Virus record (IMG/VR): IMGVR_UViG_3300032116_014461
Location: 1-64,000 of that record
Length of the DNA stretch: 64,000 nucleotides
Direction: 5' to 3' (one strand)
Source of the DNA: a virus
In this document: in pieces, positions 1-64,000 of the stretch
Layout of the letters: every line of letters begins with the position of its first letter
How positions within the stretch are numbered: position 1 is the stretch's first letter
The notes under the pieces: generated by a model
The model's database searches: none
What the model saw: only the letters and a program-made list of their open reading frames with translations
Told to the model about the DNA's origin: nothing
Made by a program: the position numbers and the translations under genes

Positions 1-2
1 TC

Positions 3-260
3 TTGAATAACTCGGTAATTCTGAAATTTGTAAGACAAGATACAACACAAACAAATATATCACTAACTGTTCCATCAAATAATATTTCTCTTGTAGCTAA
101 TAATAGCGTTCCTAGTGTATCTAATATTGTATTCAACACAAATATTATTGGTCAGCTCATATATAATGGGCCTATTTTTGAAAACAAACCATTTAATATG
201 GTAATTGGCTCAACGCCTTACTCTGGCACTATAAACTTCCAAACAATAACATTATCTTAA
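3..260 (+). CDS. C-terminal part of a structural protein, cut by the window edge
   Basis: An open frame runs from the window edge to a TAA stop. The only start candidate is a TTG at the third base, so the gene very probably begins upstream and only its last 85 or so residues are visible. The visible part is rich in Asn, Ser, Thr, Ile and Val in short alternating hydrophobic stretches, as in the beta-sandwich surface proteins that follow. No catalytic motif or known family can be named. The next gene starts 19 bases downstream on the same strand, which suggests membership of the same late structural operon. Confidence 0.55.
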   Translation: MNNSVILKFVRQDTTQTNISLTVPSNNISLVANNSVPSVSNIVFNTNIIGQLIYNGPIFENKPFNMVIGSTPYSGTINFQTITLS

Positions 261-278
261 ATAATAGAAGGATAGGCA

Positions 279-1355
279 ATGATTATTGATAATATCTTCA
301 ACATCAAAACTTATGCCGGTAGTCAAGCGTTGCCTTTATTTAATGCTCCTAATACCTTAGCAACCAACCCAGCATACACAACATTTCTGAATAATATATT
401 TACGATTTATGGAACACAAACAGTAGATGGTTCTATTCCTGTATTCTATAAAACTAATAATGTTCCAGATCCTAAATCGTCTCTAAGAGCCTTAGACCCT
501 CAGCAGTCTTACTATTTTATTAGCAAGGCTGACGCCGTACTTCCATATAATATCCCTTATCTTGGTAATCTGTTACCAGCTCCGTATCGCAATTGTCCTA
601 CGGTAGACGTAATACCTTCTAAGGTCACATTAACGGCGTCTTCTGGCAATTATTATTACTTAATTAATGATGTTGGGAATCTTAATACAGCATATCCATA
701 TACATATGAAGTTAAGGTTTTAAGCACCAATTGGAAAGTTACAACATTAGCTCCTTCCGGCACAGTAGCCAGTTCCCAGCCCACAAATACCATCATATCT
801 GCACTAAGATTTGATACTGATGCTGGTGTTACAGACTATTCAACCTTTTTACCTCCATCTACATCATCTAGTCAAATAGATCGTAATAATTTATTTGCTA
901 TTGTAGAAGTGTCATTAAATTCTCCTCAAAATATTGATTGTCCTAAAATAGTAGATTTAATGCTCCTACAGTGTAATAATTGCATTCCAGCCCCATCCCC
1001 AACGCCAACACCAACAGTAACAACTACTCCAACACTAACTCCTACACCCACTCCTACCAGAACACCAGCGCCAACATTTGATAGTCAACTCACAACCGTG
1101 CAAAACAGTACTCCAGTAACGGCTAATGGAATTACCTTTACGGCTGGTATCGGAGATAGACTAGACTATAGTGTTATTTCTCCAAGAGTTGGACAGGCTA
1201 GGGCGGTCAATATCTTTGTTGGAGCTACACAAGTAGCCAGAGTAGATTATACTTCTGACTATGTAAGTAGGACTTTTAGGTACTATAGAGCTTCAACAGG
1301 AGTGTCCTATATCGGCACATTCTCTGATACCGTTAATGGAAATATTAATTTTTAA
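279..1355 (+). CDS. Beta-rich structural protein with Thr/Pro linker
   Basis: A 358-residue protein whose ATG is preceded by an AAGGA Shine-Dalgarno sequence. Three parts are visible: a beta-rich N-terminal region (about 1-237) with scattered aromatic and Cys residues, including CNNC near 232-235; a Thr/Pro linker at about 238-268; and a compact beta-rich C-terminal domain (about 270-358). The linker type is shared with the next genes and separates folded modules, as is common in viral fibres and secreted adhesins. I do not recognise the two folded regions. The position upstream of giant mosaic proteins suggests a virion surface or fibre component. That role is inferred from context and composition only. 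Confidence 0.75.
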   Translation: MIIDNIFNIKTYAGSQALPLFNAPNTLATNPAYTTFLNNIFTIYGTQTVDGSIPVFYKTNNVPDPKSSLRALDPQQSYYFISKADAVLPYNIPYLGNLLPAPYRNCPTVDVIPSKVTLTASSGNYYYLINDVGNLNTAYPYTYEVKVLSTNWKVTTLAPSGTVASSQPTNTIISALRFDTDAGVTDYSTFLPPSTSSSQIDRNNLFAIVEVSLNSPQNIDCPKIVDLMLLQCNNCIPAPSPTPTPTVTTTPTLTPTPTPTRTPAPTFDSQLTTVQNSTPVTANGITFTAGIGDRLDYSVISPRVGQARAVNIFVGATQVARVDYTSDYVSRTFRYYRASTGVSYIGTFSDTVNGNINF

Positions 1356-1373
1356 TCATAGAATAGGACGATT

Positions 1374-4300
1374 ATGCCTATAACAATAAATAAGCAGTAT
1401 CAGTTTATTAAATTTTTAGGATCTGCGAACTTAAATCTTAGTACATTATCTGGCGCTATTACAAGTGAAATTGCTGTTATATACGGAATTTCTTCAGATG
1501 GCTCTTCGTATTTATCTTGGAGCAATAGTGCTTTCTCTAGTTTGCAAAATTTAGAGACATATAAAACTTATTTAGTAGTTAGTAATAGTGCTAGTCCAAA
1601 CTATACCTTATATTCTGGTTCTGAGGTTGTTGACGATAGTACTAGTACTGAGATTACTACCACAAGAGCAATGGAAACATACAGAGGTACAGTTCCATTA
1701 ACTCTGAGTAGTGCTAATTTTAGAGATAAACTTTTATTAATTTATGGTGTTTCCAACGACGGTCTGGGTTTCGTGTCCTATAGTCCATCTTCTCAGTTTA
1801 ATAGTTTAACTAGTTTACAACCCAATGTAGGATATGAATTTGTTACTAACGGCACTCCTTTTACTCTTTGGCTGGCTCCTGGAGCATCTCCTACACCAAC
1901 AGTAACTTCTACAGCCACTCCCACTTTAACGCCCACAACAACACCAACTAAAACACTCACGCCCACACCAACGCTAACTGCAACAGTTACTTCGACGCCA
2001 GCAGTAACAGCTTCTTCTACTCCTACCACCACCCCAACTCGTACAGCAACACCAACTGCTACATTAACTCCTACTCCAACGACTAGTCCATTATTAAGTC
2101 CTAATTTTGCGAACTATAGTAGTCAAGCTGTGTTTAAGGCACTACCTAATAGTAGTACAGTTGGAACAAACGGATCCAAGAGCGCTTATGATTGTTATGA
2201 CATGAGCGGTAACGTATCTGAGTGGGTTGGTCAAGGAACAGATATTTGTTTAAGAGGTGGTAATTTTTCATCTTCTTTAAACGATATCTCTAAGTACGGT
2301 AGACTTGTCGTTTCTGCCACAGCCTCCGACCCTGCTACTGGATTTAGAATTGCCACTTCTGGAACCAATGGAGATCATTTAGGATTGGGTAATTTTGCTT
2401 TTGTGGGAGATACTACCAACATGGCAGATGCTGATACCAATTATGGAGCAGTAGCTTATTCTTATAGAATATCTAGATTTCCAGTTACGAATGACGAATA
2501 TTGTGCTTTCTTAAACAGTCAGGCAAAACTTGACACTAGAGCACTTTATAATTCTCTTATGGGTAGTGATACTGAGCGTGGAGGTATAGTTCGTGGAGGA
2601 GTCGCTAATTCTTATTATTATGTTAGTAAAATGCATCATGGTAATAAGCCCATAAATTATGTAAATTGGATAGACTGCGCTAGATATTGTAACTGGCTAC
2701 ATAATGGAGCTACAGATACTAGTGATACGGAAAATGGAGCATACACTATTAATCCATTGGGTTCTGTTGTTAGAAATCCTGGAGCTAAATACTGGATACC
2801 TTTAGAAAATGAATGGTATAAAGCGGCATTTTATGATCCAACATCTGGTGGATATTACCAATATAGTACACAAAATAATACGGGGCCAACTCCGGTAACA
2901 CTTAATACCAATGGTGACGGTTCGTTCTCTCCGTCCTCCGTTGTTGATAATGGACAAATATTAGTTGTTGATTCTAATAAGATGACTATTTTGGATCCGT
3001 TAAATCCAAGTAATAATATTGTAAATATATCAGATATTAGTTTGGTGCCAAATAGTGTAGCAGTAGGACCTTTTAGAGATGATGCGTTTATTTCAAATTC
3101 TGCTGGTCTAGTAGATGTTATTAGTCTAACATCAACAAATATTGGAGATTGGACAAAAGTCTTATCTTTAGCTGCTGGCGCAGATGCAAGAAAATTACTT
3201 GTAAGTTCGGACGGATCCAAGCTATATTGTTTAAACTATGCCGACAAAACTATTACAGTGTATGATTTATTAGGATCTCCTAAATATGCTACTAGAATTA
3301 TTATGGACTATCGTAATTCTGGTACTATCTACGATTTTTGTAACGGAGAAGATTCTAATACCATCTATGTAACTTGCTCTAATGGATATGTGGCCAAAAC
3401 AACAATTGCTGGTTCATCCTATGAGACTAATGTTTATTACTACTATCATAACTATAGCCAAGCAACATCTATAGCTTTCCTACAAAATCAGATTTATGTG
3501 TCTTTAGTAGATAATAGTCCAGCACTAAAAATTCGCAATATTAATACCGGGGCAGAAGCAACTCTTAACATTATTGGCTTGAATAATTCTGGTCAGGCTT
3601 CCACAGTAACAGCTTCTTCTGTTTCTTTGCATAGTGATCAGTATAATAAGTATTTAATTTTTACTGGACACATATCTAATCTTAATAGAGCTGTTATATA
3701 TTACTATAATACTATATCTAATAGACCTGTTTCTATTAGCTATAGTGATAGCACATCTATTACTGGTATATATACCAATATTGCACAAAATAAAGACTTT
3801 GCATATTTATTTGCTGGCAATAGACTATTAACATTCGATTCTACCAACAAGTACTTTAGAAGTTCGGCAATAGTAACTACTAATTTTAGTAGTTCATCTA
3901 TCAAAGATATTGCTTTTAGAAGTAATGTGGCAGTCCCGGCACCATCACCATCTGCCACACCAACAAATACGGCCACACCCACCAGAACACCGACCAATAC
4001 GCCGACCGTCACTCCGACTAATACAATTACTCCTACCTTAACATCAACACCCACACCGACACCAACACAAGAGCCACCAGTAGTATATTCTAACGCTATT
4101 GTAGCTGCTGTTGGTGCTAATGATGTTGGTCAGCTTGGAGACGGAACATATGGATCTTCGAAATTCTTTAAACAGATTACCGCTCCTTCTGGTAATATAT
4201 TTAATTATAATGTTAGAGCTAGTGCTTTAGGTAGTCATAATCTGATTATTGATTCTAATAATAGACTTTGGGGATGGGGAAATAATGATAGAGGACAGGT

Positions 4301-5174
4301 TGGACCATCATCATGGGGTAGTTCGGCTCCTTCTGGGGACCCTCTTAATATTAATCCTTCTACTATTGCGTATGATGCTATAAGTAATAAATATGCTATA
4401 TTTGGTTTGTCTAGTAATATAGTAAATGTTTCCACTAATGGTTCGGTATGGACTAACGCAACAATAGGCACCGCTTCACCATCGTTAAACTGGACAACTG
4501 CTATTGGATGGAATAACAATACTTCTACCGGAGGTGGCTCGGCGCAAGTCAATCAATATTCTATTTTTGCATTAGCGAATAATTCTAATGTTCTTGGTGT
4601 GTACAGTAATTCAAACAATACTTGGTCTTCCTTAAGTCTGCCAGTAACCAGAAACTGGACATCTATGACCCAGGCCAGAAATAAGATCTATGCCTTTGCT
4701 AGTAATAGTAATAATGTATTTGTAATAACTCCAGGATCTAATAATACGATTACAACAACCGACGTAAGTTTAGGTCTTGGTTCTTTGAATGTGTTTTGGA
4801 AAACTTCGGCAGTTAATAGTAATGGATCTACTATAATAGCTATAGGCTATGATTCTAGAACAATAGTAAAAAGTATAGATAGTGGTTTGTCATGGTCACA
4901 AACGGGCGTTTCCTTGCCTTTAGTAGCAAAATGGGAAAAAATAATTTGTTCTAATAATAGATGGATACTAATTGCCTCTGATCAGGAAAGTGTATATACT
5001 AGTGATGATAATGGATCTACTTGGACAACCCGCAGCACAAATAGTATGAATCCTTCTTGGACTCAAATATCTATTTATAATAATACTATTGTTTTAGTGG
5101 GACTAAATAATAACTACTACTTAACAAGCACCGATAACGGCACATCTTGGAAAAAACGATTCTTAGGCATATAA
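1374..5174 (+). CDS. Mosaic fibre/adhesin with permuted FGE-like module, propellers and Thr/Pro linkers
   Basis: A 1266-residue mosaic protein; an AGGA motif precedes the ATG. N-terminal residues 1-170 hold two related beta units, each with an IYG(I/V)S-DG motif. A Thr/Pro linker follows (about 171-243). Next comes a formylglycine-generating-enzyme (FGE)/C-type-lectin-like module in permuted order: the usual C-terminal half (GNVSEW, RGGNF, GFRIA, about 244-328) precedes the usual N-terminal half (RFPVTNDEY, INYVNW, ENEWYKAAF, about 360-505). A YVTN-like propeller (about 520-855), a second Thr/Pro linker (856-901), a short RCC1 segment (903-986) and BNR/Asp-box repeats (SxDxGxxW type, to the C-terminus) follow. 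The Cys pair of true FGE enzymes is not seen after RGG, so binding rather than catalysis is likely. A receptor-binding or fibre role is inferred. Confidence 0.85.
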   Translation: MPITINKQYQFIKFLGSANLNLSTLSGAITSEIAVIYGISSDGSSYLSWSNSAFSSLQNLETYKTYLVVSNSASPNYTLYSGSEVVDDSTSTEITTTRAMETYRGTVPLTLSSANFRDKLLLIYGVSNDGLGFVSYSPSSQFNSLTSLQPNVGYEFVTNGTPFTLWLAPGASPTPTVTSTATPTLTPTTTPTKTLTPTPTLTATVTSTPAVTASSTPTTTPTRTATPTATLTPTPTTSPLLSPNFANYSSQAVFKALPNSSTVGTNGSKSAYDCYDMSGNVSEWVGQGTDICLRGGNFSSSLNDISKYGRLVVSATASDPATGFRIATSGTNGDHLGLGNFAFVGDTTNMADADTNYGAVAYSYRISRFPVTNDEYCAFLNSQAKLDTRALYNSLMGSDTERGGIVRGGVANSYYYVSKMHHGNKPINYVNWIDCARYCNWLHNGATDTSDTENGAYTINPLGSVVRNPGAKYWIPLENEWYKAAFYDPTSGGYYQYSTQNNTGPTPVTLNTNGDGSFSPSSVVDNGQILVVDSNKMTILDPLNPSNNIVNISDISLVPNSVAVGPFRDDAFISNSAGLVDVISLTSTNIGDWTKVLSLAAGADARKLLVSSDGSKLYCLNYADKTITVYDLLGSPKYATRIIMDYRNSGTIYDFCNGEDSNTIYVTCSNGYVAKTTIAGSSYETNVYYYYHNYSQATSIAFLQNQIYVSLVDNSPALKIRNINTGAEATLNIIGLNNSGQASTVTASSVSLHSDQYNKYLIFTGHISNLNRAVIYYYNTISNRPVSISYSDSTSITGIYTNIAQNKDFAYLFAGNRLLTFDSTNKYFRSSAIVTTNFSSSSIKDIAFRSNVAVPAPSPSATPTNTATPTRTPTNTPTVTPTNTITPTLTSTPTPTPTQEPPVVYSNAIVAAVGANDVGQLGDGTYGSSKFFKQITAPSGNIFNYNVRASALGSHNLIIDSNNRLWGWGNNDRGQVGPSSWGSSAPSGDPLNINPSTIAYDAISNKYAIFGLSSNIVNVSTNGSVWTNATIGTASPSLNWTTAIGWNNNTSTGGGSAQVNQYSIFALANNSNVLGVYSNSNNTWSSLSLPVTRNWTSMTQARNKIYAFASNSNNVFVITPGSNNTITTTDVSLGLGSLNVFWKTSAVNSNGSTIIAIGYDSRTIVKSIDSGLSWSQTGVSLPLVAKWEKIICSNNRWILIASDQESVYTSDDNGSTWTTRSTNSMNPSWTQISIYNNTIVLVGLNNNYYLTSTDNGTSWKKRFLGI
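1885..2094 (+). repeat. Thr/Pro codon-repeat linker in the 1374-5174 gene
   Basis: A run of about 70 codons that is almost entirely Thr, Pro, Ser, Ala and Val in a degenerate TPT-x-TPT pattern. Synonymous codons vary (aca/act/acg/acc, cca/ccc/cct), so the DNA is not a perfect repeat and the protein composition appears to be what is conserved. Shorter copies of the same type are at about 984-1071 and 3946-4077. Confidence 0.85.
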
Positions 5175-5200
5175 TATAAGTACAATATCAAGGATATACT

Positions 5201-8200
5201 ATGGCTAATTTTAGAAATCTTATCACAGGTAATGGGATACTACTAGGATTGTCTGACGACAATCAGATGTATGTTTTAGGAGATAATACTAATAAAAATT
5301 TAGTATCTAGAATAGGTAACGATGGACCATTATATGCTGCCGGATGGAAGTCTGCATCTGTTAACGCAAAACATTCCGCCGCAATAACAAACAATGGACA
5401 GCTATATGTGTGGGGAGATAATGCATACGGCCAATTGGGTGTTGGTGGTTCAATATCATCATCTATGGATCCTATATTATTAGATAATAGCGAATGGTTG
5501 AGCGTAAGTTGTGGAGCTAGACATACTATTGCTATTCAGAAGGACGGATCTTTATGGGGTTGGGGATCCAATCAGTTCGGACAACTAGGCCCTAATGCTT
5601 CTGCTATACAATATATACCATACAGAATATCCGAGCCTTCTTTTAATAATGTGTCATTGCTATTGCACCTTAATGGTTTTGCTGGTACAACTAATATTTC
5701 TGATAGTTCTCTATTGCCTAAAAATGTCAGAATCGTCGGTTCTGGTAGACTTTCTTCTACTCAGTCCAAGTTCGGCGGTATGTCGTACTATTATGGAGAT
5801 ACTACCAATAGTGCTATAGACGCCAATGGCTCATATGAAGATTTAAAATTTGGTACTGGCGACTTTACAATAGAAGGATATTTTTATCTTAATAGTAATA
5901 GTAGTGATAATTTTCTATATGATACAAGACACCCATCGTATGGTGGAGACGGATCCTATGCTTATGTTACATCTACCGGTATTCTCAATGTAGAAGGTCA
6001 AACGACCATTGTGATGCCAACGAATCGTTGGGTGCATGTGGCTTTTAGTAGACAGTCTGGTATTTTAAGAACTTTTTTTGATGGAGTATTAGTTTATACT
6101 CAAACATCTACCGCTAATTACAATTCTGGATATTGTTATATAGGTGGCGCTGCCTACTATCCTGTTGGTGCTTCTCCATTTAGGGGATACATAGATGAGA
6201 TAAGAGTAACCAAAGGCATATCAAGATACGTTTCTGCGTTTACAGCACCAGCTGTGCAATTCATTGACTCTAGTGATGCTTATCTCAAAATTTCGGCTGG
6301 ATCATTCTTTAATCTTGCTATTAAAGCAGACAATACTCTATGGAGTTGGGGAGATAATTCATATGGACAATTAGGAACATCTTCTACAGTAGTCTCAAGA
6401 CCAACACTATTACAGGTAGGTCTAGACAATAACTGGAAAGATATTGTGTGTGGTGATAGCCATGCTTTAGCAGTAAAATTAGATGGTTCGCTATATTCTT
6501 GGGGATATAATAGTTTCGGTCAGTGCGGGCTTGGTACACTTAATGAGAGTTATAGTAGCCCGGTGGCTGTTACGGGAGTTGCTGATGGAGTCGTAAACTA
6601 TCCAATTTTAGGTATTACTTTAGACAATGAAAAACGCATAGCGTGTGGTAAAAATCATAGTTTCATTATAGCCAGAACATCTCTCGGAGATAATATACTA
6701 TACGGAGCAGGAGACAACAGTAATTCGCAATTAGGTACAGGTAACAACGACCCCAAAAGAATATTTACTGCAATAGATCTAAGCAGGAGATTCGTTTCCA
6801 CAGATGCTGGAGTCAACCATAGTCTTGGTAAATTAGACTTGCCAGAAAATCAACCAACCCCTAGTCCAACAGCAACAACTACACCCACACCCACTCTTAC
6901 AGCCACAACAACCCCCACTGTTACACCAACCAAAACAACCACTCCTACTGTTACACCAACACAGTCATCTACTCCAGTAGGACCTCCTCCGTCACCATCT
7001 CCAACCACCACAATATCACCAACTCCTTCACTACCGGCTAGAGCGGGTTTTAGTTGGTTTCCTATCAACATAGTATCTAGGGCCTTAAATAGTATAGTTT
7101 ATAGTTCTAAGTTAGATAGATTTGTGGCAATGCCGAGAAATGGTAATATTCCAGCTATATCTGAAAATAGCACAGCCACTAGTTGGATAGATACGAATGC
7201 CTTACCGGCTAGTATGGCAGAACCCGAAGTTATTGATGCTAAACACTATTTATTTTCTTATGAGCCATCCATTAGTACTAGATCTAATGGTAATAATATA
7301 GCTATCTCTAATGATGGATTCAATTGGATTAATAATACTGTTGTTAGAACAGATTCAAATAACTATAGCATCACCAGCGCAGCCTCATATGCTCACCCAT
7401 CAAGTGTTGATGGACATATCATAGCTGTTGGTCCAGTAGCAAATAGTGGTAGTCGCACAGCATTAAGATATAAAAAGATAACAGTTAAAGATACGAACAA
7501 CATTACTGCTAGTATGATCCCAGAAAGAGATTTTGCACCCTTCTTAGATACAAATAATAGACCTATTTTAACAGCTAATACAGCTAATTATAATAATTAT
7601 GTCGGTAGTGTTACAGACGTGAGGTACAACGGTGGTCCTAGCTACTATGGCGCTATGGACATGACAGGAAATGTAGACGAATGGACTAGCACATCTGGTA
7701 CTGGAGGAACATCATTCGTAGCGTTGGGAGGTAATTATACCACCATTAATCCTTCTAAAAATAGTACTGTTTCTATACCATCTTCTATTAATACGGTTGC
7801 CACACGCGGGTTTAGAGTCGCCAGTATCACCAATCCAACCACCAACTATGGCGAATTTGTGTCTGTGGGAGATATCAATAACGACTCAGATAACGGCATA
7901 GGTTCTGTAACATCTGAATACCGTATTGCGAAATATCCAGTAACTAATATAGAATATGTAGAATTTTTAAATGCGGTACAACCAAGCGGAAGTATCAGCG
8001 AACTACATAATATTCCTGCTATAACAGATAAAGATATTGGTATTAAATTACCCTATACAATTTCTAGTACTATAGAAACTAATTCTAATTACTCAAAAGG
8101 TATAGCAATAAACCCTAATACCAACCGAGCATATGTTTGTAAGTATTATGATAATACTGTTGTTGTTATCAATCTTAATACTTTGACAATAGAAGCAACT

Positions 8201-10354
8201 ATTAATGTTGGATTTCAACCATGGTCTGTAATATGCGATGTCACCAATAATAGAGTCTACGCATCTATCTCCGGTTCTAATAGGGTTAGTGTCATAGACG
8301 GCAACAATAATACTATTATTGGCAATATTGTTACTGCAAATATACCAAGATACATGGCATTAGATACCGTAAATAACAAACTCTATATATCTCATGTTGG
8401 TGCTAACTCTGTTGGAGTTGCTAATGTAAATAATATTACAGCCAATATGACTTTACAAAATTCCATCTCTATTTTGGGTACCCCTCTTGGCTTGGCCGTA
8501 GATTCCGTAAATAATAAATTATATGTTGGATTCTCTGCATCTTCTTTGTCTAATATTAGAGTTATTAACACAGCTAATTTAGCTACAATATCAACCACAA
8601 ATTTAGAGACAAACACATTTCCATTTGACCTGAAGCTGACCAATGATGCAAGTAAGCTGATTATAGCCGAGAGCAATAACAATACATTAGCTATAATGAA
8701 TACAACGACCTACATTGTATCATCTAGGGTGTCCTTGGGGGCTAGGCCAGGCGGTCTTGTATTAGATGCTCAAAACAAGGCATATGTTTCTGGTTACGAC
8801 CAAAATAGTCTGATTACAGTAGATACGAATACCGGAGCTATTGTTAATAGAACTATAGTAATAAATGGAACTAGTCAAGTAGAAAATATAGCCTTGGCTA
8901 ATAATAAAATTTATCTAGTCGGATGGACTACTAGTAAAATCTATACTGTTGAATTGTCAACATCGTATGCTGTTATTCCTGGTATGGAATATAAGCCAGT
9001 ATCACACATTAATTGGTATAATGCTGCACGTTATACTAATTGGTTATCTAATGGTAAACCGAATGGTGTTCAATCATCAACTACAACAGAAAATGGAGCA
9101 TATCAACTATCTGGTAATAGTGGTAATCCAACGCTTAATATTACTAATCCAAATACTGGATCGGCACCATCTTATTTTCTGCCATCTAGAAACCAATGGT
9201 ACAAAGCCGCATACTATAAGGGCGGTAGTACCAATGCTGGGTATTGGCTATATGGTAATGCATCAGACACACTCAATCCAGCATATTTGTTTGGTAACAG
9301 CTTAGAGAATTTACCATCTTCCAACAGTGTTGTTAGAGTAAGAAAAGATGGTCTAGTTGTTGTTGCTGGTCAGGGTTTTGTATTGATGTCAAATATAATG
9401 CCCAATAGTATTCCAAGTTGGAATTATCATACCCTCTCCGAATTAGCGGAACCTGTTGATATACTATTTGGAGACAATAATAGGATTATTATCCTACAAA
9501 AGGCTTTGGGTACAGTTTCGGCTAATAATAAATACTATTATAGCGATGCGGTTAATTATGCTAATACATATCCAACAATTAACTGGAATATTGGTACATT
9601 ACCAGCCACCACATCCACAACCACCATAGGTGCATCGTCTTATGATAATGGTGTTTTTGTTGTTGTACCATTAGGTGCTTCCTTATCTGCTTCTTCTTTT
9701 GTTTCCTACGATGGCATTAGTTGGAATACGATTTCTTCTACAGTATTATCTAATAAAATATGGAGAGGTCTGGCTAGTAAGAGTAATCTATTTGTTGCTG
9801 TGGGAGACAATTCTCCATTAGCTGCCATTAGCTATAGTGATATTAGAGTTACTCCTACACCCACTACCACCCCAACAGTTACACCATCTAATTTAGGTAT
9901 AGTTATTACACAACATCCTAAGAATGTTGATATAGTTTTAGTAGCAGATAATAATGCTGGCGGAGTAGCTATATTTAGTGTAGTTGCTTCTTCTAGACAA
10001 CCCATATCATATCAGTGGTATGAGTCTGTTAATAATGGAGCGTTTGTTGCTATTCCAGGAGCCACACTAAATAGTTTATCTATCAATAATATAACCAGTA
10101 GTAAACATAATAATAGATACTATGTAAAACTAACTTCTGGAACTATTATTGTTGATAGCAATATAGCAACATTAAATGTATTTACTAATTCGCCTATTGC
10201 TATTTTACAACAACCCAGTAGTACGACAGCAGTTAATGCATCAGCATCCTTTACTGTATTGGCCACTATTAATTATCCTTCTCCAACACCAACTACCACA
10301 ACAACCACAACCCCAACACCTACTCCCACAGTGACACCCTCTGCGTCTGTGTGA
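5201..10354 (+). CDS. Giant mosaic adhesin: RCC1 propeller, LamG, BNR, permuted FGE-like module with inserted propeller, Ig
   Basis: A 1717-residue protein; AAGGA lies upstream of the ATG. Modules in order are RCC1 repeats (1-146, WGDNAYGQLG type), a LamG/concanavalin-like domain (about 147-356) that interrupts one RCC1 blade, further RCC1 blades (360-543), and a Thr/Pro linker (550-611). BNR-like sequence (615-766) follows, then a permuted FGE-like module: C-half at 787-876 (DMTGNVDEW, GFRVA), N-half starting at 884 (KYPVTNIEY). The N-half is interrupted by a YVTN-type propeller (about 947-1253) and resumes at YKPVSHINW (to about 1363). Then come BNR-like sequence (1370-1548), a short linker, one Ig-like domain (1566-1663), the first third of another Ig domain, and a Thr/Pro tail. 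Likely a virion fibre or receptor-binding protein. Confidence 0.85.
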   Translation: MANFRNLITGNGILLGLSDDNQMYVLGDNTNKNLVSRIGNDGPLYAAGWKSASVNAKHSAAITNNGQLYVWGDNAYGQLGVGGSISSSMDPILLDNSEWLSVSCGARHTIAIQKDGSLWGWGSNQFGQLGPNASAIQYIPYRISEPSFNNVSLLLHLNGFAGTTNISDSSLLPKNVRIVGSGRLSSTQSKFGGMSYYYGDTTNSAIDANGSYEDLKFGTGDFTIEGYFYLNSNSSDNFLYDTRHPSYGGDGSYAYVTSTGILNVEGQTTIVMPTNRWVHVAFSRQSGILRTFFDGVLVYTQTSTANYNSGYCYIGGAAYYPVGASPFRGYIDEIRVTKGISRYVSAFTAPAVQFIDSSDAYLKISAGSFFNLAIKADNTLWSWGDNSYGQLGTSSTVVSRPTLLQVGLDNNWKDIVCGDSHALAVKLDGSLYSWGYNSFGQCGLGTLNESYSSPVAVTGVADGVVNYPILGITLDNEKRIACGKNHSFIIARTSLGDNILYGAGDNSNSQLGTGNNDPKRIFTAIDLSRRFVSTDAGVNHSLGKLDLPENQPTPSPTATTTPTPTLTATTTPTVTPTKTTTPTVTPTQSSTPVGPPPSPSPTTTISPTPSLPARAGFSWFPINIVSRALNSIVYSSKLDRFVAMPRNGNIPAISENSTATSWIDTNALPASMAEPEVIDAKHYLFSYEPSISTRSNGNNIAISNDGFNWINNTVVRTDSNNYSITSAASYAHPSSVDGHIIAVGPVANSGSRTALRYKKITVKDTNNITASMIPERDFAPFLDTNNRPILTANTANYNNYVGSVTDVRYNGGPSYYGAMDMTGNVDEWTSTSGTGGTSFVALGGNYTTINPSKNSTVSIPSSINTVATRGFRVASITNPTTNYGEFVSVGDINNDSDNGIGSVTSEYRIAKYPVTNIEYVEFLNAVQPSGSISELHNIPAITDKDIGIKLPYTISSTIETNSNYSKGIAINPNTNRAYVCKYYDNTVVVINLNTLTIEATINVGFQPWSVICDVTNNRVYASISGSNRVSVIDGNNNTIIGNIVTANIPRYMALDTVNNKLYISHVGANSVGVANVNNITANMTLQNSISILGTPLGLAVDSVNNKLYVGFSASSLSNIRVINTANLATISTTNLETNTFPFDLKLTNDASKLIIAESNNNTLAIMNTTTYIVSSRVSLGARPGGLVLDAQNKAYVSGYDQNSLITVDTNTGAIVNRTIVINGTSQVENIALANNKIYLVGWTTSKIYTVELSTSYAVIPGMEYKPVSHINWYNAARYTNWLSNGKPNGVQSSTTTENGAYQLSGNSGNPTLNITNPNTGSAPSYFLPSRNQWYKAAYYKGGSTNAGYWLYGNASDTLNPAYLFGNSLENLPSSNSVVRVRKDGLVVVAGQGFVLMSNIMPNSIPSWNYHTLSELAEPVDILFGDNNRIIILQKALGTVSANNKYYYSDAVNYANTYPTINWNIGTLPATTSTTTIGASSYDNGVFVVVPLGASLSASSFVSYDGISWNTISSTVLSNKIWRGLASKSNLFVAVGDNSPLAAISYSDIRVTPTPTTTPTVTPSNLGIVITQHPKNVDIVLVADNNAGGVAIFSVVASSRQPISYQWYESVNNGAFVAIPGATLNSLSINNITSSKHNNRYYVKLTSGTIIVDSNIATLNVFTNSPIAILQQPSSTTAVNASASFTVLATINYPSPTPTTTTTTTPTPTPTVTPSASV
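6856..7032 (+). repeat. Thr/Pro codon-repeat linker in the 5201-10354 gene
   Basis: About 59 codons of Thr/Pro/Ser-rich repeat separate the RCC1 propeller from the BNR and FGE-like part. A short relative occurs at about 9850-9888. Similar linkers are at 18022-18132 and 18838-18912 in the LamG gene. Confidence 0.85.
10276..10351 (+). repeat. Thr/Pro tail that ends a gene inside an Ig domain
   Basis: About 25 codons (start PSPTPTTTTTT, end PSASV), then TGA. It directly follows the A/B strands of an Ig-like domain (QQPSSTTAVNASASFTVLAT). The rest of that domain begins right after the start codon of the next gene, so the linker plus gene boundary sit inside one fold. Confidence 0.75.
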
Positions 10355-10400
10355 ATGGTGTAATTACTAATATAATTCATTTAATATTAAAGGCTAAATT

Positions 10401-13400
10401 ATGGGATTAACGTATCAATGGCAAGTATCAACAGATAGTACGGCGACAGTATTCGTTGACTTACAAGACGGTCCATTGGTATCTGGAACCAAGACTCAAA
10501 CACTATTATTTAATAATTTAACAGTAGCAGATAACAATAAAAAATATCGTGTTGTTATTGGCAGTACAGATTTTAATGTGGCTCCTGTGGTTAGTGATGC
10601 CGCCACACTATTTACAGCACCGACAATCACTTTGAGCACAATAGCCGATATTGCTACAACAGACACAACAGCAACATTTAGTATTAGTGGTGTTGCGAAT
10701 ACTGGGGTAATTAGTTATCAATGGCAGAAAAGAATACCATGCGCCCCGACTGCCACAGAACCATGCTTTATTAATTTGGTAGACCAAGCAGGCTCAGTAA
10801 GCGGATCACTTACGCCGAATCTAACATTATCCGGCTTAACAGCCTCTGTACACAATAATTCTCAATATAGAGTTGTAGCTAGCGCACAGTGTTGTGGAAC
10901 AACAGCTATTACACAATCATCAAATACAGCCACATTACAGGTTGCTACAGTAGGACAATCATTATTTATTACTAAAGATTTGACAGATGCTATAATCGCT
11001 ACAGATAAAACTGCTTCTTTTAATATTGAAATTCAAACAACAACCACAAATTCTACACCAGTACCAGTAACATTTGTATGGCAGAAATTAGTGGGTGGCA
11101 ACTGGACCAATGTTACTAATAATCAGCCGATTCAAAGTTCGGTTATCAGTTCTACACTATTACTATATAAGCAAACTCTTTCTATTATTGGAGCCGCCGA
11201 CAATGAATCTTACAGGGTTATGGTTAGCGACGGCAGATCATCTCTTACCAGCCTAACTGCAAAAACCAAAAATCCGGCAACCTGTGCCGATTGTGGTGGC
11301 AGTGGTACTGGAGATCCTCACTTTTATTTAGGAAATAATTACGGTTTTGATGATAATCCCATTGTTAATGGACATAAAGAAATTGTAATGCTTTATATTA
11401 AGAATAAAAAAGACAATACAGAACACGTATTAACTTGTAAAAATACTGGAACTTTTGGTAGGTCTTCTCCATATAATGTAGAAAGAACTTCTTATACACA
11501 ATTTAAAGATGGTAAGATAGTTGGTACCAGAGTAGACAACGCCAAAGCAGATATGATGGGCGTAGCTATGATGAACGCCAGCCCAGGAACTTTCGGTTTT
11601 AAATGGTCAATATTGAATGCTGCAAATATCAATAAAGCACCAGATTTAGATATAGTAATTGGCGGCGCTTGGTATTGGATGTGTAAATCTTTAATTCAAT
11701 ATCTAAAAAAGAATCCAGCTTTTATGAACCTAGGATGGCCATATATCGGTTGGATTCATGCGGATGGTATTGGTTTGGGATTGGCTCCGTATAATCTTAT
11801 CAGAGAGAATTTTGAAATAGATAATTTATATCTTAAAAATAGTGGAAGTGCAAATATCGATGGTTTTTATATAGCTTCTAGTAAAGATGATAAAAATAGC
11901 ACCAGATACAACAAAGACAACAGTGCCTACTCTATTATTAGAGATCGTGGAATATGGCAAATTAAAACTAGAGTATTGTCTACTGTTAACGCTAGTATGA
12001 TTTCTAATACTAAATTTAGTATTAGTATATCTAAGTATGTAGATGCTGAAAGTTTAAGCGTAGGACTTGGTGTTGGTGGTACAACCGCTGGTATGTTTTC
12101 TGGCAATCCTGTGATATCTTCTATCTCATATAATTATCCTACCCAAGCCCGTGCCAGAGAAGACCAAACAGCCATCACTGCTGAAATTACCGTTAGTGGT
12201 GGACAGATTCTTAATAGCGGATCAGTAATATTTGGATATTTTGTAGACACAACAAATGGTAATAATACAGTTACTCTTCCAAATATATTTACCGCCGCTG
12301 ATACATATATTGGTCAAAAAATTAATATTACCGGCGCCACAGCCGCTAATACCACAATTACTAATATTAACGGAAACACATTAACATTAAGTAGTAATTG
12401 CACAGCCACCGGTAGATTCCCATTGGAAATTATTTATGCTGAATCTTTTGAAGACAATACTATTTCTCCAGATTTGTCTGGTGGATGGCTGAAAGATAAA
12501 AATATTATTCTAGATATCAAATTATTACCGTTATTATCTAGTCCCGAAGGATTATCAAAAATTTCAGAAGATATTAGTGCAAACCCTCGTTTTTGGCACG
12601 AACTATCATTAGCATTATCTGGTAAACCATTAGATGGAACTCCTGTAAATAGTATTGTATCTCATCCCAAAGATACCATTTCTATCAATGGAACAGCGTC
12701 GTTTACTGTTACTGCTGAATTTACTAATTCTAAATATCAGTGGCAAAAATCAACCAATAATGGCGTATCTTGGACAGATATTGCTGGTGCCACAAATTCT
12801 ACTTTAGTTGTTAACGCCATCAAATCTGATAATGGTACATTATACAGAGTAAAAGTAGATAGCCTACTGACTAGCAATAGTGCCAAACTATCCGTTCCTG
12901 CGACTTTAAAAATTACTCAAGAACCTTCAAATGTGAATGCTACTAATCTAGAGGCTGTATTTAGTGTGGTGGCTAGTGGCGTACAGCCCATAACATATCA
13001 GTGGCAGAAATCAGACGATAACGGTATTAACTTTACTAATGTTGCCAACAATAATTTATCAACTTTAGCATTAAGTAATCTGAGAGCCGAAGATGACAAC
13101 GATCTATATAAAGTTTTAATATCAGATGGTGCTGGGGACTCTTACGCCTCAGCCCCTTATAGGCTATCTATAAACCCAGTACTTTCTGTTACGTCACAAC
13201 CAACAGACCAAACAGCCTCAGAAGAAGAAACGGCCACATTTAATGTCTCCGGAGTTTGCAACAACGGACTACTTAAATATCTATGGGAAGTATCAACAAA
13301 TAATGGCGTATCATACGCCGTAGTTGGACAACCTTCTTATTCTGGTATACTAAACTTAAGTGGACTTAAAATTTATGACAATAATAAGCTATATAGAGCC

Positions 13401-15074
13401 AAGCTTATTTCTGACATTAAGAATAATTTTATTTATTCTAGTGGTGCGAGATTATTGGTTCCTAACAGCCTTACAATAATTACTCAGCCAGCAAACACTA
13501 TTTCTTCTAGCGGAAATGCCACCTTTTCCGTGGGTGCAAATTCTACTCAGCCGCCATTGAGTTATCAGTGGCAAACACAAGCCCCTCAGTCTAATAACTG
13601 GACAGATCTCGTATCTGCAACAGGATCTACCCTAAATATTTCTGGACTAAAACTGGTAGACGATAACACTAAATATAGAGTCGTATTAACAGATCAAAGA
13701 GGTTCTGTTTATAGTGAAAATGCTATTGTAGATACCACTCCACAGATTTCTATTACACAAAACATTTCTGGTTATACTAGTAATGACTATAAGCTCAATC
13801 TTAGAGTTGATGCTGCTATTTTAACAACCACACTAGAAAACACCTCTGGAAGTTTGGCATATAATTGGGAAAAGGCCAACCCTGGGTCTAGCTTATTTTC
13901 TCCACTAACCGGCATACCAGCTAGTCAAAACTATTTATTAGAAGACCTTAAGGTGGCAGACAGCGGAGTAAGATATAGGGTTAGATTGAGCCTACCCGGA
14001 GCTAGAGATGTTTACTCTAACACAGCTCAAATAGATGTACCACAATCTATTACAGTGAATGTTAAAACTCCTATTGTAGCAAAAATTAATTATCCTAATA
14101 CTGATATAACTTTATCTGTTGATGCCACCACTAAAGTACCACCACTAAGTTATCAATGGCAAAAAACTAGTACTACCAATAGTATTATCAACTATCAGTT
14201 CCCTAATAATGATCCTTTCTATGATAGGGTCGAACTCTTTATGGAAATGAGTGGTGTTTCTGGCACAAGATCTTTCATAGATTCTACCAACAAAACTTAT
14301 ATTATTCCATATAGAGACGATTCTATATATAACCAATCTGCTGATATCAAATTATCTAATTTAGATTTTAAGTCTGCTCCTACTAGTGCTAGATTTAATG
14401 ATATATATAGTCATTTAAGAGTATTTGATAGTGGCAATAGTTTATATTTTGGTAATAAGAATTTTACTATAGAATATTGGTATAAACCAACAGCATATTC
14501 TGAAATGAGCGTTGTTTCTCGTAGACGTAATAGTTCATGGCCTAATTATGGTAATGTTGGCTGGACTTTAAGTAGTACTCGTTTTAGAGCTAAAATAGGA
14601 GGAGTTTGGAGTAATGATTGGATTAATGATAATGGTAATCTAGCTACTATACCAGTAAACGAATGGACACACGTCGCATTGACTCGCTATAATAATACAT
14701 ATAGATTATTTAGAAATGGTTCGATGGTTGGCAGTTTCTTTAATGACGGAATACTAGACGAAACTTCTGGACCGTTGGTAATAGGAACATCTAGTTCTAC
14801 TCAGATTGATGGAACAGAAAATAGTTATAGTTTGGTTGGTTTTCTAGATAATTTAAGAGTTACTGTTGGATTGGCTAGATATACACAAAACTTTATTCCA
14901 GATACTATAATAGATACTGATTATCAAGTTGCTACTACTAGCAATACTTTTACAAATATACCAAATGCGACAGGCAACACACTGACATTAGAAGGATTGA
15001 CTAGCACCAATAACCTAGAACAATATAGGGTTGTTCTAACGGATCCTGTTTCTACAGTTATAATAGAGAACTGA
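10401..15074 (+). CDS. Ig-repeat fibre protein with GDPHF-type insert and terminal LamG
   Basis: A 1557-residue protein with an AAAGG ribosome site. It begins inside an Ig-like fold: after Met-Gly the sequence is LTYQWQ, the C strand of an Ig domain whose first strands are at the end of the preceding gene. Two more Ig-like domains (about 73-180, 181-294) follow. A roughly 450-residue region opens with GDPHFYLG, recalling the start of von Willebrand factor D domains but not confirmed beyond that motif. Five further Ig-like domains (about 750-1215) carry the YQWQ...L...YRV pattern. The last Ig domain is interrupted after YQWQK by a LamG-type domain (roughly 1270-1500) and resumes before the stop. 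TGA ends the gene two codons before the next ATG, in the same frame. Probably a long virion fibre. Confidence 0.85.
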   Translation: MGLTYQWQVSTDSTATVFVDLQDGPLVSGTKTQTLLFNNLTVADNNKKYRVVIGSTDFNVAPVVSDAATLFTAPTITLSTIADIATTDTTATFSISGVANTGVISYQWQKRIPCAPTATEPCFINLVDQAGSVSGSLTPNLTLSGLTASVHNNSQYRVVASAQCCGTTAITQSSNTATLQVATVGQSLFITKDLTDAIIATDKTASFNIEIQTTTTNSTPVPVTFVWQKLVGGNWTNVTNNQPIQSSVISSTLLLYKQTLSIIGAADNESYRVMVSDGRSSLTSLTAKTKNPATCADCGGSGTGDPHFYLGNNYGFDDNPIVNGHKEIVMLYIKNKKDNTEHVLTCKNTGTFGRSSPYNVERTSYTQFKDGKIVGTRVDNAKADMMGVAMMNASPGTFGFKWSILNAANINKAPDLDIVIGGAWYWMCKSLIQYLKKNPAFMNLGWPYIGWIHADGIGLGLAPYNLIRENFEIDNLYLKNSGSANIDGFYIASSKDDKNSTRYNKDNSAYSIIRDRGIWQIKTRVLSTVNASMISNTKFSISISKYVDAESLSVGLGVGGTTAGMFSGNPVISSISYNYPTQARAREDQTAITAEITVSGGQILNSGSVIFGYFVDTTNGNNTVTLPNIFTAADTYIGQKINITGATAANTTITNINGNTLTLSSNCTATGRFPLEIIYAESFEDNTISPDLSGGWLKDKNIILDIKLLPLLSSPEGLSKISEDISANPRFWHELSLALSGKPLDGTPVNSIVSHPKDTISINGTASFTVTAEFTNSKYQWQKSTNNGVSWTDIAGATNSTLVVNAIKSDNGTLYRVKVDSLLTSNSAKLSVPATLKITQEPSNVNATNLEAVFSVVASGVQPITYQWQKSDDNGINFTNVANNNLSTLALSNLRAEDDNDLYKVLISDGAGDSYASAPYRLSINPVLSVTSQPTDQTASEEETATFNVSGVCNNGLLKYLWEVSTNNGVSYAVVGQPSYSGILNLSGLKIYDNNKLYRAKLISDIKNNFIYSSGARLLVPNSLTIITQPANTISSSGNATFSVGANSTQPPLSYQWQTQAPQSNNWTDLVSATGSTLNISGLKLVDDNTKYRVVLTDQRGSVYSENAIVDTTPQISITQNISGYTSNDYKLNLRVDAAILTTTLENTSGSLAYNWEKANPGSSLFSPLTGIPASQNYLLEDLKVADSGVRYRVRLSLPGARDVYSNTAQIDVPQSITVNVKTPIVAKINYPNTDITLSVDATTKVPPLSYQWQKTSTTNSIINYQFPNNDPFYDRVELFMEMSGVSGTRSFIDSTNKTYIIPYRDDSIYNQSADIKLSNLDFKSAPTSARFNDIYSHLRVFDSGNSLYFGNKNFTIEYWYKPTAYSEMSVVSRRRNSSWPNYGNVGWTLSSTRFRAKIGGVWSNDWINDNGNLATIPVNEWTHVALTRYNNTYRLFRNGSMVGSFFNDGILDETSGPLVIGTSSSTQIDGTENSYSLVGFLDNLRVTVGLARYTQNFIPDTIIDTDYQVATTSNTFTNIPNATGNTLTLEGLTSTNNLEQYRVVLTDPVSTVIIEN

Positions 15075-15077
15075 AAA

Positions 15078-18000
15078 ATGACACAAATTTATACCTCGAA
15101 TACAGTATTAGTAACAGCCAAAGCTCCTATTGTGAACTTTTCCGAGGGAGACTCTGCTACGTTAGTCGCAGATGTAAATATAATATGGATCAACCCCGGT
15201 TCCGCACAAAGGTTTTTAACTCATAAATGGCAGGAGTCAAATGACAACGGCGTGACTTGGAGAGATATTAGTTCTGGAACCACAGACCACCCCTTATCAA
15301 ACAATAATCTAGCGCCCACAAAAACTACTTCATTATTAGATAATCAATTAACTGATTTAGAACTATCAGAATTTAATATAGCTAAAACCAAACCTATTGT
15401 AGCATCTTTAACTGTTGATAATGTATTATTAAATCAAGATAATTATTTATATAGATGCATAGTATTATTATATAATAATGACCTTAATACTATAGAGAGT
15501 GCTGGAACTAGTCAGAATATTTTTCTAAATGTTTCAGAGAAGAAAACAGGACACATATTACCAGCTTTCGATATTCCTTGGGATCCAATGAATCCTCGTG
15601 GTGTTATCAAGTCTGGTAATCTAAAGTTTGATCAGAATACAAAAATTGAACTCTTTAAACTAACTAAAGATGCTTGTGGCACCCAATGGCGAATTATAGA
15701 AGTAGGTTATAGTTCACAATATTTAAATGGAAATATCACTAATGGTATACCTGTCGGATTACCCAAGACGTATGGACCAAATGACCAAACATATCCAGGA
15801 TATATGGAATTACAATTTTACTGTAATAATAATTGGGTCACTCAAGAATCTTGGATTTCTTTAGAAGGAAATGACGAACACACCCTTGACAAATACGGTC
15901 CAGTGTCCCCTGTAACAATAGCAATTAACGGACAAACACTACTTCAAGAAACTTCTCTTGGTACACAAGATAATCCATTGGTAATTCAGCCAACACCAAG
16001 TGCCGATGGGGATACATCTTTAAATGTTACTGGTGCTTCATCTAGTAGTTCGGTATCTGTGTCTTGGAATGGTACTGCTTTGGGTCTTGGCGGGGTTATT
16101 GGTATCCAAGCGGCTGGTACACAAACTATCACAGTTCCAGCATCTTTTGCGTTGCCAGTACAGGTAACTATTACTGGTGGATGCGATGATGATCTAGTTG
16201 TCAATGGACAAATTATTAATCAAGATAACAGTGCCGGTTCTGTTAATTATACTTTTAGTTGTGAGACTAGAACATTCACTGTAAGTGTTTATAATGCTGT
16301 AGCGGGTGGGACTGCCTATGACTACAATATTTCTTTTGCTGGCACTCAAAGTAATAACACTGCCGTATCATCTATTAGAGCAGATACCACGAACATATTA
16401 ACGATATCACAAGCTTCTGAGACAAAGAATGTTACAATTAATGGAAATAATAATAGCTGGACCGAAGCAGGTATCAATGTACAACAAGGATCTAGACTGT
16501 TTATATCCACAACAGGAAACATACAGTGGTCTACAAATAATTTTAGTAGTCCTTCTGGAGTAGCCTCTGGCAATAATATTCTATATAGTGGTATCCCTCA
16601 ATCTGCTCTAGTCGGTCGTATTGGTACTACGGGAACTCCTTTCTATGTTGGCGAAAACTATAATAGTTTTGCTGATAGTAGTGGTCCGTTATTTTTATCT
16701 GTTAATGACAATATTAAAAATGATAATACTGGATCGTATATATCTGTAATTAAATACGCAACTCCTGATCCATTGGGTATTAAGGTCACCACACTGAATC
16801 CTGAAGCTTATGATGTTAATACTCAAGATCTGGACTTTTCAAAAGTATCTTTATTATTAACAGCTGATGATGATTCTATTAGTGATGTTTCTATTAAGAA
16901 TAGAACTTTTACCAGTTCATCTGTTGATTTTACTAATCAAATTAGTACTTTTGGAGAATATTCTTCTGGTTATACCAATAATGGTTATACTGTTACTAAT
17001 TCTGATAGTTCGTTAGGTTTTGCTGGGGACTTTACTATTGAAGGGTGGTTTTATTTTACAAAAAATAATGTTGGATATCAAGGCTTGATGTCTACCTATA
17101 GAACTAGTGATATTAGTGGATGGATATTGGTATTAGAAAGTAATAATACATTAAGATTTTATGCCACAAATGCTGGAATTACGTGGTATTGGCCAATGTC
17201 TATATCCTCTAATTACGTACCCACACTAAATAAATGGACATATATAGTTATTCAAAGACTTGGGTCATCAGCGAAAATGTTTGTTGACGGCATAGAGGTT
17301 GGGTCTACATCTAATAATCTCGATATTACGAGTGGCTCTAAGATAGAAATAGGTAGTTATTTATATTTTCCTGGTGGACGCAAATCATTACAGGGATATG
17401 TGGGTGAAGTTAGAATCACAAAAGGATTAGCTAGATATCCACTAAATAATCCACAAATTCCTAATAAGCCATTTCCCAAAAAATCTTATAGTGCTACTCA
17501 AATTATAGATATTTCTGGTAGTCAAAAATCAGCCACTCCAGTATATGATAGTAGCGGCAAATTCTTATACTATGAATTTAATTCGAAAAATAGCTATATT
17601 GGACCATATAATGAACCAGGACAGTTGAGTTTGGTATACTCCTATAGTAATGGCACACAAGTATCTGCTCAGACACCGGGAGAAGCATACTTTCAAGCTT
17701 TTGATGGCAGTAATAGATATTTTAGAAAATTAGGTGTTTATGATCTAGATTGTTGTTATCAATATCCTAGTTACTCTCCTGATGATGGTTATTATATTCT
17801 AACTAAAAGGGCAGATGGTCAGTGCGTAGTATTCGACAGTGTTAGGTGGTATGCTGTCAATGGATATGAAAAAGGTAAAATAATTCCGTGTATTACTATT
17901 CCTGAGTCTATTGGACATCCTAATGATAGTGCTACATGGAGATCTATGGGATATGGTAATAACTGTTGCAATACAGACGGTACAAAAAATTATTATGAAC

Positions 18001-19583
18001 TTACCGATGAAATATTTTTTGCTCCTACTCCCACGCCAACCGTTACTCCTACTAGTGTAACCCCGACACCAACCCCCACAGTTACATCAACCATTACAGC
18101 AACCCCCACGATAACACCATCTGTTACAACTTCGGCCGTTCCTCCTGCTTTCGATAGTTTATATAGCGATGTTATATTACTAATGAATATGTCTGGAACG
18201 AATAATAGCAAAACTATTATTGATTCATCATTATTAAATAATACTATTGTTGCTACAGGCAATGCCGCCATCTCGACTGCTCAAAGTAGATTTGGAGGAT
18301 CTAGTTTATTGGTGCCAACAGCAACATCTAGCCGTAATGGTATATATCTTTCAGCATCTAATGAATTCAATTTTGGTTCTGGTAATTTTACTGTAGAGTT
18401 TTGGCTTAGACAGAATAGTACTCCACAATCTGGTGCTCGTATATTTCAAACCACCGAAAATAATGACTTAAATTCTGGAGTAGACATATACTATCCCAAT
18501 AATACTAACGCTATTGTTGTTAAGCTTTCTGATAGCGACAACAATATAGCCACACTATCTTTAGGTAGTGCTGATACATCTACATGGAATCACTATGCTG
18601 TAGTAAGAAATAATCATAGTATTATTACATACAGAAATGGAGCACAAGTTTCTTCACAATATAAGATTATGAATTTGTCTAATGCTTCTGGTAATATTGT
18701 TGTTGGTGGAAATGCTACAGTCGGACCCAATAGATCGATAAATGCCTATATTGATGATTTTAGAGTTACAAAGGCCGCTAGATATACTAGTAATTTTAGT
18801 AGTCCAGCTTTTCAGTTGGTGAATATTGGACCACCTATAAGTCCTACGCCGACTACTACTTCTACTCCTACACCTACTAGTGGCTTTATACCTTCTCCAA
18901 CACCAACTCCTTCTAGTACCAGTGTTGGCGATCCTCTGTGGAATAGTGTTGCTTTGTTGATGCCTTTCGATGGTACAAATAATGCGACTACTCTTGTAGA
19001 TGTATCGAACAATCCATTAACTATAAACAATGCCAGTAATTTCATTACTTTGAAAACAGATATTAAAAAATATGGATCTGCAAGTGCATTATTACCTGGT
19101 TCCACCTCTAATTCTCAGGCCACATCTTCTTCTAATAAACTTATTGTAGGGACATCAGACTTTACTATAGAATTATGGGCTTATAGAACCTTAAATAGTA
19201 CAGATAGAGGTATATTGCACTTAAGATCCGGATTTGATACCTATAGTGGCCTAGCTATTGGTGTTAATACTATTGGTAGATGGGCAGCATATATCGGAGG
19301 ATCTGAAAGAGCATCAACAGTATTAGCTGCTGAAAATAGCTGGGTACATTTAGCTCTGACAAGATCTTCAGGAACTACTAAGTTTTGGGTGAACGGAACA
19401 GAAGCTATATCTATATCCGACACAACTAACTATACTATGAATACTATAAATATTGGTAATTGGTATGGTGATACCTATCGATTTACAGGATATATTGATG
19501 ACTTAAGAATTACAATAGGGGCTTCTAGATATGGGGCCGTTTCCCCATTCGCTCCTCCTTCATCATCACACCCAACATCATAA
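15078..19583 (+). CDS. Fibre/adhesin with Ig strand, three LamG domains and Thr/Pro linkers
   Basis: A 1501-residue protein starting two codons after the previous TGA and in the same frame. A weak AGAGAA lies seven bases before the ATG, so coupling or readthrough is possible. The N-terminus (YTSNTVLVTAKAP) looks like the final strand of an Ig domain, followed by a complete Ig-like domain to about 155. Beta-rich regions follow, then a LamG-type domain (about 585-800), a Cys-rich segment (about 885-975, with two CC pairs), a Thr/Pro linker (982-1019), a second LamG (1025-1251), a second linker (1253-1281) and a third LamG (1285-1495). The LamG copies share DFTIE(G/L)W, W..(Y/L)...R and YIDD(L/F)R motifs. 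These lectin-like folds suggest glycan binding on the virion surface. Confidence 0.85.
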   Translation: MTQIYTSNTVLVTAKAPIVNFSEGDSATLVADVNIIWINPGSAQRFLTHKWQESNDNGVTWRDISSGTTDHPLSNNNLAPTKTTSLLDNQLTDLELSEFNIAKTKPIVASLTVDNVLLNQDNYLYRCIVLLYNNDLNTIESAGTSQNIFLNVSEKKTGHILPAFDIPWDPMNPRGVIKSGNLKFDQNTKIELFKLTKDACGTQWRIIEVGYSSQYLNGNITNGIPVGLPKTYGPNDQTYPGYMELQFYCNNNWVTQESWISLEGNDEHTLDKYGPVSPVTIAINGQTLLQETSLGTQDNPLVIQPTPSADGDTSLNVTGASSSSSVSVSWNGTALGLGGVIGIQAAGTQTITVPASFALPVQVTITGGCDDDLVVNGQIINQDNSAGSVNYTFSCETRTFTVSVYNAVAGGTAYDYNISFAGTQSNNTAVSSIRADTTNILTISQASETKNVTINGNNNSWTEAGINVQQGSRLFISTTGNIQWSTNNFSSPSGVASGNNILYSGIPQSALVGRIGTTGTPFYVGENYNSFADSSGPLFLSVNDNIKNDNTGSYISVIKYATPDPLGIKVTTLNPEAYDVNTQDLDFSKVSLLLTADDDSISDVSIKNRTFTSSSVDFTNQISTFGEYSSGYTNNGYTVTNSDSSLGFAGDFTIEGWFYFTKNNVGYQGLMSTYRTSDISGWILVLESNNTLRFYATNAGITWYWPMSISSNYVPTLNKWTYIVIQRLGSSAKMFVDGIEVGSTSNNLDITSGSKIEIGSYLYFPGGRKSLQGYVGEVRITKGLARYPLNNPQIPNKPFPKKSYSATQIIDISGSQKSATPVYDSSGKFLYYEFNSKNSYIGPYNEPGQLSLVYSYSNGTQVSAQTPGEAYFQAFDGSNRYFRKLGVYDLDCCYQYPSYSPDDGYYILTKRADGQCVVFDSVRWYAVNGYEKGKIIPCITIPESIGHPNDSATWRSMGYGNNCCNTDGTKNYYELTDEIFFAPTPTPTVTPTSVTPTPTPTVTSTITATPTITPSVTTSAVPPAFDSLYSDVILLMNMSGTNNSKTIIDSSLLNNTIVATGNAAISTAQSRFGGSSLLVPTATSSRNGIYLSASNEFNFGSGNFTVEFWLRQNSTPQSGARIFQTTENNDLNSGVDIYYPNNTNAIVVKLSDSDNNIATLSLGSADTSTWNHYAVVRNNHSIITYRNGAQVSSQYKIMNLSNASGNIVVGGNATVGPNRSINAYIDDFRVTKAARYTSNFSSPAFQLVNIGPPISPTPTTTSTPTPTSGFIPSPTPTPSSTSVGDPLWNSVALLMPFDGTNNATTLVDVSNNPLTINNASNFITLKTDIKKYGSASALLPGSTSNSQATSSSNKLIVGTSDFTIELWAYRTLNSTDRGILHLRSGFDTYSGLAIGVNTIGRWAAYIGGSERASTVLAAENSWVHLALTRSSGTTKFWVNGTEAISISDTTNYTMNTINIGNWYGDTYRFTGYIDDLRITIGASRYGAVSPFAPPSSSHPTS

Positions 19584-19607
19584 TTTATATTATAGGAAAT
19601 AATTTAT

Positions 19608-20381
19608 ATGAATACACTAATACTAAATTCTAGTCAGCCATATTTATATAGTGACGGCAGCGTATCATATATGTTATATTGTTATGCTGATCATTCTATT
19701 TCTTTAGACTATGGTGGTTCCTCATATGTCATAAGACCATGGAAAATTAAGCTATTAAACTTAAATACCAACAATAGTACAACCACTCAAACCCCGTCGT
19801 ATAATGAACAATATGGTCGAATTGCTTTAGAATGCAATCCACACGTTATTATCAATAATGGTGTGATTAAGTTATATTATACTGCCGGTTTTATGAAAAC
19901 CGATAATAGTCCTATAAAATATTATTTATGTTGTATGACAGCAGATAATTTAAGCCTAACAAATTTAACAGATTTTACTGTTATACATAAAACTTTTAGT
20001 GGTACTTTTATAATAGATAATGAGTTATTATTTGTAGATAAAGTTTATGGTAAAGATACTTTGATTCGCAAGCATATTGATGCTACTAATGGAACCATAG
20101 TACCAACAAACACCATGTCATTAGAAGAGATACTCAGAGTTACAAAACAATTTGGTACAGACCAGATTATTATTACTGGAAAAACCACAGAAAAAGCATA
20201 CGCTTCATATCTTCTAAATAATGACCTAACTATAGATCATAGAATTAATAATTCATATAATATGGACGTATATAAATGTAGTATACTAGGCAATACTATG
20301 GCCTATACTGTACGCAATGAATCTTATGGTCCGGAAGATGTTGAGAGTAGAAGCATAGTTATTGAAAATAATGTTGCTTAA
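19608..20381 (+). CDS. Small beta-propeller-like virion protein (unrecognised)
   Basis: A 257-residue protein with an AGGA motif ten bases before the ATG. The sequence alternates short beta segments and turns, with aromatic-rich motifs such as NPHVIINNG and KLYYTAG. These recall blades of five-bladed glycosidase-like propellers, but I cannot place the catalytic acidic residues, so this is only a fold impression. There is no signal peptide or membrane segment. It lies between the giant mosaic proteins and the tail-body genes, so it is probably a minor structural or adhesion component. No Thr/Pro linker is present, unlike its upstream neighbours. Confidence 0.6.
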   Translation: MNTLILNSSQPYLYSDGSVSYMLYCYADHSISLDYGGSSYVIRPWKIKLLNLNTNNSTTTQTPSYNEQYGRIALECNPHVIINNGVIKLYYTAGFMKTDNSPIKYYLCCMTADNLSLTNLTDFTVIHKTFSGTFIIDNELLFVDKVYGKDTLIRKHIDATNGTIVPTNTMSLEEILRVTKQFGTDQIIITGKTTEKAYASYLLNNDLTIDHRINNSYNMDVYKCSILGNTMAYTVRNESYGPEDVESRSIVIENNVA

Positions 20382-20402
20382 GATAGTGGTGTATTCTATA
20401 AT
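20374..20402 (+). promoter_or_regulatory. Possible sigma70-type promoter ahead of the tail-body genes
   Basis: TTGCTT and TATAAT are separated by 17 bases, overlapping the end of the preceding gene. The -10 box is perfect, but only the TTG core of the -35 box matches. In DNA this AT-rich such matches arise by chance, so this is a weak call. It would drive the 79-residue protein and the genes after it. Confidence 0.25.
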
Positions 20403-20428
20403 AGTTATGATTTACTAGGAGATATATT

Positions 20429-20668
20429 ATGGCCAATCCGGATCTAAAAGTTACTTTCCCAGATGGAAATATCAAGCACTTAGCCAACAACCAGTGTGAT
20501 TGTCCTAATACGCTTGAGGTGGTAGTTAATAACTTAGTGGTTGGCAAAAAATATACAGTGTTTATTAATAATCTCAACAATACAGCGGTCAGAACATTCC
20601 CCAGCAGCTACAGCTTTGTTGCACAAAACGCCAACAAGACACTATCGTTTTATTACCAATTTAGTTGA
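20429..20668 (+). CDS. Small structural protein, unknown
   Basis: A 79-residue protein with a strong AGGAG ribosome site eight bases before its ATG. It is a single short beta-rich domain (LEVVVNNLVVGKKYTVFI, then SYSFVAQ), resembling one fibronectin- or Ig-sized strand set, with two Cys in CDC. No family is recognised. It is flanked by short intergenic gaps containing TATAAT-like boxes and precedes the tail genes, so a small virion or tail-decoration role is plausible but unproven. Confidence 0.6.
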   Translation: MANPDLKVTFPDGNIKHLANNQCDCPNTLEVVVNNLVVGKKYTVFINNLNNTAVRTFPSSYSFVAQNANKTLSFYYQFS

Positions 20669-20708
20669 TTTTTAGTGTTGAGGATTATAATCTAAGGACA
20701 TCAACACA

Positions 20709-22706
20709 ATGCCATATGCACTTAATACTGATACTGGTTTAGACAACGTAGAATTTTCAGCTCAGACCGCAACAACTAGACCAGTATCTATTCTTTTTAA
20801 TGGTTCGGGCATACACACAATCTCCGGCCCCGTACCATTAGTAGATATATCCAAAGCATATAATAGAACTAGTACTGGAGAACTAGAGAGTATTCTTAAT
20901 ACTATTACTCTAACTGGTAAAATTATTAGACCAGATATCTCTCCTCCTCCTACTAGTGGTATCAAAACTGTTATTACTGCCATAAGCGGACTCCAAGCAT
21001 TATTCACCAAATGCTCCACCGGACACTTAGTAATTCAATGTGATGGCACGGATATGTTGAGTGTTTCTGGTGTTATGGTAAAAGATGCTTCTTTTAATAG
21101 ATCAGAAGACAACTGGGTATATAGCGCTGATTACACAATATCTTTAGAGTACTATGAACCTGGACAACCGGGTGCTGCTGTTGTACAGAATACTAGTGAT
21201 TCTTGGTCTATAGAACCATTAGAAGATTATGTATATAGTTCTTTTAGTGCAACTGTTAAAACAAAACCAGAAACACATAATCCACAATTAAAACCTAACC
21301 CACTTCCTGGGGGTGGCGGAGGTAGCGGCGGTTCTTCTAACTTGGGCGGTGATGGATCTGGTACAACGCTTAATGTTATTAATGTGCCACAATATAGAAT
21401 ATCGAGAAGAGTATCTGCTGTGGGACTGCCCGTATCCGCTCCTGTTTCGTCTACTGGTGCTGGTGCCAATACTTGTGTGAGTGGTGCTGGTAATAAAGCA
21501 TATATGGAAGCTAAAAAATGGGTAGAATCTAGACTAGAATATACTTTCGAAGGACAGAAGGTTATCAGTAATGCTTCCGGTGCCAGCGGTCTTGTTTATG
21601 TTATGACCACACCCAGTATTAGCAATTTTAAAGATACCTTTTTATATAATCATGTTAGAAGTATTAATTTTAGTATAACAGACGGATCTTATGAAGTTAA
21701 TGATACTTGGCTTGCTATGCCTACTGGTATTAAATATATCGAAGACTATAGTATCGAATGTTCTACAGATGATAGATATGTAAAGACAGTAAGAGTGCAA
21801 GGTAATATTAAAGGTCTTTATATGTCATCTTTTGATGTGATGAAAGGATCCGGTGGAGTTGGATTACCTCCTACCGGTGCCGGGTATTTAAATATTGTGC
21901 CCAATTCTGGTAGGCTCACAGGAGCATTACCCGGAGCTGCCAATATATTGGATTTGACTGGTAGTGTGGCCGGATCTCAATCTACTTTTTATGGAAATCC
22001 TTATCAAAATGCTAGTAGTGGTTGGATTTTTGATATCAAGCCCTATGTATATCGTAGAGCATCATTAGCAGTCTATAATAATATACATGATCGAAATCAG
22101 AACTATGTATCTCCAGCAACCAATCCTCCACCACCACCCAATAATCCTGTCTATTGTCACGAGACTTTACTCAATGTAATTCCAGTGAGTACCACAGAAG
22201 GACACGATCCAAGAAAAGGTACGATTAGTTATAGTTATGAATTTAATAATAAGTTTAATTTAGTTAGTGGCGTAATATCAGAAAATATTACTATCAATGA
22301 AACAGGTCCCACAGATGTATTTAGCGAAGCATTTGTTATAGGTCGTCAACTTGGGCCAGTTCTTCAGTCATTAGGAACAAAAACTTCCACTAAGAAAGAT
22401 CTTACAATAGAAGTTGTGGTAGTTCCACCCTCGTCCATAGCCGGTTTAATAATGAGCAATAATCAGTGTCCGTTGTGGACAGGTGGTTCGGTGTATAGTC
22501 ATATACAAGGAATAGTTGATGGCCTCAAGCCATTTGGTGCTAGGAGCAATAGTTATTTTGGCAATTTAGCTAGGACTCAGTTACCGGGACAGGTTTATTT
22601 ATCTCAGGACAATCATTCATGGAATCCAACAGAAGGAAGATACTCTAGATCCGTTAGTTGGGTATATCAACAATGCTCAACAGATAAGGTATATCTAGAT
22701 CACTAA
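20709..22706 (+). CDS. Tail/baseplate structural protein (unrecognised family)
   Basis: A 665-residue protein; AAGG lies upstream of the ATG. The N-terminal domain (about 1-170) is beta-rich and ends in a pattern of alternating strands (DNWVYSADYTISLEYYEP) of the kind seen in phage tail-tube or baseplate domains. A Gly-rich hinge (GGGGGSGGSS, near 200) separates it from a larger C-terminal region (about 230-665), which repeats a similar strand pattern near 510-560 (GTISYSYEFNNKFN) and ends in VSWVYQQC. The stop codon is followed two bases later by the next ATG, so it is co-translated with the hub-like gene. I infer a tail-tip or baseplate role from size, order and fold character; no specific family is assigned. 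Confidence 0.6.
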   Translation: MPYALNTDTGLDNVEFSAQTATTRPVSILFNGSGIHTISGPVPLVDISKAYNRTSTGELESILNTITLTGKIIRPDISPPPTSGIKTVITAISGLQALFTKCSTGHLVIQCDGTDMLSVSGVMVKDASFNRSEDNWVYSADYTISLEYYEPGQPGAAVVQNTSDSWSIEPLEDYVYSSFSATVKTKPETHNPQLKPNPLPGGGGGSGGSSNLGGDGSGTTLNVINVPQYRISRRVSAVGLPVSAPVSSTGAGANTCVSGAGNKAYMEAKKWVESRLEYTFEGQKVISNASGASGLVYVMTTPSISNFKDTFLYNHVRSINFSITDGSYEVNDTWLAMPTGIKYIEDYSIECSTDDRYVKTVRVQGNIKGLYMSSFDVMKGSGGVGLPPTGAGYLNIVPNSGRLTGALPGAANILDLTGSVAGSQSTFYGNPYQNASSGWIFDIKPYVYRRASLAVYNNIHDRNQNYVSPATNPPPPPNNPVYCHETLLNVIPVSTTEGHDPRKGTISYSYEFNNKFNLVSGVISENITINETGPTDVFSEAFVIGRQLGPVLQSLGTKTSTKKDLTIEVVVVPPSSIAGLIMSNNQCPLWTGGSVYSHIQGIVDGLKPFGARSNSYFGNLARTQLPGQVYLSQDNHSWNPTEGRYSRSVSWVYQQCSTDKVYLDH

Positions 22707-22708
22707 TT

Positions 22709-25700
22709 ATGGCTAAATCATGCACAGATAATAAGACACTCATTCCTGCTCAAACACTATTTTTAGGCGCTAGCGTAGCGGACTTTAGTGTTAATATGGG
22801 ATGGGGAGGTCAAGCCTCTCAGTTAAATGTTACGCTTGTGGAAGACTTTAGTCCAGCTTGTACTGGAATTCCTCAAATAGTAACTCGCGGTGGAAGTTAT
22901 GATGCTGATAATCATTATCATGACTGTAATTCTGATAGAGAATGCTATATGGATGAAAAGGGTATGCCCTATAATCCAGACGGAAATCCGCCTTCTCAAG
23001 AAAGAGTAGTTCCTGGCAAGGTTTATTATGCTTGGACCAACAACAATGGATTTGTGTCTAGATATTGGCGAAACGCCGATCCTGGATTTTTTGGGTTCAA
23101 GAGTGCGATAGATATTACAGGAGCCTATGATGTTGCTAAATATAATACTTCTAAAGGTATGGATATTATAAATACCCCAGTATTTTTTAAAATAGGAGAT
23201 TTTTCTTTTAGTGGTATTGTACAGTCATGGGAGAAGGATGTTAGTAGTGGGGGATTAACCTATCGTGTGAATATTGAAAGTATAGATTCATTGTTGAGTA
23301 ATTCATATATTATTCTTGGTGGCTATGCTGGTTCTATTTTTTCCAAGCTACCGGGTGCTGTATATGGAGGGCCAAAGAACTTTACCGGTTCTGGATTAAC
23401 ATATAATGGTAAAATAGTAGAAGGTAATCTTGCTAATGTTTTTAATGTATATGGGTTTTTAGAATCTATGGGCTTTGAGAGTTTCGGAGCCTCATATAGA
23501 AACGAAAACGGCATTAGTGCAAAGTCTGTTATCGATGCTTTGGCGGTACTAACATCGTCTGATTCTACTAGTTCTAGTGATCCAGCACATGCATTATTAC
23601 AAGAACAGAAGAAGGCGTTTTCTCCATTTGGTCGTATTATTTTAAAAACAGCACAGGAAAACACAACCTATACACGATTAAGTACTAATCATGCTTATAG
23701 TATGGGTTTGATTCCACCATCCTTAGATTTAGATGGCATAGAAAGATGTCATTTTACACTAGATCTATCAGAAATGCCTATTCCACCGAATGATTACAGA
23801 ATTAATGATAATGTCTTAAGTATAATGGATTTTATATCCAATGTTTGTGAGGCAACTGGTGTTGATTTTTATTTTGATATGTTGGTGGTTCCATATCAGA
23901 ATAAACCAATGAATGTTATTAAAGTTAGAACAGTTAATAGACGTATACAGCCAGCTCCTGGACAGATAGAAAGCACTATTAAGTCTTTCGCTGATAATGG
24001 TTTTCCAATGTCTGCTGGTAATATAGGAAAAGAAAAAAGCGATAGTGCTCCAAGAGTATTATACATGGGCGGAAAACAGCAAAGACTTTATCAGGCTAAA
24101 AGTTATAGATTGGGCTTTGCTAGATCAAATTACGTATGGAATCCTGTTAGTAAAACATTTGTTGATTTTACTTCTTATGATTTTGGTAAGATTAGAGCGC
24201 CGTGCGGATATTCTACTCGAAATACTACGCTGTCTACCAATATTAATGGTGCTCTTTTTACTGATTTATTTGACACCGACGAAACTATAAAGCAGACTAT
24301 TACTGGTTTAGCGTTTGATGATGATGATACAGAGTGGCAGGATGCGGATTTGTCTGATAAGGCTTTGTCCGGTAATTATATCAAAACTAAATCAATTAAA
24401 AGACAATCTACTTCACAATTTAAAAGATTCTTTCCTTTATTTCAAGATGTAATTTGTCCGTTCTTTGGTTTCCAAATGAGCGAAACGATACCGCCAAATA
24501 CTTCTACTACAGAGAATAACGACTTTAGGAGAGTTAGACCAGTTTATCTAGATACTTGGACTGGTCAAATAGTATTCGTGATAGGCTTATCCGATCTCCC
24601 TACTAATCTTAATGTTCCACTTACTTCCTTATATGGAAATAATCAATTAATTATTGGGGAAACAGAGATGAGGGCGGCGATGGCTGGCATAGATGAATAC
24701 ATGGCATATGGATTGGGTAAAATTTTTAAACCAGATCTTATCCTAATGTTATCTCAAGCTTATGCTAGTAGAGGTATTCAGATGGTTGGTGTCGGAGAAG
24801 AGAACGAGGGCTTTTTAAAATTTCCTAAACTCTCTGAAGCATTTAATATTAGTAATGAAGTGGGTGCTCCAGGCCCAGCAGCGCCACAGCCAACCAGTAG
24901 TGATATTAACTTTGATCTATTCTTAAATCCTAATCTGGTAAAAGACTTAACTACATTGGTGAATTTTATTTCTGATATAGGTAATACATATTATGGTAAA
25001 CAATATTTAGTTAGAATTCCGGAATTAGCAACCTATAGAGATTATCAATATAGTAATTTTCAAATTCCAGTAGGCTCTCAAACAATATCTGTTTTTAAAG
25101 GTAGTGGTAAGATACAATATAATTATGAGCCTACCAACGAAGGAGCTTGGGAAGAGCCAGGAAACATCGTTGATGATACAATTTTAGTAGGAACTCCAAA
25201 ATATTATATGTTATGTGAAGATGATGGTAGAATAGGACCAATATTAGGCTATAATGCTTCTGATGCATTTGATTATGTTTCTAGGGCTATTTGTGGATTA
25301 AGTGTTATATCTCAAGCAGCATACTATGAACAACAATATAGTAATCAGCCGGGTGGTGACAGATGGAGGAATGGAGCACTCAGGTACGATATGAAAGTTT
25401 TAGTTGATGCCGCCAGAGCAGGAGCATGTAATGATGATAAATTCTTCTTTTTGTCGTTAGATCTTAGTAGTATTAGTTCAGATGAATATGTTGTAGTAGA
25501 TTCACCAGTAGCCTTAAGAGGTCCATATGATGCTGCGGTTGGAGCTTTTGGACCAGCAATTACTCCATTGTCCAAGTCTAAAAAAATCTATACTAAAGCA
25601 TCGATTCATGAGGATATCATATATCTTAAGCCAGCCACACTAGAAGAACCTAGAGTTTTAATTACTACATCAAATAATCTTAATTTAGCAACCACTAGCT

Positions 25701-28700
25701 ATTCGTATCAGACAGACCCCAACAGAACAGTTGTGGCCAATATTGCTCTAGAAGATCTTTTATTGTATTTAAAGTATGTAACTCCACCATACGATGATAA
25801 TTTTATTAGATTTATGGCTCACTATATGAGTCCGATCATTGGTAATACAACATTATTGGTTAATGGATTTACAACCACAAATAGTGTACAACATGCTATG
25901 TTGGCTCCTAAAGCGGCGCACCCATACTTTGCTGGCATTCCTGTTAAATCTAATCAGTATACATATGGTCCTTGGACCAATTATCCAGAATTAATAAAAA
26001 CCGACATTTTCCCAGGAATAGCCGGTGATGCTGCTAGTCGCGCTGTAGAAAATTTAATAGCTGGTGTTAAAGTAGAAGTACAAGAAGATTATGTTCCATG
26101 GAATTATGGTAGTGTATCGCTATTAGATAGCGTAGTTTTAGGAGAAATACAAGCTAATAGCAGTTATCAACAAATTACAGAAACAGCGAGGATAGATACT
26201 ATTGGCTTGCCCACACTAGGTCTTGGTTCACCATTTATCTATACAGATCGAGCTGATGTGGAACAAGGCAGTATAATAATTAATAGTCAATTATTTACCC
26301 CAAGAATGGCGACACTTCCCTATGTACAAAAAAGATATCAAGCCAATAATAATCCTTTAGAAAACATACCTATTGTTGGAGAGCTTGTTATAGCACCTAA
26401 TATTCCATCTCGCGCAGCAGTTACAACAGACTTAAGCTACAATATAATTGTGTTCGATGCAGAACACAGAAATGCTTATGCTCCTATTGTTAGTAATATA
26501 CAGTGTAGTATTAGTCCTCAACAAGTACGTACTACTTATAATTTTAGAACGCATACTCGTAAATTAGGTTTATTTAATAAAGAAAATGCAGATAGAATTC
26601 GTAAATTTGCAGCTGCAAATATTAAACGTAATAAAGAATTAGCCACACAAACTAATAAGCTTACTAATAGAATAAATAAAGAAACACAAGAAAGATTACA
26701 TAGTATAAAAAATGCTGGTAATCCATATGGATCCAAAAACCTACAATCTGGATTATATGGCACGAGTCCCACAGAAATTATGTGTGGTAGGGCTTTTCCA
26801 TTCGTGAGTATGCCTAGGACTATACGAAAAGACTTAGCAACTCTTCGTCAGCAAATGAAGGCAAATAAAAAGCAACCAGGATCAAATGAATCTAATACTG
26901 GCGGAACTGGTGTTGTTCCATTTACACTTGAGATGCCCTATGGTCAAGATCCTGGTGAAAATCAGACAGAAAAAAACTTATATGCATTGAACGATACGTC
27001 CCAAAAAGAATTTGCCGAAGCCGGTAATCCAGCGAGATCATCTATTAGAAATAGTAGGTGGTCTACATATGTTGGTATATATCAATCAAAAGAAGCTCCC
27101 GCAGATCTTGTTAAAGAATATTCTTTAAAATCAGCCATGAGTTTGGACGGTATTTTTTCGCCAGTATCTTTTTATCCAACTAAGTTTTATAGCACATATC
27201 CATTACAAAAATATCAACGTCATGAATGTCCATACTGTGATAAAACAGGTATAATAAAAGATCAGGTATATACTAATGGAGCTACTGTTCAGATGGTGTC
27301 CTATCAATGCCCCTATTGCGTTAGTAAAAAAGACGGATTGGCAACAACCGCTACAACCACAGCATCTGCACAATCATTAGAGATTTTGCCACCATATATA
27401 GTTACAAATAAAAGAGATATTAATGTTATTACAGAATTTGGTTCATCTTCTTCTGTTAGTAGTACGTCTAGTAGTTCCAGTTCTAGCTCTGGCAGCGGAC
27501 AAGAAATCGCTATTAATTTAGTAAGTCTTCAGCCTATTGTTGTTCCTTATGGAGAATTTAGAAATTATAATGCTGGAGAAAAAGATAAATGTAGACACAG
27601 TATAGAAGTAGTAGCTCATGGAGAAATGCCACCACAAAAAGGATGGGGCATTAATACGCGTTGGAATATGGGCAAGTTTATTAAACTAGACGGCAATATG
27701 CAAAATAATACAGATAATACACAAGCTGGAACAGGCTATAATGCAGATTATTTTCATAAAGACTTATTAAATACAGATAATAAAGAAAAATTAAACAATC
27801 AAAGATTTTTTGGTCTCAGAGGTCCAATAATCTATCATGCTTGGGGATACGACCTAGAGGGATTCCCTGTGCCAAATGCTGCCGATGAAGCCAAATTCGT
27901 AGATGAACATGGTAATCCCAAAAGATTTATATTGAAACAAACAGTAGAATCTAATACACGAGTAAAATTTAAAGATCTCAAAAATAAAGATATGTTTGTT
28001 GTTGCAGATGATTATAATTCAGGAAAGAAGCTATGGGAACAAAATTATTATTATAAAGTACCGGGCATGTCTGTTACAAGACCCAATAATACCATATCAA
28101 AAATGACAGATGATACTGAGGTATATAAATGTAAATTAGAAAATGATATGGAACACTATGGTGCTTTTAATGCGGATGGTCAAGTTGGTCTTGGTGATAT
28201 AATTAGTAAAACCCAGAATTGGGAAAATAATAAATGGACAGAAAAGAAAAAACTAAAGGAGTTCTATAGAAACTGGGCAGAACATCCTAATCTATGGAAA
28301 GTTGGGCCAATAGACTTAAGGTGGGATGAAAATCGTCAGGTATGGACTACAAAATCTTCTGACGCTATGACTATCTATAAAATGGTTTATGTCACATTAG
28401 AAGAGGATCTAACTAAGTCGCAAGACTATGATGAAACATATCCAGCTAGAGGATTCTTAGATGACCTAGAGTATTCTTCTGAAAAATTACCGGCTAACTC
28501 CAGAAGATTAGTATTTGTAAAAGACCGTGGTGGATATACTGCTCCCCGAGGTGCTAAACTATTATGTCGTTACGATAAAGATAGTGGCTTTTATGAGCCT
28601 GTGAGTAAGCAAATGTTTGTGGTTGGAGGTACAGTAGGAACCGGTAATTCTGCGACGATAGAGATGTCTTATATACAAGGACGTAAAAAGGGAGAAGTCG

Positions 28701-28819
28701 TACCTACTTCTAGCATAACTTTTGATGACCCATTCAGTTTTGCTCCAGCATTTGGACAAAAGGGCTTATTTACTTTTATTAACGGTCTGTGGACTTTAAC
28801 GGCTGCTAAACCCAGTTAA
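22709..28819 (+). CDS. Giant tail hub-like protein with internal zinc ribbon
   Basis: A 2036-residue protein that starts two bases after the upstream stop with no Shine-Dalgarno sequence, implying translational coupling. The first roughly 260 residues resemble baseplate hub domains of contractile-tail and jumbo phages: an opening 'NMGWGGQASQLNVTLVED' pattern, then a small barrel motif (FSFSGIVQSWEKD...YRVNIES). A long central region has no recognised family. A CPYC...CPYC zinc ribbon lies at about 1505-1536 and a Ser-rich linker at about 1579-1596. The roughly 440-residue C-terminal domain is rich in Trp and charged residues, unlike the beta-mosaic proteins upstream. The hub assignment is tentative; the zinc ribbon is clear from the sequence. 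Confidence 0.65.
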   Translation: MAKSCTDNKTLIPAQTLFLGASVADFSVNMGWGGQASQLNVTLVEDFSPACTGIPQIVTRGGSYDADNHYHDCNSDRECYMDEKGMPYNPDGNPPSQERVVPGKVYYAWTNNNGFVSRYWRNADPGFFGFKSAIDITGAYDVAKYNTSKGMDIINTPVFFKIGDFSFSGIVQSWEKDVSSGGLTYRVNIESIDSLLSNSYIILGGYAGSIFSKLPGAVYGGPKNFTGSGLTYNGKIVEGNLANVFNVYGFLESMGFESFGASYRNENGISAKSVIDALAVLTSSDSTSSSDPAHALLQEQKKAFSPFGRIILKTAQENTTYTRLSTNHAYSMGLIPPSLDLDGIERCHFTLDLSEMPIPPNDYRINDNVLSIMDFISNVCEATGVDFYFDMLVVPYQNKPMNVIKVRTVNRRIQPAPGQIESTIKSFADNGFPMSAGNIGKEKSDSAPRVLYMGGKQQRLYQAKSYRLGFARSNYVWNPVSKTFVDFTSYDFGKIRAPCGYSTRNTTLSTNINGALFTDLFDTDETIKQTITGLAFDDDDTEWQDADLSDKALSGNYIKTKSIKRQSTSQFKRFFPLFQDVICPFFGFQMSETIPPNTSTTENNDFRRVRPVYLDTWTGQIVFVIGLSDLPTNLNVPLTSLYGNNQLIIGETEMRAAMAGIDEYMAYGLGKIFKPDLILMLSQAYASRGIQMVGVGEENEGFLKFPKLSEAFNISNEVGAPGPAAPQPTSSDINFDLFLNPNLVKDLTTLVNFISDIGNTYYGKQYLVRIPELATYRDYQYSNFQIPVGSQTISVFKGSGKIQYNYEPTNEGAWEEPGNIVDDTILVGTPKYYMLCEDDGRIGPILGYNASDAFDYVSRAICGLSVISQAAYYEQQYSNQPGGDRWRNGALRYDMKVLVDAARAGACNDDKFFFLSLDLSSISSDEYVVVDSPVALRGPYDAAVGAFGPAITPLSKSKKIYTKASIHEDIIYLKPATLEEPRVLITTSNNLNLATTSYSYQTDPNRTVVANIALEDLLLYLKYVTPPYDDNFIRFMAHYMSPIIGNTTLLVNGFTTTNSVQHAMLAPKAAHPYFAGIPVKSNQYTYGPWTNYPELIKTDIFPGIAGDAASRAVENLIAGVKVEVQEDYVPWNYGSVSLLDSVVLGEIQANSSYQQITETARIDTIGLPTLGLGSPFIYTDRADVEQGSIIINSQLFTPRMATLPYVQKRYQANNNPLENIPIVGELVIAPNIPSRAAVTTDLSYNIIVFDAEHRNAYAPIVSNIQCSISPQQVRTTYNFRTHTRKLGLFNKENADRIRKFAAANIKRNKELATQTNKLTNRINKETQERLHSIKNAGNPYGSKNLQSGLYGTSPTEIMCGRAFPFVSMPRTIRKDLATLRQQMKANKKQPGSNESNTGGTGVVPFTLEMPYGQDPGENQTEKNLYALNDTSQKEFAEAGNPARSSIRNSRWSTYVGIYQSKEAPADLVKEYSLKSAMSLDGIFSPVSFYPTKFYSTYPLQKYQRHECPYCDKTGIIKDQVYTNGATVQMVSYQCPYCVSKKDGLATTATTTASAQSLEILPPYIVTNKRDINVITEFGSSSSVSSTSSSSSSSSGSGQEIAINLVSLQPIVVPYGEFRNYNAGEKDKCRHSIEVVAHGEMPPQKGWGINTRWNMGKFIKLDGNMQNNTDNTQAGTGYNADYFHKDLLNTDNKEKLNNQRFFGLRGPIIYHAWGYDLEGFPVPNAADEAKFVDEHGNPKRFILKQTVESNTRVKFKDLKNKDMFVVADDYNSGKKLWEQNYYYKVPGMSVTRPNNTISKMTDDTEVYKCKLENDMEHYGAFNADGQVGLGDIISKTQNWENNKWTEKKKLKEFYRNWAEHPNLWKVGPIDLRWDENRQVWTTKSSDAMTIYKMVYVTLEEDLTKSQDYDETYPARGFLDDLEYSSEKLPANSRRLVFVKDRGGYTAPRGAKLLCRYDKDSGFYEPVSKQMFVVGGTVGTGNSATIEMSYIQGRKKGEVVPTSSITFDDPFSFAPAFGQKGLFTFINGLWTLTAAKPS

Positions 28820-28821
28820 TT

Positions 28822-31800
28822 ATGTATCCTATCAATACCAAACACAAATGTAATATATATAATAGTTCTTTTCTAAATGATCTTAAAGATCATACGATAG
28901 AAGAGACGCTTTATGATACTAGAACTCAGTCAACATCTCCAAGAGTATATTTAAGCTATAAAAATTCTGGAGCATTTTCTGACATTCACTTCAAGATTAC
29001 AGAGATGCGTAGTTTTTTAAGTACCCATACGCCTGTTCCAAATACCAACTCTTATAATTGGTTACCAGCTATTGTTAGCCACGATAATTATGTACAAAAT
29101 AAAGAAATTTTAGCCGGAAATGTTGTAGGAAATAAAGTTTTGGGCATAGAGAACTTTATTACAGTACAAAAACCAATTTTTAAACATTGGTCAGTAGTAG
29201 ATAATAATGATGTGCTGGCTACAGACGGATCATCTATATCTGTTGACTGGTTTATTAATTCAAATATTGCTGCTATAGAACCAGAATACGGAGTATTGTA
29301 TTGGTATAAACAAAATGATCCTCTGAGTACTAATACTACTCAATACTCACTTAAAGATTTGCCTAAACTTACAGTAGTGTCACCTACAGAAAATATCATT
29401 AGTAATGATGGAAATAATACTACACTGGCGACTACATCAGATAAATTAATTAAATTAGACAACAATACACTAAAATTTCTTGACAAAAGCCCGGTAGATT
29501 GGAATAATGGCCCAACATTCAACTATGGAACAAAGGACACAGACAATCTCCTAAGATCAACAATAGATATTAGCACAGCAAAAAATACTAATAATATAAA
29601 GTTTTATGCAACATATAGTCAAAATTTCTTAAATAATGCACAAACTCTACTTTTCCCAGACTATCAGATTTGGGTATCTGATGGAGAGTTTTATAGCTAC
29701 TATAATAATAGTAGAGAAAAAAGTGATTTTAGAACTAATCGACGCATACCATCTAGATCCTACCTATCACCCGGACTATATCATATCTATCGGGCGATAT
29801 ATAATGCTTTTACTGTGGATAGAATTCGTAATAGCACAACTATTGGTACGGTGTGCTATAATGAAAAACTTAAAAAATTATGTAGCATATTAGCTACTAG
29901 TCCTTTGATAGACAGAGTAACAATTAATTGTTTATATAATGAAGATATCAGAACAAATATCAATACGTATCTTGCCACAACGGCTCCAACTACCATTAAT
30001 GAAGAAATTCGAGAATTAGTTAATATTATAAACACAATCACAGTAAAATTAAATAATCTAACTAATAAAATAGACAACCAGAATAGTAAAAATAACTATA
30101 TTAGAACACCGAGCCAGCTGTATAAAAAACTAATTACTAAATATGCAGCTAATTTAAGAATAGAAAATAATCAAATACGCAAAGTCAAGATGAGTACTTT
30201 ACTACCGAATGGACCACACGCTTATTTTGATATTAATCATAAAACCTTTTGTGCAAAAACTGCTATTCCTTCTACAGATAGAGTTAAATCTTATATCTAT
30301 AATAATTTTGAATATAAGGTTGGGGATATTACTATAAAAAACAGTATAGATAAGACCGACAATACTATAAGATCTCAATCTTTGAGAATATTTTCAGACC
30401 GTAATCCAGCACAAAGAATAGATATTCCGTGGGATATATCTATAGAGCCAAAATCTGAAAAACTTAGAGTTAATCTAGGCAAAGATATAGTTTTACCATT
30501 TACTCCAGACAGTAACGGAGAAATGAAAATTAATTATGATTTATCTTTACCAGAAGATGTAGATGTATTCTGGCAACTGATAGACGGTCCAGAATGTTTT
30601 AGATTTAGTAATTATGCACAAAATGGTAGGATAGATTTTTTGAAACGAAACAAAATATCATATGATTCACGACCGGATTTTTATATCAAAAAGCCCGGAC
30701 TGTATACTTTGCAATGTCAAGTTACAAAGTCGTCAATACTTAAAGCATCAGACTATATCAGGGTATACATAGGATCAGCCGACACATCTGTGCCGCCAAG
30801 AACCACAGAAGATTCCAATGATTTTATTGTTCAAAAATATAATGCTATATGTTCTAATTTAAGACAATTTGCATTAAATAAAAATGGTTTAATTTGGATT
30901 GTAGATAGTGATATATACAATATAGCCCAGACTAATCAACAAGTTATTACGGACAGCACCTCGTCTTCAAGACTGCTTAACAGAAAGATTGGTCTGGGTT
31001 TTTTGGCCCAGGTAGCTAATAATGCAGAATTTTCTATTAAGTTTGATACTTTAAATACTGTGGTTAAATTACATTCTGTATCTATTGAAAATATGAGAGA
31101 CGGAACCCCCGATACTGCTCAATGCAAAAGTTTTTATCAAGATAAAATTGTAAGACAACGAGATAGAGTAGGTACTATTATCAACACCTTTGTTGCTAGA
31201 TATTTTAGACAAGATCGTGATCCAGATTCTATCACTTTTTATGGTAGGGGTTATGATGAAAATGGCAAGGAAAGAGAGTTTCGTCAAGAGTATAATTTTC
31301 CAGCAGTATCTACAATACTTGGTCCAGATGTTTTTTCCTATGGCGGATATGCAAATACAGTAATTAATCAAATTGGTGTAGAAATACCGTTTCATCCTGT
31401 GTATGAAGGCTCTACTTCTAGAAGATTATCTATAAAAAAATTACCTAATGGTTTTTGGGGAGATGGTGCGAATCCATCTAATCCAATAGTGTCTAACAAT
31501 CCCATGGTAATGGACAGATTATTAATTAGAAATTATATGGGAGGAGACAACCCCAAAATCAGATGCAATATGATGGATATACCCATTAATGGATACGTAA
31601 CTTTAAATAAAGGATATTTTCATCCAAATTCAGGATGGTATCCGGCTAGTACTTCCACTACCTATCCATCAATAGTCAATAATCTCGGTAGTAGTGCATA
31701 CAGTAGTTTATCTTCGTACGGAGCTAATATTACATCTGTACATAGATATAAATTAGCAAGATATAAATCTTTATATTTTACTGGTAATGGCATGTTTGAT

Positions 31801-34800
31801 ATGAGGGGTATGACGGTTGGTACAAACACATCATATAACACCTATATGAGTAGAATACTACTAAAAAATGGTAGCGATACAGGTGCGTATTTTAATGAAC
31901 ACGCATGGTTTCATGGGTATAGAAATATTAATGGTATATCGTATAAAGCTCAAGAATATATAGATGATTTGTATCTTGAAAGATGTACAGATAATGAAAC
32001 AGAAGATAGCTTTATATGTGATCCTGTTATAAACAGTAGCATATCCAGCAATTGTTATCCTGGAATAGCTACCACAATGTACTCGTTTCCGCCAAACATA
32101 TTGAATAATCTAACAATACAAGATCTGGAACTTAAAATTAATTTTATTAACTATCCTAATCCTAAAAATATGATTCTAGCTTTAGAGATATTCAATGACA
32201 CTCTACCAGCTTTACCAGATTTTAATAAGCTATTCATATCAAATAATAAAGAATCTACCGGAATACCGGATTTAGATACATATCTATCTAAAATCGCAGA
32301 AAATAATGCTAACACCAGCTCATCATCAAGAACCATATATCTATATAATCAAGAGTCCTTAGATAACTATAATTATAATTTTAGCTTGTTGTTTAGTGAT
32401 CATCATCATCATGAGGCCGTTTTTGATGATCAAAACAAATATGATACCTATATAAGTAGTAACAATGACCCTATTTATTCCAGCATACCAGTTGGTCCGA
32501 CATTATCGACGAACACCTACTCAGACAAAACCTCTGCTAAGTATAAAAAGGCTATTAAAAATAATTTTGTACCAGTCAAATCTGCTTCATTAGCTCAATT
32601 TAAAAATATTCCATTGCTCAATACTTCTTTTATTTTAAAAGTAATTATACTTGGACAAGAAGAAAAGGTCTTGTCTATGGATAATGTTGTAAATAATTCG
32701 GAGTTGTCTGGCTTATCATCATTTGAACTAGCCAGAACTAGTAATACTATAGCAAATAGTATTTGCTCATGGGATTTGATTGTACATACTACCAAAACTC
32801 CTAAATTCAACAACAAAAATCCCCGAGGACATATAGATTATAATAATGATACTAATTCCGTTATTTATGGACATAATTTTATTGGAGATTTTACAGACAA
32901 GACCTATCTCATACCTAAAGTCAATATGAATGCTCCGTACGAGTATTTAGCGAATATTAATTATTATTGTAGATATATTAATGATGATGAATTATCTAGA
33001 CCGTTATCTTATCAAGAAATCAAATTCCCTTTCGTCTTTTATTCTTTTACTCCGTTTTTTACATTAGTTGGTGCCATGTTTGCTGCTTGGGAATTACAAC
33101 AAGCTTTTAGTAGAGGTGGTCGTAGCGATCCAATAATTAGTATGTTATATGATATTAGATTTCAGCGAATGCAAGAAGAATTAGAGCGTAACTATTTTCA
33201 GCCAGGATATGAGGCTGTAGCACAAGGATATGCAGATAAAGCAGTTGTGTCTTTGAGTAAAGATAATATTACTTGGTATAAAATGGAAGTTCCAATCAAT
33301 AGATATGAACATTCTGATATTCTTAGACTCAAGAGATATAATTATCTTAAATTAACTCCGGAAGTTGCGAAGCCGCTATCTTTATTTAAATTTGATGTAG
33401 TAGCAGAAGATAAAAATCTGGCTGGTAGTGGAGAAATTAAATATAAGTTTGACACCAATATATTACGAGTTGGGTTGGAACAAACGGTTCCAGATCCTAC
33501 AAACTCAGACTTAACTATCACATTGAAATTTGACGAAGGAGATATTGTTGAATTAGCCTCTCAAACAACAGCAACGGACAATGGTCTTTATGTTATTAAA
33601 AGCGGCGCTTGGGTTAGATTTCCAGACACCAAAAATATTAAGTTTTTAATAAACAATAAATATTACAATAATGATAATACCAATAATATTACCTCAGCTA
33701 ACATCACAGGCAAACAAATAATCAAAATTAAAGGATCTAGGGCGGCTAATTTTTTTGATATCAATGAAAGTGTATCTTTGTCTTCAAATACCGATAGAGA
33801 AAATCCCATAACTCGTACTATTACCGATAAATATATTATTAATATTACCAATTCATCATATACTGTGTTGGTATTAAATAGTCCAGTAACTACCTTATCT
33901 TCCGGATACCTATATAAAAATACAAACAATGTTTTGTTGATATATTCAGATACAGAAACTATTGGAGATGACTCTAGTATAGGGAAATGGGGTTTGTCTA
34001 AATCCACAGATGAGCTTGGATCAAGAGTAGCTACTAAAATAAGTCATTCCGCTATGGGAGAGGGTAATTATGGATATGGAACACCATATGTAGATCCAGA
34101 TGTCTATGCGTCTTTATCTTATGATACTAATAATTTAGATCAAGTATATAATATACTAAATAATCATGTAAATGATAGATATAAGTATAATAAAATTTTT
34201 ATAGAAAGTAATGGATCAACTACCACAATAGACTTTGATCCAGACGTAGATTCGCCCAATTCTTTATGTAAAGCTTATCCTTTTAGTATTAACGATTATG
34301 GATATGCAAAAGATACCGCTGGTTATGAAGAGTTTTTTAGTGAGGATATCTCAGAAGCAGACAAAACGAATGTAATAATAGATATGGTTGGAGGAATCCT
34401 ACAAAAAGATCGACAAAATTATTATTTTATGGATCTAAAATCAGATAAGTTCGCATCTGTACCAGCGTCCGGATATTTATATATCGAAAATGATTATGTC
34501 AAATATAAACCTACCCAAAAGCTGTCAGAAACACAGAAAAAATCTATACAAGATAGAATCGACTTTATTTCCGTCACAGGAGTGCCGTCGAATATATTAC
34601 CCACAGCCTCCATATCTGTAATTGATAATATACCAGATTTAATTACTGTATATAATAGCTCATCAGAAGCCACAGATGTATGCCAATACCCCAATTTCAA
34701 CAACACAAGTTCAGACTGCAAAAAACAACAAGCCAAATTAAAACTAATATCTCTATCAGATGAAAGAGCGGGATTATTAAAAATTTTAGAAAACGATAGC

Positions 34801-35697
34801 AGAGCTTCTCCAAACGTATTACCTATACAAGAAATAGTCTTTAAAACTATTCCACAAACAGGACAGGCTGGAGTGCCACCAAAGGTTATAATAGAATATA
34901 AAACTAAAGATTATTTTTGGTTTAATATTGACGCTAATCAAACTTGTTCTATTACAGACGAGGCTATGCCACGAATACTCTATGAAACTGAATATTCTTG
35001 TTCTCCTATTGTTGAATATTATCAATATCCAGAATGTGATTCAGTATGTTCTTATACTACTGCGAATGGCGCCGACTTTGAATTTAAGTCATCTGGCGGT
35101 GGCACAATTTGTATTAATAAAAAAGTAGAAGAAGAAAAACAACAGTATCCTCAAGTGGCTGAATGGGGCAAGGATATAGAAACTGGTCATGAGCCTGTTA
35201 CTAAGAAATTTTTCTTGTCCTGTGAAGATAATATGAGAGATACATTATTGACCGTTAAGGAAAGATATCTATATCCTAAAATTGCGAATTTGGTAAGGTC
35301 GGGATTAGTAAAAGATATATTCAATTTAGATAGTACAGATAATATAAAAATGAAGTTTAGAATTATACCAAGAAAACTTAAAACTATTGATCCAATATAT
35401 CAGAGATATGTATATGATTATAATGGTAATTTAGGAAAAGATCTTATTCCCGCTCCTGGCGGACCAATGTATAATGGATTATCTGTTTGGAGATGTATAG
35501 ACACCGATTCGACATCAGCTAATTATGGTAAAATGATAGACCCTCCTATATTCTTTAAACTACAAAATGAGATGATTTTTAGAGCATATTTTGGAAGTGT
35601 GGACGGCATAGAGATTAAGAATTCACCAATAGCAGAAGCAAAAGAATTTTGGGAATGGATACCATATGAATATTTCGACGGACCTGTTATAGAATAA
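28822..35697 (+). CDS. Giant tail/baseplate protein with PKD-like domain
   Basis: A 2291-residue protein, the largest in the window, whose ATG lies two bases after the previous stop without a ribosome site. Around 540-650 there is a PKD-like beta-sandwich (WQLIDGPE ... PGLYTLQCQV). A run DHHHHEAVFD sits near 1192. A hydrophobic stretch (FPFVFYSFTPFFTLVGAMFA, about 1406-1426) could be a membrane-active or buried helix. A Cys cluster (CSIT, SCSP, ECDSVC, TICI) near 2045-2100 may bind metal or form disulfides. I recognise no overall family. Operon position between the hub-like gene and a Thr/Pro protein suggests a tail-tip, baseplate or penetration component. It is too long for a typical wedge protein and is perhaps a fusion. 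Confidence 0.6.
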   Translation: MYPINTKHKCNIYNSSFLNDLKDHTIEETLYDTRTQSTSPRVYLSYKNSGAFSDIHFKITEMRSFLSTHTPVPNTNSYNWLPAIVSHDNYVQNKEILAGNVVGNKVLGIENFITVQKPIFKHWSVVDNNDVLATDGSSISVDWFINSNIAAIEPEYGVLYWYKQNDPLSTNTTQYSLKDLPKLTVVSPTENIISNDGNNTTLATTSDKLIKLDNNTLKFLDKSPVDWNNGPTFNYGTKDTDNLLRSTIDISTAKNTNNIKFYATYSQNFLNNAQTLLFPDYQIWVSDGEFYSYYNNSREKSDFRTNRRIPSRSYLSPGLYHIYRAIYNAFTVDRIRNSTTIGTVCYNEKLKKLCSILATSPLIDRVTINCLYNEDIRTNINTYLATTAPTTINEEIRELVNIINTITVKLNNLTNKIDNQNSKNNYIRTPSQLYKKLITKYAANLRIENNQIRKVKMSTLLPNGPHAYFDINHKTFCAKTAIPSTDRVKSYIYNNFEYKVGDITIKNSIDKTDNTIRSQSLRIFSDRNPAQRIDIPWDISIEPKSEKLRVNLGKDIVLPFTPDSNGEMKINYDLSLPEDVDVFWQLIDGPECFRFSNYAQNGRIDFLKRNKISYDSRPDFYIKKPGLYTLQCQVTKSSILKASDYIRVYIGSADTSVPPRTTEDSNDFIVQKYNAICSNLRQFALNKNGLIWIVDSDIYNIAQTNQQVITDSTSSSRLLNRKIGLGFLAQVANNAEFSIKFDTLNTVVKLHSVSIENMRDGTPDTAQCKSFYQDKIVRQRDRVGTIINTFVARYFRQDRDPDSITFYGRGYDENGKEREFRQEYNFPAVSTILGPDVFSYGGYANTVINQIGVEIPFHPVYEGSTSRRLSIKKLPNGFWGDGANPSNPIVSNNPMVMDRLLIRNYMGGDNPKIRCNMMDIPINGYVTLNKGYFHPNSGWYPASTSTTYPSIVNNLGSSAYSSLSSYGANITSVHRYKLARYKSLYFTGNGMFDMRGMTVGTNTSYNTYMSRILLKNGSDTGAYFNEHAWFHGYRNINGISYKAQEYIDDLYLERCTDNETEDSFICDPVINSSISSNCYPGIATTMYSFPPNILNNLTIQDLELKINFINYPNPKNMILALEIFNDTLPALPDFNKLFISNNKESTGIPDLDTYLSKIAENNANTSSSSRTIYLYNQESLDNYNYNFSLLFSDHHHHEAVFDDQNKYDTYISSNNDPIYSSIPVGPTLSTNTYSDKTSAKYKKAIKNNFVPVKSASLAQFKNIPLLNTSFILKVIILGQEEKVLSMDNVVNNSELSGLSSFELARTSNTIANSICSWDLIVHTTKTPKFNNKNPRGHIDYNNDTNSVIYGHNFIGDFTDKTYLIPKVNMNAPYEYLANINYYCRYINDDELSRPLSYQEIKFPFVFYSFTPFFTLVGAMFAAWELQQAFSRGGRSDPIISMLYDIRFQRMQEELERNYFQPGYEAVAQGYADKAVVSLSKDNITWYKMEVPINRYEHSDILRLKRYNYLKLTPEVAKPLSLFKFDVVAEDKNLAGSGEIKYKFDTNILRVGLEQTVPDPTNSDLTITLKFDEGDIVELASQTTATDNGLYVIKSGAWVRFPDTKNIKFLINNKYYNNDNTNNITSANITGKQIIKIKGSRAANFFDINESVSLSSNTDRENPITRTITDKYIINITNSSYTVLVLNSPVTTLSSGYLYKNTNNVLLIYSDTETIGDDSSIGKWGLSKSTDELGSRVATKISHSAMGEGNYGYGTPYVDPDVYASLSYDTNNLDQVYNILNNHVNDRYKYNKIFIESNGSTTTIDFDPDVDSPNSLCKAYPFSINDYGYAKDTAGYEEFFSEDISEADKTNVIIDMVGGILQKDRQNYYFMDLKSDKFASVPASGYLYIENDYVKYKPTQKLSETQKKSIQDRIDFISVTGVPSNILPTASISVIDNIPDLITVYNSSSEATDVCQYPNFNNTSSDCKKQQAKLKLISLSDERAGLLKILENDSRASPNVLPIQEIVFKTIPQTGQAGVPPKVIIEYKTKDYFWFNIDANQTCSITDEAMPRILYETEYSCSPIVEYYQYPECDSVCSYTTANGADFEFKSSGGGTICINKKVEEEKQQYPQVAEWGKDIETGHEPVTKKFFLSCEDNMRDTLLTVKERYLYPKIANLVRSGLVKDIFNLDSTDNIKMKFRIIPRKLKTIDPIYQRYVYDYNGNLGKDLIPAPGGPMYNGLSVWRCIDTDSTSANYGKMIDPPIFFKLQNEMIFRAYFGSVDGIEIKNSPIAEAKEFWEWIPYEYFDGPVIE

Positions 35698-35702
35698 ATA
35701 AA

Positions 35703-37847
35703 ATGTCATTTGAAACTATAGATCAATATTCTAAGTTATATTTTTTTGATCCGTCTCTGGTAGACGGAGATCAAATAGATCTATATATTAATGATAGATT
35801 TATTAGGACTATTAATCTTGTAGCTGAATTAAATACAGAACCAATTAATGTATCTGAGTATAGTATTGTTGGGTCTAATAAGATAAAGATTAAGGCTAAA
35901 TCAACCGGACAGAGTGGCGGCTGTACATTTATTTATTATGTAGAAAAAGATGGAGTTATTATTATCTATAACTCTTTTGATTTAATACAGGATGAGGAGG
36001 TGGAGCTGGTATATGACTATGCTCTTAGTGCCGTGCGTCCCGAGTCTTCGCCAACTCAGACACCCACTGTGTCTGCTACCCCAGACAACACTCCTACGCC
36101 AACTAGTACACAAACACCAACCCCTAATGCTAGTCCTACAGCCACGAGTACTGTAACACCAACCAGTAGTATCACTCCAACCGCAACAACTACTCCAACA
36201 GAGACTCCTACTTCTACACCAACCTCAACAGTAACACCAACTGGTACTGCTACCCCAACTACGACACCAACTATTACAAATACTCCTTCTGTTTCTCCCA
36301 GCAAAGGCTCTTCTTGTTCTATATTAGTAATGGCTGTTTGTTATTTGCATTCTATTAATGAAGATATTTCGAGAATTGCTAGTTTACTGGGTATTAGTAC
36401 GCAACAGGTAACTCAAATTATTCAAAATGATTATCCGTGTATTCCTATTAGGCCATCACCTACTCCTACGCCTACCAGTACTAGAACACCCACACCAACC
36501 AGAAGCGTCACACCAACACGAACTATGACGCCTACAGCCACCAAAACACCCACACCCAGCATCTCTCAAACGGCCACCCCTACACAAACTAACACACCAG
36601 CGCCTACTACTAGTAACACTCCAACTCCTGAGCCTACGGCCACTCCTGCTGCCACATCAACACCAACAGCAACCCAAACCACAACACCGTCAGCAACTAA
36701 CACACCAACACCCACAGGCACTCCTGACGCAACACCATCCAATAACGGCGCTAGGCCACAATTTAGAAGAAGAGGAAAAGGATTTATTTGTGATCCATAT
36801 ATTGTACCAGCTAATGAACTATCGAATATGAATATTATAAGACTTAGACCTAAAATAGCTGGTAAAATTAAATTTGACAAAATAAATATTGGCAAAGGTA
36901 GTATTGTAACCAGAATTCTTAGAAAGAATGGTGAAGCTAAGACTGTCACATCTGCTATTCCTCCAGCTCCTAGTCGCACACCCACTTCGACTCCATCTCA
37001 GACTCCGACAGTAACACGCACACAAACACCAACACCTACTAGTACTGTCACACCCACTCCTGGTATGACACCAACCCCTTCTGCAACCGCTACTAGTACA
37101 CCCACTCCAACATCTACCGTAACATCAACGCCAACTAATACTGTCACACCCACATCTACACAGACCAAAACTCCAACACAGACACCTAGTTTATCATTAA
37201 GTCCGTCTAGTCAACCAGCAGTTTTATTAAATAACATTCAAAAGTATGCTATAGAATGGTTATTATTACAAGGATTTGTGGATTGGGAAATTGTTGAACT
37301 AATAGGAATTTCGTTTAATAGTTTTCAATATTATATGTACTTAAGACAATTTAAAGATACTCCAGTTCCTACTTCTTCTATGACCCCAACACCTACGCCA
37401 ACTAGTGAGCCAACATCTACGCCCGCAGCATCTCCTACTCGAACACCAACAGTTACTAAAACATCCACACCAACTAGTACAATAACAAAAACACCAACAT
37501 CAACCCCTGGACCTACCCCTAGCATTACTCCAAGCTCTACGCCCGCAGGTACTCCTCCACCCTCTCCTTCTATGACCGCAACAGCTACTCCTCTTGGGCC
37601 AACGCCTACAAGTTCTGTAACACCAACTATTACGCCATCGGTTTCTCCACCTTTAGACAATTGTGATGAATATGTTTTTCCTGGTGATATTATAGAGGTG
37701 TATTGTTCTGGTGAGTGTCCACCACAAGCAGCGGACGTACCACCGGATCCATGTGACCAACCAAATCCGTTGTGTCCACTTAAGCCCAAATATGGCTGTG
37801 AATCGAGAATAGAAATATCAATAGACTACACTAAATCATGCGAGTAA
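35703..37847 (+). CDS. Thr/Pro-rich structural protein with two helix-turn-helix-like segments
   Basis: A 714-residue protein starting five bases after the upstream stop. It alternates four Thr/Pro linkers (about 113-199, 251-345, 421-500, 554-645) with small domains: a beta N-terminal domain (1-112), a helical segment (about 201-250; ISRIASLLGISTQQVTQII), a basic segment (about 346-420; RRRGKGF), a second helical segment (about 505-550; IEWLLLQGFVDWEIVELIGI) and a Cys-rich tail with about nine Cys. The two helical segments look like DNA-binding helix-turn-helix cores and resemble a small minus-strand protein at 58603-58908. Finding these between mucin-like linkers is unusual. The function is unknown; a virion linker or tail-fibre-associated protein is possible. 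Confidence 0.7.
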   Translation: MSFETIDQYSKLYFFDPSLVDGDQIDLYINDRFIRTINLVAELNTEPINVSEYSIVGSNKIKIKAKSTGQSGGCTFIYYVEKDGVIIIYNSFDLIQDEEVELVYDYALSAVRPESSPTQTPTVSATPDNTPTPTSTQTPTPNASPTATSTVTPTSSITPTATTTPTETPTSTPTSTVTPTGTATPTTTPTITNTPSVSPSKGSSCSILVMAVCYLHSINEDISRIASLLGISTQQVTQIIQNDYPCIPIRPSPTPTPTSTRTPTPTRSVTPTRTMTPTATKTPTPSISQTATPTQTNTPAPTTSNTPTPEPTATPAATSTPTATQTTTPSATNTPTPTGTPDATPSNNGARPQFRRRGKGFICDPYIVPANELSNMNIIRLRPKIAGKIKFDKINIGKGSIVTRILRKNGEAKTVTSAIPPAPSRTPTSTPSQTPTVTRTQTPTPTSTVTPTPGMTPTPSATATSTPTPTSTVTSTPTNTVTPTSTQTKTPTQTPSLSLSPSSQPAVLLNNIQKYAIEWLLLQGFVDWEIVELIGISFNSFQYYMYLRQFKDTPVPTSSMTPTPTPTSEPTSTPAASPTRTPTVTKTSTPTSTITKTPTSTPGPTPSITPSSTPAGTPPPSPSMTATATPLGPTPTSSVTPTITPSVSPPLDNCDEYVFPGDIIEVYCSGECPPQAADVPPDPCDQPNPLCPLKPKYGCESRIEISIDYTKSCE
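36037..37650 (+). repeat. Four-part Thr/Pro linker array in the 35703-37847 gene
   Basis: Four linkers (about 36037-36300, 36454-36738, 36964-37206, 37366-37650) occupy more than half of the gene and are separated by short folded segments. This is the highest density of mucin-like sequence in the window. Confidence 0.85.
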
Positions 37848-37853
37848 ACATAT

Positions 37854-38222
37854 ATGGAAACATCTAATAAACTATGCGTATTTACTACACATAACTGGAT
37901 AGATTTCGAATGTATTAATTGTGGCTTAAAAATGACAGCCACAGAAAAACAAACCACTATGCCTGTTGTACCATGTCGAGAAATATTACATAAAAAAGAT
38001 AAATCTCAAGATGAATTTATAGACCAGATGTTAGACTGGTTTAAGAACAAGCCTGACCTCGCAGACAAAGAAACTATTCGTAATAGACTCAATATCTGCG
38101 AAGGATGCGAATTCTTCCAAAACGATACTTGTACAAAGTGTGGCTGCTTAATGATGCGCAACAAGAACTTTGTTGGTAAAGTTTTGAAGAAAGATGCTTC
38201 TTGTCCAGAAAGCAAATGGTAG
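37854..38222 (+). CDS. Small zinc-binding protein, DUF6171-like
   Basis: A 122-residue protein closing the plus-strand operon. The C-terminal half carries the pattern R.N.C..C..F....C.KCGC....K......K.A.CP..KW, typical of short zinc-binding phage and bacterial proteins of the DUF6171 type. An additional N-terminal CINCG and upstream Cys may bind a second metal. The function of this family is not established. Its stop is separated by one base from the stop of the converging minus-strand gene, so it marks the boundary between the late and early blocks. Confidence 0.7.
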   Translation: METSNKLCVFTTHNWIDFECINCGLKMTATEKQTTMPVVPCREILHKKDKSQDEFIDQMLDWFKNKPDLADKETIRNRLNICEGCEFFQNDTCTKCGCLMMRNKNFVGKVLKKDASCPESKW

Positions 38223-38223
38223 G

Positions 38224-38559
38224 TTATTTACCGGCTGATGCCGCGTTTGGTTGCCACTTGTGCCAGCCTTTGTTGGGTAGATAATTTCCGTCATCGTCTT
38301 TACGCTTGGGAAATAATGTACCACCCTTCTTGTGCTGACCAAATGCTAGCACAGCACCACAATCATTACAACGTAATTCGTAGTAGTCATTACCTTCTAC
38401 ATTACGCACAATGAATCGTAGACTGGTGCTTCCACACAGACCACACTTCTCTTCTGAAAAGATTTCCTGAATAAGAGCTAGTTCCTTAAAGATTTCCTTT
38501 TGGCCGGAACCTTCTAGCTCAAACTGAAGCTTATCATTTGCTTTATAAATTACTTTCAT
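38224..38559 (-). CDS. Zinc-ribbon protein near the recombination genes
   Basis: A protein of about 111 residues. I chose the ATG at 38559 (MKVIYKAND): it follows the upstream stop by two bases and has GGAAA just before it. An ATG at 38571 would add four residues but has no ribosome site. A central CGLCG...CNDCG zinc ribbon follows an N-terminal helix region and precedes a C-terminal Lys/Trp-rich stretch (KGWHKW). Proteins of this shape often lie beside phage single-strand annealing genes, and here it follows a possible annealing protein. A nucleic-acid-binding role is inferred. The stop lies one base from the converging plus-strand gene. Confidence 0.65.
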   Translation of the reverse strand: MKVIYKANDKLQFELEGSGQKEIFKELALIQEIFSEEKCGLCGSTSLRFIVRNVEGNDYYELRCNDCGAVLAFGQHKKGGTLFPKRKDDDGNYLPNKGWHKWQPNAASAGK

Positions 38560-38561
38560 AT

Positions 38562-39296
38562 TTATTTCCATTCGTTAGAGTAACCAATTAAGGTATCTGG
38601 TATACTAACCATATTTTGTTGGTAGCCAGATAGTACTCTAATAATAGAAACCGCAGCATCATGAGACAAGCCATAAATATTCTTAGTATCCAAATTATTG
38701 CTCTCTAGTAATTTAGTCACATTTATGTTTAATCTACTAGATAATGTATCAATAAAATTGATCTGATTATTGGTTATTTTATTAACACTATCTGCATCTG
38801 GATGGTCATCAATATCCTTAGCGATTTCCTCCGCAGCAACAACCTTCCTGAGTTTTAAGGCTCGTCTTAAGGCACGACCTTCTGCTCTGGTTTCTGCAAC
38901 GGCTACGGGATGATTACGATAAATCTTGTCGCAATTCCCCCAATAAACGTCCGCAGCGCCGCTAACAGACCTGTATTTTAAATTTTCGTCGTTCGACTCA
39001 GGAGTTTTTAATACATAAGATATGGTGTGAACCACAGTGGCCCTTTTTTCATTATTTGGATCAGGAGTTTGTACCACTTCGGTTCGAGCTTCTGTAACGC
39101 AGCAATCTAGTGCTATTTCGAATATGCGTCTTAATCCGTCTGTTGTAGGATTACCGGCTATTTTCTCATCGTCAGAAAGCAAACCCAAAACATGATCTGT
39201 CCAACCAATATCGTTTGGAGATACCTTGACCGACTCAACAGAAACATTCTCTACATTAGTCACTTCTACAACCTCTTTTTTAGTGTTTTTAGCCAT
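38562..39296 (-). CDS. Possible single-strand annealing / recombination protein
   Basis: A 244-residue cytoplasmic protein. Recognisable pieces are a central beta region (TVVHTISYVLKTP ... RSVSGAADVYWGN) and the motif HPVAVAETRAEGRALRRALK, which recalls Rad52/Erf-like phage proteins where an alanine/arginine-rich helix follows the beta core. A C-terminal helical domain (about 170-244) may bind partners. No catalytic residues are evident. Neighbours are a zinc-ribbon protein downstream and a nuclease upstream, in a strand block that also encodes RecA and SSB, which favours a DNA annealing role. The family assignment is uncertain; it could be an unrelated phage protein. Confidence 0.5.
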   Translation of the reverse strand: MAKNTKKEVVEVTNVENVSVESVKVSPNDIGWTDHVLGLLSDDEKIAGNPTTDGLRRIFEIALDCCVTEARTEVVQTPDPNNEKRATVVHTISYVLKTPESNDENLKYRSVSGAADVYWGNCDKIYRNHPVAVAETRAEGRALRRALKLRKVVAAEEIAKDIDDHPDADSVNKITNNQINFIDTLSSRLNINVTKLLESNNLDTKNIYGLSHDAAVSIIRVLSGYQQNMVSIPDTLIGYSNEWK

Positions 39297-39297
39297 A

Positions 39298-40092
39298 TTA
39301 ATCCTCTATAGTAATTATCCTTTGGTCTGACGGTGGAAATTTTTGTTTGATATTATTAACTTGTTCTAGTAGTTTAGAATATATAATCTTAGCTCTAGTT
39401 TTGGAATAGTCCTTAGTTTGCTTGATCCTGATTAGCACTAATCCTTTGCCCAAAATTAATCCTTGCTTTTTCTGATCATAAGATATGTTTTTATTTAGAC
39501 AATCTTGACCCCACACAGGCTCAAAGTGTGATGGGCCATCAACTTCGATTGCTGTATTTATACTAGGTAAAAACAGGTCAATCTGCAACTTGGTATTTGT
39601 CAAAATTTGTTCTTTATGAAAGTCCACCTTGAAACCATCCGAAAGCAAACACTCTAGTAAGAAATTTTCTAGTTTAGATCCTTGTTTACTTGCGACTCTG
39701 ACTGCATGATTCGCCTTTTGTAAAATGTTTTCCTTAGTTACAATATCCAATTCTTCCCATGCTGTTTTAGCCTTTTGTTTACGTTCATTGAGTTCGTCAT
39801 CAGATAAAGTCTCCCAAGACTTCATAACTCCTAGCCCTATTTTATCTTTTGTTGTTTGTTTTCTTTCTTTGCCAAGAGTGGGATGTTTATGTTTACCAGT
39901 TTTTAAAGCATTCTTTTGAGCAGCGGATTTGTCTCTGATTGCTATGCCTAGTTTTTTAGCATCTCTTAAAATTTTATTAGCATAGGTACCCTGTTGGCTG
40001 GCTATATCAGCAAAACTCATATTCTGTTTGACATACAGATCATTCAATAAATTTTTCTTTTCGCTATCAGACAATGAGTTATATTGTTTCAT
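39298..40092 (-). CDS. Vsr-like / DUF559-type endonuclease with DNA-binding N-terminus
   Basis: About 264 residues from the ATG at 40092, which has GGTGG six bases upstream; an ATG at 40104 is also possible. The N-terminal part is a helix-turn-helix-like region (MSFADIASQQGTYANKILRD), then a basic NUMOD-like segment (TLGKERKQTTKDKIG). The C-terminal domain has the PD-(D/E)XK arrangement of very-short-patch-repair-like nucleases: QIDLFLPSINTAIEVDGPSH, a conserved D..K pair and LVLIRIKQ. A DNA-binding module plus Vsr-like nuclease is typical of free-standing homing endonucleases in phages. It overlaps the preceding gene by 14 bases. Function as a mobile endonuclease is inferred. Confidence 0.7.
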   Translation of the reverse strand: MKQYNSLSDSEKKNLLNDLYVKQNMSFADIASQQGTYANKILRDAKKLGIAIRDKSAAQKNALKTGKHKHPTLGKERKQTTKDKIGLGVMKSWETLSDDELNERKQKAKTAWEELDIVTKENILQKANHAVRVASKQGSKLENFLLECLLSDGFKVDFHKEQILTNTKLQIDLFLPSINTAIEVDGPSHFEPVWGQDCLNKNISYDQKKQGLILGKGLVLIRIKQTKDYSKTRAKIIYSKLLEQVNNIKQKFPPSDQRIITIED

Positions 40093-40537
40093 ATAGACCA
40101 CCATAAGTTAATTTTTCATATATTCTTGGTTCGTAATTAAAAAACTTAGTATACATATTAGCAATATCTGTATTCGCACTCAGAATATTATTAACCACTT
40201 TGGGACTAAACAACTGCTTCAGATAAGAATAATCATAGATCTTGTTGGCCCAAGGTATACTTTGTGCATAATAAGTCAAACCCTGTTTTTGTACAAATGT
40301 AGCACTAAAAATTAGTGAATCTAAATCTAATGCTACAATATGTGCTGGAAAGTGGGAAGCATGGCTAATGTGGAGTACCGGAACCATTTTTGTATCTATA
40401 GCATCACAACCACCAGTAAAAATAGAGATATTGCTTAATGGTCTATTTTTTATAAAGTCAGACACCAAGTTTATGATATCATGACTAAATATATCGTTAC
40501 GCAGCTGCTTAATAATAAATCCTAAATTATGTTGCAT
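40079..40537 (-). CDS. Unknown protein in the glycosyltransferase cluster
   Basis: A 152-residue protein beginning at MQHNLGFII. A longer frame exists upstream to 40645, but it would overlap the previous gene by about 100 bases and encodes a very basic, unlikely extension, so I reject it. The start lies five bases after the preceding stop. Alternating hydrophobic strands (NISIFTGGCDAI, HIVALDLDSLIF) suggest a small Rossmann-like fold, and ALDLDS could be an acidic site, but no family is recognised. Its place at the end of a run of glycosyltransferase-like genes suggests a glycan-related accessory role. Confidence 0.5.
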   Translation of the reverse strand: MQHNLGFIIKQLRNDIFSHDIINLVSDFIKNRPLSNISIFTGGCDAIDTKMVPVLHISHASHFPAHIVALDLDSLIFSATFVQKQGLTYYAQSIPWANKIYDYSYLKQLFSPKVVNNILSANTDIANMYTKFFNYEPRIYEKLTYGGLYETI

Positions 40538-40542
40538 AATAT

Positions 40543-41232
40543 TTAAACTTTTAGTATGGTTGATAAAAAGTTGTCTACTGTAATGTGTTCTATCTGTGAG
40601 TCTTTTACTAGCTCTCCTCCGGGTCCGATTCGTAGCACACCACAACCCACAATACTAGCTTCTGCTGCATACTCATTCGTTATATTTAAATACTGCATGG
40701 AACTTTTCAGAATTTCGTTTTTTTCAGACTCTGTGGTATTTCCTAAATTATATGGATTAGGGCTTATGGCGTCAAACATAACTATATTATTTTGTTCACA
40801 AAACTTAATAAGTTCCTGTGTGATATTATAATGCTTATTTAAAAAAGTGCATATGTTATATTGTTTGGAGGATTCTACTTCTTGTGGATAAAAGTCTATA
40901 TTATTGAGAATATTTGGAATTCTAATCGCATTTGGTATGACAGTATCTTTTTGTGTAGTGATATTATGACATAAATCTAATATAGGGTGTGAAAAATCAT
41001 AATCATGATATAGATATATATTATATGTTTTATGGTATTCTTCAATAAAAGACGCAATCGCATTAGTGAGGCCAGAAACAATAAATAAATAATCTTTTTC
41101 TGATTGATGCAAGCAGCTAATTTTGTATACATCGGAACTTATCGGGAGTAGTCGAATTTTTGTATTCGGGGTTTTGCGTAAATAAGATGCTATAGTTTTA
41201 GTTAGCTTTGAATTATTGTCTTGTATTATCAT
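40543..41232 (-). CDS. Degenerate GT-B-like glycosyltransferase, tentative
   Basis: A 229-residue protein overlapping the previous gene by four bases (ATGA). The C-terminal third reads ...MQYLNITNEYAAEASIVGCGVLRIG, matching the shape of the nucleotide-sugar-binding region of GT-B glycosyltransferases (EA-x-GxPV type). The N-terminal region has two alpha/beta units. It is shorter than standard GT-B enzymes (about 350 residues) and the usual glycine-rich N-terminal loop is missing, so it may be a reduced or non-catalytic relative. The call rests on motif shape and cluster context. Confidence 0.45.
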   Translation of the reverse strand: MIIQDNNSKLTKTIASYLRKTPNTKIRLLPISSDVYKISCLHQSEKDYLFIVSGLTNAIASFIEEYHKTYNIYLYHDYDFSHPILDLCHNITTQKDTVIPNAIRIPNILNNIDFYPQEVESSKQYNICTFLNKHYNITQELIKFCEQNNIVMFDAISPNPYNLGNTTESEKNEILKSSMQYLNITNEYAAEASIVGCGVLRIGPGGELVKDSQIEHITVDNFLSTILKV

Positions 41233-41900
41233 ATAAAAACCTTGGCCTTTGGAATATCTCTAACATTATTTATCTTCATAAAGTTTTTCTTGTCTGTGGT
41301 CTGTACATTAAAATGAATCTTTTGTTCTATTAGGAGATTAATAATTTCAAATAAATACATTTGCGATATTCTTTGTTTGTCTATATTTTTAATAGCATCT
41401 AATGCCATAGGATTAAACATAACACACTCTGTCCATTTATTTGGCAAATCAAAGAACAAGTATTCTATGGAGGATTCACCAATATAACCTATATCAAAAT
41501 TAGTTTTTGGCTTATTAATACAGTAGATTTGTGATATATGGTTTTGCCCAGGTTTGATCTTGAATGGATTATTTTTAAAAAGCACACCGTTAGTGATTAC
41601 GAGTAGATTTTGGGTTTGTTTCAGTTGATCTAGAAAAACAGACAACGACGCACCATGATTCGTACTTGCATAATCGGGATTGTAGACTATGTTAATATTT
41701 TTGCTTTCACTATATAGTTTAAGTATTTTATCATGCTCAAAACCAGATACGATAGTAATTGCACTATGGTTATTATACTTTTTGATTTCGTTGATTTGAT
41801 ATTCTATAACTGAAATTGATTGTTTAATTTTAAGCAGGGCTTTTGATCCTATAGACTTCATCCCTTTAGTAATTTCTGGTGCTATAATTAAGATATCCAT
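41229..41900 (-). CDS. Sugar/choline-phosphate nucleotidyltransferase-like protein
   Basis: A 223-residue GT-A-type fold. The segment GSKALLKIKQSISVIEYQIN matches the substrate-proximal region of NTP transferases of the LicC/RmlA type (K-x-LL-x-I ... IE-x-QI). It is followed by ITIVSGFEHDKI and NIVYNPDYASTNHGASL, the central strands of the same fold. The usual N-terminal LAAGxGSRL nucleotide loop is replaced by IIAPEITKGMKSIG, so the enzyme may be altered or inactive. It overlaps the next gene by four bases. In context it could supply activated sugar to the neighbouring transferases. Confidence 0.6.
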   Translation of the reverse strand: MDILIIAPEITKGMKSIGSKALLKIKQSISVIEYQINEIKKYNNHSAITIVSGFEHDKILKLYSESKNINIVYNPDYASTNHGASLSVFLDQLKQTQNLLVITNGVLFKNNPFKIKPGQNHISQIYCINKPKTNFDIGYIGESSIEYLFFDLPNKWTECVMFNPMALDAIKNIDKQRISQMYLFEIINLLIEQKIHFNVQTTDKKNFMKINNVRDIPKAKVFI

Positions 41901-41901
41901 A

Positions 41902-42642
41902 TTAGTATTGATGAATTAGTATATGTTCTATGTTTTTCGTAACGCCTTCAGAAATTAATTGTTCATTTTCTTTGCATAGTTGACGGAAGTTATCAAAAGA
42001 TATAAATAGACCATCCAAAGAAAAGTACGGAGTTCTACACAACATATGCGCTTTAGGTTTGATTATGGTCATGATTTCGTTGATATCCGCCATTTGCTTA
42101 TCTAAATCGTGCATATTATTACTATCAACTATCCAAGCATACTGCGATTGGTTTTTATTTTTGTTTGTATCAAATACTATGTTCAAAGCTTTTTCTTTAG
42201 GCTCTTCCTGTAAAAAATTGTGTAGTTTCCATTCGCAAATATCTGAAAGGTGATCTTTGAGAGTATTGATAATATCTGATGTATTATTGCTAGCAAATAA
42301 AATTACCGAAAGATATTTAGGTTTAATAGGCATCAGCTTGATCTGGTCTGCTATCTTAGTGATAGTATTTTCTGTAGCAAATATTGTAAGATAGTATGGT
42401 ATTTCACAACGTTTATAAATTTCGCTAGTTAACTTATCAATACCTCCTATATCTTGTTTATTTTTGTCATATGTCGCAAGATCGAATCCATACAAACATC
42501 TATAATCGTCTATAACATTAAAGCCACTAGTATCTGTATGAATTGTATAGAATGATTTGATTCTATTGATAATATTCATCGTACAGGGTTCTTCAGCATT
42601 TGCTAGATCTGCGAAGATACATTTTTGGCATAATGTCTTCAT
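41902..42642 (-). CDS. Cys-bearing unknown protein in the glycosyltransferase cluster
   Basis: A 246-residue protein with an N-terminal Cys group (CQKCIF ... PCTM ... YRCLYGF) that could bind zinc or an iron-sulfur cluster. An alpha/beta region with strand-helix alternation follows (YLSVILFASNN, YAWIVDSNNMHDL, SLDGLFISFDNF). The central pattern is reminiscent of GT-A glycosyltransferases, with WIVDSNN at the position of the DxD site, but the similarity is weak. It overlaps the upstream gene by four bases, so it is co-translated with the cluster. Confidence 0.5.
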   Translation of the reverse strand: MKTLCQKCIFADLANAEEPCTMNIINRIKSFYTIHTDTSGFNVIDDYRCLYGFDLATYDKNKQDIGGIDKLTSEIYKRCEIPYYLTIFATENTITKIADQIKLMPIKPKYLSVILFASNNTSDIINTLKDHLSDICEWKLHNFLQEEPKEKALNIVFDTNKNKNQSQYAWIVDSNNMHDLDKQMADINEIMTIIKPKAHMLCRTPYFSLDGLFISFDNFRQLCKENEQLISEGVTKNIEHILIHQY

Positions 42643-43064
42643 ATTGAGTTTCTCTTGAGGGTTATTACTATTGTGGTATTTTGTGGGTTTTTATTTATTT
42701 TTACAATAGAATATGCGTTGTTATATTTCTCTACAATATTCTTAATATCAACAAAGGCAATACTATTATGGATTTTTTCTATAGTCTGAGACATTGTGGC
42801 AGAGTCTATCATTTTGTTAACATATCCATTGGATAAAGTTAACATATCTACAATTTCTATGATGCACTGGCCTGTTTGTGGTCTAATTTTATTTAGTAGT
42901 TGTACTAATACTGTTTCACACAAATTATAGGATAATGCATTTAATTCTGCAAATCGTAAAACGTCAACAGAGTAGTCTGGTATATTATTAATTTCATTTA
43001 TATGTATATTTTGGAAACCTGTGTGATCCCCACTTTGTATTTTGATATTGATTATTTTATTCAT
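42639..43064 (-). CDS. Small protein resembling the C-terminal half of a methyltransferase
   Basis: A 141-residue protein. The segment DVLRFAELNALSYNLCETVL followed by LLNKIRPQTGQCIIEIVD resembles the later part of SAM-dependent methyltransferases, where a helix precedes 'LKPGGxLxI'. The SAM-binding glycine-rich motif is absent, so it is probably not an active methyltransferase, or it works with a partner. Four-base overlaps join it to both neighbours. I list it as a possible truncated relative; an unrelated small alpha/beta protein is also possible. Confidence 0.45.
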   Translation of the reverse strand: MNKIINIKIQSGDHTGFQNIHINEINNIPDYSVDVLRFAELNALSYNLCETVLVQLLNKIRPQTGQCIIEIVDMLTLSNGYVNKMIDSATMSQTIEKIHNSIAFVDIKNIVEKYNNAYSIVKINKNPQNTTIVITLKRNSI

Positions 43065-43906
43065 AGTTTATTTCTTCGTGTATTGATGAGTTTGTCGAGT
43101 TCTATAACCATGCTAGTATGAGTGTCATAAATATTGTGTTGAGATTTGGGTGGTTTGTCTAGTGCTTGGCCTATAATAGAATTTATATTAGAAAAATTAG
43201 AGACAATTTCTAAATCTAAATATTTATTTTTTTGTGTGGTTATTGTATGACATCCCAATAAACCACATACTATACTATCATAAATATAATCTATTGATAT
43301 GGCTACTTGGTATTTGGATATTTCTGCCAGTAAATCCGATAAGCTTACAAAGTCTTTATAGGATACCATACTAGCACTAGGATATTGGTTTTTTATAGAT
43401 TGGTATAGTATGGCCGTTTGTCTTATATTATTTGGATTTAGCACCACTACAGATTCTGTTTTCTTAATCTCCTGTGACACTATATCTGGAAATCCGTAAC
43501 CAATAATATTATTATAACCAATCGCCCAGTTTTCTGCTATATTAATATCAAAAAATACCTTCTGTACATCGGTTAAATATCTCGCTAGTAAAAACTTATC
43601 TTCTTTTTTAATATTGCTGATAGGATGATTATGCACCAATAATAGAGAGGGCATATTAAGCGCCTGGATTCTTGATTGATATTGAGAGTATGATATAGGT
43701 TCAGATGCTATGCAGAAGTCGTAATTGATAGAATTAAAATCTATTTCATCAGTAGAACCATATACAAAAACATTATGATTTAAAGACGAACATATAACCT
43801 GATCAAACATAGAACCAGTTTTGAGATATATAATGTTAGCAGGATTCTGCTTAATTTTATTATATATAGAATCAATGACTGAAAATGTTACTGTATTATT
43901 TTGCAT
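43061..43906 (-). CDS. Unknown protein, possibly GT-B-like
   Basis: A 281-residue alpha/beta protein that overlaps the preceding gene by 19 bases and the following gene by four. Strand-turn-helix units (NIIYLKTGSMFDQVICSS, SLLLVHNHPISNI, VVVLNPNNIRQTAILYQSI) and a late ISIDYIYDSIVCGLLGCHTI, the spot where GT-B proteins have the donor-binding EA-x-G motif, suggest a divergent glycosyltransferase. No invariant catalytic residues can be shown. It is an intermediate member of the cluster and its product is unknown. Confidence 0.5.
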   Translation of the reverse strand: MQNNTVTFSVIDSIYNKIKQNPANIIYLKTGSMFDQVICSSLNHNVFVYGSTDEIDFNSINYDFCIASEPISYSQYQSRIQALNMPSLLLVHNHPISNIKKEDKFLLARYLTDVQKVFFDINIAENWAIGYNNIIGYGFPDIVSQEIKKTESVVVLNPNNIRQTAILYQSIKNQYPSASMVSYKDFVSLSDLLAEISKYQVAISIDYIYDSIVCGLLGCHTITTQKNKYLDLEIVSNFSNINSIIGQALDKPPKSQHNIYDTHTSMVIELDKLINTRRNKL

Positions 43907-44901
43907 ACTAGATCCGATAATGATTTATTGGTGTTTTTGCTTCTGTGTACAGATGTGTTATTTATAGATTGTAATAATGCTTTAGATATACTATCTGTTG
44001 TTAATGAATTTTGTTTAAGCTGTATGTCATCTATATTAAGAATAGGTATAATGGGCATTTGGATATGAGATACATCTTTGTGTGTGACATATGGTATATT
44101 ATGTTGTTTACAATATTTTTCGTACATAACATATTTAGTATATGCATTTAAAGATAAATAACAGTTTAGATTATTAAGAAATCTTATAGAATCCATATGA
44201 TTACAATTATTGAACATAAAAATAACTTTATCATAATTTGTAATTTTTAAGGATTGCTTCATATCAGAATAGAAAGACTCTAATTCTAACTTCTCTTTGT
44301 CTGTAGCAGTAACCAGGATGCATAGAGATACTTCGTCATTAGTTCTAAAGGTTGTTAGGAATGCTTGAATTAGTTTGTGTATAATACCACTTTCCTTAGA
44401 ATATAATCCCATGAATCCAAACTTATACAGATGATCGTATGCGCCTATATTGTATCTTTCTTTATGACACTGATTAAGAATAAGAGGTATATTTTGCTCA
44501 TATACTTCCACATTTGTATTTTTATTTTGAATCTGTTCTTTTACTTTAATGTCGTCTACTAATATCGCAGCATAGTGAGATAGAATGTCTGTATTTGTAT
44601 ATTGAATGTATGGACTAATAAAAGGAATAACAATATTAGGCACATAATGATTGATAGCCAGAAAATCTAAAGGGAGATTTTGTATGATGCCATCTAGGTG
44701 CGTGATATCATCAAGAGACGAAGCTAGTGTTGGTAAAATACTACTGATATCGAATATATCATTTGAATCAACAGGTATATGTTTGGCAATAATATTTAGA
44801 TGCTCTACCTGAGATAGTTCATGCAAATTTCTTAGTGATGCTTGGCCGACATAGTTTGGTTGTTGATATGGACCGAGATATAGTATATTTTTCTTGTTCA
44901 T
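43888..44901 (-). CDS. GT4-like glycosyltransferase, divergent
   Basis: A 337-residue protein opening with ILYLGPYQQPNYVGQASLRN, which fits the N-terminal nucleotide-sugar-fold loop of GT-B enzymes. The middle (KFGFMGLYSKESGIIHKLIQAF) matches the start of the second Rossmann domain of family 4 transferases, and CYLSLNAYTKYVMYEKYC occupies the donor site region, where the usual ExxxxxxxE pair is not obvious. A C-terminal helical tail is present. It starts seven bases after the family-4 transferase gene. Glycosyl transfer is inferred from fold shape and context. Confidence 0.6.
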   Translation of the reverse strand: MNKKNILYLGPYQQPNYVGQASLRNLHELSQVEHLNIIAKHIPVDSNDIFDISSILPTLASSLDDITHLDGIIQNLPLDFLAINHYVPNIVIPFISPYIQYTNTDILSHYAAILVDDIKVKEQIQNKNTNVEVYEQNIPLILNQCHKERYNIGAYDHLYKFGFMGLYSKESGIIHKLIQAFLTTFRTNDEVSLCILVTATDKEKLELESFYSDMKQSLKITNYDKVIFMFNNCNHMDSIRFLNNLNCYLSLNAYTKYVMYEKYCKQHNIPYVTHKDVSHIQMPIIPILNIDDIQLKQNSLTTDSISKALLQSINNTSVHRSKNTNKSLSDLVCKIIQ

Positions 44902-44907
44902 ATTGTA

Positions 44908-46572
44908 TTATTTGTGATCTTTAATATTAGCATATTCTATATAATCATCATTGAACTTGAGAGCATTAACTCTAGCATATTCTGCTTGATTATTATTATC
45001 AATTAGAGTATTAAAATAATCTATCATGTCTTTAGTATTGTAACCAGATATGCTCATACCATTGATAGTAAAGCCATAATCTGCTTGTTTCAACATATCC
45101 AAAACGTTTTTGTCTAGAGTATAGGTATGTTTTAAATATTTATCAAATACAAATTGAATTATATCTATATTAGAAAGGTTGGCGGGTATAGATGCTGTGT
45201 CGATTTTAGATAGAATGTTTGGTGGATCATTCCATTTTGAAACATAATTATTAGATAATTTATCTAGATATGTTTCCCATTTGAGTGCTATGTTATCCCA
45301 GTTGTAATGTTTTTCTGTTAAAGAACGTGTCTTCTTCGACATTTCAGATTTATCTGATGAATGATAGAACTTAACGATATATTCAATTAAGCTGTTATTG
45401 TCGGGATAGGTTCTAATTGCTTGTGTTTCTAGTTCTTTGAAGTAACTAGCAATAGGCACAGGATATGCTTCTAACTTGTTTACCACATCACACATAGCAC
45501 TATAATTAACTGTGGCAATAGGTACTCCACAAGCAGCGGCTTCTACTTGTGGCATACCAAAACCTTCGCAGATAGAATATTGTACATACAAGTCGAAAGT
45601 GTTATAGATTAAAGATAGATCATTCGTAGACACCCCATGAGTTACAGAGGATAGTGCCATACTTTTTTCTAAGCATCTTGGACATACTTTGGTTGGACCA
45701 GTAAAAACATTAGCTTGAATAAAACTACATTTTTTACAAACATATGAAAATAATACTCTGTTAATACATCCATATTCTTTTAAAATTTGAGGCAAGTCCC
45801 AACCAGCGTCAGGATAACTAGTGTGCATATACAAATATATATTATTGCGAATGTCATCACTAATATTTTTATCTTTTAATATATTGCCAATAACATTAAA
45901 GAGTTCCGGAATCAGTTTGCGTTTCTGATTTCTCATAACGGAACCTATAACAAATGCATTTTCTGGCACACCTAAAGCTTTACGTATTCCTGCTTTTTCT
46001 GTTGCAGAATACGGCTTGAAGGTTGTTAGATCCACACCGGGAGAAGCCGTGTCGATATAGTTAACAGAACCAGCGGTTTGTTTTTTTAAAACTTGGGCGC
46101 CCCAGTCCGAATAAGTAAAAATGGCATCCGCAGAAAGGAAGGTGTCGATCCATTCTTCTTGTTGTGGTTCAGAGTCAACTGTGGGCATCAGTACCCAATG
46201 TACAAACTTTCTTAGAGGCGACCATCTTTGATAAGAATTCATCCAGTAGTCTCTAACATCAATAACAACATCTGGCTTAAAATCTAACAGTACTTTTTCA
46301 AATCTCCAGCGACCAAACTGATTATCTGGTCGAGACATATATTCCTTATATCTACCATCTTCGGACTTGACAGCATTGGCATAATATCTCCATTTAATAG
46401 CAGTATCTCTAGGATCATTTACAAAACCATAAGAAGCAAATTCTGCTATTTCGTACTTGTTAGTTCTGTGCAATCTAGACAAAACCTCCTTCGCATAAAC
46501 TCCGAATCCTGAGCTTAAAAAGCTAGCTTCGGAACACATTAATACTTTGAGTTTTCTTTTATCTGTTGCCAT
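44908..46572 (-). CDS. Family 4 (GT-B) glycosyltransferase with inserted zinc ribbon
   Basis: A 554-residue enzyme, longer than most family 4 transferases. The N-terminal Rossmann domain opens with VLMCSEASFLSSGFGVYAKE. The donor-binding site is at 335-350 (CEGFGMPQVEAAACGVP), with Glu336 and Glu344 in the E-x7-E arrangement of GT4. Between the two domains lies a zinc ribbon with Cys279, 282, 297 and 300. The C-terminus adds about 120 mostly helical residues. This is the best-supported transferase of the cluster and the first gene after an intrinsic terminator. Substrate and acceptor are unknown; virion proteins, host surface or DNA are all possible. Confidence 0.85.
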   Translation of the reverse strand: MATDKRKLKVLMCSEASFLSSGFGVYAKEVLSRLHRTNKYEIAEFASYGFVNDPRDTAIKWRYYANAVKSEDGRYKEYMSRPDNQFGRWRFEKVLLDFKPDVVIDVRDYWMNSYQRWSPLRKFVHWVLMPTVDSEPQQEEWIDTFLSADAIFTYSDWGAQVLKKQTAGSVNYIDTASPGVDLTTFKPYSATEKAGIRKALGVPENAFVIGSVMRNQKRKLIPELFNVIGNILKDKNISDDIRNNIYLYMHTSYPDAGWDLPQILKEYGCINRVLFSYVCKKCSFIQANVFTGPTKVCPRCLEKSMALSSVTHGVSTNDLSLIYNTFDLYVQYSICEGFGMPQVEAAACGVPIATVNYSAMCDVVNKLEAYPVPIASYFKELETQAIRTYPDNNSLIEYIVKFYHSSDKSEMSKKTRSLTEKHYNWDNIALKWETYLDKLSNNYVSKWNDPPNILSKIDTASIPANLSNIDIIQFVFDKYLKHTYTLDKNVLDMLKQADYGFTINGMSISGYNTKDMIDYFNTLIDNNNQAEYARVNALKFNDDYIEYANIKDHK

Positions 46573-46576
46573 AATT

Positions 46577-46582
46577 ATTATA
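46577..46582 (-). promoter_or_regulatory. Possible -10 box just ahead of the glycosyltransferase cluster
   Basis: A TATAAT lies only four bases before the ATG of the family-4 transferase gene and just downstream of the SSB terminator. No matching -35 box is seen at 16-18 bases. If it is used, the transcript would be nearly leaderless. It could equally be chance in AT-rich DNA. Confidence 0.2.
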
Positions 46583-46604
46583 GTGTTGATATTGGAAGAG
46601 ATAT

Positions 46605-46630
46605 AAAAAAGGGGGTCGTTTATGACCCCC
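46605..46630 (-). terminator. Intrinsic terminator downstream of ssb
   Basis: Read on the minus strand, a 7-bp perfect GC-rich stem (GGGGGTC/GACCCCC) with a 6-base loop is followed by six T. It lies about 30 bases after the ssb stop and before the glycosyltransferase gene. This is a textbook Rho-independent terminator for minus-strand transcription. Confidence 0.88.
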
Positions 46631-46660
46631 AGTTTTATTCGGTCTTATAAGACTCTACTA

Positions 46661-47038
46661 CTAAAACGCCACAGTTTCCTTGCTGTCGCCCGTCTTAGAT
46701 GTTGCTCTCGATAGCTTTGTAATCTTCGAGAAATTATTTACCCTGACCTTTAGGGTATTGTGCTTAACGCCATCCTTTTCCCAAGAATCATTCCTTAAAG
46801 ATCCTTCGATAAGTACTAGATCACCCTTCTTAAAGGATTCACCAATAACTTCGGCACCAGAATCCCAAGCTTCACAATTGATAAAGGAAGTAATCTTATC
46901 CTTTTCACCGTTATTCTTGGTATATTCACGAGAAGTGGCCACTGTAAAATTGACAACAGATGTTTGCTTGTCTCCACTGCCAACTACTCGTAGTTCTGGA
47001 TCCCTTGCAAGATTACCCTTTAATAGTACAATATTCAT
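46661..47038 (-). CDS. ssb: Single-stranded DNA-binding protein
   Basis: A 125-residue OB-fold protein of bacterial SSB type: MNIVLLKGNLARDPELR opening, VNFTVATSR, FINCEAWDSGAEVIGESFKKGD and LVLIEGSLRNDSW motifs in standard order. It binds and protects single-stranded DNA at the replication fork and presents it to RecA. The C-terminal tail (DSKETVAF) keeps a terminal Phe and some acidity but lacks the usual DDDIPF tip, so partner contacts may differ. It forms its own transcription unit between a consensus promoter and an intrinsic terminator, consistent with a need for high expression. Confidence 0.95.
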   Translation of the reverse strand: MNIVLLKGNLARDPELRVVGSGDKQTSVVNFTVATSREYTKNNGEKDKITSFINCEAWDSGAEVIGESFKKGDLVLIEGSLRNDSWEKDGVKHNTLKVRVNNFSKITKLSRATSKTGDSKETVAF

Positions 47039-47088
47039 AACTCATAATCTCCATAAAAATGTTTAAAATACCAAACCGTCACAGTACT

Positions 47089-47116
47089 ATTATATGAATC
47101 GGGCCTGTGATGTCAA
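47089..47116 (-). promoter_or_regulatory. Consensus sigma70 promoter for ssb
   Basis: A perfect TTGACA (47111-47116) and perfect TATAAT (47089-47094) are separated by 16 bases on the minus strand, about 50 bases before the ssb start. The -35 box overlaps the TGA stop of the upstream polymerase gene. A perfect match in both boxes ahead of a gene with its own terminator makes this convincing. It implies use of host RNA polymerase. Confidence 0.78.
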
Positions 47117-48735
47117 GTCATAGGCTCAAAACACTTTGATACAACCAGACCGTCTCCTGTTTTCGTTTTATCGCCAAAAAACACAAGAATATTTCCTTCA
47201 AACAAATGATGCTTATATTCTGCTAGTTGCTCTGGAAACATTATTAACGAATCTAGTATGCCCACAGAATCTTCGATACTAATAAATGCCATTTCTTGAC
47301 CTGGGTTTTTTCCTCTTTTTGTTTTAACAAAATTTATAGAAGAAATTTCACCAGCAATAATAACATTTTTATTATATGCGGATGTTTTGAAGGTTTTGCA
47401 GTCTGTGTTCGTCATGGTCGTGTCGTATGTATCAAGTTTAGAACAAGACAACGCAACTCCAAGTAGTCCGTTTTCAGAATCAGAAATCCATTCTATTTTA
47501 TCTGTTAAAGAAAATGGGGGGTGCTGCATGGTATGTATTAGGTTATTGATTGCTTCTTTTCTCTTAGTTGTTAACTTAAAAGTAGCAACACCATCTAATA
47601 GCATTTGTTCTAAGTTTTTATAGTTCTTTGTTAATCTAAGTTCATTAAGTTTTTCTAATTCCTTAGCTGTTAGTGCTGACAGAATATCTAACTCAAACAA
47701 CATTTCTGTGCGGCTCTTTTTGCTAAAATCTACAGCACCACACGATATTAATGATTTGGCTGCGGCAGAGTTAATATTTAATAAAATGTCTATAAGTATA
47801 TCATACCACGATAAATTATACAAATCCTTACCATCACAGATATCTAATAGTTTCTTATAGACAGAAGCCCCAACCGCTTTGATATCAGTTAGACCAAAAT
47901 ATATCTCTTTTTCTTTGATGTAAAAGAATTCATTAAGATTGCGTAGATCAGGTATTCTTATGTTGATACCCATACTATTAGCATTTCTAACTAGCTCTTT
48001 AATTTCTTGTTGTGGATCTATCTTGTCTTTTGCATATCTTAAATATGAGGCAAAAAATATCCTAGGAAAATGTGCTTTTGCATATGCTGAGAGATACGCA
48101 TTAATAGCATAGGAAACGGCATGACTAGCGTTAAACAAATATCTTTGACTCTTTTCAATCCATCCGAATATCTGTTCTGCTTCGTCTGTGGTAACTATGC
48201 TAAGTTTTGCACAACCGTCGATAAATTGCTTTTTAACCTTGGCCATCTTATCGGCCTGCTTTTTACCAATAGCTTTTCTAAGTTCGTCAGCGTCTTGAAG
48301 ATTAAATCCGGCAATACCTTTAGCGATACCCATCGCCTGTTCTTGATAAACCATCTCTCCATAAGTTTCTTTAAGAATAGGCTCTAGTGCAGGATGAAAG
48401 TAATCTATGGATTCTTGTCCGTTTTTTCTATCTATGTAATGATTAGAGACGCTTTTACCATCTCTATAAGCTTCCAAACATCCGGGCCTAAGAATAGAAA
48501 TCAGAGCCGATAACTGTTCTATATTTTCAGGCTTTAGTTTTTTAGCCATAGACTGTCCTAGTCTTGATTCTAACTGGAAACAGCCTTTAGTATTACCTTC
48601 TGATATTAACTCCCATGTTCTAGAACACGCTAGATTAATATTAGTAATATCTGGATTGAAAATAATTTTTGGAGTGGCAGATTGTTCCGATATAGGGAAC
48701 TTGCAACCGCAATCAAATGTAAAATAACTTGACAT
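47113..48735 (-). CDS. dnaE: DNA polymerase III alpha subunit, C-terminal half (fingers to OB fold)
   Basis: A 540-residue protein matching the second half of bacterial replicative polymerase DnaE. Motifs in order are FQLES (53-57), ILRPG (81-85), YQEQ (130-133), RKAIGKK (153-159) and FNASHAVSYA (201-210) of the fingers, then the helix-hairpin-helix/duplex-binding region and a C-terminal OB-fold stretch (KRGKNPGQEMAFISIEDSVG). The PHP and palm domains with catalytic Asp residues are missing here and lie in the gene at 49614-51446. It must therefore pair with that protein to form a working polymerase. A short N-terminal extension (FDCGCKFP) is unlike standard DnaE. It starts five bases after the exonuclease stop without a ribosome site. 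Confidence 0.92.
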   Translation of the reverse strand: MSSYFTFDCGCKFPISEQSATPKIIFNPDITNINLACSRTWELISEGNTKGCFQLESRLGQSMAKKLKPENIEQLSALISILRPGCLEAYRDGKSVSNHYIDRKNGQESIDYFHPALEPILKETYGEMVYQEQAMGIAKGIAGFNLQDADELRKAIGKKQADKMAKVKKQFIDGCAKLSIVTTDEAEQIFGWIEKSQRYLFNASHAVSYAINAYLSAYAKAHFPRIFFASYLRYAKDKIDPQQEIKELVRNANSMGINIRIPDLRNLNEFFYIKEKEIYFGLTDIKAVGASVYKKLLDICDGKDLYNLSWYDILIDILLNINSAAAKSLISCGAVDFSKKSRTEMLFELDILSALTAKELEKLNELRLTKNYKNLEQMLLDGVATFKLTTKRKEAINNLIHTMQHPPFSLTDKIEWISDSENGLLGVALSCSKLDTYDTTMTNTDCKTFKTSAYNKNVIIAGEISSINFVKTKRGKNPGQEMAFISIEDSVGILDSLIMFPEQLAEYKHHLFEGNILVFFGDKTKTGDGLVVSKCFEPMT

Positions 48736-48740
48736 ACAAA

Positions 48741-49436
48741 TTAGTTGGTGGCGAATGATCCTCTAAATTTAACCTTCTTACCCAAGTTCCTGTGTAGTCT
48801 TAAGAACCTAATCAGAATATCGGCAGTATCCCTAACGTCCTTTAGAGCGTCGTGAGCGCCTTCCTTAGATATGCCTAAATAATCTCTTAAATTATCCAAA
48901 GTATAGTTCTTGAGTTCGTTATTGGATTCAAACCAATAAAAAATAACATTCATAACATCCACAACATCTCTTGGATAAAATAATGAAGATCTACCTTCTT
49001 TATTTAGATTGTTGTATTTCTTACTTAGTCTTTCGATAATACGAAGATCAAACCTATTGATATTGTATCCAGCCGCAATAGGAGCGGTGAAACAAGATCT
49101 CTTGTCTGATCTAATATGATACTTTTCGAGATAAGACAAGAATAACTTCCAAGACTGTTGCTGTGGAGTATAAGAATGCCACATTTTTAATATGTCATCT
49201 TGTGAACAGCCACGAACCTTAGAATGAAATTCTAGGATATCAGAATCAGAATATGTATATGTAGAGTCGGCCTCAAGTTTCTCGGGCTTGATACTAACAT
49301 TAAATTCTGAGTCTGGTATAATTTCTAGTCTTAATGGATCGACAATAACCGCCGCTATTTGAACTGGACTGCATGAATCCGGATCGGACCCATCGGTTTC
49401 CATATCAAACACACAAAGTTTTTGAAAATTAGGCAT
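48741..49436 (-). CDS. dnaQ: DnaQ-like 3'-5' proofreading exonuclease (epsilon-type)
   Basis: A 231-residue DEDDh exonuclease: Exo I FDMETDG (Asp11, Glu13), Exo II YNINRFDLRI (Asp130), Exo III HDALKDVRDTAD (His195, Asp200). It removes mismatched 3' nucleotides and would act as the proofreading subunit of the split DnaE, since it is encoded between its two halves. A clamp-binding motif is not obvious. It starts inside the small gene at 49429-49611 by an 8-base overlap, and its stop is five bases from the DnaE C-half, so the three products are probably made together. Confidence 0.9.
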   Translation of the reverse strand: MPNFQKLCVFDMETDGSDPDSCSPVQIAAVIVDPLRLEIIPDSEFNVSIKPEKLEADSTYTYSDSDILEFHSKVRGCSQDDILKMWHSYTPQQQSWKLFLSYLEKYHIRSDKRSCFTAPIAAGYNINRFDLRIIERLSKKYNNLNKEGRSSLFYPRDVVDVMNVIFYWFESNNELKNYTLDNLRDYLGISKEGAHDALKDVRDTADILIRFLRLHRNLGKKVKFRGSFATN

Positions 49437-49611
49437 TTACTTGTACCGTTGTATCCTCTGTAAAAAATGACTTAACTGACGAATTATTTACTTCTTGGGC
49501 ATTGATAGACTTGCAGCAACTTACTCTTACTGTTTCTATCTTAACATATTCCATTCCATTGACAAAAAATCTATCATTAACACCAAGTTCATTAAATTTT
49601 TTATCTACCAT
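49429..49611 (-). CDS. Small conserved-type phage protein between polymerase halves
   Basis: A 60-residue protein with GGAG eight bases before its ATG. It starts two bases after the stop of the DnaE N-half and overlaps the exonuclease start. The pattern (F-x-EL-x2-ND-x-FFVNG-x-EYVKI ... INAQEV ... F-x-EDTTVQV) is a small beta-barrel-like domain of the kind seen in many phage hypothetical proteins. No function is known. The tight packing suggests it is co-produced with the polymerase parts and might be an assembly factor, but nothing proves this. Confidence 0.7.
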   Translation of the reverse strand: MVDKKFNELGVNDRFFVNGMEYVKIETVRVSCCKSINAQEVNNSSVKSFFTEDTTVQVNA

Positions 49612-49613
49612 GA

Positions 49614-51446
49614 TTATTCTCCATTTTTAAGAAAGTCAGATATCGTCATAATTTTATCTAACATGGCCACGCCAAGGATATCAAACTTAATCCCACCTAT
49701 CGCTTCTAGGTCTTGCATTTCCATACCAGCAATAGTTTGTTTATTTTTTGTGTCATAAACCATAGGACACATATCTGATAATCCTTGACTACTGATTAGT
49801 ACACCAGCCGCATGTTTCGATTGATTAGACTTAGTTCCTTCTAGACGAATGGCTTGTTCAAACCTTTTGGCTAGAGGACCGGCCAACTCTCCGTCTTCAT
49901 TAATATAGCACCACTCCTTGAGTTTGTCAACATTGTTTTCTAAGGCCCAGCGAATTATAGATGATTCGCCAGTATCATCTTTCATTTCTTGGAGTTCGTC
50001 GGCAATTTTTGCTTCGTCGGGAATGTGTTTTGTAATACGATTCATTTCTTCGAAACTAATATTATCATATGCTCTAAGTACGTCTTTTAAGGCACCTCTA
50101 CCTTTCATAGTATTGAATGTGATCATTTGAGACACCTTATCTCTGCCGTACTTATTCTTAATATAGTCGATTACTTGTTCTCGCTTATTAATCGGTACGT
50201 CTATATCAATATCTGGCATACTTATTCTATCTTTAGTATTTCTTCCAGCATTATAGAATCGTTCAAACAATAGATTATATTTAAGCGGATCTATACTGGT
50301 AATTCCAATAAGATAAGATACGAGACAACCAGCAGCACTACCTCTACCGGGACCGGGTAACCACCCCTCATTTCTTACATACTGTACAATATCTTGCACT
50401 ATTAAAAAGTAGCTAGATAAACCAGCACCCTGTAGAACGTCTAGTTCAGACTTAATTCTGTCTACATATCTCTGCTGCTCTTCTGTACTAATACTATTTT
50501 GTATTTTTTCTTTCCATCCGTTCCTACACAATTGTCTTAGGTATTCATCAGGATTATATCCTTTGGGACAATCAAAAGATGGCAAATGTGGCTTATCTAA
50601 GATGTCGTATTCTTCGCACATTTCTGCAACTATATTAGTGTTCTCTATTTCTGTTTCATTGTGTAATGCAGATATTTCTTCCTGGGAAGGTATGTGGTAA
50701 TTATCAGACAAAAAGAAACAATCCATACCAATCGATTCTTGGTTTTGTATTTTGCTATTAATTTTACTCAAAGTGGTTTTGAGATTATTGCATAGTAGAA
50801 TACGCTGATCCATAGCATCTTCTTTTTCTGCATAATGAGCGTCAGGAGTGCATATAACCTTTGTATTGGTAGATTTGCCCAAATCTCTAATAGCACCAGT
50901 AAGACTAGCTTGTAATGCTATGTTGTCTTGGTCCATGAGTTGGGCTTCTAGAAATACATTTTCCTTGCCAAAAATATCTTTAATATTATGGATAAAGTTT
51001 GTACCTAGGTTCATATAATCTTTTTTAATTGCATTATTCTCAGTAATAATGTCAGCTAACGTAGAACCTAGATGTCCTACTACAGCAATCATATTGCCAG
51101 TATCAACAATAGACCTTAGAGTTTCTATATCGAGTCTTGGCTTGTGATAAAAGTATTCTGGCTTATTAGATTCAGAAACTATGCGTATTAAATTCTTCCA
51201 TCCCTTATAGTTTTTTGCAAGTACTATAAAGTGCGAGAGTTTGCGATTAGCCGGTTCTTGTATAGACGGATTTTGATCACAGATATATAATTCACAACCC
51301 AATATAGGCTTAATGCCTTTCTTGGTCATGTCACTATAGAACTTGACCGCACCCGCAATATTACCATGATCGGTTAACGCACAAGACTTTGCTTCAATCT
51401 TGGTGCATCTGTTTGCAATCTGTTCGGTTTTACTTAGTCCATCCAA
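49614..51446 (-). CDS. dnaE: DNA polymerase III alpha subunit, N-terminal half (PHP and palm)
   Basis: A 610-residue frame with the first half of DnaE: PHP-domain motifs (ALTDHGNIAGAVKFY, GCELYI, TPDAHY), then the palm with GPGRGSAAG (365-373), the catalytic PDIDIDV (411-417) and the third catalytic Asp in KFDILG (587-592). It stops right after the palm; fingers and OB fold are in 47113-48735. This frame has only a TTG near its beginning with no ribosome site, and lacks the PHP HxH motif. That motif (PLHVHS) is found just upstream in another frame behind a strong ribosome site and ends at TAG, so the true start is probably 51510 with a +1 shift. Confidence 0.92.
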   Translation of the reverse strand: MDGLSKTEQIANRCTKIEAKSCALTDHGNIAGAVKFYSDMTKKGIKPILGCELYICDQNPSIQEPANRKLSHFIVLAKNYKGWKNLIRIVSESNKPEYFYHKPRLDIETLRSIVDTGNMIAVVGHLGSTLADIITENNAIKKDYMNLGTNFIHNIKDIFGKENVFLEAQLMDQDNIALQASLTGAIRDLGKSTNTKVICTPDAHYAEKEDAMDQRILLCNNLKTTLSKINSKIQNQESIGMDCFFLSDNYHIPSQEEISALHNETEIENTNIVAEMCEEYDILDKPHLPSFDCPKGYNPDEYLRQLCRNGWKEKIQNSISTEEQQRYVDRIKSELDVLQGAGLSSYFLIVQDIVQYVRNEGWLPGPGRGSAAGCLVSYLIGITSIDPLKYNLLFERFYNAGRNTKDRISMPDIDIDVPINKREQVIDYIKNKYGRDKVSQMITFNTMKGRGALKDVLRAYDNISFEEMNRITKHIPDEAKIADELQEMKDDTGESSIIRWALENNVDKLKEWCYINEDGELAGPLAKRFEQAIRLEGTKSNQSKHAAGVLISSQGLSDMCPMVYDTKNKQTIAGMEMQDLEAIGGIKFDILGVAMLDKIMTISDFLKNGE

Positions 51447-51465
51447 TAGAGAATAGTGTGATTCC

Positions 51466-51510
51466 CTAAGAATGGACGTGTAAAGGAATATATTTCCTAT
51501 TCACGCCCAT
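51466..51510 (-). other. Frame-0 leader of split dnaE: ribosome site, HxH motif and UAG
   Basis: On the minus strand an AAGGAG (51519-51524) lies eight bases before ATG 51510. Fourteen codons follow (MGVNRKYIPLHVHS), then TAG. The PLHVHS segment is the first PHP metal motif of DnaE. Skipping one T at TCT-TAG-G joins it to ...RESHYSLLDGLSK of the downstream frame, giving a full-length N-terminus of 631 residues. See the finding for alternatives such as mutation or sequence error. Confidence 0.75.
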
Positions 51511-51525
51511 CTATTTGTCTCCTTA

Positions 51526-52569
51526 TTAAGTTGTGCTTCCTGGAGCTTTATATTGTCCAAATGCATGGTTCTTGTTCTTATACTGATTAGTTACAGTATT
51601 AATACCGTAAAGTTCTATTTCGTGTTTAATTTGTTCACATTTAGTCATTGCCGTGCCGGGACTACAAGCCTGACCATCTCTATATTCTATTAGAGGTTGT
51701 ACATGGGTGTTGTCGAATGTGGTTTTGCCAAAATGACATAACTTATTGCACATCCAACTTTTGTTTAACTTGGGGCGTTTTGCCTTCTTAATGATTTCAA
51801 ATTTTTGTCGCAACATATTCTCAGTTTCGGCTAAGTCTTTTTTATCAAAACAGATAGAAAACGGACCACCGTCATTGATGAAGTATATAGAAAAAATAAT
51901 ATGATCTATCTGAGGATATAGGTGACTAATAGCATAGTGATATATTCTTAGCTGAGGATCTCTTTCTAGTTTTTCTTGTGTTTTTTCTTCGCCAGTAGCC
52001 CAGTCTAATCGTCTGCCGGTCTTCCAGTCGATCACTTCTATCGTATTATCGTTGATGAGCGTGATCAAGTCAATAGTCCCTTTTAGTGCAAGATTGCCAG
52101 AAATCTTACCATCTGCTGTATCATATTCATACGCAGACCACGGTTTCTTAATCTCAAAATCAAAGTGTTGTTCTGGACAGAGAATATTTCTTTTTCTTGG
52201 GTCAAACATACCATCATTAAACTCTATGGCTTTGTAGACCCAATTATGACAATCCTTATAGTCTTTTAGTGACCACTTATGGTGAGGACTATGTGTGGAG
52301 TAATAATTGTATACTTTTTCAATAATAGTATTTAGTGAATAATTATTTATATCCAGTTCGCCAACCACATCGTCTATAATAGTAGTTTGATTGTCTTGTT
52401 GTGCTTTTTTAATAACTGCTAAGATTTCTAGTACTTTATGAGTAATAGTACCTTTATCAGCCTTTTGTCCAGATGGCGACCTCCAGCCAAGCACATATTC
52501 TAAATAATATTGTTGCTCACACATAGAGTGTGTGTTGAAGCTAGAAGATCTAAAATAAGTAATAATCAT
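51526..52569 (-). CDS. RecB/Cas4-like PD-(D/E)XK nuclease
   Basis: A 347-residue nuclease of the PD-(D/E)XK superfamily. His44 in GTITHKVLE, Asp167 in GTIDLI and Asp181/Lys183 in EVIDWKTG form the RecB-type active site. A C-terminal Cys group (CNKLCHFG and nearby Cys) could hold a metal or iron-sulfur cluster as in Cas4/AddB-type enzymes, but the full four-Cys pattern is not certain. The likely role is DNA end processing in recombination or replication. It overlaps the dNMP kinase gene by four bases and ends just before the ribosome site of the polymerase N-half. Confidence 0.85.
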   Translation of the reverse strand: MIITYFRSSSFNTHSMCEQQYYLEYVLGWRSPSGQKADKGTITHKVLEILAVIKKAQQDNQTTIIDDVVGELDINNYSLNTIIEKVYNYYSTHSPHHKWSLKDYKDCHNWVYKAIEFNDGMFDPRKRNILCPEQHFDFEIKKPWSAYEYDTADGKISGNLALKGTIDLITLINDNTIEVIDWKTGRRLDWATGEEKTQEKLERDPQLRIYHYAISHLYPQIDHIIFSIYFINDGGPFSICFDKKDLAETENMLRQKFEIIKKAKRPKLNKSWMCNKLCHFGKTTFDNTHVQPLIEYRDGQACSPGTAMTKCEQIKHEIELYGINTVTNQYKNKNHAFGQYKAPGSTT

Positions 52570-53291
52570 TTATTGCCCGAGTATAGTTTAAGAATATTTT
52601 GTAGTTCAACACACTGATCATAGATGCTCATATTATCATTTTCGATTATATGACTAAAGTTTTGCCAATCGTATCGTTCCTTATCCAAGATAATTTCACT
52701 AGTATGTTCCGAATTATCATACTTGCGTGTTAGTCTAATAACTACACCTTTATACTTTTTAATAGCATCAACTTCATTCGGAAATCTACAATCTGTGATA
52801 ATAGCGACATGTGGTTTTTCTTTGTCTATTTTCTTCAATGTTGCCTCGGCCCAAACATTGGTCTTAAGTTTTCTAAATAGATCGGTGCCTATGAGTTGCA
52901 TAGCATCTCTAGCAGTTAGTTGTTTACCTTCCCACTCTAGGTCTGTTAATTGATTTTTTTCTTCATCTGACCCATAGCATTGATTGTATGTCATACCTAA
53001 TATGTCCATACAAATATTTTGTTTAAGAATATCAGCAAAATTATAGATTTTGATAACTGGATCTAAAATTTGAAAAGCTTTTTGTATATTCCAGTCTGTA
53101 GTTGAGCGACTGCAAGGATCAAAAACCCCCTTATAATTATCATCACCGCATAAGTCAGAAATTTCTATTTGGCCTTTCCAATTAATCCACGCTTTGGCAG
53201 CAACTCCTGATTCGACCATCATAAGCGAATAAATAAAATTACCGCTCGTAGACTTGCCTGATTGCTTTTTGCCCGATATGCCGATAATCAT
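52566..53291 (-). CDS. Deoxynucleoside monophosphate kinase-like P-loop protein
   Basis: A 241-residue P-loop kinase with Walker A GKKQSGKST near the N-terminus. YNFADILKQ, a central R-x-A-MQLIGTD-x-FR segment and VAIITDCRFPNEVDAI fit phage dNMP kinases of the T4 gene 1 type. These phosphorylate deoxynucleoside monophosphates for DNA synthesis. It sits between primase and the RecB-like nuclease genes, and ribonucleotide reductase lies further upstream in the same strand block, so nucleotide supply is a coherent theme. The exact substrate range cannot be read. Confidence 0.8.
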   Translation of the reverse strand: MIIGISGKKQSGKSTSGNFIYSLMMVESGVAAKAWINWKGQIEISDLCGDDNYKGVFDPCSRSTTDWNIQKAFQILDPVIKIYNFADILKQNICMDILGMTYNQCYGSDEEKNQLTDLEWEGKQLTARDAMQLIGTDLFRKLKTNVWAEATLKKIDKEKPHVAIITDCRFPNEVDAIKKYKGVVIRLTRKYDNSEHTSEIILDKERYDWQNFSHIIENDNMSIYDQCVELQNILKLYSGNK

Positions 53292-53303
53292 ATTGTATCT
53301 ATC

Positions 53304-54464
53304 CTATATTATATTTAGTTTTTTAATCTCTTCTATAGACATGGATGCTATGTCATTAGCCGGTATATCTATATGAGTGACATTATACGTTTTCTTACAC
53401 TTCGTATAAATTTTTTCTCTAGCCTGATGCCCCGCTTCATCATTATCCATTATTGTTATAATATCCATAGCGCCAGAACAATCAACAATCATTTTTTGAC
53501 GATCTGTAAATGTAGTACCAAAGATCGCCACAGCGTTATGGATACCAGCTTCCTCAAGCCTCCATACGTTACCGGGACTTTCTACTAAAATAACAGTATT
53601 GTTATGTGTTTTAATGTGTTGTTTAGCGGCCCAGATATTGTATACGTTATCTCCTGATTTAAATCCTGAACTATGTTTCCACTTGGAGTATTTCCAAGAC
53701 TCTGCTTCATTAGGACAATGATGCCTTGGATCATGGTGCGCCTTACATTTGGAGCATTTCTCAAATAGACTACGACCAGTACAACCAACTATATATTCGT
53801 TATTATCGTCAAAAATAGGTACTACTGCACGATTATACATCTCTTTAGTATCGTCATAGCAATCACCAACATAATATTTAGATAATATCGCCTTGCTAAA
53901 ACCTCTACCGAGAAAATATTCAGAAGGTACAGATATCTTAGACAACAGATAGTCTTTAGAAATTTTAAGTTTATCCTTATCAGAAGATTCTGTAATATAT
54001 CTAACGGTATTTACAAAATCATTTTTGTCTTTAACTTTGGCATCTATAACCGATAGACTATTAATATCTATCTTGTTTCCTAGGAACTGTTGAATAAACT
54101 GAATAGCCTCATTAAACGAACACGTTTTATCTCCGTTATTTTGCCAATTATATTTCCTATGAGATAAACATCCTCTAATAAATCCTATAATAGAAGACTT
54201 AAATACATCTTGACAGTTGTGTGTACGACACTTCCAGTTTCCTCTATAGGAATCTCCAATATGGTATAGATTACACGCACCGGTATTGTCTCCGCCATGT
54301 ATTGGACAAGACATAGTGGCCATCTTATCATATAGTTTATAGTCTATATGTAGTACGTCCAATAGTTCTTCTATTCTGTCACAAACAGCATCACTAATTG
54401 CTTTTAGATGCTGCTGATTATACGAAGGGGATTTCGGTTTCATGAGAGCCGTCTGATTCGTCAT
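53304..54464 (-). CDS. dnaG: DnaG-type DNA primase
   Basis: A 386-residue primase. An N-terminal CHC2-type zinc site (Cys53, His56, Cys79, Cys84) precedes the catalytic core, and the TOPRIM domain shows LVESPGN (about 293-299) and DNDEAG (340-345). A second metal-like group (CSKC at 237-240 with a downstream HHC) is inserted before TOPRIM. The C-terminal helicase-interaction domain of bacterial DnaG appears to be missing, so the protein is shorter. The start at 54464 has AAGGA upstream and lies inside the end of the helicase gene (47-base overlap), coupling the two products. Confidence 0.88.
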   Translation of the reverse strand: MTNQTALMKPKSPSYNQQHLKAISDAVCDRIEELLDVLHIDYKLYDKMATMSCPIHGGDNTGACNLYHIGDSYRGNWKCRTHNCQDVFKSSIIGFIRGCLSHRKYNWQNNGDKTCSFNEAIQFIQQFLGNKIDINSLSVIDAKVKDKNDFVNTVRYITESSDKDKLKISKDYLLSKISVPSEYFLGRGFSKAILSKYYVGDCYDDTKEMYNRAVVPIFDDNNEYIVGCTGRSLFEKCSKCKAHHDPRHHCPNEAESWKYSKWKHSSGFKSGDNVYNIWAAKQHIKTHNNTVILVESPGNVWRLEEAGIHNAVAIFGTTFTDRQKMIVDCSGAMDIITIMDNDEAGHQAREKIYTKCKKTYNVTHIDIPANDIASMSIEEIKKLNII

Positions 54465-55890
54465 CTACTACAAATCCTTCTTTCTTGGTAGAAACATTGT
54501 TCATAATCTCTAGTCTGGTTTTACCTTCTACTATCTTGGCACACCAGCCTTTCATATAGCAGTTGATATAGTCGTTGTCGTCTAATCCTCCGCCGTGTCT
54601 ACTAATAAGTGGCACTAATTTTCTATTACCGTTAGCGGCACCATCTTCTGCTATCTCTTCATCGGACTTGCGCTTAAATATAGTAAAATTACTACATAGC
54701 CAGATGATTCTATCAGATCCGCTTGCAGAATCGGTACTTTCTTTAGTTATGCCATCTCTATTTAGCTGTATGAAGGCCACTATTGGAACCTTGTATCTGA
54801 CTGCAAAGTTGTGTAAACTGGTCATCATGAAGCCTAGAACTTGATATTCCTTAAGATCCTGACTAATACCAGCACTATCCATAAGCTTTAAATAGTCATA
54901 GAATATTACGCATTCTTTAGCCGTACCATCTTCATTTAATCCTACATCCTTGACCAGCCACCTTCTCATAATAGCCAACTGATCCTCAAACGGCTTGCCT
55001 GCGATACTCTTATGATAAATCTTCATGCTCTTTAGTTTTTCAACCGCTGTCATGATTTTATTCTTTTGATCTGCTGATTCAGCAAATTTACCGGTTTCAA
55101 TAGAGTTCATATCTACTTCGCTCATCATAGCTAATAGTCTATGGATATGATCTTCTCTATTCATTTCGGTATCCATATTTAAAATAGGTATACCTAGAGC
55201 AGCTATGTTTTTACCCATATTATCGGACATTAGGGTTTTACCAACTTTTGGTCTAGCACCAATCACATTAATAGTGCCTCTTCTTAAGCCACCCCCAATA
55301 GCCTGATCGTATATGGGAAACCCCGTTGGAATACCAACTTGATCTACTTTGTTTTCTTCTAGTTGTTTGATATAATCATCAATAGATGAAGAAATCTGCT
55401 CTGGTCCGCTTTCTGCATCATTAAGTAATGAACTAAAATTAAAGATACTATCTTCGGCTATACCCACAATAGACGATATAGATTCATTACCCGTAACTTC
55501 TAATATTTTGTTTTGCGTATTTTCTAACTGTTTACGCAATAGACGGGCTATTTCTAGTTTGCGTATCTTGGCCGCAAATTTTCTAACATTATCTAGATTG
55601 ACAGGAAAATCTATAATAGCTTTAAGATGCTGTGCTTCTTCTTTCTTGTTCAGAATATGGCTTATATCCAATTCTTGAGCAGCAGAGTATATCGATGCAA
55701 CATCCAATGATTGTTTGTTGTCTTTTTCACAGATATGCTTAATGCATTTGTATAAGACCGCATTGCTATCTACGGTAAAAGAAGACTCTTGGAGTATATC
55801 TACAACATCCAAAAACGCATCTTCGCCATATCTACATATACCAGCTAAAACTGCCCTTTCGGCAGAAGGATCGCATAAAATATTTGGCAT
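54418..55890 (-). CDS. dnaB: Replicative DNA helicase, DnaB family
   Basis: A protein of about 490 residues. I chose the ATG at 55890 because AGGGG precedes it; an upstream ATG at 55914 would add eight residues but overlaps the previous gene. The N-terminal domain begins CDPSAERAVLAGICRYG, typical of DnaB. The C-terminal RecA-like motor has Walker A GARPKVGKT (about 211-219), then NMDTEM and VIFYDYLKLMD. A late SRHGG segment resembles the end of the DnaB core. It unwinds DNA at the fork and recruits the primase encoded immediately downstream. Confidence 0.92.
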   Translation of the reverse strand: MPNILCDPSAERAVLAGICRYGEDAFLDVVDILQESSFTVDSNAVLYKCIKHICEKDNKQSLDVASIYSAAQELDISHILNKKEEAQHLKAIIDFPVNLDNVRKFAAKIRKLEIARLLRKQLENTQNKILEVTGNESISSIVGIAEDSIFNFSSLLNDAESGPEQISSSIDDYIKQLEENKVDQVGIPTGFPIYDQAIGGGLRRGTINVIGARPKVGKTLMSDNMGKNIAALGIPILNMDTEMNREDHIHRLLAMMSEVDMNSIETGKFAESADQKNKIMTAVEKLKSMKIYHKSIAGKPFEDQLAIMRRWLVKDVGLNEDGTAKECVIFYDYLKLMDSAGISQDLKEYQVLGFMMTSLHNFAVRYKVPIVAFIQLNRDGITKESTDSASGSDRIIWLCSNFTIFKRKSDEEIAEDGAANGNRKLVPLISRHGGGLDDNDYINCYMKGWCAKIVEGKTRLEIMNNVSTKKEGFVVDDESDGSHETEIPFV

Positions 55891-55892
55891 TC

Positions 55893-56282
55893 TTACCCCT
55901 GAGAAATTGAGCAATTATTGCATTTGTATCGTGACGGATCGTAGACGAGTCCAGGGTTAACCTGTTCAGACCTACCGCAGACTCTGCATTTTACTGTGAT
56001 GGGATCAAAATGTCTAGTCCTAGGTATTGGCGGATTCTTAGACAGTTTCTTATCTATCGCAGCATCGTCCTTAAACATATACATTTCTTGCATAGTCAAA
56101 AACTTATTGGTGCTTTGTGGCTGCTCCGGCTCTTTTTTCTTTTTTGTTTTTCTGGCTTTTGTGGTCTTTTTAGGCTTTTCTGTACCACCATCATCGCTAT
56201 CTTCTTTAGGCAGAAGTGCTTGTAGTACGGATATAATATCTTTAATCTTTTGTGGGTCGTTTAGTAGTTCTTTAGGATCCAT
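55893..56282 (-). CDS. Small zinc-ribbon protein with Lys-rich linker
   Basis: A 129-residue protein. A short N-terminal helical region is followed by a charged Lys-rich linker (about 35-55: KPKKTTKARKTKKKKEPEQP). The C-terminal zinc ribbon has CRVCG and CNNC pairs spaced about 20 residues apart. It precedes the DnaB helicase gene by two bases and follows an unknown gene with an 11-base overlap. A DNA- or helicase-contacting accessory factor is plausible from the basic linker and context; no known family is assigned. Confidence 0.65.
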   Translation of the reverse strand: MDPKELLNDPQKIKDIISVLQALLPKEDSDDGGTEKPKKTTKARKTKKKKEPEQPQSTNKFLTMQEMYMFKDDAAIDKKLSKNPPIPRTRHFDPITVKCRVCGRSEQVNPGLVYDPSRYKCNNCSISQG

Positions 56283-56757
56283 GTTTCACCTTTGTTTTAT
56301 GAACAGACACTAATATATCGGATAGATTTTTGATTCCATTAGCTATATATGATAATCTATCCATACGCTGCTTTGCATATTTCTTTATAGAGTTGAGATT
56401 ACTTGCTCTTTCATTATGCTTAATAGCCTGCATGGATTTTTCTATATAGCCATATCCTTTATAGTTATTGATTTCATCAGCTATTACTTCTTTGATAGTT
56501 TCTTCTGCCCAGTTGTGCCTAGCAGTTTCTCTGTTGGATGTTCTTTGTACATGCAAAGAGAATTGGGCTAATCTCAGAGAAATTTGAATACAGTCTTCTG
56601 GTGATAGTTTTTCTATCTGCGATCTATCCATATTAAGATAACCATTCAATTCATCAGAGGATAGCGACCCATTATATTTGGGAAGTCCAATAGACTGTTC
56701 ATATTCATCTAGGATTGAATCCCATTTTTCTAGTTCTTCTTTGGCTGTTTTATGCAT
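56272..56757 (-). CDS. Unknown helical protein near replication genes
   Basis: About 161 residues starting at MHKTAKEELE (56757), which has AGGAA upstream. A longer frame to 56793 would overlap the previous gene by 44 bases. Long amphipathic helices dominate, with repeated charged residues (EELEKWDSILDEYE, IKKYAKQRMDRLS). No motif is recognised. Its place between a nuclease and the zinc-ribbon/helicase genes suggests a replication-related or helicase-loading role, but there is no direct evidence. Confidence 0.6.
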   Translation of the reverse strand: MHKTAKEELEKWDSILDEYEQSIGLPKYNGSLSSDELNGYLNMDRSQIEKLSPEDCIQISLRLAQFSLHVQRTSNRETARHNWAEETIKEVIADEINNYKGYGYIEKSMQAIKHNERASNLNSIKKYAKQRMDRLSYIANGIKNLSDILVSVHKTKVKHGS

Positions 56758-57154
56758 TGCTAATAAGTTCCTTCCACTCGGTTGTTGTATCAAAAGGTAG
56801 TGCTATATAAGATATTCCATTATTGACACACCAATTTTGCTTATCTTCGTCTCTTTTTTTACTCTTAACGAAACCCATTACATTCTGATGATAAAATTGT
56901 ACAAACTTATAATGCTGTTCACCATGAACCTCAATACATTTTTTAATAAGTGGTAAATAAAAATCTAGGTATAAAGTCTCGCTGCGTCTAACCGGAATTG
57001 GAACTTCTTCTAATACCTGTAGGGTTGGATATATTTCATGTATCAAGGATCTGGCCAGTAGATGTAAATCTGACTTGTTTTGCAATCTGCTATTAGATAT
57101 ACAACCAGTAATAGACCAAGAAACTTTATTATTGTCTAGGTCTTTAATAATCAT
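56750..57154 (-). CDS. Vsr-like / DUF559-type nuclease, small
   Basis: A 134-residue protein with a compact PD-(D/E)XK-like core: LYLDFYLPLIKKCIEVHGEQ then HYKFVQFYH, SKKRDEDKQNWC and ISYIALPFD. The IEVHGEQHY motif with a following D..K pair is the signature of very-short-patch-like endonucleases. It overlaps RecA by four bases, so it is coupled to recombination. It could be a repair nuclease rather than a mobile element, since it lacks the DNA-binding module of the gene at 39298-40092. Confidence 0.65.
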   Translation of the reverse strand: MIIKDLDNNKVSWSITGCISNSRLQNKSDLHLLARSLIHEIYPTLQVLEEVPIPVRRSETLYLDFYLPLIKKCIEVHGEQHYKFVQFYHQNVMGFVKSKKRDEDKQNWCVNNGISYIALPFDTTTEWKELISNA

Positions 57155-58170
57155 GTTTTAATGCCCATAGTATCTTTAACAGATTTGACCAGATTATCAT
57201 ACGCAGCAGAATTCTCTAATAGATACGCTCTTACCTTTTCTACTCCCTGGAATTTAGGACTATCTTTTTCGGATGTTAGCGTGTACCAAGCACCACCCTT
57301 ATTAATAATACCTATATCTGATGCTATATTGATAATTTCTGTATATTTATCTATACCTTGGCCATATCTAATATAACTGGTAGTTGTAGCGCCCGGAGGT
57401 CCCAATGCAGAACACACCACTTGCCACTCTACTTCCTGTCCTATTTGCGTACCATCTGCCCCAGTTGTCCACGGTTTAAAAGTTTTGGCTCGGAGCTTGA
57501 TGTCAGTTTGATAGGCGATTGCCTGACCACTCTTTTCCTTAAACTCTGCACCATAACCAGTTGGATTGCCCATTAAGTGAGTAATACCAATAACAATATT
57601 CTTATTGACCGGAATAACGTTGGCAACTTTACGACAAAACTTAGCTAATAACTTAGCCCCGTCTGCTCTTTGCATCTTGTCCATATCACTTGTAATTTCT
57701 GCTTCTGTACATAGTGCAGAATACGAGTCTATGATGAGTACGCATCCGGGTTCTTGATTAATAATTTTTTCAGCTATTTGTAGATATTCTTCTGCGTGTA
57801 ATATTTTACCCTGCTGACTACCTATTACATGAAATCTATTTAGATCCAATCCCTTGATACCTTCTAGGTCACGCTTTTTAATTCTACCTTCAATATTTAG
57901 GTAATACACTTCTCTAGGTGCCTTAAGATTGCCTTGGTATTCTGGCTTCTGTGCCGTAGCAGCAAAGTCCAGTGATGTAACAGTTTTACCACATTTAGGT
58001 TGTCCGGTTAGAACTACGAAACTACCCTCTGGCACACCACCGCTCAATATCATATCTAGAGACGGACTAACCGGTATAACTACTACTTTTCTATCAACGA
58101 TAGAATTACCGGATAAAATTATATCATCGCCAAAATCTTTTTTGACTTCTGTTTTTATACTACTACTCAT
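57151..58170 (-). CDS. recA: RecA-like recombinase
   Basis: A 339-residue recombinase with Walker A GQPKCGKT (56-63) and Walker B CVLIIDSYSAL (about 143-153). SLDMILSGGVPEGSF opens the core in RecA/UvsX style. The loop region YGAEFKEKSGQAIAYQTDIK corresponds to the DNA-binding L2 neighbourhood. It forms filaments on single-stranded DNA and promotes strand exchange, working with SSB and the nucleases of this block. The C-terminal region is short, as in phage RecA relatives. The next gene overlaps by four bases. Confidence 0.92.
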   Translation of the reverse strand: MSSSIKTEVKKDFGDDIILSGNSIVDRKVVVIPVSPSLDMILSGGVPEGSFVVLTGQPKCGKTVTSLDFAATAQKPEYQGNLKAPREVYYLNIEGRIKKRDLEGIKGLDLNRFHVIGSQQGKILHAEEYLQIAEKIINQEPGCVLIIDSYSALCTEAEITSDMDKMQRADGAKLLAKFCRKVANVIPVNKNIVIGITHLMGNPTGYGAEFKEKSGQAIAYQTDIKLRAKTFKPWTTGADGTQIGQEVEWQVVCSALGPPGATTTSYIRYGQGIDKYTEIINIASDIGIINKGGAWYTLTSEKDSPKFQGVEKVRAYLLENSAAYDNLVKSVKDTMGIKT

Positions 58171-58585
58171 TATCTAATTCCTTGAGCTTTGAAATGATGC
58201 CTTTTTTACTTGGTGTTGTAGTTTTATATTTAACATTATCAGATCGATTTAATTGTATAGATAATGTCTTGTTTTCTGCATCTACAATCTTTTGATATCT
58301 GTCTATGATAGGCAGAAGGTGCGGCGCTCGCAAGGAATATATTTTGGCTGCGTCCTTATCTTTTAGTGCCAACACGATAGCCTTCGAAGAATATTTTTTA
58401 AGCAGTTTATGTGCTGATGATATTTGATTTCTAAAATATACAGCCCACTCATCAGATACCCAAAATCTAAAGTGTAAATCTTTTTTATTTCTTATTGCTT
58501 GATGTTCACAGATGATTTCAGTTATATATTGAGCCGCAGATACTTCCTTATTATTGGAGTACTTTGATATATAGGTGTCCGACAT
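58163..58585 (-). CDS. Unknown protein upstream of recA
   Basis: A 140-residue protein that overlaps the recA start by eight bases. It has a helical N-terminal part (AAQYITEIICEHQA), an aromatic-rich middle (LHFRFWVSDEWAVYF) and a basic C-terminus. No recognised domain is seen. Co-translation with RecA suggests an accessory factor in recombination, but the sequence gives no catalytic hint. Confidence 0.6.
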   Translation of the reverse strand: MSDTYISKYSNNKEVSAAQYITEIICEHQAIRNKKDLHFRFWVSDEWAVYFRNQISSAHKLLKKYSSKAIVLALKDKDAAKIYSLRAPHLLPIIDRYQKIVDAENKTLSIQLNRSDNVKYKTTTPSKKGIISKLKELDNE

Positions 58586-58602
58586 AAATATGATTAAGTT
58601 AA

Positions 58603-58908
58603 TCAGCCTCTAGGTCTAAAAATATTGGTGTTGTTATTATTTCCTTTAGTAGTCTTTTTAGCTACTTCGTCAGACAAAAAAGATGCCTCTTTTGTCATTA
58701 TGGCCACACCCTTATTTCTTTTTCCTGCTGTTTCTGAAATCATCAACTTACTAATTCTACTAGCCTTTTCTTCTGTGGTTTCTGCCAATGCAGCACTAAC
58801 AGATTCTTCTGATATATTAAGTTCTTTGGCTATGTCTGCAACTGGAACCTTTTTGTGGTTAAGCCACTGTATAGCATAAGATGTTGTGTTGGATATTTTT
58901 TTAGACAT
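58603..58908 (-). CDS. Small helix-turn-helix protein
   Basis: A 101-residue protein. Its N-terminal half (YAIQWLNHKKVPVADIAKEL then NISEESVSAALAE) is a helix-turn-helix with an IA-x-ELNIS recognition turn, as in small regulators. The C-terminal half is basic and low-complexity (NNNNTNIFRPRG). It resembles the helical segments within the Thr/Pro-rich virion protein at 35703-37847. A transcription or DNA-binding role is inferred. Confidence 0.7.
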   Translation of the reverse strand: MSKKISNTTSYAIQWLNHKKVPVADIAKELNISEESVSAALAETTEEKASRISKLMISETAGKRNKGVAIMTKEASFLSDEVAKKTTKGNNNNTNIFRPRG

Positions 58909-59297
58909 TAAACCATCTCCCTGTTTATGTTATTATAGATAGACATATTTTGTGTTTGCAAAAATGTCAAATACATTTCAAATAAATTATGGCTAGTTTC
59001 CTTAAACTTCACTTTAGGCTCATTAGATTTATTAATAAGATTCTTCTTAGAATTAACATTACCATATATATTGTATGGGTTATACAGCATATTATTCTCA
59101 TCTATTCTTACAAAGAATTTCCATCTATTTTGAAGATGTAATTTTTTAGCATAAACATACTCTGAGTCGTGATCTGACAGGCTGTTTCCACTGTCATCGA
59201 CAGTCTTTGAGTGTGCTTTAATAGTATAGAAAATATTTTTTTCTGTTTTAGATTTGCTGTTTATCGCAAAGATTGCGTTAGATAAATCTTCATGCAT
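58908..59297 (-). CDS. Unknown protein, paralogue of the 60017-60424 product
   Basis: A 129-residue protein that shares a pattern with the gene at 60017-60424: YAKK..., then FFVR with a following N-x-L-x-(N/D)P, and a C-terminal YLTFLQTQN ... REMV against YVTFLKTNN ... REVG. Conserved aromatic and Asn-Pro residues suggest a common fold. No function is recognised. The two copies are separated by two other small genes, implying an old duplication. Confidence 0.6.
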   Translation of the reverse strand: MHEDLSNAIFAINSKSKTEKNIFYTIKAHSKTVDDSGNSLSDHDSEYVYAKKLHLQNRWKFFVRIDENNMLYNPYNIYGNVNSKKNLINKSNEPKVKFKETSHNLFEMYLTFLQTQNMSIYNNINREMV

Positions 59298-59676
59298 CGG
59301 ATGTGTCCTTTGTGTCTTGGGTCCTATTATCTGTTTTATTGATGGTATCTATAATTGCTTCTTTTATGAAGCCAAAAAATGAGTCCACATAGTCTCCGTA
59401 TACAACACCCGTTGGTACGGGAATGTGATAGTTTTGTTCGAACATTCCTTTAGAGCCAACATACTCACCCTTTTCGTTTTGTTCTAACACATTGGCATTA
59501 ACCTTAATCAATATTTCGTGTGGGGCTGTTGTTAGCTTGGCTTGATCCTCAAAAATTTCTCCATATTGGGCGGAAGCCATTCCCAATACATCCTTAATAC
59601 TATCAGGATGTAGGTCTTTCATATTCTTAATAAGTTCTATATATTCTTCGTTTAGTTGTTCGTTGGATTCTGTCAT
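59290..59676 (-). CDS. Unknown acidic protein
   Basis: About 128 residues from the ATG at 59676, which overlaps the previous stop as ATGA; a GTG nine bases earlier would add three residues. The sequence is acidic at the N-terminus (SNEQLNEEYIELIKNMKDLH) and has a beta segment (HEILIKVNANVLEQNEKGEY) and an IPVPTG motif in the middle. It ends in a Thr/Asp-rich tail. No family is recognised. Confidence 0.6.
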   Translation of the reverse strand: MTESNEQLNEEYIELIKNMKDLHPDSIKDVLGMASAQYGEIFEDQAKLTTAPHEILIKVNANVLEQNEKGEYVGSKGMFEQNYHIPVPTGVVYGDYVDSFFGFIKEAIIDTINKTDNRTQDTKDTSDA

Positions 59677-60017
59677 TTTGGCCACTGTATTTTGGGTTGT
59701 TTTTTAAGTCTACTCATGCCCTTTGGTAATTGTTTTTCTAGGTTTTGATCTTTATATGCGTTATGTTTGTGGTGCAAGTAATCTTTTTCGTCCTGACTTA
59801 GCCTATCTCGATTTCTGTTGGCTAGATCTCCTAGTTTAAGTTCTCCGTCGGATTTAATTACAGAACCAGACACATTGGTTAAATCATCCGCATAAGAGCG
59901 ATGAGTATGTTTGCTGCCACACGATACACAAACCTGAGTGTCTGAGTATTGAGCAAAAGTTAGAAATAGCTCAAACTTATTGTTGCAGTCATCACAAATA
60001 AACGTATAACTCGGCAT
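59673..60017 (-). CDS. FmdB-type zinc-ribbon protein
   Basis: About 114 residues starting at MPSYTFICDDC (60017), where TGATG overlaps the previous stop and GAGAGG lies upstream; a TTG one codon earlier is less likely. The N-terminus (CDDC...CVSCGS) is the FmdB-family regulatory zinc ribbon, present in many phage and bacterial small proteins. The rest is a charged helical region with a Lys-rich end. The role of this family in phages is not firmly known. Confidence 0.75.
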   Translation of the reverse strand: MPSYTFICDDCNNKFELFLTFAQYSDTQVCVSCGSKHTHRSYADDLTNVSGSVIKSDGELKLGDLANRNRDRLSQDEKDYLHHKHNAYKDQNLEKQLPKGMSRLKKQPKIQWPK

Positions 60018-60424
60018 CAACCAACCTCTCGCTGAGTTTTAGTAAATAGTTTTCTGTTATTAGTCTTCAGAAATGTAACATATTGATTAAATATTGTCTC
60101 AGGAACTTGTATAAAGGAATCGGTTGTTTTGCAAACCTTATTTACTGCACTATATAGTTGCTTGTCCTTAACAGATGAATGAAGTTCAAAAGGATCATGC
60201 AATTTCTTATTTGGTGAGCTTCTTACAAAGAATGCAAAATTATCTGGATCTAACATATTACGAGCTAGCTTATTCTTGATCTTTTTCGCGTATGTCTGAT
60301 CTGTCTCTTTTAATGTTTGAAAGTTATCTTCTTCATCCTTAAATTCTGCATGATCTGATGTTGTAAAATAATAAGCGTCCGCAGATTTGTGCTTTATGTT
60401 AAAGTCATTAATGTCGATTTTCAT
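60017..60424 (-). CDS. Unknown protein, paralogue of the 58908-59297 product
   Basis: A 135-residue protein. FAFFVRSSPNKKLHDPFELH and FNQYVTFLKTNNRKLF match positions in the gene at 58908-59297. The N-terminal part is rich in charged residues. It overlaps the HNH nuclease gene by 17 bases and the FmdB-type gene by one, so it belongs to a dense co-transcribed run. Function is unknown. Confidence 0.6.
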   Translation of the reverse strand: MKIDINDFNIKHKSADAYYFTTSDHAEFKDEEDNFQTLKETDQTYAKKIKNKLARNMLDPDNFAFFVRSSPNKKLHDPFELHSSVKDKQLYSAVNKVCKTTDSFIQVPETIFNQYVTFLKTNNRKLFTKTQREVG

Positions 60425-61013
60425 TTCTAAGATGTCCTATAAATGGTTCCCATTCCGCGTAAGAAGCGTGAGATATACCTATACTAATCAAATCCTTGTG
60501 CCAAGGCAAGTACAAAGTAGAATACTTGGGCTGTACTGGCTCTTTTAATAATGCCATATTAGCTTCTTCTGGCGTCTTATTGGCTTTTTTAGCATTACAT
60601 TTTACGCAAGCTGTAACTATATTTGTCCAGTTAGTAGATAGCTTTTTATTACCTATATGTCTAGACTTAGGTACAACATGATCGTATGTTAATTGGTTTT
60701 GAGCATATTGAATTCCACAATATTGACAAGTAAAATTATCTCTAATAAATAGATTTTTTCTAGAGAAATTAATATTTCTTTTATAGACATCAAAATAATG
60801 ACTTGTTTTTGCTACGGCCGGAATTGGATATTGTTGTCCGCCCGAGCATTTAATAAAGTCATCTTTGTAATGTGCTAAAATTTCAATAGAGTACTCCGTA
60901 TCTGTCTCATACTTTAAGGACCATACTATAGCCCTCTGCCATGAGATAATACGTAGTGGTGAAAAATCAGCATTTAGTAATAAACACCTACGATGATTCG
61001 TTTTGTCTTTCAT
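60408..61013 (-). CDS. HNH endonuclease
   Basis: A 201-residue protein with a C-terminal HNH site: CQYCG (96-100), the first His in YDHVVPKSR (110-118), NWTNIVTACVKCNAKKAN (128-145). The N-terminal domain (LLLNADFSPLRIISWQRAIV) is typical of HNH proteins common in bacteria and phages. Metal-binding Cys pairs and the HNH core are intact, so it should cleave DNA. A mobile or DNA-processing role is possible. It overlaps the PhoH gene by 26 bases. Confidence 0.9.
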   Translation of the reverse strand: MKDKTNHRRCLLLNADFSPLRIISWQRAIVWSLKYETDTEYSIEILAHYKDDFIKCSGGQQYPIPAVAKTSHYFDVYKRNINFSRKNLFIRDNFTCQYCGIQYAQNQLTYDHVVPKSRHIGNKKLSTNWTNIVTACVKCNAKKANKTPEEANMALLKEPVQPKYSTLYLPWHKDLISIGISHASYAEWEPFIGHLRNENRH

Positions 61014-61725
61014 AAGATTCTAGTCTAGAAATAATTGCTGCTATAATCGGATTTCTGACTATATCAACAGATTCTAGAACAGAAAATCCTATATTATCGA
61101 TACCATCTAGATATTGTATCATGCTTAGGAAACCTCCACGCAAATGTCTAGATAGATCTGATTGTCCTATATCACCAGTTAAAACCATTTTACTTTCTCT
61201 GCCAATTCTGGTCAACAACATTTTAAGTTGGTCATATGAGGCATTCTGGCATTCATCTGCCACAATAAAACTGTCATGAAAATTGCGACCTCTCATTAAG
61301 CCAAGTGGAACTACTTCAATCTTATTGTTAAGTTTTAAACTAGCGTATAGAGCAGGGGAAATAAAGTGGTTAATTTCGTCCAGAATAGGCAGTAGATAAG
61401 GGTGTAATTTTTCTTCTGCTGTTCCTGGTAAATATCCAATTTTTTCGCCAGCCTCTAACACTGGTCTGGTTATAATAATTTTTTTAACTTTCTCTTCAAG
61501 AAGATATTCCAGAGCCATACCTATAGCGATATGTGTTTTACCACTACCAGCTAATCCCTGACAAAATGTAATACCATTTTCAGCAATAGTTCTAATATAG
61601 TTTTTTTGGTTTTCTGTTCTAGGTTTGAGCCTATTTCTAAAACCACTATATGGTGTAACTATTTCAAGATTATTGGTAATATCAATAGGGGATCTGTTTT
61701 TCTTTTTTGATTGTTTTTTTCTCAA
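60988..61725 (-). CDS. phoH: PhoH-like ATPase
   Basis: A 245-residue P-loop ATPase; Walker A GLAGSGKT (57-64) and Walker B IVADECQNA (154-162) with the PhoH-specific ITRPVLEAGEKIGYLPG motif. The start is TTG at 61725, with AAAGGG at good spacing. A basic N-terminus (RKKQSKKK) could contact nucleic acid. PhoH relatives are frequent in phages and are thought to be RNA- or phosphate-stress-linked helicases/ATPases, but the role is not settled. It follows ribonucleotide reductase by 28 bases. Confidence 0.92.
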   Translation of the reverse strand: MRKKQSKKKNRSPIDITNNLEIVTPYSGFRNRLKPRTENQKNYIRTIAENGITFCQGLAGSGKTHIAIGMALEYLLEEKVKKIIITRPVLEAGEKIGYLPGTAEEKLHPYLLPILDEINHFISPALYASLKLNNKIEVVPLGLMRGRNFHDSFIVADECQNASYDQLKMLLTRIGRESKMVLTGDIGQSDLSRHLRGGFLSMIQYLDGIDNIGFSVLESVDIVRNPIIAAIISRLESYERQNESS

Positions 61726-61753
61726 TGTGGACCCTTTACTAGTAGAGTTTAAA

Positions 61754-63949
61754 TTAGATTAGACAAGCACCGCCCGCACAACTAATTTCCTCTATCCCAG
61801 TCGTATTGTCCTCTGTTTCCGATAGTTGCGTATAATCAACCTTTTTGAAACTGTTAAATAGATCACAATAGATCTTCCAATTATATACATCTTTCATACA
61901 ATATGTAAGTCTCTTGACGTCTCCATCAAAATACTTACCAGCAAAATTTTTCATTTTGGTTACAAATAATAGCTTATCTTGGCTATCATTTTCTTTAGCT
62001 TGGTTTAAAGATACATAATCACAAGCGGCCCATAGATTATTATTAAAGGCATTAAGACCTAATTCAATAAGTCCAGAACACCATAGAGCAGCATCGCCGT
62101 ACTCTTTAACAATCTCTCTACTCGTATAAACGGTAGTAAATGGTGCTTGTGGATAGTCTTTATCTCCGCTTTGTGGAATGAGACTTATACCAGCAAAATA
62201 TTTTCTATTATCATAGATATACTTTGTAACTTCATCCCATTCGTCTGGCTTTACAGTAACAGTATTGCTTACATTATGACTTAGATACTCCTGTGTGCAT
62301 AATGCTCTGTTCTTACCAGAATTGACCCAATTCTTTTGTGTTTCTTTGACAACAGCGAGCATTTCTACCGCCGGTAGTTGATTCTTTAGTTTTGCTCCGT
62401 CTGGAACCTCTATCGGAAATTTGATTACTTCGTCCGTGTTGTTTGCTGACCACGACGATAGTTCACAAGCTTGTGGATTTAACTTTTTGAAGTGCTGGTA
62501 TGGTGCCTCTAAAATATTGGCCTGTACATGGCGAATATAGCGTTTAGCATGGTGGGGATGGATGCCAGAACTTGTGCCAAGCATACTACTACTAGTACCC
62601 TCTGGTTTTAGGCATGTAACTCTAGCGGCTTGATTAATATTGATCTTTTTAGCTAGTTGCTTATTAGTATCAACAGCAATCTTTGCCCCCTTGGTTAAGA
62701 CCTTTTCTGTGAGTACAAGATCATGCTTTTCCATTGTGCCTGTAAGTGATACTCCCAACAAGGCTTCTCTATCAAAAATCTTTTCGCTAATATCACCGAG
62801 ATAAGCAAGCTTAGTAAAGCCAGCCTGTAAAGTACCAATAATTGATGCGGCTCTGCACCTTTCATAAAAATCATCTTCGTCAGTAACACTAGAGCAGTTT
62901 ATAGTTGACAGATTACATCCCTGCCATCCGCTCTTGCCACTCTCTTCATCAACTGGCCACATACCAATTTCCACACATGGATTAAAAATCATTTCTGTGG
63001 ACTCACTCCAAATAAATCCTGGTTCTCCAAACTCTTTAACGCTTTCCATAAGAATCTTAAATTCTTCAAATGTTGTTTCGTTCTTTAGAAGCAGCGCCGA
63101 GTTATTACTTCTGGCCCTTTGAGGATTTTCGATATACCAGTTACCTGTTTTGGCTTTGGCCATTTCTTCATCATCTGGACTAAATAGTGCTAAACTAGCA
63201 GAGCGACGAACACCACCACTCAAAACAGCATCACTACTATGCATCACAATATCATATGCGTCGATTGGTCTTAGTTTTTTCTGACCGTTGGCTACGCAAC
63301 GATCCAATAAGGCTCTAATTTTTTCTAGTCCCTTTTGCAGTGGCTCAAACCCTGGGGCCTTGCCAACACCACTAGCGAGAGAAGAACCTTTGGCTCTAAT
63401 ATTGGAGTAATCAAAAATAACATATGTGTTCTTATAAGATTTAAATTCTTCGATTGGCTTACTAAAATATGAACTTAATAGCACACCTAAAGCATTAGCC
63501 CATCCTTCGATACTATCTTCGATTACATATTTTGATGCTTGGTCGTTTTGTTCTACATTGTGTTCTAGTGTTGGGAGCTTGGAAACATGGTGCTTTTGTA
63601 CACTAAATCCAGTACCACTACCACAGAGCAATAGCCAAAAACACTCTTGAAAAAATCTTAGTCTATCACAATAAGAACTTGTGCAGTTATAAATCTTTGC
63701 GTGTCTCTTTAGGATAGGATCTCCACCAAACTGTAAGGCTCGTTGAGAACCTAATACCTTTTTCTTGTACATCATATCATATGCCCATTCAATCTCCTCA
63801 GAGATTTCCTTGTCAGCATACATAGTATGCATCATATTCTTTACTCTTTCAACCGCCTCTTTCCAAGTCTCTCTACGATTTTTATCTTCTAGCCAACGAG
63901 CATACTTACTAACGAAAGTATAATTTTGCAATTCTTGTAGAGCCGACAT
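61754..63949 (-). CDS. nrdJ: Adenosylcobalamin-dependent (class II) ribonucleotide reductase
   Basis: A 731-residue monomeric class II enzyme, close in length to the Lactobacillus-type ribonucleoside-triphosphate reductase. The active-site motif NPCVEI (Cys325, Glu327), the later Cys345 in QGCNLSTIN, the N-terminal Cys89 (YNC) and the C-terminal redox pair CAGGAC (Cys724, Cys729) are all present. It makes deoxynucleotides for phage replication using vitamin B12 cofactor and needs neither oxygen nor a small subunit. The ATG has a perfect AAGGAG. A 9-residue longer spacing between Cys325 and Cys345 than in the known enzyme is notable. It is the first complete gene of the minus-strand block in this window. 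Confidence 0.95.
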   Translation of the reverse strand: MSALQELQNYTFVSKYARWLEDKNRRETWKEAVERVKNMMHTMYADKEISEEIEWAYDMMYKKKVLGSQRALQFGGDPILKRHAKIYNCTSSYCDRLRFFQECFWLLLCGSGTGFSVQKHHVSKLPTLEHNVEQNDQASKYVIEDSIEGWANALGVLLSSYFSKPIEEFKSYKNTYVIFDYSNIRAKGSSLASGVGKAPGFEPLQKGLEKIRALLDRCVANGQKKLRPIDAYDIVMHSSDAVLSGGVRRSASLALFSPDDEEMAKAKTGNWYIENPQRARSNNSALLLKNETTFEEFKILMESVKEFGEPGFIWSESTEMIFNPCVEIGMWPVDEESGKSGWQGCNLSTINCSSVTDEDDFYERCRAASIIGTLQAGFTKLAYLGDISEKIFDREALLGVSLTGTMEKHDLVLTEKVLTKGAKIAVDTNKQLAKKININQAARVTCLKPEGTSSSMLGTSSGIHPHHAKRYIRHVQANILEAPYQHFKKLNPQACELSSWSANNTDEVIKFPIEVPDGAKLKNQLPAVEMLAVVKETQKNWVNSGKNRALCTQEYLSHNVSNTVTVKPDEWDEVTKYIYDNRKYFAGISLIPQSGDKDYPQAPFTTVYTSREIVKEYGDAALWCSGLIELGLNAFNNNLWAACDYVSLNQAKENDSQDKLLFVTKMKNFAGKYFDGDVKRLTYCMKDVYNWKIYCDLFNSFKKVDYTQLSETEDNTTGIEEISCAGGACLI

Positions 63950-64000
63950 ATTTTCTCCTTGTAACTTAATTAATTGATCTTGAAAGAGTGGTGACTAATA

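Follow-up and report, generated by a model that had tools for sequence, protein, structure and literature searches.

The question raised by this locus is whether a gene boundary that cuts through a folded domain marks a point at which two adjacent subunits complete that domain between them, or is the scar of a gene fission. The window (the whole 64,000-nucleotide stretch that was analysed) is part of a 65-kb virus record in IMG/VR and contains a series of very large plus-strand genes beside phage-type replication genes, namely a split DNA polymerase, a primase, a DnaB-like helicase, a UvsX-like recombinase and a ribonucleotide reductase. The polymerase occupies two ORFs (matching phrog_405 at 56-614 and 622-1055), which in the window flank a DnaQ-like exonuclease gene; in all four related contigs its halves likewise lie in separate ORFs some 0.9 kb from each other, with 63-100% identity:

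47113-48735, 48741-49436 and 49614-51446, minus strand: split polymerase region (phrog_405 match)

Four consecutive large genes, referred to here as g1 to g4, encode products of 1266, 1717, 1557 and 1501 residues, respectively, that are built from adhesin-type modules (FGE-sulfatase/C-type-lectin-like domains, RCC1 repeats, a YNCE-type propeller, LamG domains and Ig domains) joined by Thr/Pro linkers:

1374-5174, plus strand: g1, first adhesin segment (ORF, Pfam)
5201-10354, plus strand: g2 (ORF, Pfam, Ig profile)
10401-15074, plus strand: g3 (ORF, Ig profile, comparison with the relative L046)
15078-19583, plus strand: g4 (ORF, Pfam)

The g1 product contains a permuted FGE-like domain, a propeller, the first part of an RCC1 propeller and BNR-like repeats before its stop. 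The g2 product begins with the remainder of the RCC1 propeller, into which a LamG domain is inserted, and continues with an FGE-like domain carrying an inserted YNCE-type propeller, an intact Ig domain (Ig A) and the left half of a second one (Ig B). In g3 the right half of Ig B is followed by Ig C and D, an unknown domain (GDPHFYLGNNYGFDDNP...), Ig E to I and an Ig J that lacks strand G, after which comes a TGA; g4 supplies the Ig J strand G, followed by an Ig K-like domain and three LamG domains with Thr/Pro linkers. All three internal boundaries of the four genes thus fall within a folded domain: the RCC1 propeller, Ig B and Ig J.

Nested domains include LamG in RCC1 (5642-6262), the YNCE-type propeller in the FGE-like domain (7991-8986) and LamG in Ig (14190-14915). 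Circularly permuted FGE-sulfatase-like domains occur in the window (2118-2888 and 7571-9274) and in two other contigs (L006, 15338-16135; L045, 3244-4119); in the domains examined, Pfam profile positions from the C-terminal part (about 154-254) come ahead of those from the N-terminal part (about 23-138), and the L045 copy has a second cut point, with 113-254 placed before 36-109. A nested BNR-like propeller around the g2 FGE-like domain, suspected by eye, is not proposed, since a Pfam search on the flanks gave no match. The unknown domain of g3 (11274-12630, about 450 residues; GDPHFYLGNNYGFDDNPIVNGHKEI...) is conserved and lies between Ig D and Ig E; it has no Pfam match above the cut-off and resembles the start of a von Willebrand D domain by eye only.

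The boundary between g2 and g3 is the one from which the question arose, and its parts are as follows:

9893-10189, plus strand: intact Ig domain A, in g2 (89 bits, profile 2-92 of 94)
10190-10273, plus strand: left half of Ig B, strands A-B, in g2 (profile columns 2-27)
10274-10351, plus strand: Thr/Pro tail of g2, 26 residues (sequence, comparison with L046)
10355-10400, plus strand: g2/g3 spacer, with an AAAGG ribosome-binding-like site at 10389-10393
10401-10619, plus strand: right half of Ig B, strands C-G, in g3 (profile columns 31-90)

The earlier note had described g2 as ending in the first two strands of an Ig domain, followed by a Thr/Pro tail and a TGA, and g3 as beginning at strand C of the same domain. 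Both descriptions hold when examined with a 94-column Ig profile trained solely on eight intact Ig domains from the same array: the g2 product ends in ...SPIAILQQPSSTTAVNASASFTVLATIN, which covers columns 2-27, followed by the tail YPSPTPTTTTTTTPTPTPTVTPSASV and the stop, and the g3 product starts MGLTYQWQ and covers columns 31-90. The note had further held that the joined pieces make one normal Ig domain. Rejoined without the tail, they match columns 2-90 of the 94 with 54.9 bits, a full-length profile match to an Ig superfamily domain of the I-set/Ig_3-like type, and the Ig neighbours of Ig B match Pfam Ig_3 and I-set. In leave-one-out scoring, with models built from seven of the eight intact domains, joined Ig B scores 54-65 bits versus 23-76 bits for the intact domains; neither half is therefore degraded. 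The core residues of strands B, C and F are all present, as F in ASFTV (g2), W in TYQWQ (g3) and Y in KKYRV (g3). The two genes differ in frame by +1, and the frame of g3 contains three stops ahead of its start, so that neither simple readthrough, which had already been discounted on account of the frames, nor a single frameshift can join them. Ribosome-binding energies at 10401 and 15078 are moderate, with no clear excess over background.

Beyond this cut, our analysis reveals two further cuts, at 15074/15078 and 5174/5201, and all three are also present in a diverged relative. The first of these divides Ig J between strands F and G, in frame across a single TGA:

14046-14180, plus strand: Ig J strands A-C, in g3 (Ig profile)
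14190-14915, plus strand: LamG inserted in the C-C' loop of Ig J (Pfam)
14916-15071, plus strand: Ig J strands C'-F, end of g3 (profile 40-78)
15078-15125, plus strand: Ig J strand G, N terminus of g4 (in frame with g3, one stop between)

The g3 product ends in YRVVLTDPVSTVIIEN and the g4 product begins with MTQIYTSNTVLVTAKA. In both phages, Ig J is an Ig-like domain without a strand that is carried instead by the next subunit. The remaining cut, between g1 and g2, lies inside the RCC1 propeller:

4080-4316, plus strand: first part of the RCC1 propeller, in g1 (profile WD40_RLD 2-80)
5201-5602, plus strand: RCC1 continuation at the g2 N terminus, MANFRN... (profile match, comparison with L046)

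The start of the WD40_RLD profile lies in g1 (2-80) and its end in g2 (148-293 and 197-362), the 197-362 match falling after the inserted LamG. By eye, eight RCC1 motifs can be counted in total across the two chains, which is not a clean seven-blade set.

The relative in question, L046, was found (as L046/L047) by a scan with the end of g2, which matched a 180-kb viral (phage) contig. Its copies of the four genes keep the order seen in the window, and each of the three boundaries falls at the corresponding fold position, although the proteins have diverged considerably: identity to the window over the aligned parts is 56% for g1, 50% for g2, 54% for g3 and 43% for g4, with 43-54% for the neighbouring structural protein (22709-28819). 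The pieces that adjoin the cuts are 73% (RCC1 part of g1), 69% (RCC1 start of g2), 64% (left half of Ig B) and 75% (strand G of Ig J) identical. Ig B is split at the identical residue (window, MGLTYQWQVSTDST; L046, MALTYKWQVSTDST), and the L046 copy also keeps the core F, W and Y. The new starts are common to both phages, namely MANFRN (MANFRNIITG in L046), M(G/A)LTY(Q/K)W and MTQIYTSNT, with L046 starting at the two Ig boundaries as MALTYKWQVSTDST and MTQIYTSNTILATA. The stops at these two boundaries, in contrast, are TGA and TGA in the window versus TAA and TAA in L046, and the spacers at the three boundaries are 26, 46 and 3 nt versus 28, 31 and 3 nt. Since stop codons and spacer lengths differ, it is the boundary itself that is kept and not the surrounding DNA. 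A motif, AAGGCTWAATT, precedes the ATG in the g2/g3 spacer of both phages. All three nested insertions of the window are kept in L046 as well.

The Thr/Pro tail, which the earlier note placed at the cut, is indeed there in the window, but the split does not depend on it. The g2 product of L046 runs through a Thr/Pro linker into a BNR/sortilin-like propeller (Sortilin-Vps10, 8e-11), and this propeller of roughly 330 residues separates the two halves of Ig B. The continuation of L046 g2 past the linker suggests that the tail in the window is probably a remnant of such a linker.

Comparison of the two phages also allows selection on the separate pieces to be estimated. The pN/pS ratio is 0.31 for the left half of Ig B (28 codons), 0.44 for the right half, 0.21 for strand G of Ig J (16 codons), and 0.31 and 0.33 for the RCC1 parts of g1 and the start of g2; intact Ig domains give 0.32-0.64. 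Because synonymous sites approach saturation, these ratios serve for comparison between domains only. On this measure, both halves of Ig B are under purifying selection equal to that on intact Ig domains. In addition, the conserved positions of each half coincide with those of 337 intact Ig domains (permutation p = 0.0175 and 0.027), which indicates that the isolated A-B piece still evolves as part of an Ig domain. It is very nearly certain, in our judgement, that the split is an old and maintained gene boundary. The same split residue in L046 and the purifying selection on both halves exclude a recent or decaying form of the gene-fission scar that was one branch of the earlier proposal, irrespective of the event by which the split arose; the other branch, completion of the fold in trans, would best explain why an orphan A-B hairpin retains its Ig core.

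Structure prediction bears on the right half. An AlphaFold model of g3 residues 1-183 (half Ig B plus intact Ig C), based on an alignment with 47 relatives, has a mean pLDDT of 87.7, with about 89-96 for the half domain. At such pLDDT values, strands C-G of Ig B may be able to fold by themselves. The CC'FG sheet of the half domain is modelled, and strand E is reduced to a two-residue bridge versus five residues in intact Ig C, as expected from the missing partner strand B; the model fits completion in trans and an independently folding half alike. The model, intact Ig C included, has an Ig fold, and its Foldseek matches, which likewise include Ig C, are Ig domains of Robo1, Dscam and RB49 Hoc. 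For Ig J, a tethered model from C' onward into g4, with the in-frame stop written as Trp, had low confidence around strand G (pLDDT about 60) and lends no support to pairing of this strand.

Ig domains near gene ends were examined in a set of about 100 Ig-bearing ORFs drawn from bacterial genomes, known phages and viral contigs. They are whole, the exceptions being the window and L046, which form one lineage, and a plain frameshift in L085; several cyanophage-like ORFs have a terminal, divergent domain with a weak score that lies beyond the resolution of this gene-end test. The L085 case (800-5925), tried as a second split Ig domain, was rejected: its Ig array is broken by a plain frameshift without a new start, probably a sequence error, and it shows what such an artefact looks like. 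A DNA similarity search of known phages found no relatives, and a search with the N-terminal half of g3 alone gave no confirmed relatives; L046 is the one independent relative in which the array was found. With the neighbouring structural genes as queries, nothing was retrieved beyond the contig of a near-identical strain and a relative at 79%, both ending before the region. A relative with 79% identity in the neighbouring structural gene (L005, 1-1533) has other modules immediately upstream, which by eye resemble fibronectin III and C1q/TNF domains, with Thr/Pro linkers; this end of the adhesin region thus turns over quickly.

Taken together, these data lead us to favour, as a probable account drawn from sequence comparison, that shared domains are completed in trans between successive subunits of a single giant adhesin. 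This accounts most simply for the conservation of boundaries within domains and for the continued constraint on both pieces as Ig or RCC1. Genes 1374-19583 would encode one giant tail adhesin in four separately translated chains, with the RCC1 propeller shared by g1 and g2, Ig B divided into A-B in g2 and C-G in g3, and Ig J into A-F in g3 and G in g4. Each shared domain would be completed in trans by the neighbouring subunit, and the chains would interlock non-covalently, in a fixed order and at a 1:1 ratio. The anatomy, the conserved boundaries and the purifying selection on the separate pieces are shown, and from them we infer a joint fold of the pieces, a place for the complex in the virion fibre and the order of assembly. 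As the gene layout suggests, the boundaries probably originated when a BNR-like propeller module with its own stop codon was inserted into a loop of the host domain, the remainder of which then gained its own start. That the lineage inserts modules into domain loops is shown by the uncut nested LamG in Ig J and YNCE-type propeller in the FGE-like domain. A broader version, which we put forward tentatively and at somewhat less than even chances, is an adhesin of about 6,000 residues whose four chains are stapled end to end by three trans-assembled domains of two folds (one RCC1 propeller and two Ig domains), domain sharing being a general way of building fibres that arises as module insertions bring gene ends into domain loops.

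The main alternative is that the halves are independent: C-G would make up a truncated Ig domain sufficient in itself, the A-B hairpin would pack on Ig A or stay loose, and the boundary would be an old, tolerated fission that links nothing. The high pLDDT of the right half alone is in keeping with this, as is the modularity of Ig arrays, in which one damaged unit in about eleven may be tolerable. However, the A-B piece keeps an Ig-type core over about 50% protein divergence with a pN/pS of 0.31, three of three boundaries are of this kind, and an unpaired strand E with an open core would be expected to relax or undergo repair; we consider this alternative rather unlikely. A functionless fission scar or truncation, recent or decaying, could draw on the absence from the window of the propeller found behind the linker in L046, by which this end of g2 has probably lost sequence, but the identical split positions in L046 and the purifying selection on both pieces make it very improbable.

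Recoding, whether by readthrough, frameshift or ribosome bypassing, would place the halves in one chain; in its favour, the g3/g4 junction is in frame across one stop. The g2/g3 junction, in contrast, would require a frame change and the skipping of several stops, and in L046 the passage of a whole propeller between the halves of Ig B; with several stops and differing spacers, the two frames are not separated by a single recoding step of the programmed type. At the in-frame junction the window has TGA as its stop and L046 has TAA, and the ATG codons are conserved. Frames, stops and L046 thus reject readthrough, a +1 shift and bypass alike, and we regard recoding as extremely improbable. An error of sequencing, assembly or annotation might be suspected in a metagenomic contig with Thr/Pro repeats that are difficult to assemble, but it is scarcely credible given an independent, diverged contig with identical boundaries and the different appearance of the frameshifted array in L085, which has no new start. 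L046 by itself rejects both a recent scar and an assembly error, and its boundaries, the pN/pS ratios and the conserved positions together exclude a fresh scar, decay, readthrough and misassembly.

If completion in trans is correct, a principle known from chaperone-usher pili and coatomer-type propellers extends to phage tail adhesins, with two unrelated folds completed in trans within one assembly. It would provide a simple rule by which chains made separately could assemble into giant fibres in order and at a 1:1 ratio, as well as natural split-domain pairs for protein engineering. Phage gene boundaries need not equal domain boundaries, and annotation ORF by ORF misses such domains.

The FimA subunit of chaperone-usher pili has no strand G of its own and is completed by a strand that the next subunit donates (PMC6615685). 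The arrangement of Ig J, which lacks strand G and is followed by a protein that starts with one, is similar to this donor-strand complementation. Unlike in the pili, however, the pieces of one Ig domain in the window are spread over four different, non-repeating subunits, the Ig B acceptor misses strands A-B and not G, and there is no chaperone or usher among the annotated neighbours of the adhesin genes. By analogy, the adhesin may be said to work like donor-strand complementation, and it would not be a member of the chaperone-usher family. A parallel for the RCC1 propeller cut between g1 and g2 is provided by Sec13 and Seh1, propellers one blade short that are closed by the domain-invasion-motif blade of a partner, locking the two chains (PMC9646525), although the window has RCC1 repeats rather than WD40 and phage adhesins known here from sequence alone. 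Phage tail fibres consist of shuffled modules that include Ig-like domains, and their usual mosaicism swaps whole domains or fragments between proteins (PMC10684548), whereas here conserved boundaries and insertions lie inside domains. Tandem I-set-like Ig domains are shared with RB49 Hoc (3shs), by fold match, and with arrays of T4-like cyanophages, by sequence match; in these phage Ig proteins, unlike in the window, the Ig domains examined stay within one gene.

Follow-up and report, generated by a model that had tools for sequence, protein, structure and literature searches.

A short insert that opens with a stop codon in phage dnaE genes is probably crossed by a ribosomal hop

How is a replicative polymerase made from a gene whose reading frame closes directly after the first metal-binding motif of its PHP domain? 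The question is raised by the dnaE locus of the window, by which we mean the whole 64,000-nucleotide stretch of viral DNA analyzed here (positions 1 to 64,000 of the IMG/VR record IMGVR_UViG_3300032116_014461, itself 65,128 bases long). A preliminary description of this DNA had reported an HVHS motif followed by an in-frame UAG with the polymerase continuing out of frame, an AAGGAG (51524-51519) placed 8 nt before ATG 51510, from which 14 codons run to the TAG, and a long frame that by itself offers only a TTG start; all three observations hold in the window. Past the TAG the minus strand continues in another frame with HYSLLDGLSK and the remainder of the PHP/NTPase half. That polymerase frame (49614-51446, minus strand) has the TTG as its first listed start, reads RESHYSLLDGLSK across the leader region, and contains no ATG between its preceding stop and HYSLLDG. 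DnaE as a whole spans 47113-51510 on the minus strand as two ORFs, the PHP and NTPase half and a finger/HHH half (47113-48735), between which lie a 60-aa ORF and a DnaQ-like exonuclease (48741-49436). The features of the locus, in the order in which a ribosome would meet them, are as follows.

51519..51524, minus strand: Shine-Dalgarno-like AAGGAG, 8 nt upstream of the ATG at 51510-51508
51469..51510, minus strand: leader ORF MGVNRKYIPLHVHS, 14 codons, ending at the TAG at 51466-51468
51502..51510, minus strand: 5' arm of the 5' stem-loop, AUGGGCGUG, which includes the start codon; supported by covariation
51472..51480, minus strand: 3' arm of the 5' stem-loop, CACGUCCAU, which encodes H-V-H; supported by covariation
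51470..51477, minus strand: 5' arm of the predicted long take-off hairpin, GUCCAUUC; returned by RNAalifold unaided
51469..51471, minus strand: Ser codon UCU of HVHS, the putative take-off codon
51466..51468, minus strand: stop codon UAG, adjoining the take-off codon on its 3' side
51459..51468, minus strand: 10-nt insert, which uninterrupted relatives lack; putative coding gap plus landing triplet
51461..51468, minus strand: 5' arm of the inner hairpin, UAGGGAAU, whose first bases are the stop codon; from the minimum free energy (MFE) fold, with 85.5% of cells paired in one fixed register
51459..51461, minus strand: UCA, the putative landing triplet, after which decoding would resume at CAC 51458-51456
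49614..51458, minus strand: remaining DnaE N-terminal half (PHP and NTPase domains), from the putative resume codon to the stop
51447..51454, minus strand: 3' arm of the inner hairpin, AUUCUCUA; from the MFE fold and pairing across the family
51437..51444, minus strand: 3' arm of the predicted long take-off hairpin, GGAUGGAC; from RNAalifold and synonymous constraint

Seen in a single record, such a break would look like a sequence error or a dead gene, and a recent indel or error had indeed been put forward as the simple alternative. The same arrangement is present in a second virus record (L001; 67,490 bases), which is 99.99% identical to the window over 11,830 bases without a gap, and in a relative with 79.7% DNA identity (L002), where the stop is identical and the insert is again 10 nt. 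Searches recovered 47 distinct versions of the element at 105 loci in 79 virus records, including the window's own (the record count being read from the locus list), and in all 47 the insert sits at the same codon, right after the first metal-binding motif, and starts with a stop. Most of these scans used patterns in which a TRR triplet, CAY followed by Ser, and some of the post-insert codon sequence were required, and only two retrievals were free of that bias. The first, made with the downstream peptide only, gave 20 interrupted and 60 uninterrupted genes among the best 80 of 152 loci; the second gave 7 interrupted and 73 uninterrupted among the best 80 of 422. All 27 interruptions from these two retrievals (on 25 contigs) start with a stop, which, together with the near-identical and the 79.7% identical relatives, excludes both chance and sequence error. 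With 79 records, covariation and purifying selection on both sides of the insert, the claim of a recent indel or error falls, and we regard error or gene death as extremely improbable.

The element rows are related by descent, and their counts are thus not independent. Excluded from them were ten matches outside dnaE (L085, L089, L091, L094, L096, L109, L111, L123, L130 and L134), two matches of two pattern scans dropped before counting (L144 and L147), and 16 further matches without a confirmed dnaE start, ten of which are one unrelated recurring sequence and four of which are not dnaE. L328 and L344 carry the element and are omitted from the 47 because a contig end cuts their dnaE; the insert reading omitted L149, which has a run of unknown bases, and one contig-edge locus, and the uninterrupted sets do not include the 80 genome-contig loci.

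Across the 47 versions the codon before the stop is UCU in 29, UCC in 17 and UCG in one, and the stop itself is UAA in 27, UAG in 18 and UGA in two. The UGA after HVHS occurs in L141 and L142, so that all three stops are represented in the family. The insert measures 6 nt in one row, 7 in one, 8 in three, 9 in 11, 10 in 14, 11 in 15 and 12 in two, and the downstream frame relative to the leader is consequently 0 in 14 rows, +1 in 15 and +2 in 18. Whatever the length of the insert, the codon after it is the homologue of the codon that follows HVHS in uninterrupted genes (His, Met or Glu). No residue separates HxHx from the xYSL-type residues in any of the 133 uninterrupted loci of the two bias-free retrievals.

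These observations bear on the programmed recoding at UCU-UAG suggested in the preliminary description. Recoding, as distinct from a pseudogene or an error, is upheld by the family, and the suggested comparison of relatives finds the stop kept in 47 of 47 elements; the +1 shift, by contrast, is the frame of only 15 of 47. Judged from the window alone, where the next frame is indeed +1, a programmed +1 frameshift would serve; however, 32 of the 47 versions would require another shift (none in 14, +2 in 18), so that the shift would have to vary among 0, +1 and +2 with the insert length of each row. Moreover, a +1 shift would add R-E-S between HVHS and HYSLLDG, and none of the 133 uninterrupted loci has such residues. 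We therefore consider a +1 frameshift highly unlikely. Stop codon readthrough was rejected as frame 0 is available in only 14 of 47 rows, as was a phage suppressor tRNA, ARAGORN having found no tRNA in the window.

A constant resume codon despite a variable gap fits a hop, and we propose that the insert is most likely crossed by programmed translational bypassing over 6-12 nt, a reading drawn from comparative sequence evidence. Translation would start at AUG 51510 and yield MGVNRKYIPLHVHS, leaving peptidyl-tRNA-Ser on UCU and the A site occupied by the stop, where a hairpin starting at the stop codon would hinder termination. The tRNA would then leave UCU and re-pair at UCA 10 nt downstream, and with decoding resumed at CAC UAU UCU the usual PHP sequence, HVHS-HYSLLDGLSK, would result. 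The last triplet of the insert is UCU in 16 rows, UCA in 12, ACU in nine, GCU in five, UCC in two, and UCG, GCC and UUU in one each. It is a UCN codon in 31 of 47, and in the remaining 16 (ACU, GCU, GCC or UUU) pairing at two of three positions must suffice for a hop; under codon-anticodon rules two of the three pairs, or a wobble pair, would remain in these loosely matched rows. Counting against the hop are the identity of take-off and landing codons in only 13 of 47 versions and the position of the landing triplet in or beside a hairpin loop. Two minimal versions have identical codons, namely L148:3757-3831, with the 6-nt insert UCU-UAA-UCU and a presumed GUG start, and L143:4861-4936, with the 7-nt insert UCG-UAAA-UCG and a presumed UUG start; neither has a clear hairpin at the site.

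The RNA around the insert is strongly structured. In a 5' stem-loop (AUGGACGUG/CACGUCCAU) the start region pairs with the HVH codons, 98.1% of cells being paired and four of the nine pairs displaying double changes. Together with the inner hairpin it has 26 double-change cells against 7.1 in shuffles, with none of 500 shuffles as high, and the whole structure was equaled by none of 500 shuffles on four of five measures and by 11 of 500 on the fifth. Compensatory changes in the 5' stem-loop convert AUG/CAU to GUG/CAC in L148 and AUGGACG/CGUCCAU to AUGGCAG/CUGCCAU in L140. RNAalifold, unaided, further predicts a long hairpin (GUCCAUUC/GGAUGGAC) that spans the insert with its stop and a portion of the Ser codon; columns 75 and 35 of this hairpin are altered in step in L140. 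In the long and inner stems together 93.5% of cells are paired; a single measure, further pair types, fails to stand above shuffles (107/500). The pair 44-66 is missing in 12 of 47 rows when a fixed register is imposed, mostly because the stem starts one base earlier; the site hairpin is weak or absent in L143 and L148, and L139 is aligned and paired in the structure alignment.

The strand GUCCAU is common to the 5' stem-loop and the long take-off hairpin, and the two folds are therefore mutually exclusive. The 5' stem-loop has a mean energy of -17.6 kcal/mol, and columns 31-81, folded with the long hairpin, one of -18.8 kcal/mol; the RNA is accordingly modeled as bistable. Over the 42 nt up to the Ser codon the mean is -18.0 kcal/mol in the 47 elements versus -2.8 in 84 uninterrupted relatives, with disjoint ranges, and synonymous recodings as stable as the natural sequences were rare both for the leader (24/9400) and for the site (68/9400). 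There are two copies of the motif AUGG(A/G)C in 51436-51510 on the minus strand, one at the start codon and a second, out-of-frame one in the DGL codons at the element's 3' end; either is able to pair with GUCCAU. We posit that GUCCAU would pair either with the start region or with the downstream GGAUGGAC, that the initiating ribosome would open the 5' stem-loop and so allow the long hairpin to form, and that after the hop the 5' stem-loop might refold behind the ribosome and favor forward movement. The hop, this order of steps and any regulatory role are all deduced from such patterns.

Selection at the protein level extends over both sides of the insert. Over the 47 elements pN/pS is 0.216 at leader codons 7-10 and 0.133 at codons 7-14, compared to 0.825 at codons 2-6; codons 12-14 are partly fixed by the scan patterns, whereas codons 7-10 are fixed by none. 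Codon 10 is Leu in all 47, by means of five different codons. This purifying selection on leader codons implies a single fused protein, and the leader and the post-insert part look, from their sequences, like parts of one translated product. On the 3' side, the codons in the arm of the long hairpin are TTG in 40, GAT in 43 and GGA in 39 of 44 thinned elements, as against 54, 62 and 37, respectively, of 82 uninterrupted relatives. The enrichment of TTG, the stop after the leader in 47 of 47 and the start codon inside the 5' stem-loop would also suit termination and re-initiation, in which MGVNRKYIPLHVHS is a leader peptide, the polymerase restarts at TTG 51446 without its first metal motif, and the hairpins act as a translational attenuator. 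Yet the TTG position is CTG in three and CTT in one of the 44, and in 46 of 47 rows the long hairpin joins the third TTG base to the Ser codon. On this account the stretch from the insert to the TTG would go untranslated, but H/M, Y/F, S and L are retained there in 27 of 27 bias-free rows, with synonymous variation. Given also the protein-level selection on the leader, re-initiation appears quite improbable.

Another alternative is editing of the mRNA, whereby a nuclease and a ligase cut 6-12 nt out of the hairpin in the manner of a very small intron. It makes no demand on the triplet preceding the resume codon, in keeping with ACU and GCU, and the hairpins do mark the gap; it has, however, no need for a stop after Ser in every row or for UCN as the last triplet in 31 of 47, and none of the Rfam families matches. 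We know of no natural bacterial introns of 6-12 nt and judge excision to be unlikely. Group I or II introns and other known structured RNAs were rejected, their covariance models being without a match; at gathering score no Rfam family was found in 44000-58000 of the window or in L137, L108, L072 and L098.

The predicted hop finds its closest parallel in T4 gene 60, whose 50-nt bypass is described as employing a take-off codon with a stop, a take-off stem-loop, a 5' stem-loop and a landing codon (PMC5009743, PMC11194080), the 5' stem-loop being thought to act as a motor by zipping up behind the ribosome (PMC5009743, PMC11194080). As in gene 60, the dnaE element has a take-off codon followed by a stop (47/47), a stem-loop holding both (weak or absent in L143 and L148), a 5' stem-loop upstream, a landing triplet that immediately precedes the resume codon, and two protein parts separated by a non-coding gap with resumption in any frame (14, 15 and 18 of 47). 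Unlike gene 60, the gap is only 6-12 nt and variable, the gene is DnaE, and there are dozens of natural versions with a patchy spread; the start codon lies within the 5' stem-loop, the 5' and take-off stems share a strand, the landing triplet is at the hairpin loop and the landing codon is often only partly matched. The nascent-peptide signal of gene 60 (KKYK, 25-30 residues before take-off) has no room in the 13-14-codon leaders of the 47 rows as aligned, which counts against the hop; in gene 60 this signal is a stimulator of bypassing and not its definition. UCU-UAA-UCU, the shortest version, is arranged like the synthetic "stop hops" of Weiss et al. 1987 (as cited in PMC5009743), but is natural and preceded by a 5' stem-loop; a 2016 review describes no natural in-frame stop hop as known (PMC5009743). 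The bypass elements of Magnusiomyces mitochondria are also short non-coding blocks within coding sequence with imperfectly matched take-off and landing sites, and seem, according to the same review, to be independent of mRNA context (PMC5009743). They differ from the dnaE element in its bacterial-type translation, its one fixed site per genome and its strong structure. RF2 and antizyme +1 frameshifting resemble it in that a stop occupies the A site after a sense codon, but the fixed +1 shift is absent here.

If the proposal is correct, the element represents a rare natural family of programmed bypassing over distances shorter than that of T4. Counterparts of gene 60, perhaps with shorter distances, have "long been presumed", and a regulatory use of bypassing would broaden interest in it, in the words of the 2016 review (PMC5009743). 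The element is absent among the matches listed in literature searches on bypassing or hopping, alone or with DNA polymerase or phage genomes, and on frameshifting with PHP or phage polymerase, both covering titles and abstract starts, mostly from outside subscription journals. Nature has supplied 47 versions graded in gap length, stop codon, codon match and hairpin strength, which, along with insert-free relatives, makes the question directly testable in reporters.

We then considered the element in its genomic setting. An AGGAG/GGAGG core lies within 22 nt upstream in 34 of 47 elements, and at least AGGA, GGAG or AAGG in all 47; a similar loose set of motifs is sparse in this genome, preceding nine of 23 sampled window genes within 16 nt, in a test whose motif sets and spans differ from those used for the elements. 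An ATGA overlap joins the dnaE start to the stop of the preceding gene in 67 of 88 uninterrupted relatives, as opposed to none of the 47 elements, four of which are undetermined. The module thus appears to take the place of translational coupling at dnaE, and this replacement suggests a regulatory role; control of the polymerase level, as raised in the preliminary description, is possible. More broadly, though perhaps a little short of an even chance, the element could be a horizontally spreading translational switch of about 90 nt that replaces coupling and gates synthesis of the replicative polymerase via a short hop, and would then constitute a natural family of short, regulated bypasses and of natural stop hops, the first of its kind. 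The parts of the proposed switch would be its own ribosome site, a start codon locked in the 5' stem-loop, a bistable take-off hairpin and the 6-12 nt gap.

The distribution of the element is patchy, with signs of loss and of transfer between phages. A tree of the polymerase half with 72 rows (31 with the element) requires at least 13 gains or losses, 10 of them forced by well-supported branches, and a larger one with 121 rows (39 with the element) has 23, of which 11 are forced, with L140 and L108 on long branches; the element rows in each are those with enough polymerase sequence. L076 and L077 cluster with the element rows L043 and L072 at 100/100, the next relative, L095, in which the element is present, being joined at only 85/69. 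The extended leader is retained in both; precisely the insert is absent, and the pairings are weakened, with part of the 5' stem remaining in L076 (-12.5 kcal/mol over 60 nt). Model R1 scores these two at 42 bits; of the 54 loci searched, 45 element loci score 57-95 and the remaining uninterrupted ones no more than 28. Based on the tree and the extended leader we read their state as a recent loss. Identical 42-nt leaders, including the otherwise free codons 4-6, occur in L026/L098/L118 and in L072/L074 although their polymerases are just 66-71% identical, which points to transfer between phages. In the window R1 found only the dnaE copy, its antisense (E 0.0058) and three matches with E of at least 0.093; among 20 whole virus records, 18 have one sense copy (one also an antisense match) and none was found in L035 and L068, whose dnaE is uninterrupted.

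Judged by ORF lengths, the gene layout around dnaE is similar in L068 and L013, which have no insert, and in L072, which has one; the ORFs of the DnaE region in these three are in the same order with matching lengths. A homing endonuclease beside the site was rejected on account of this sameness of layout with and without the insert. In L137:3442-6435 an ORF with a LAGLIDADG motif in another frame interrupts dnaE, and nearby PDDEXK and glycosyltransferase genes also bear LAGLIDADG domains; protection of the site against an endonuclease is therefore conceivable. Four loci (L319, L327, L340 and L348) have an insertion of about 1.2 kb past DnaE residue 369, near GPGRGSAAG, and all four also carry the 5' element.

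Comparison with named phages by tblastn matched 1352 records, all at less than 60% identity, the best among the matches listed being 34%; for the element itself the sole match there was 34 bases in a structural gene (E 0.9). The closest two of 80 loci kept from a genome collection lie on contigs binned as Flavobacteriales (L149) and Lokiarchaeota (L150), which are perhaps binned virus contigs, and no insert is present in either as far as they are readable. Elsewhere in the window, region 1-38222 contains several very long ORFs of 1266-2291 aa; of four proteins scanned from it, two matched the PHROG family phrog_15511, of unknown function, and one also matched a kinase family.
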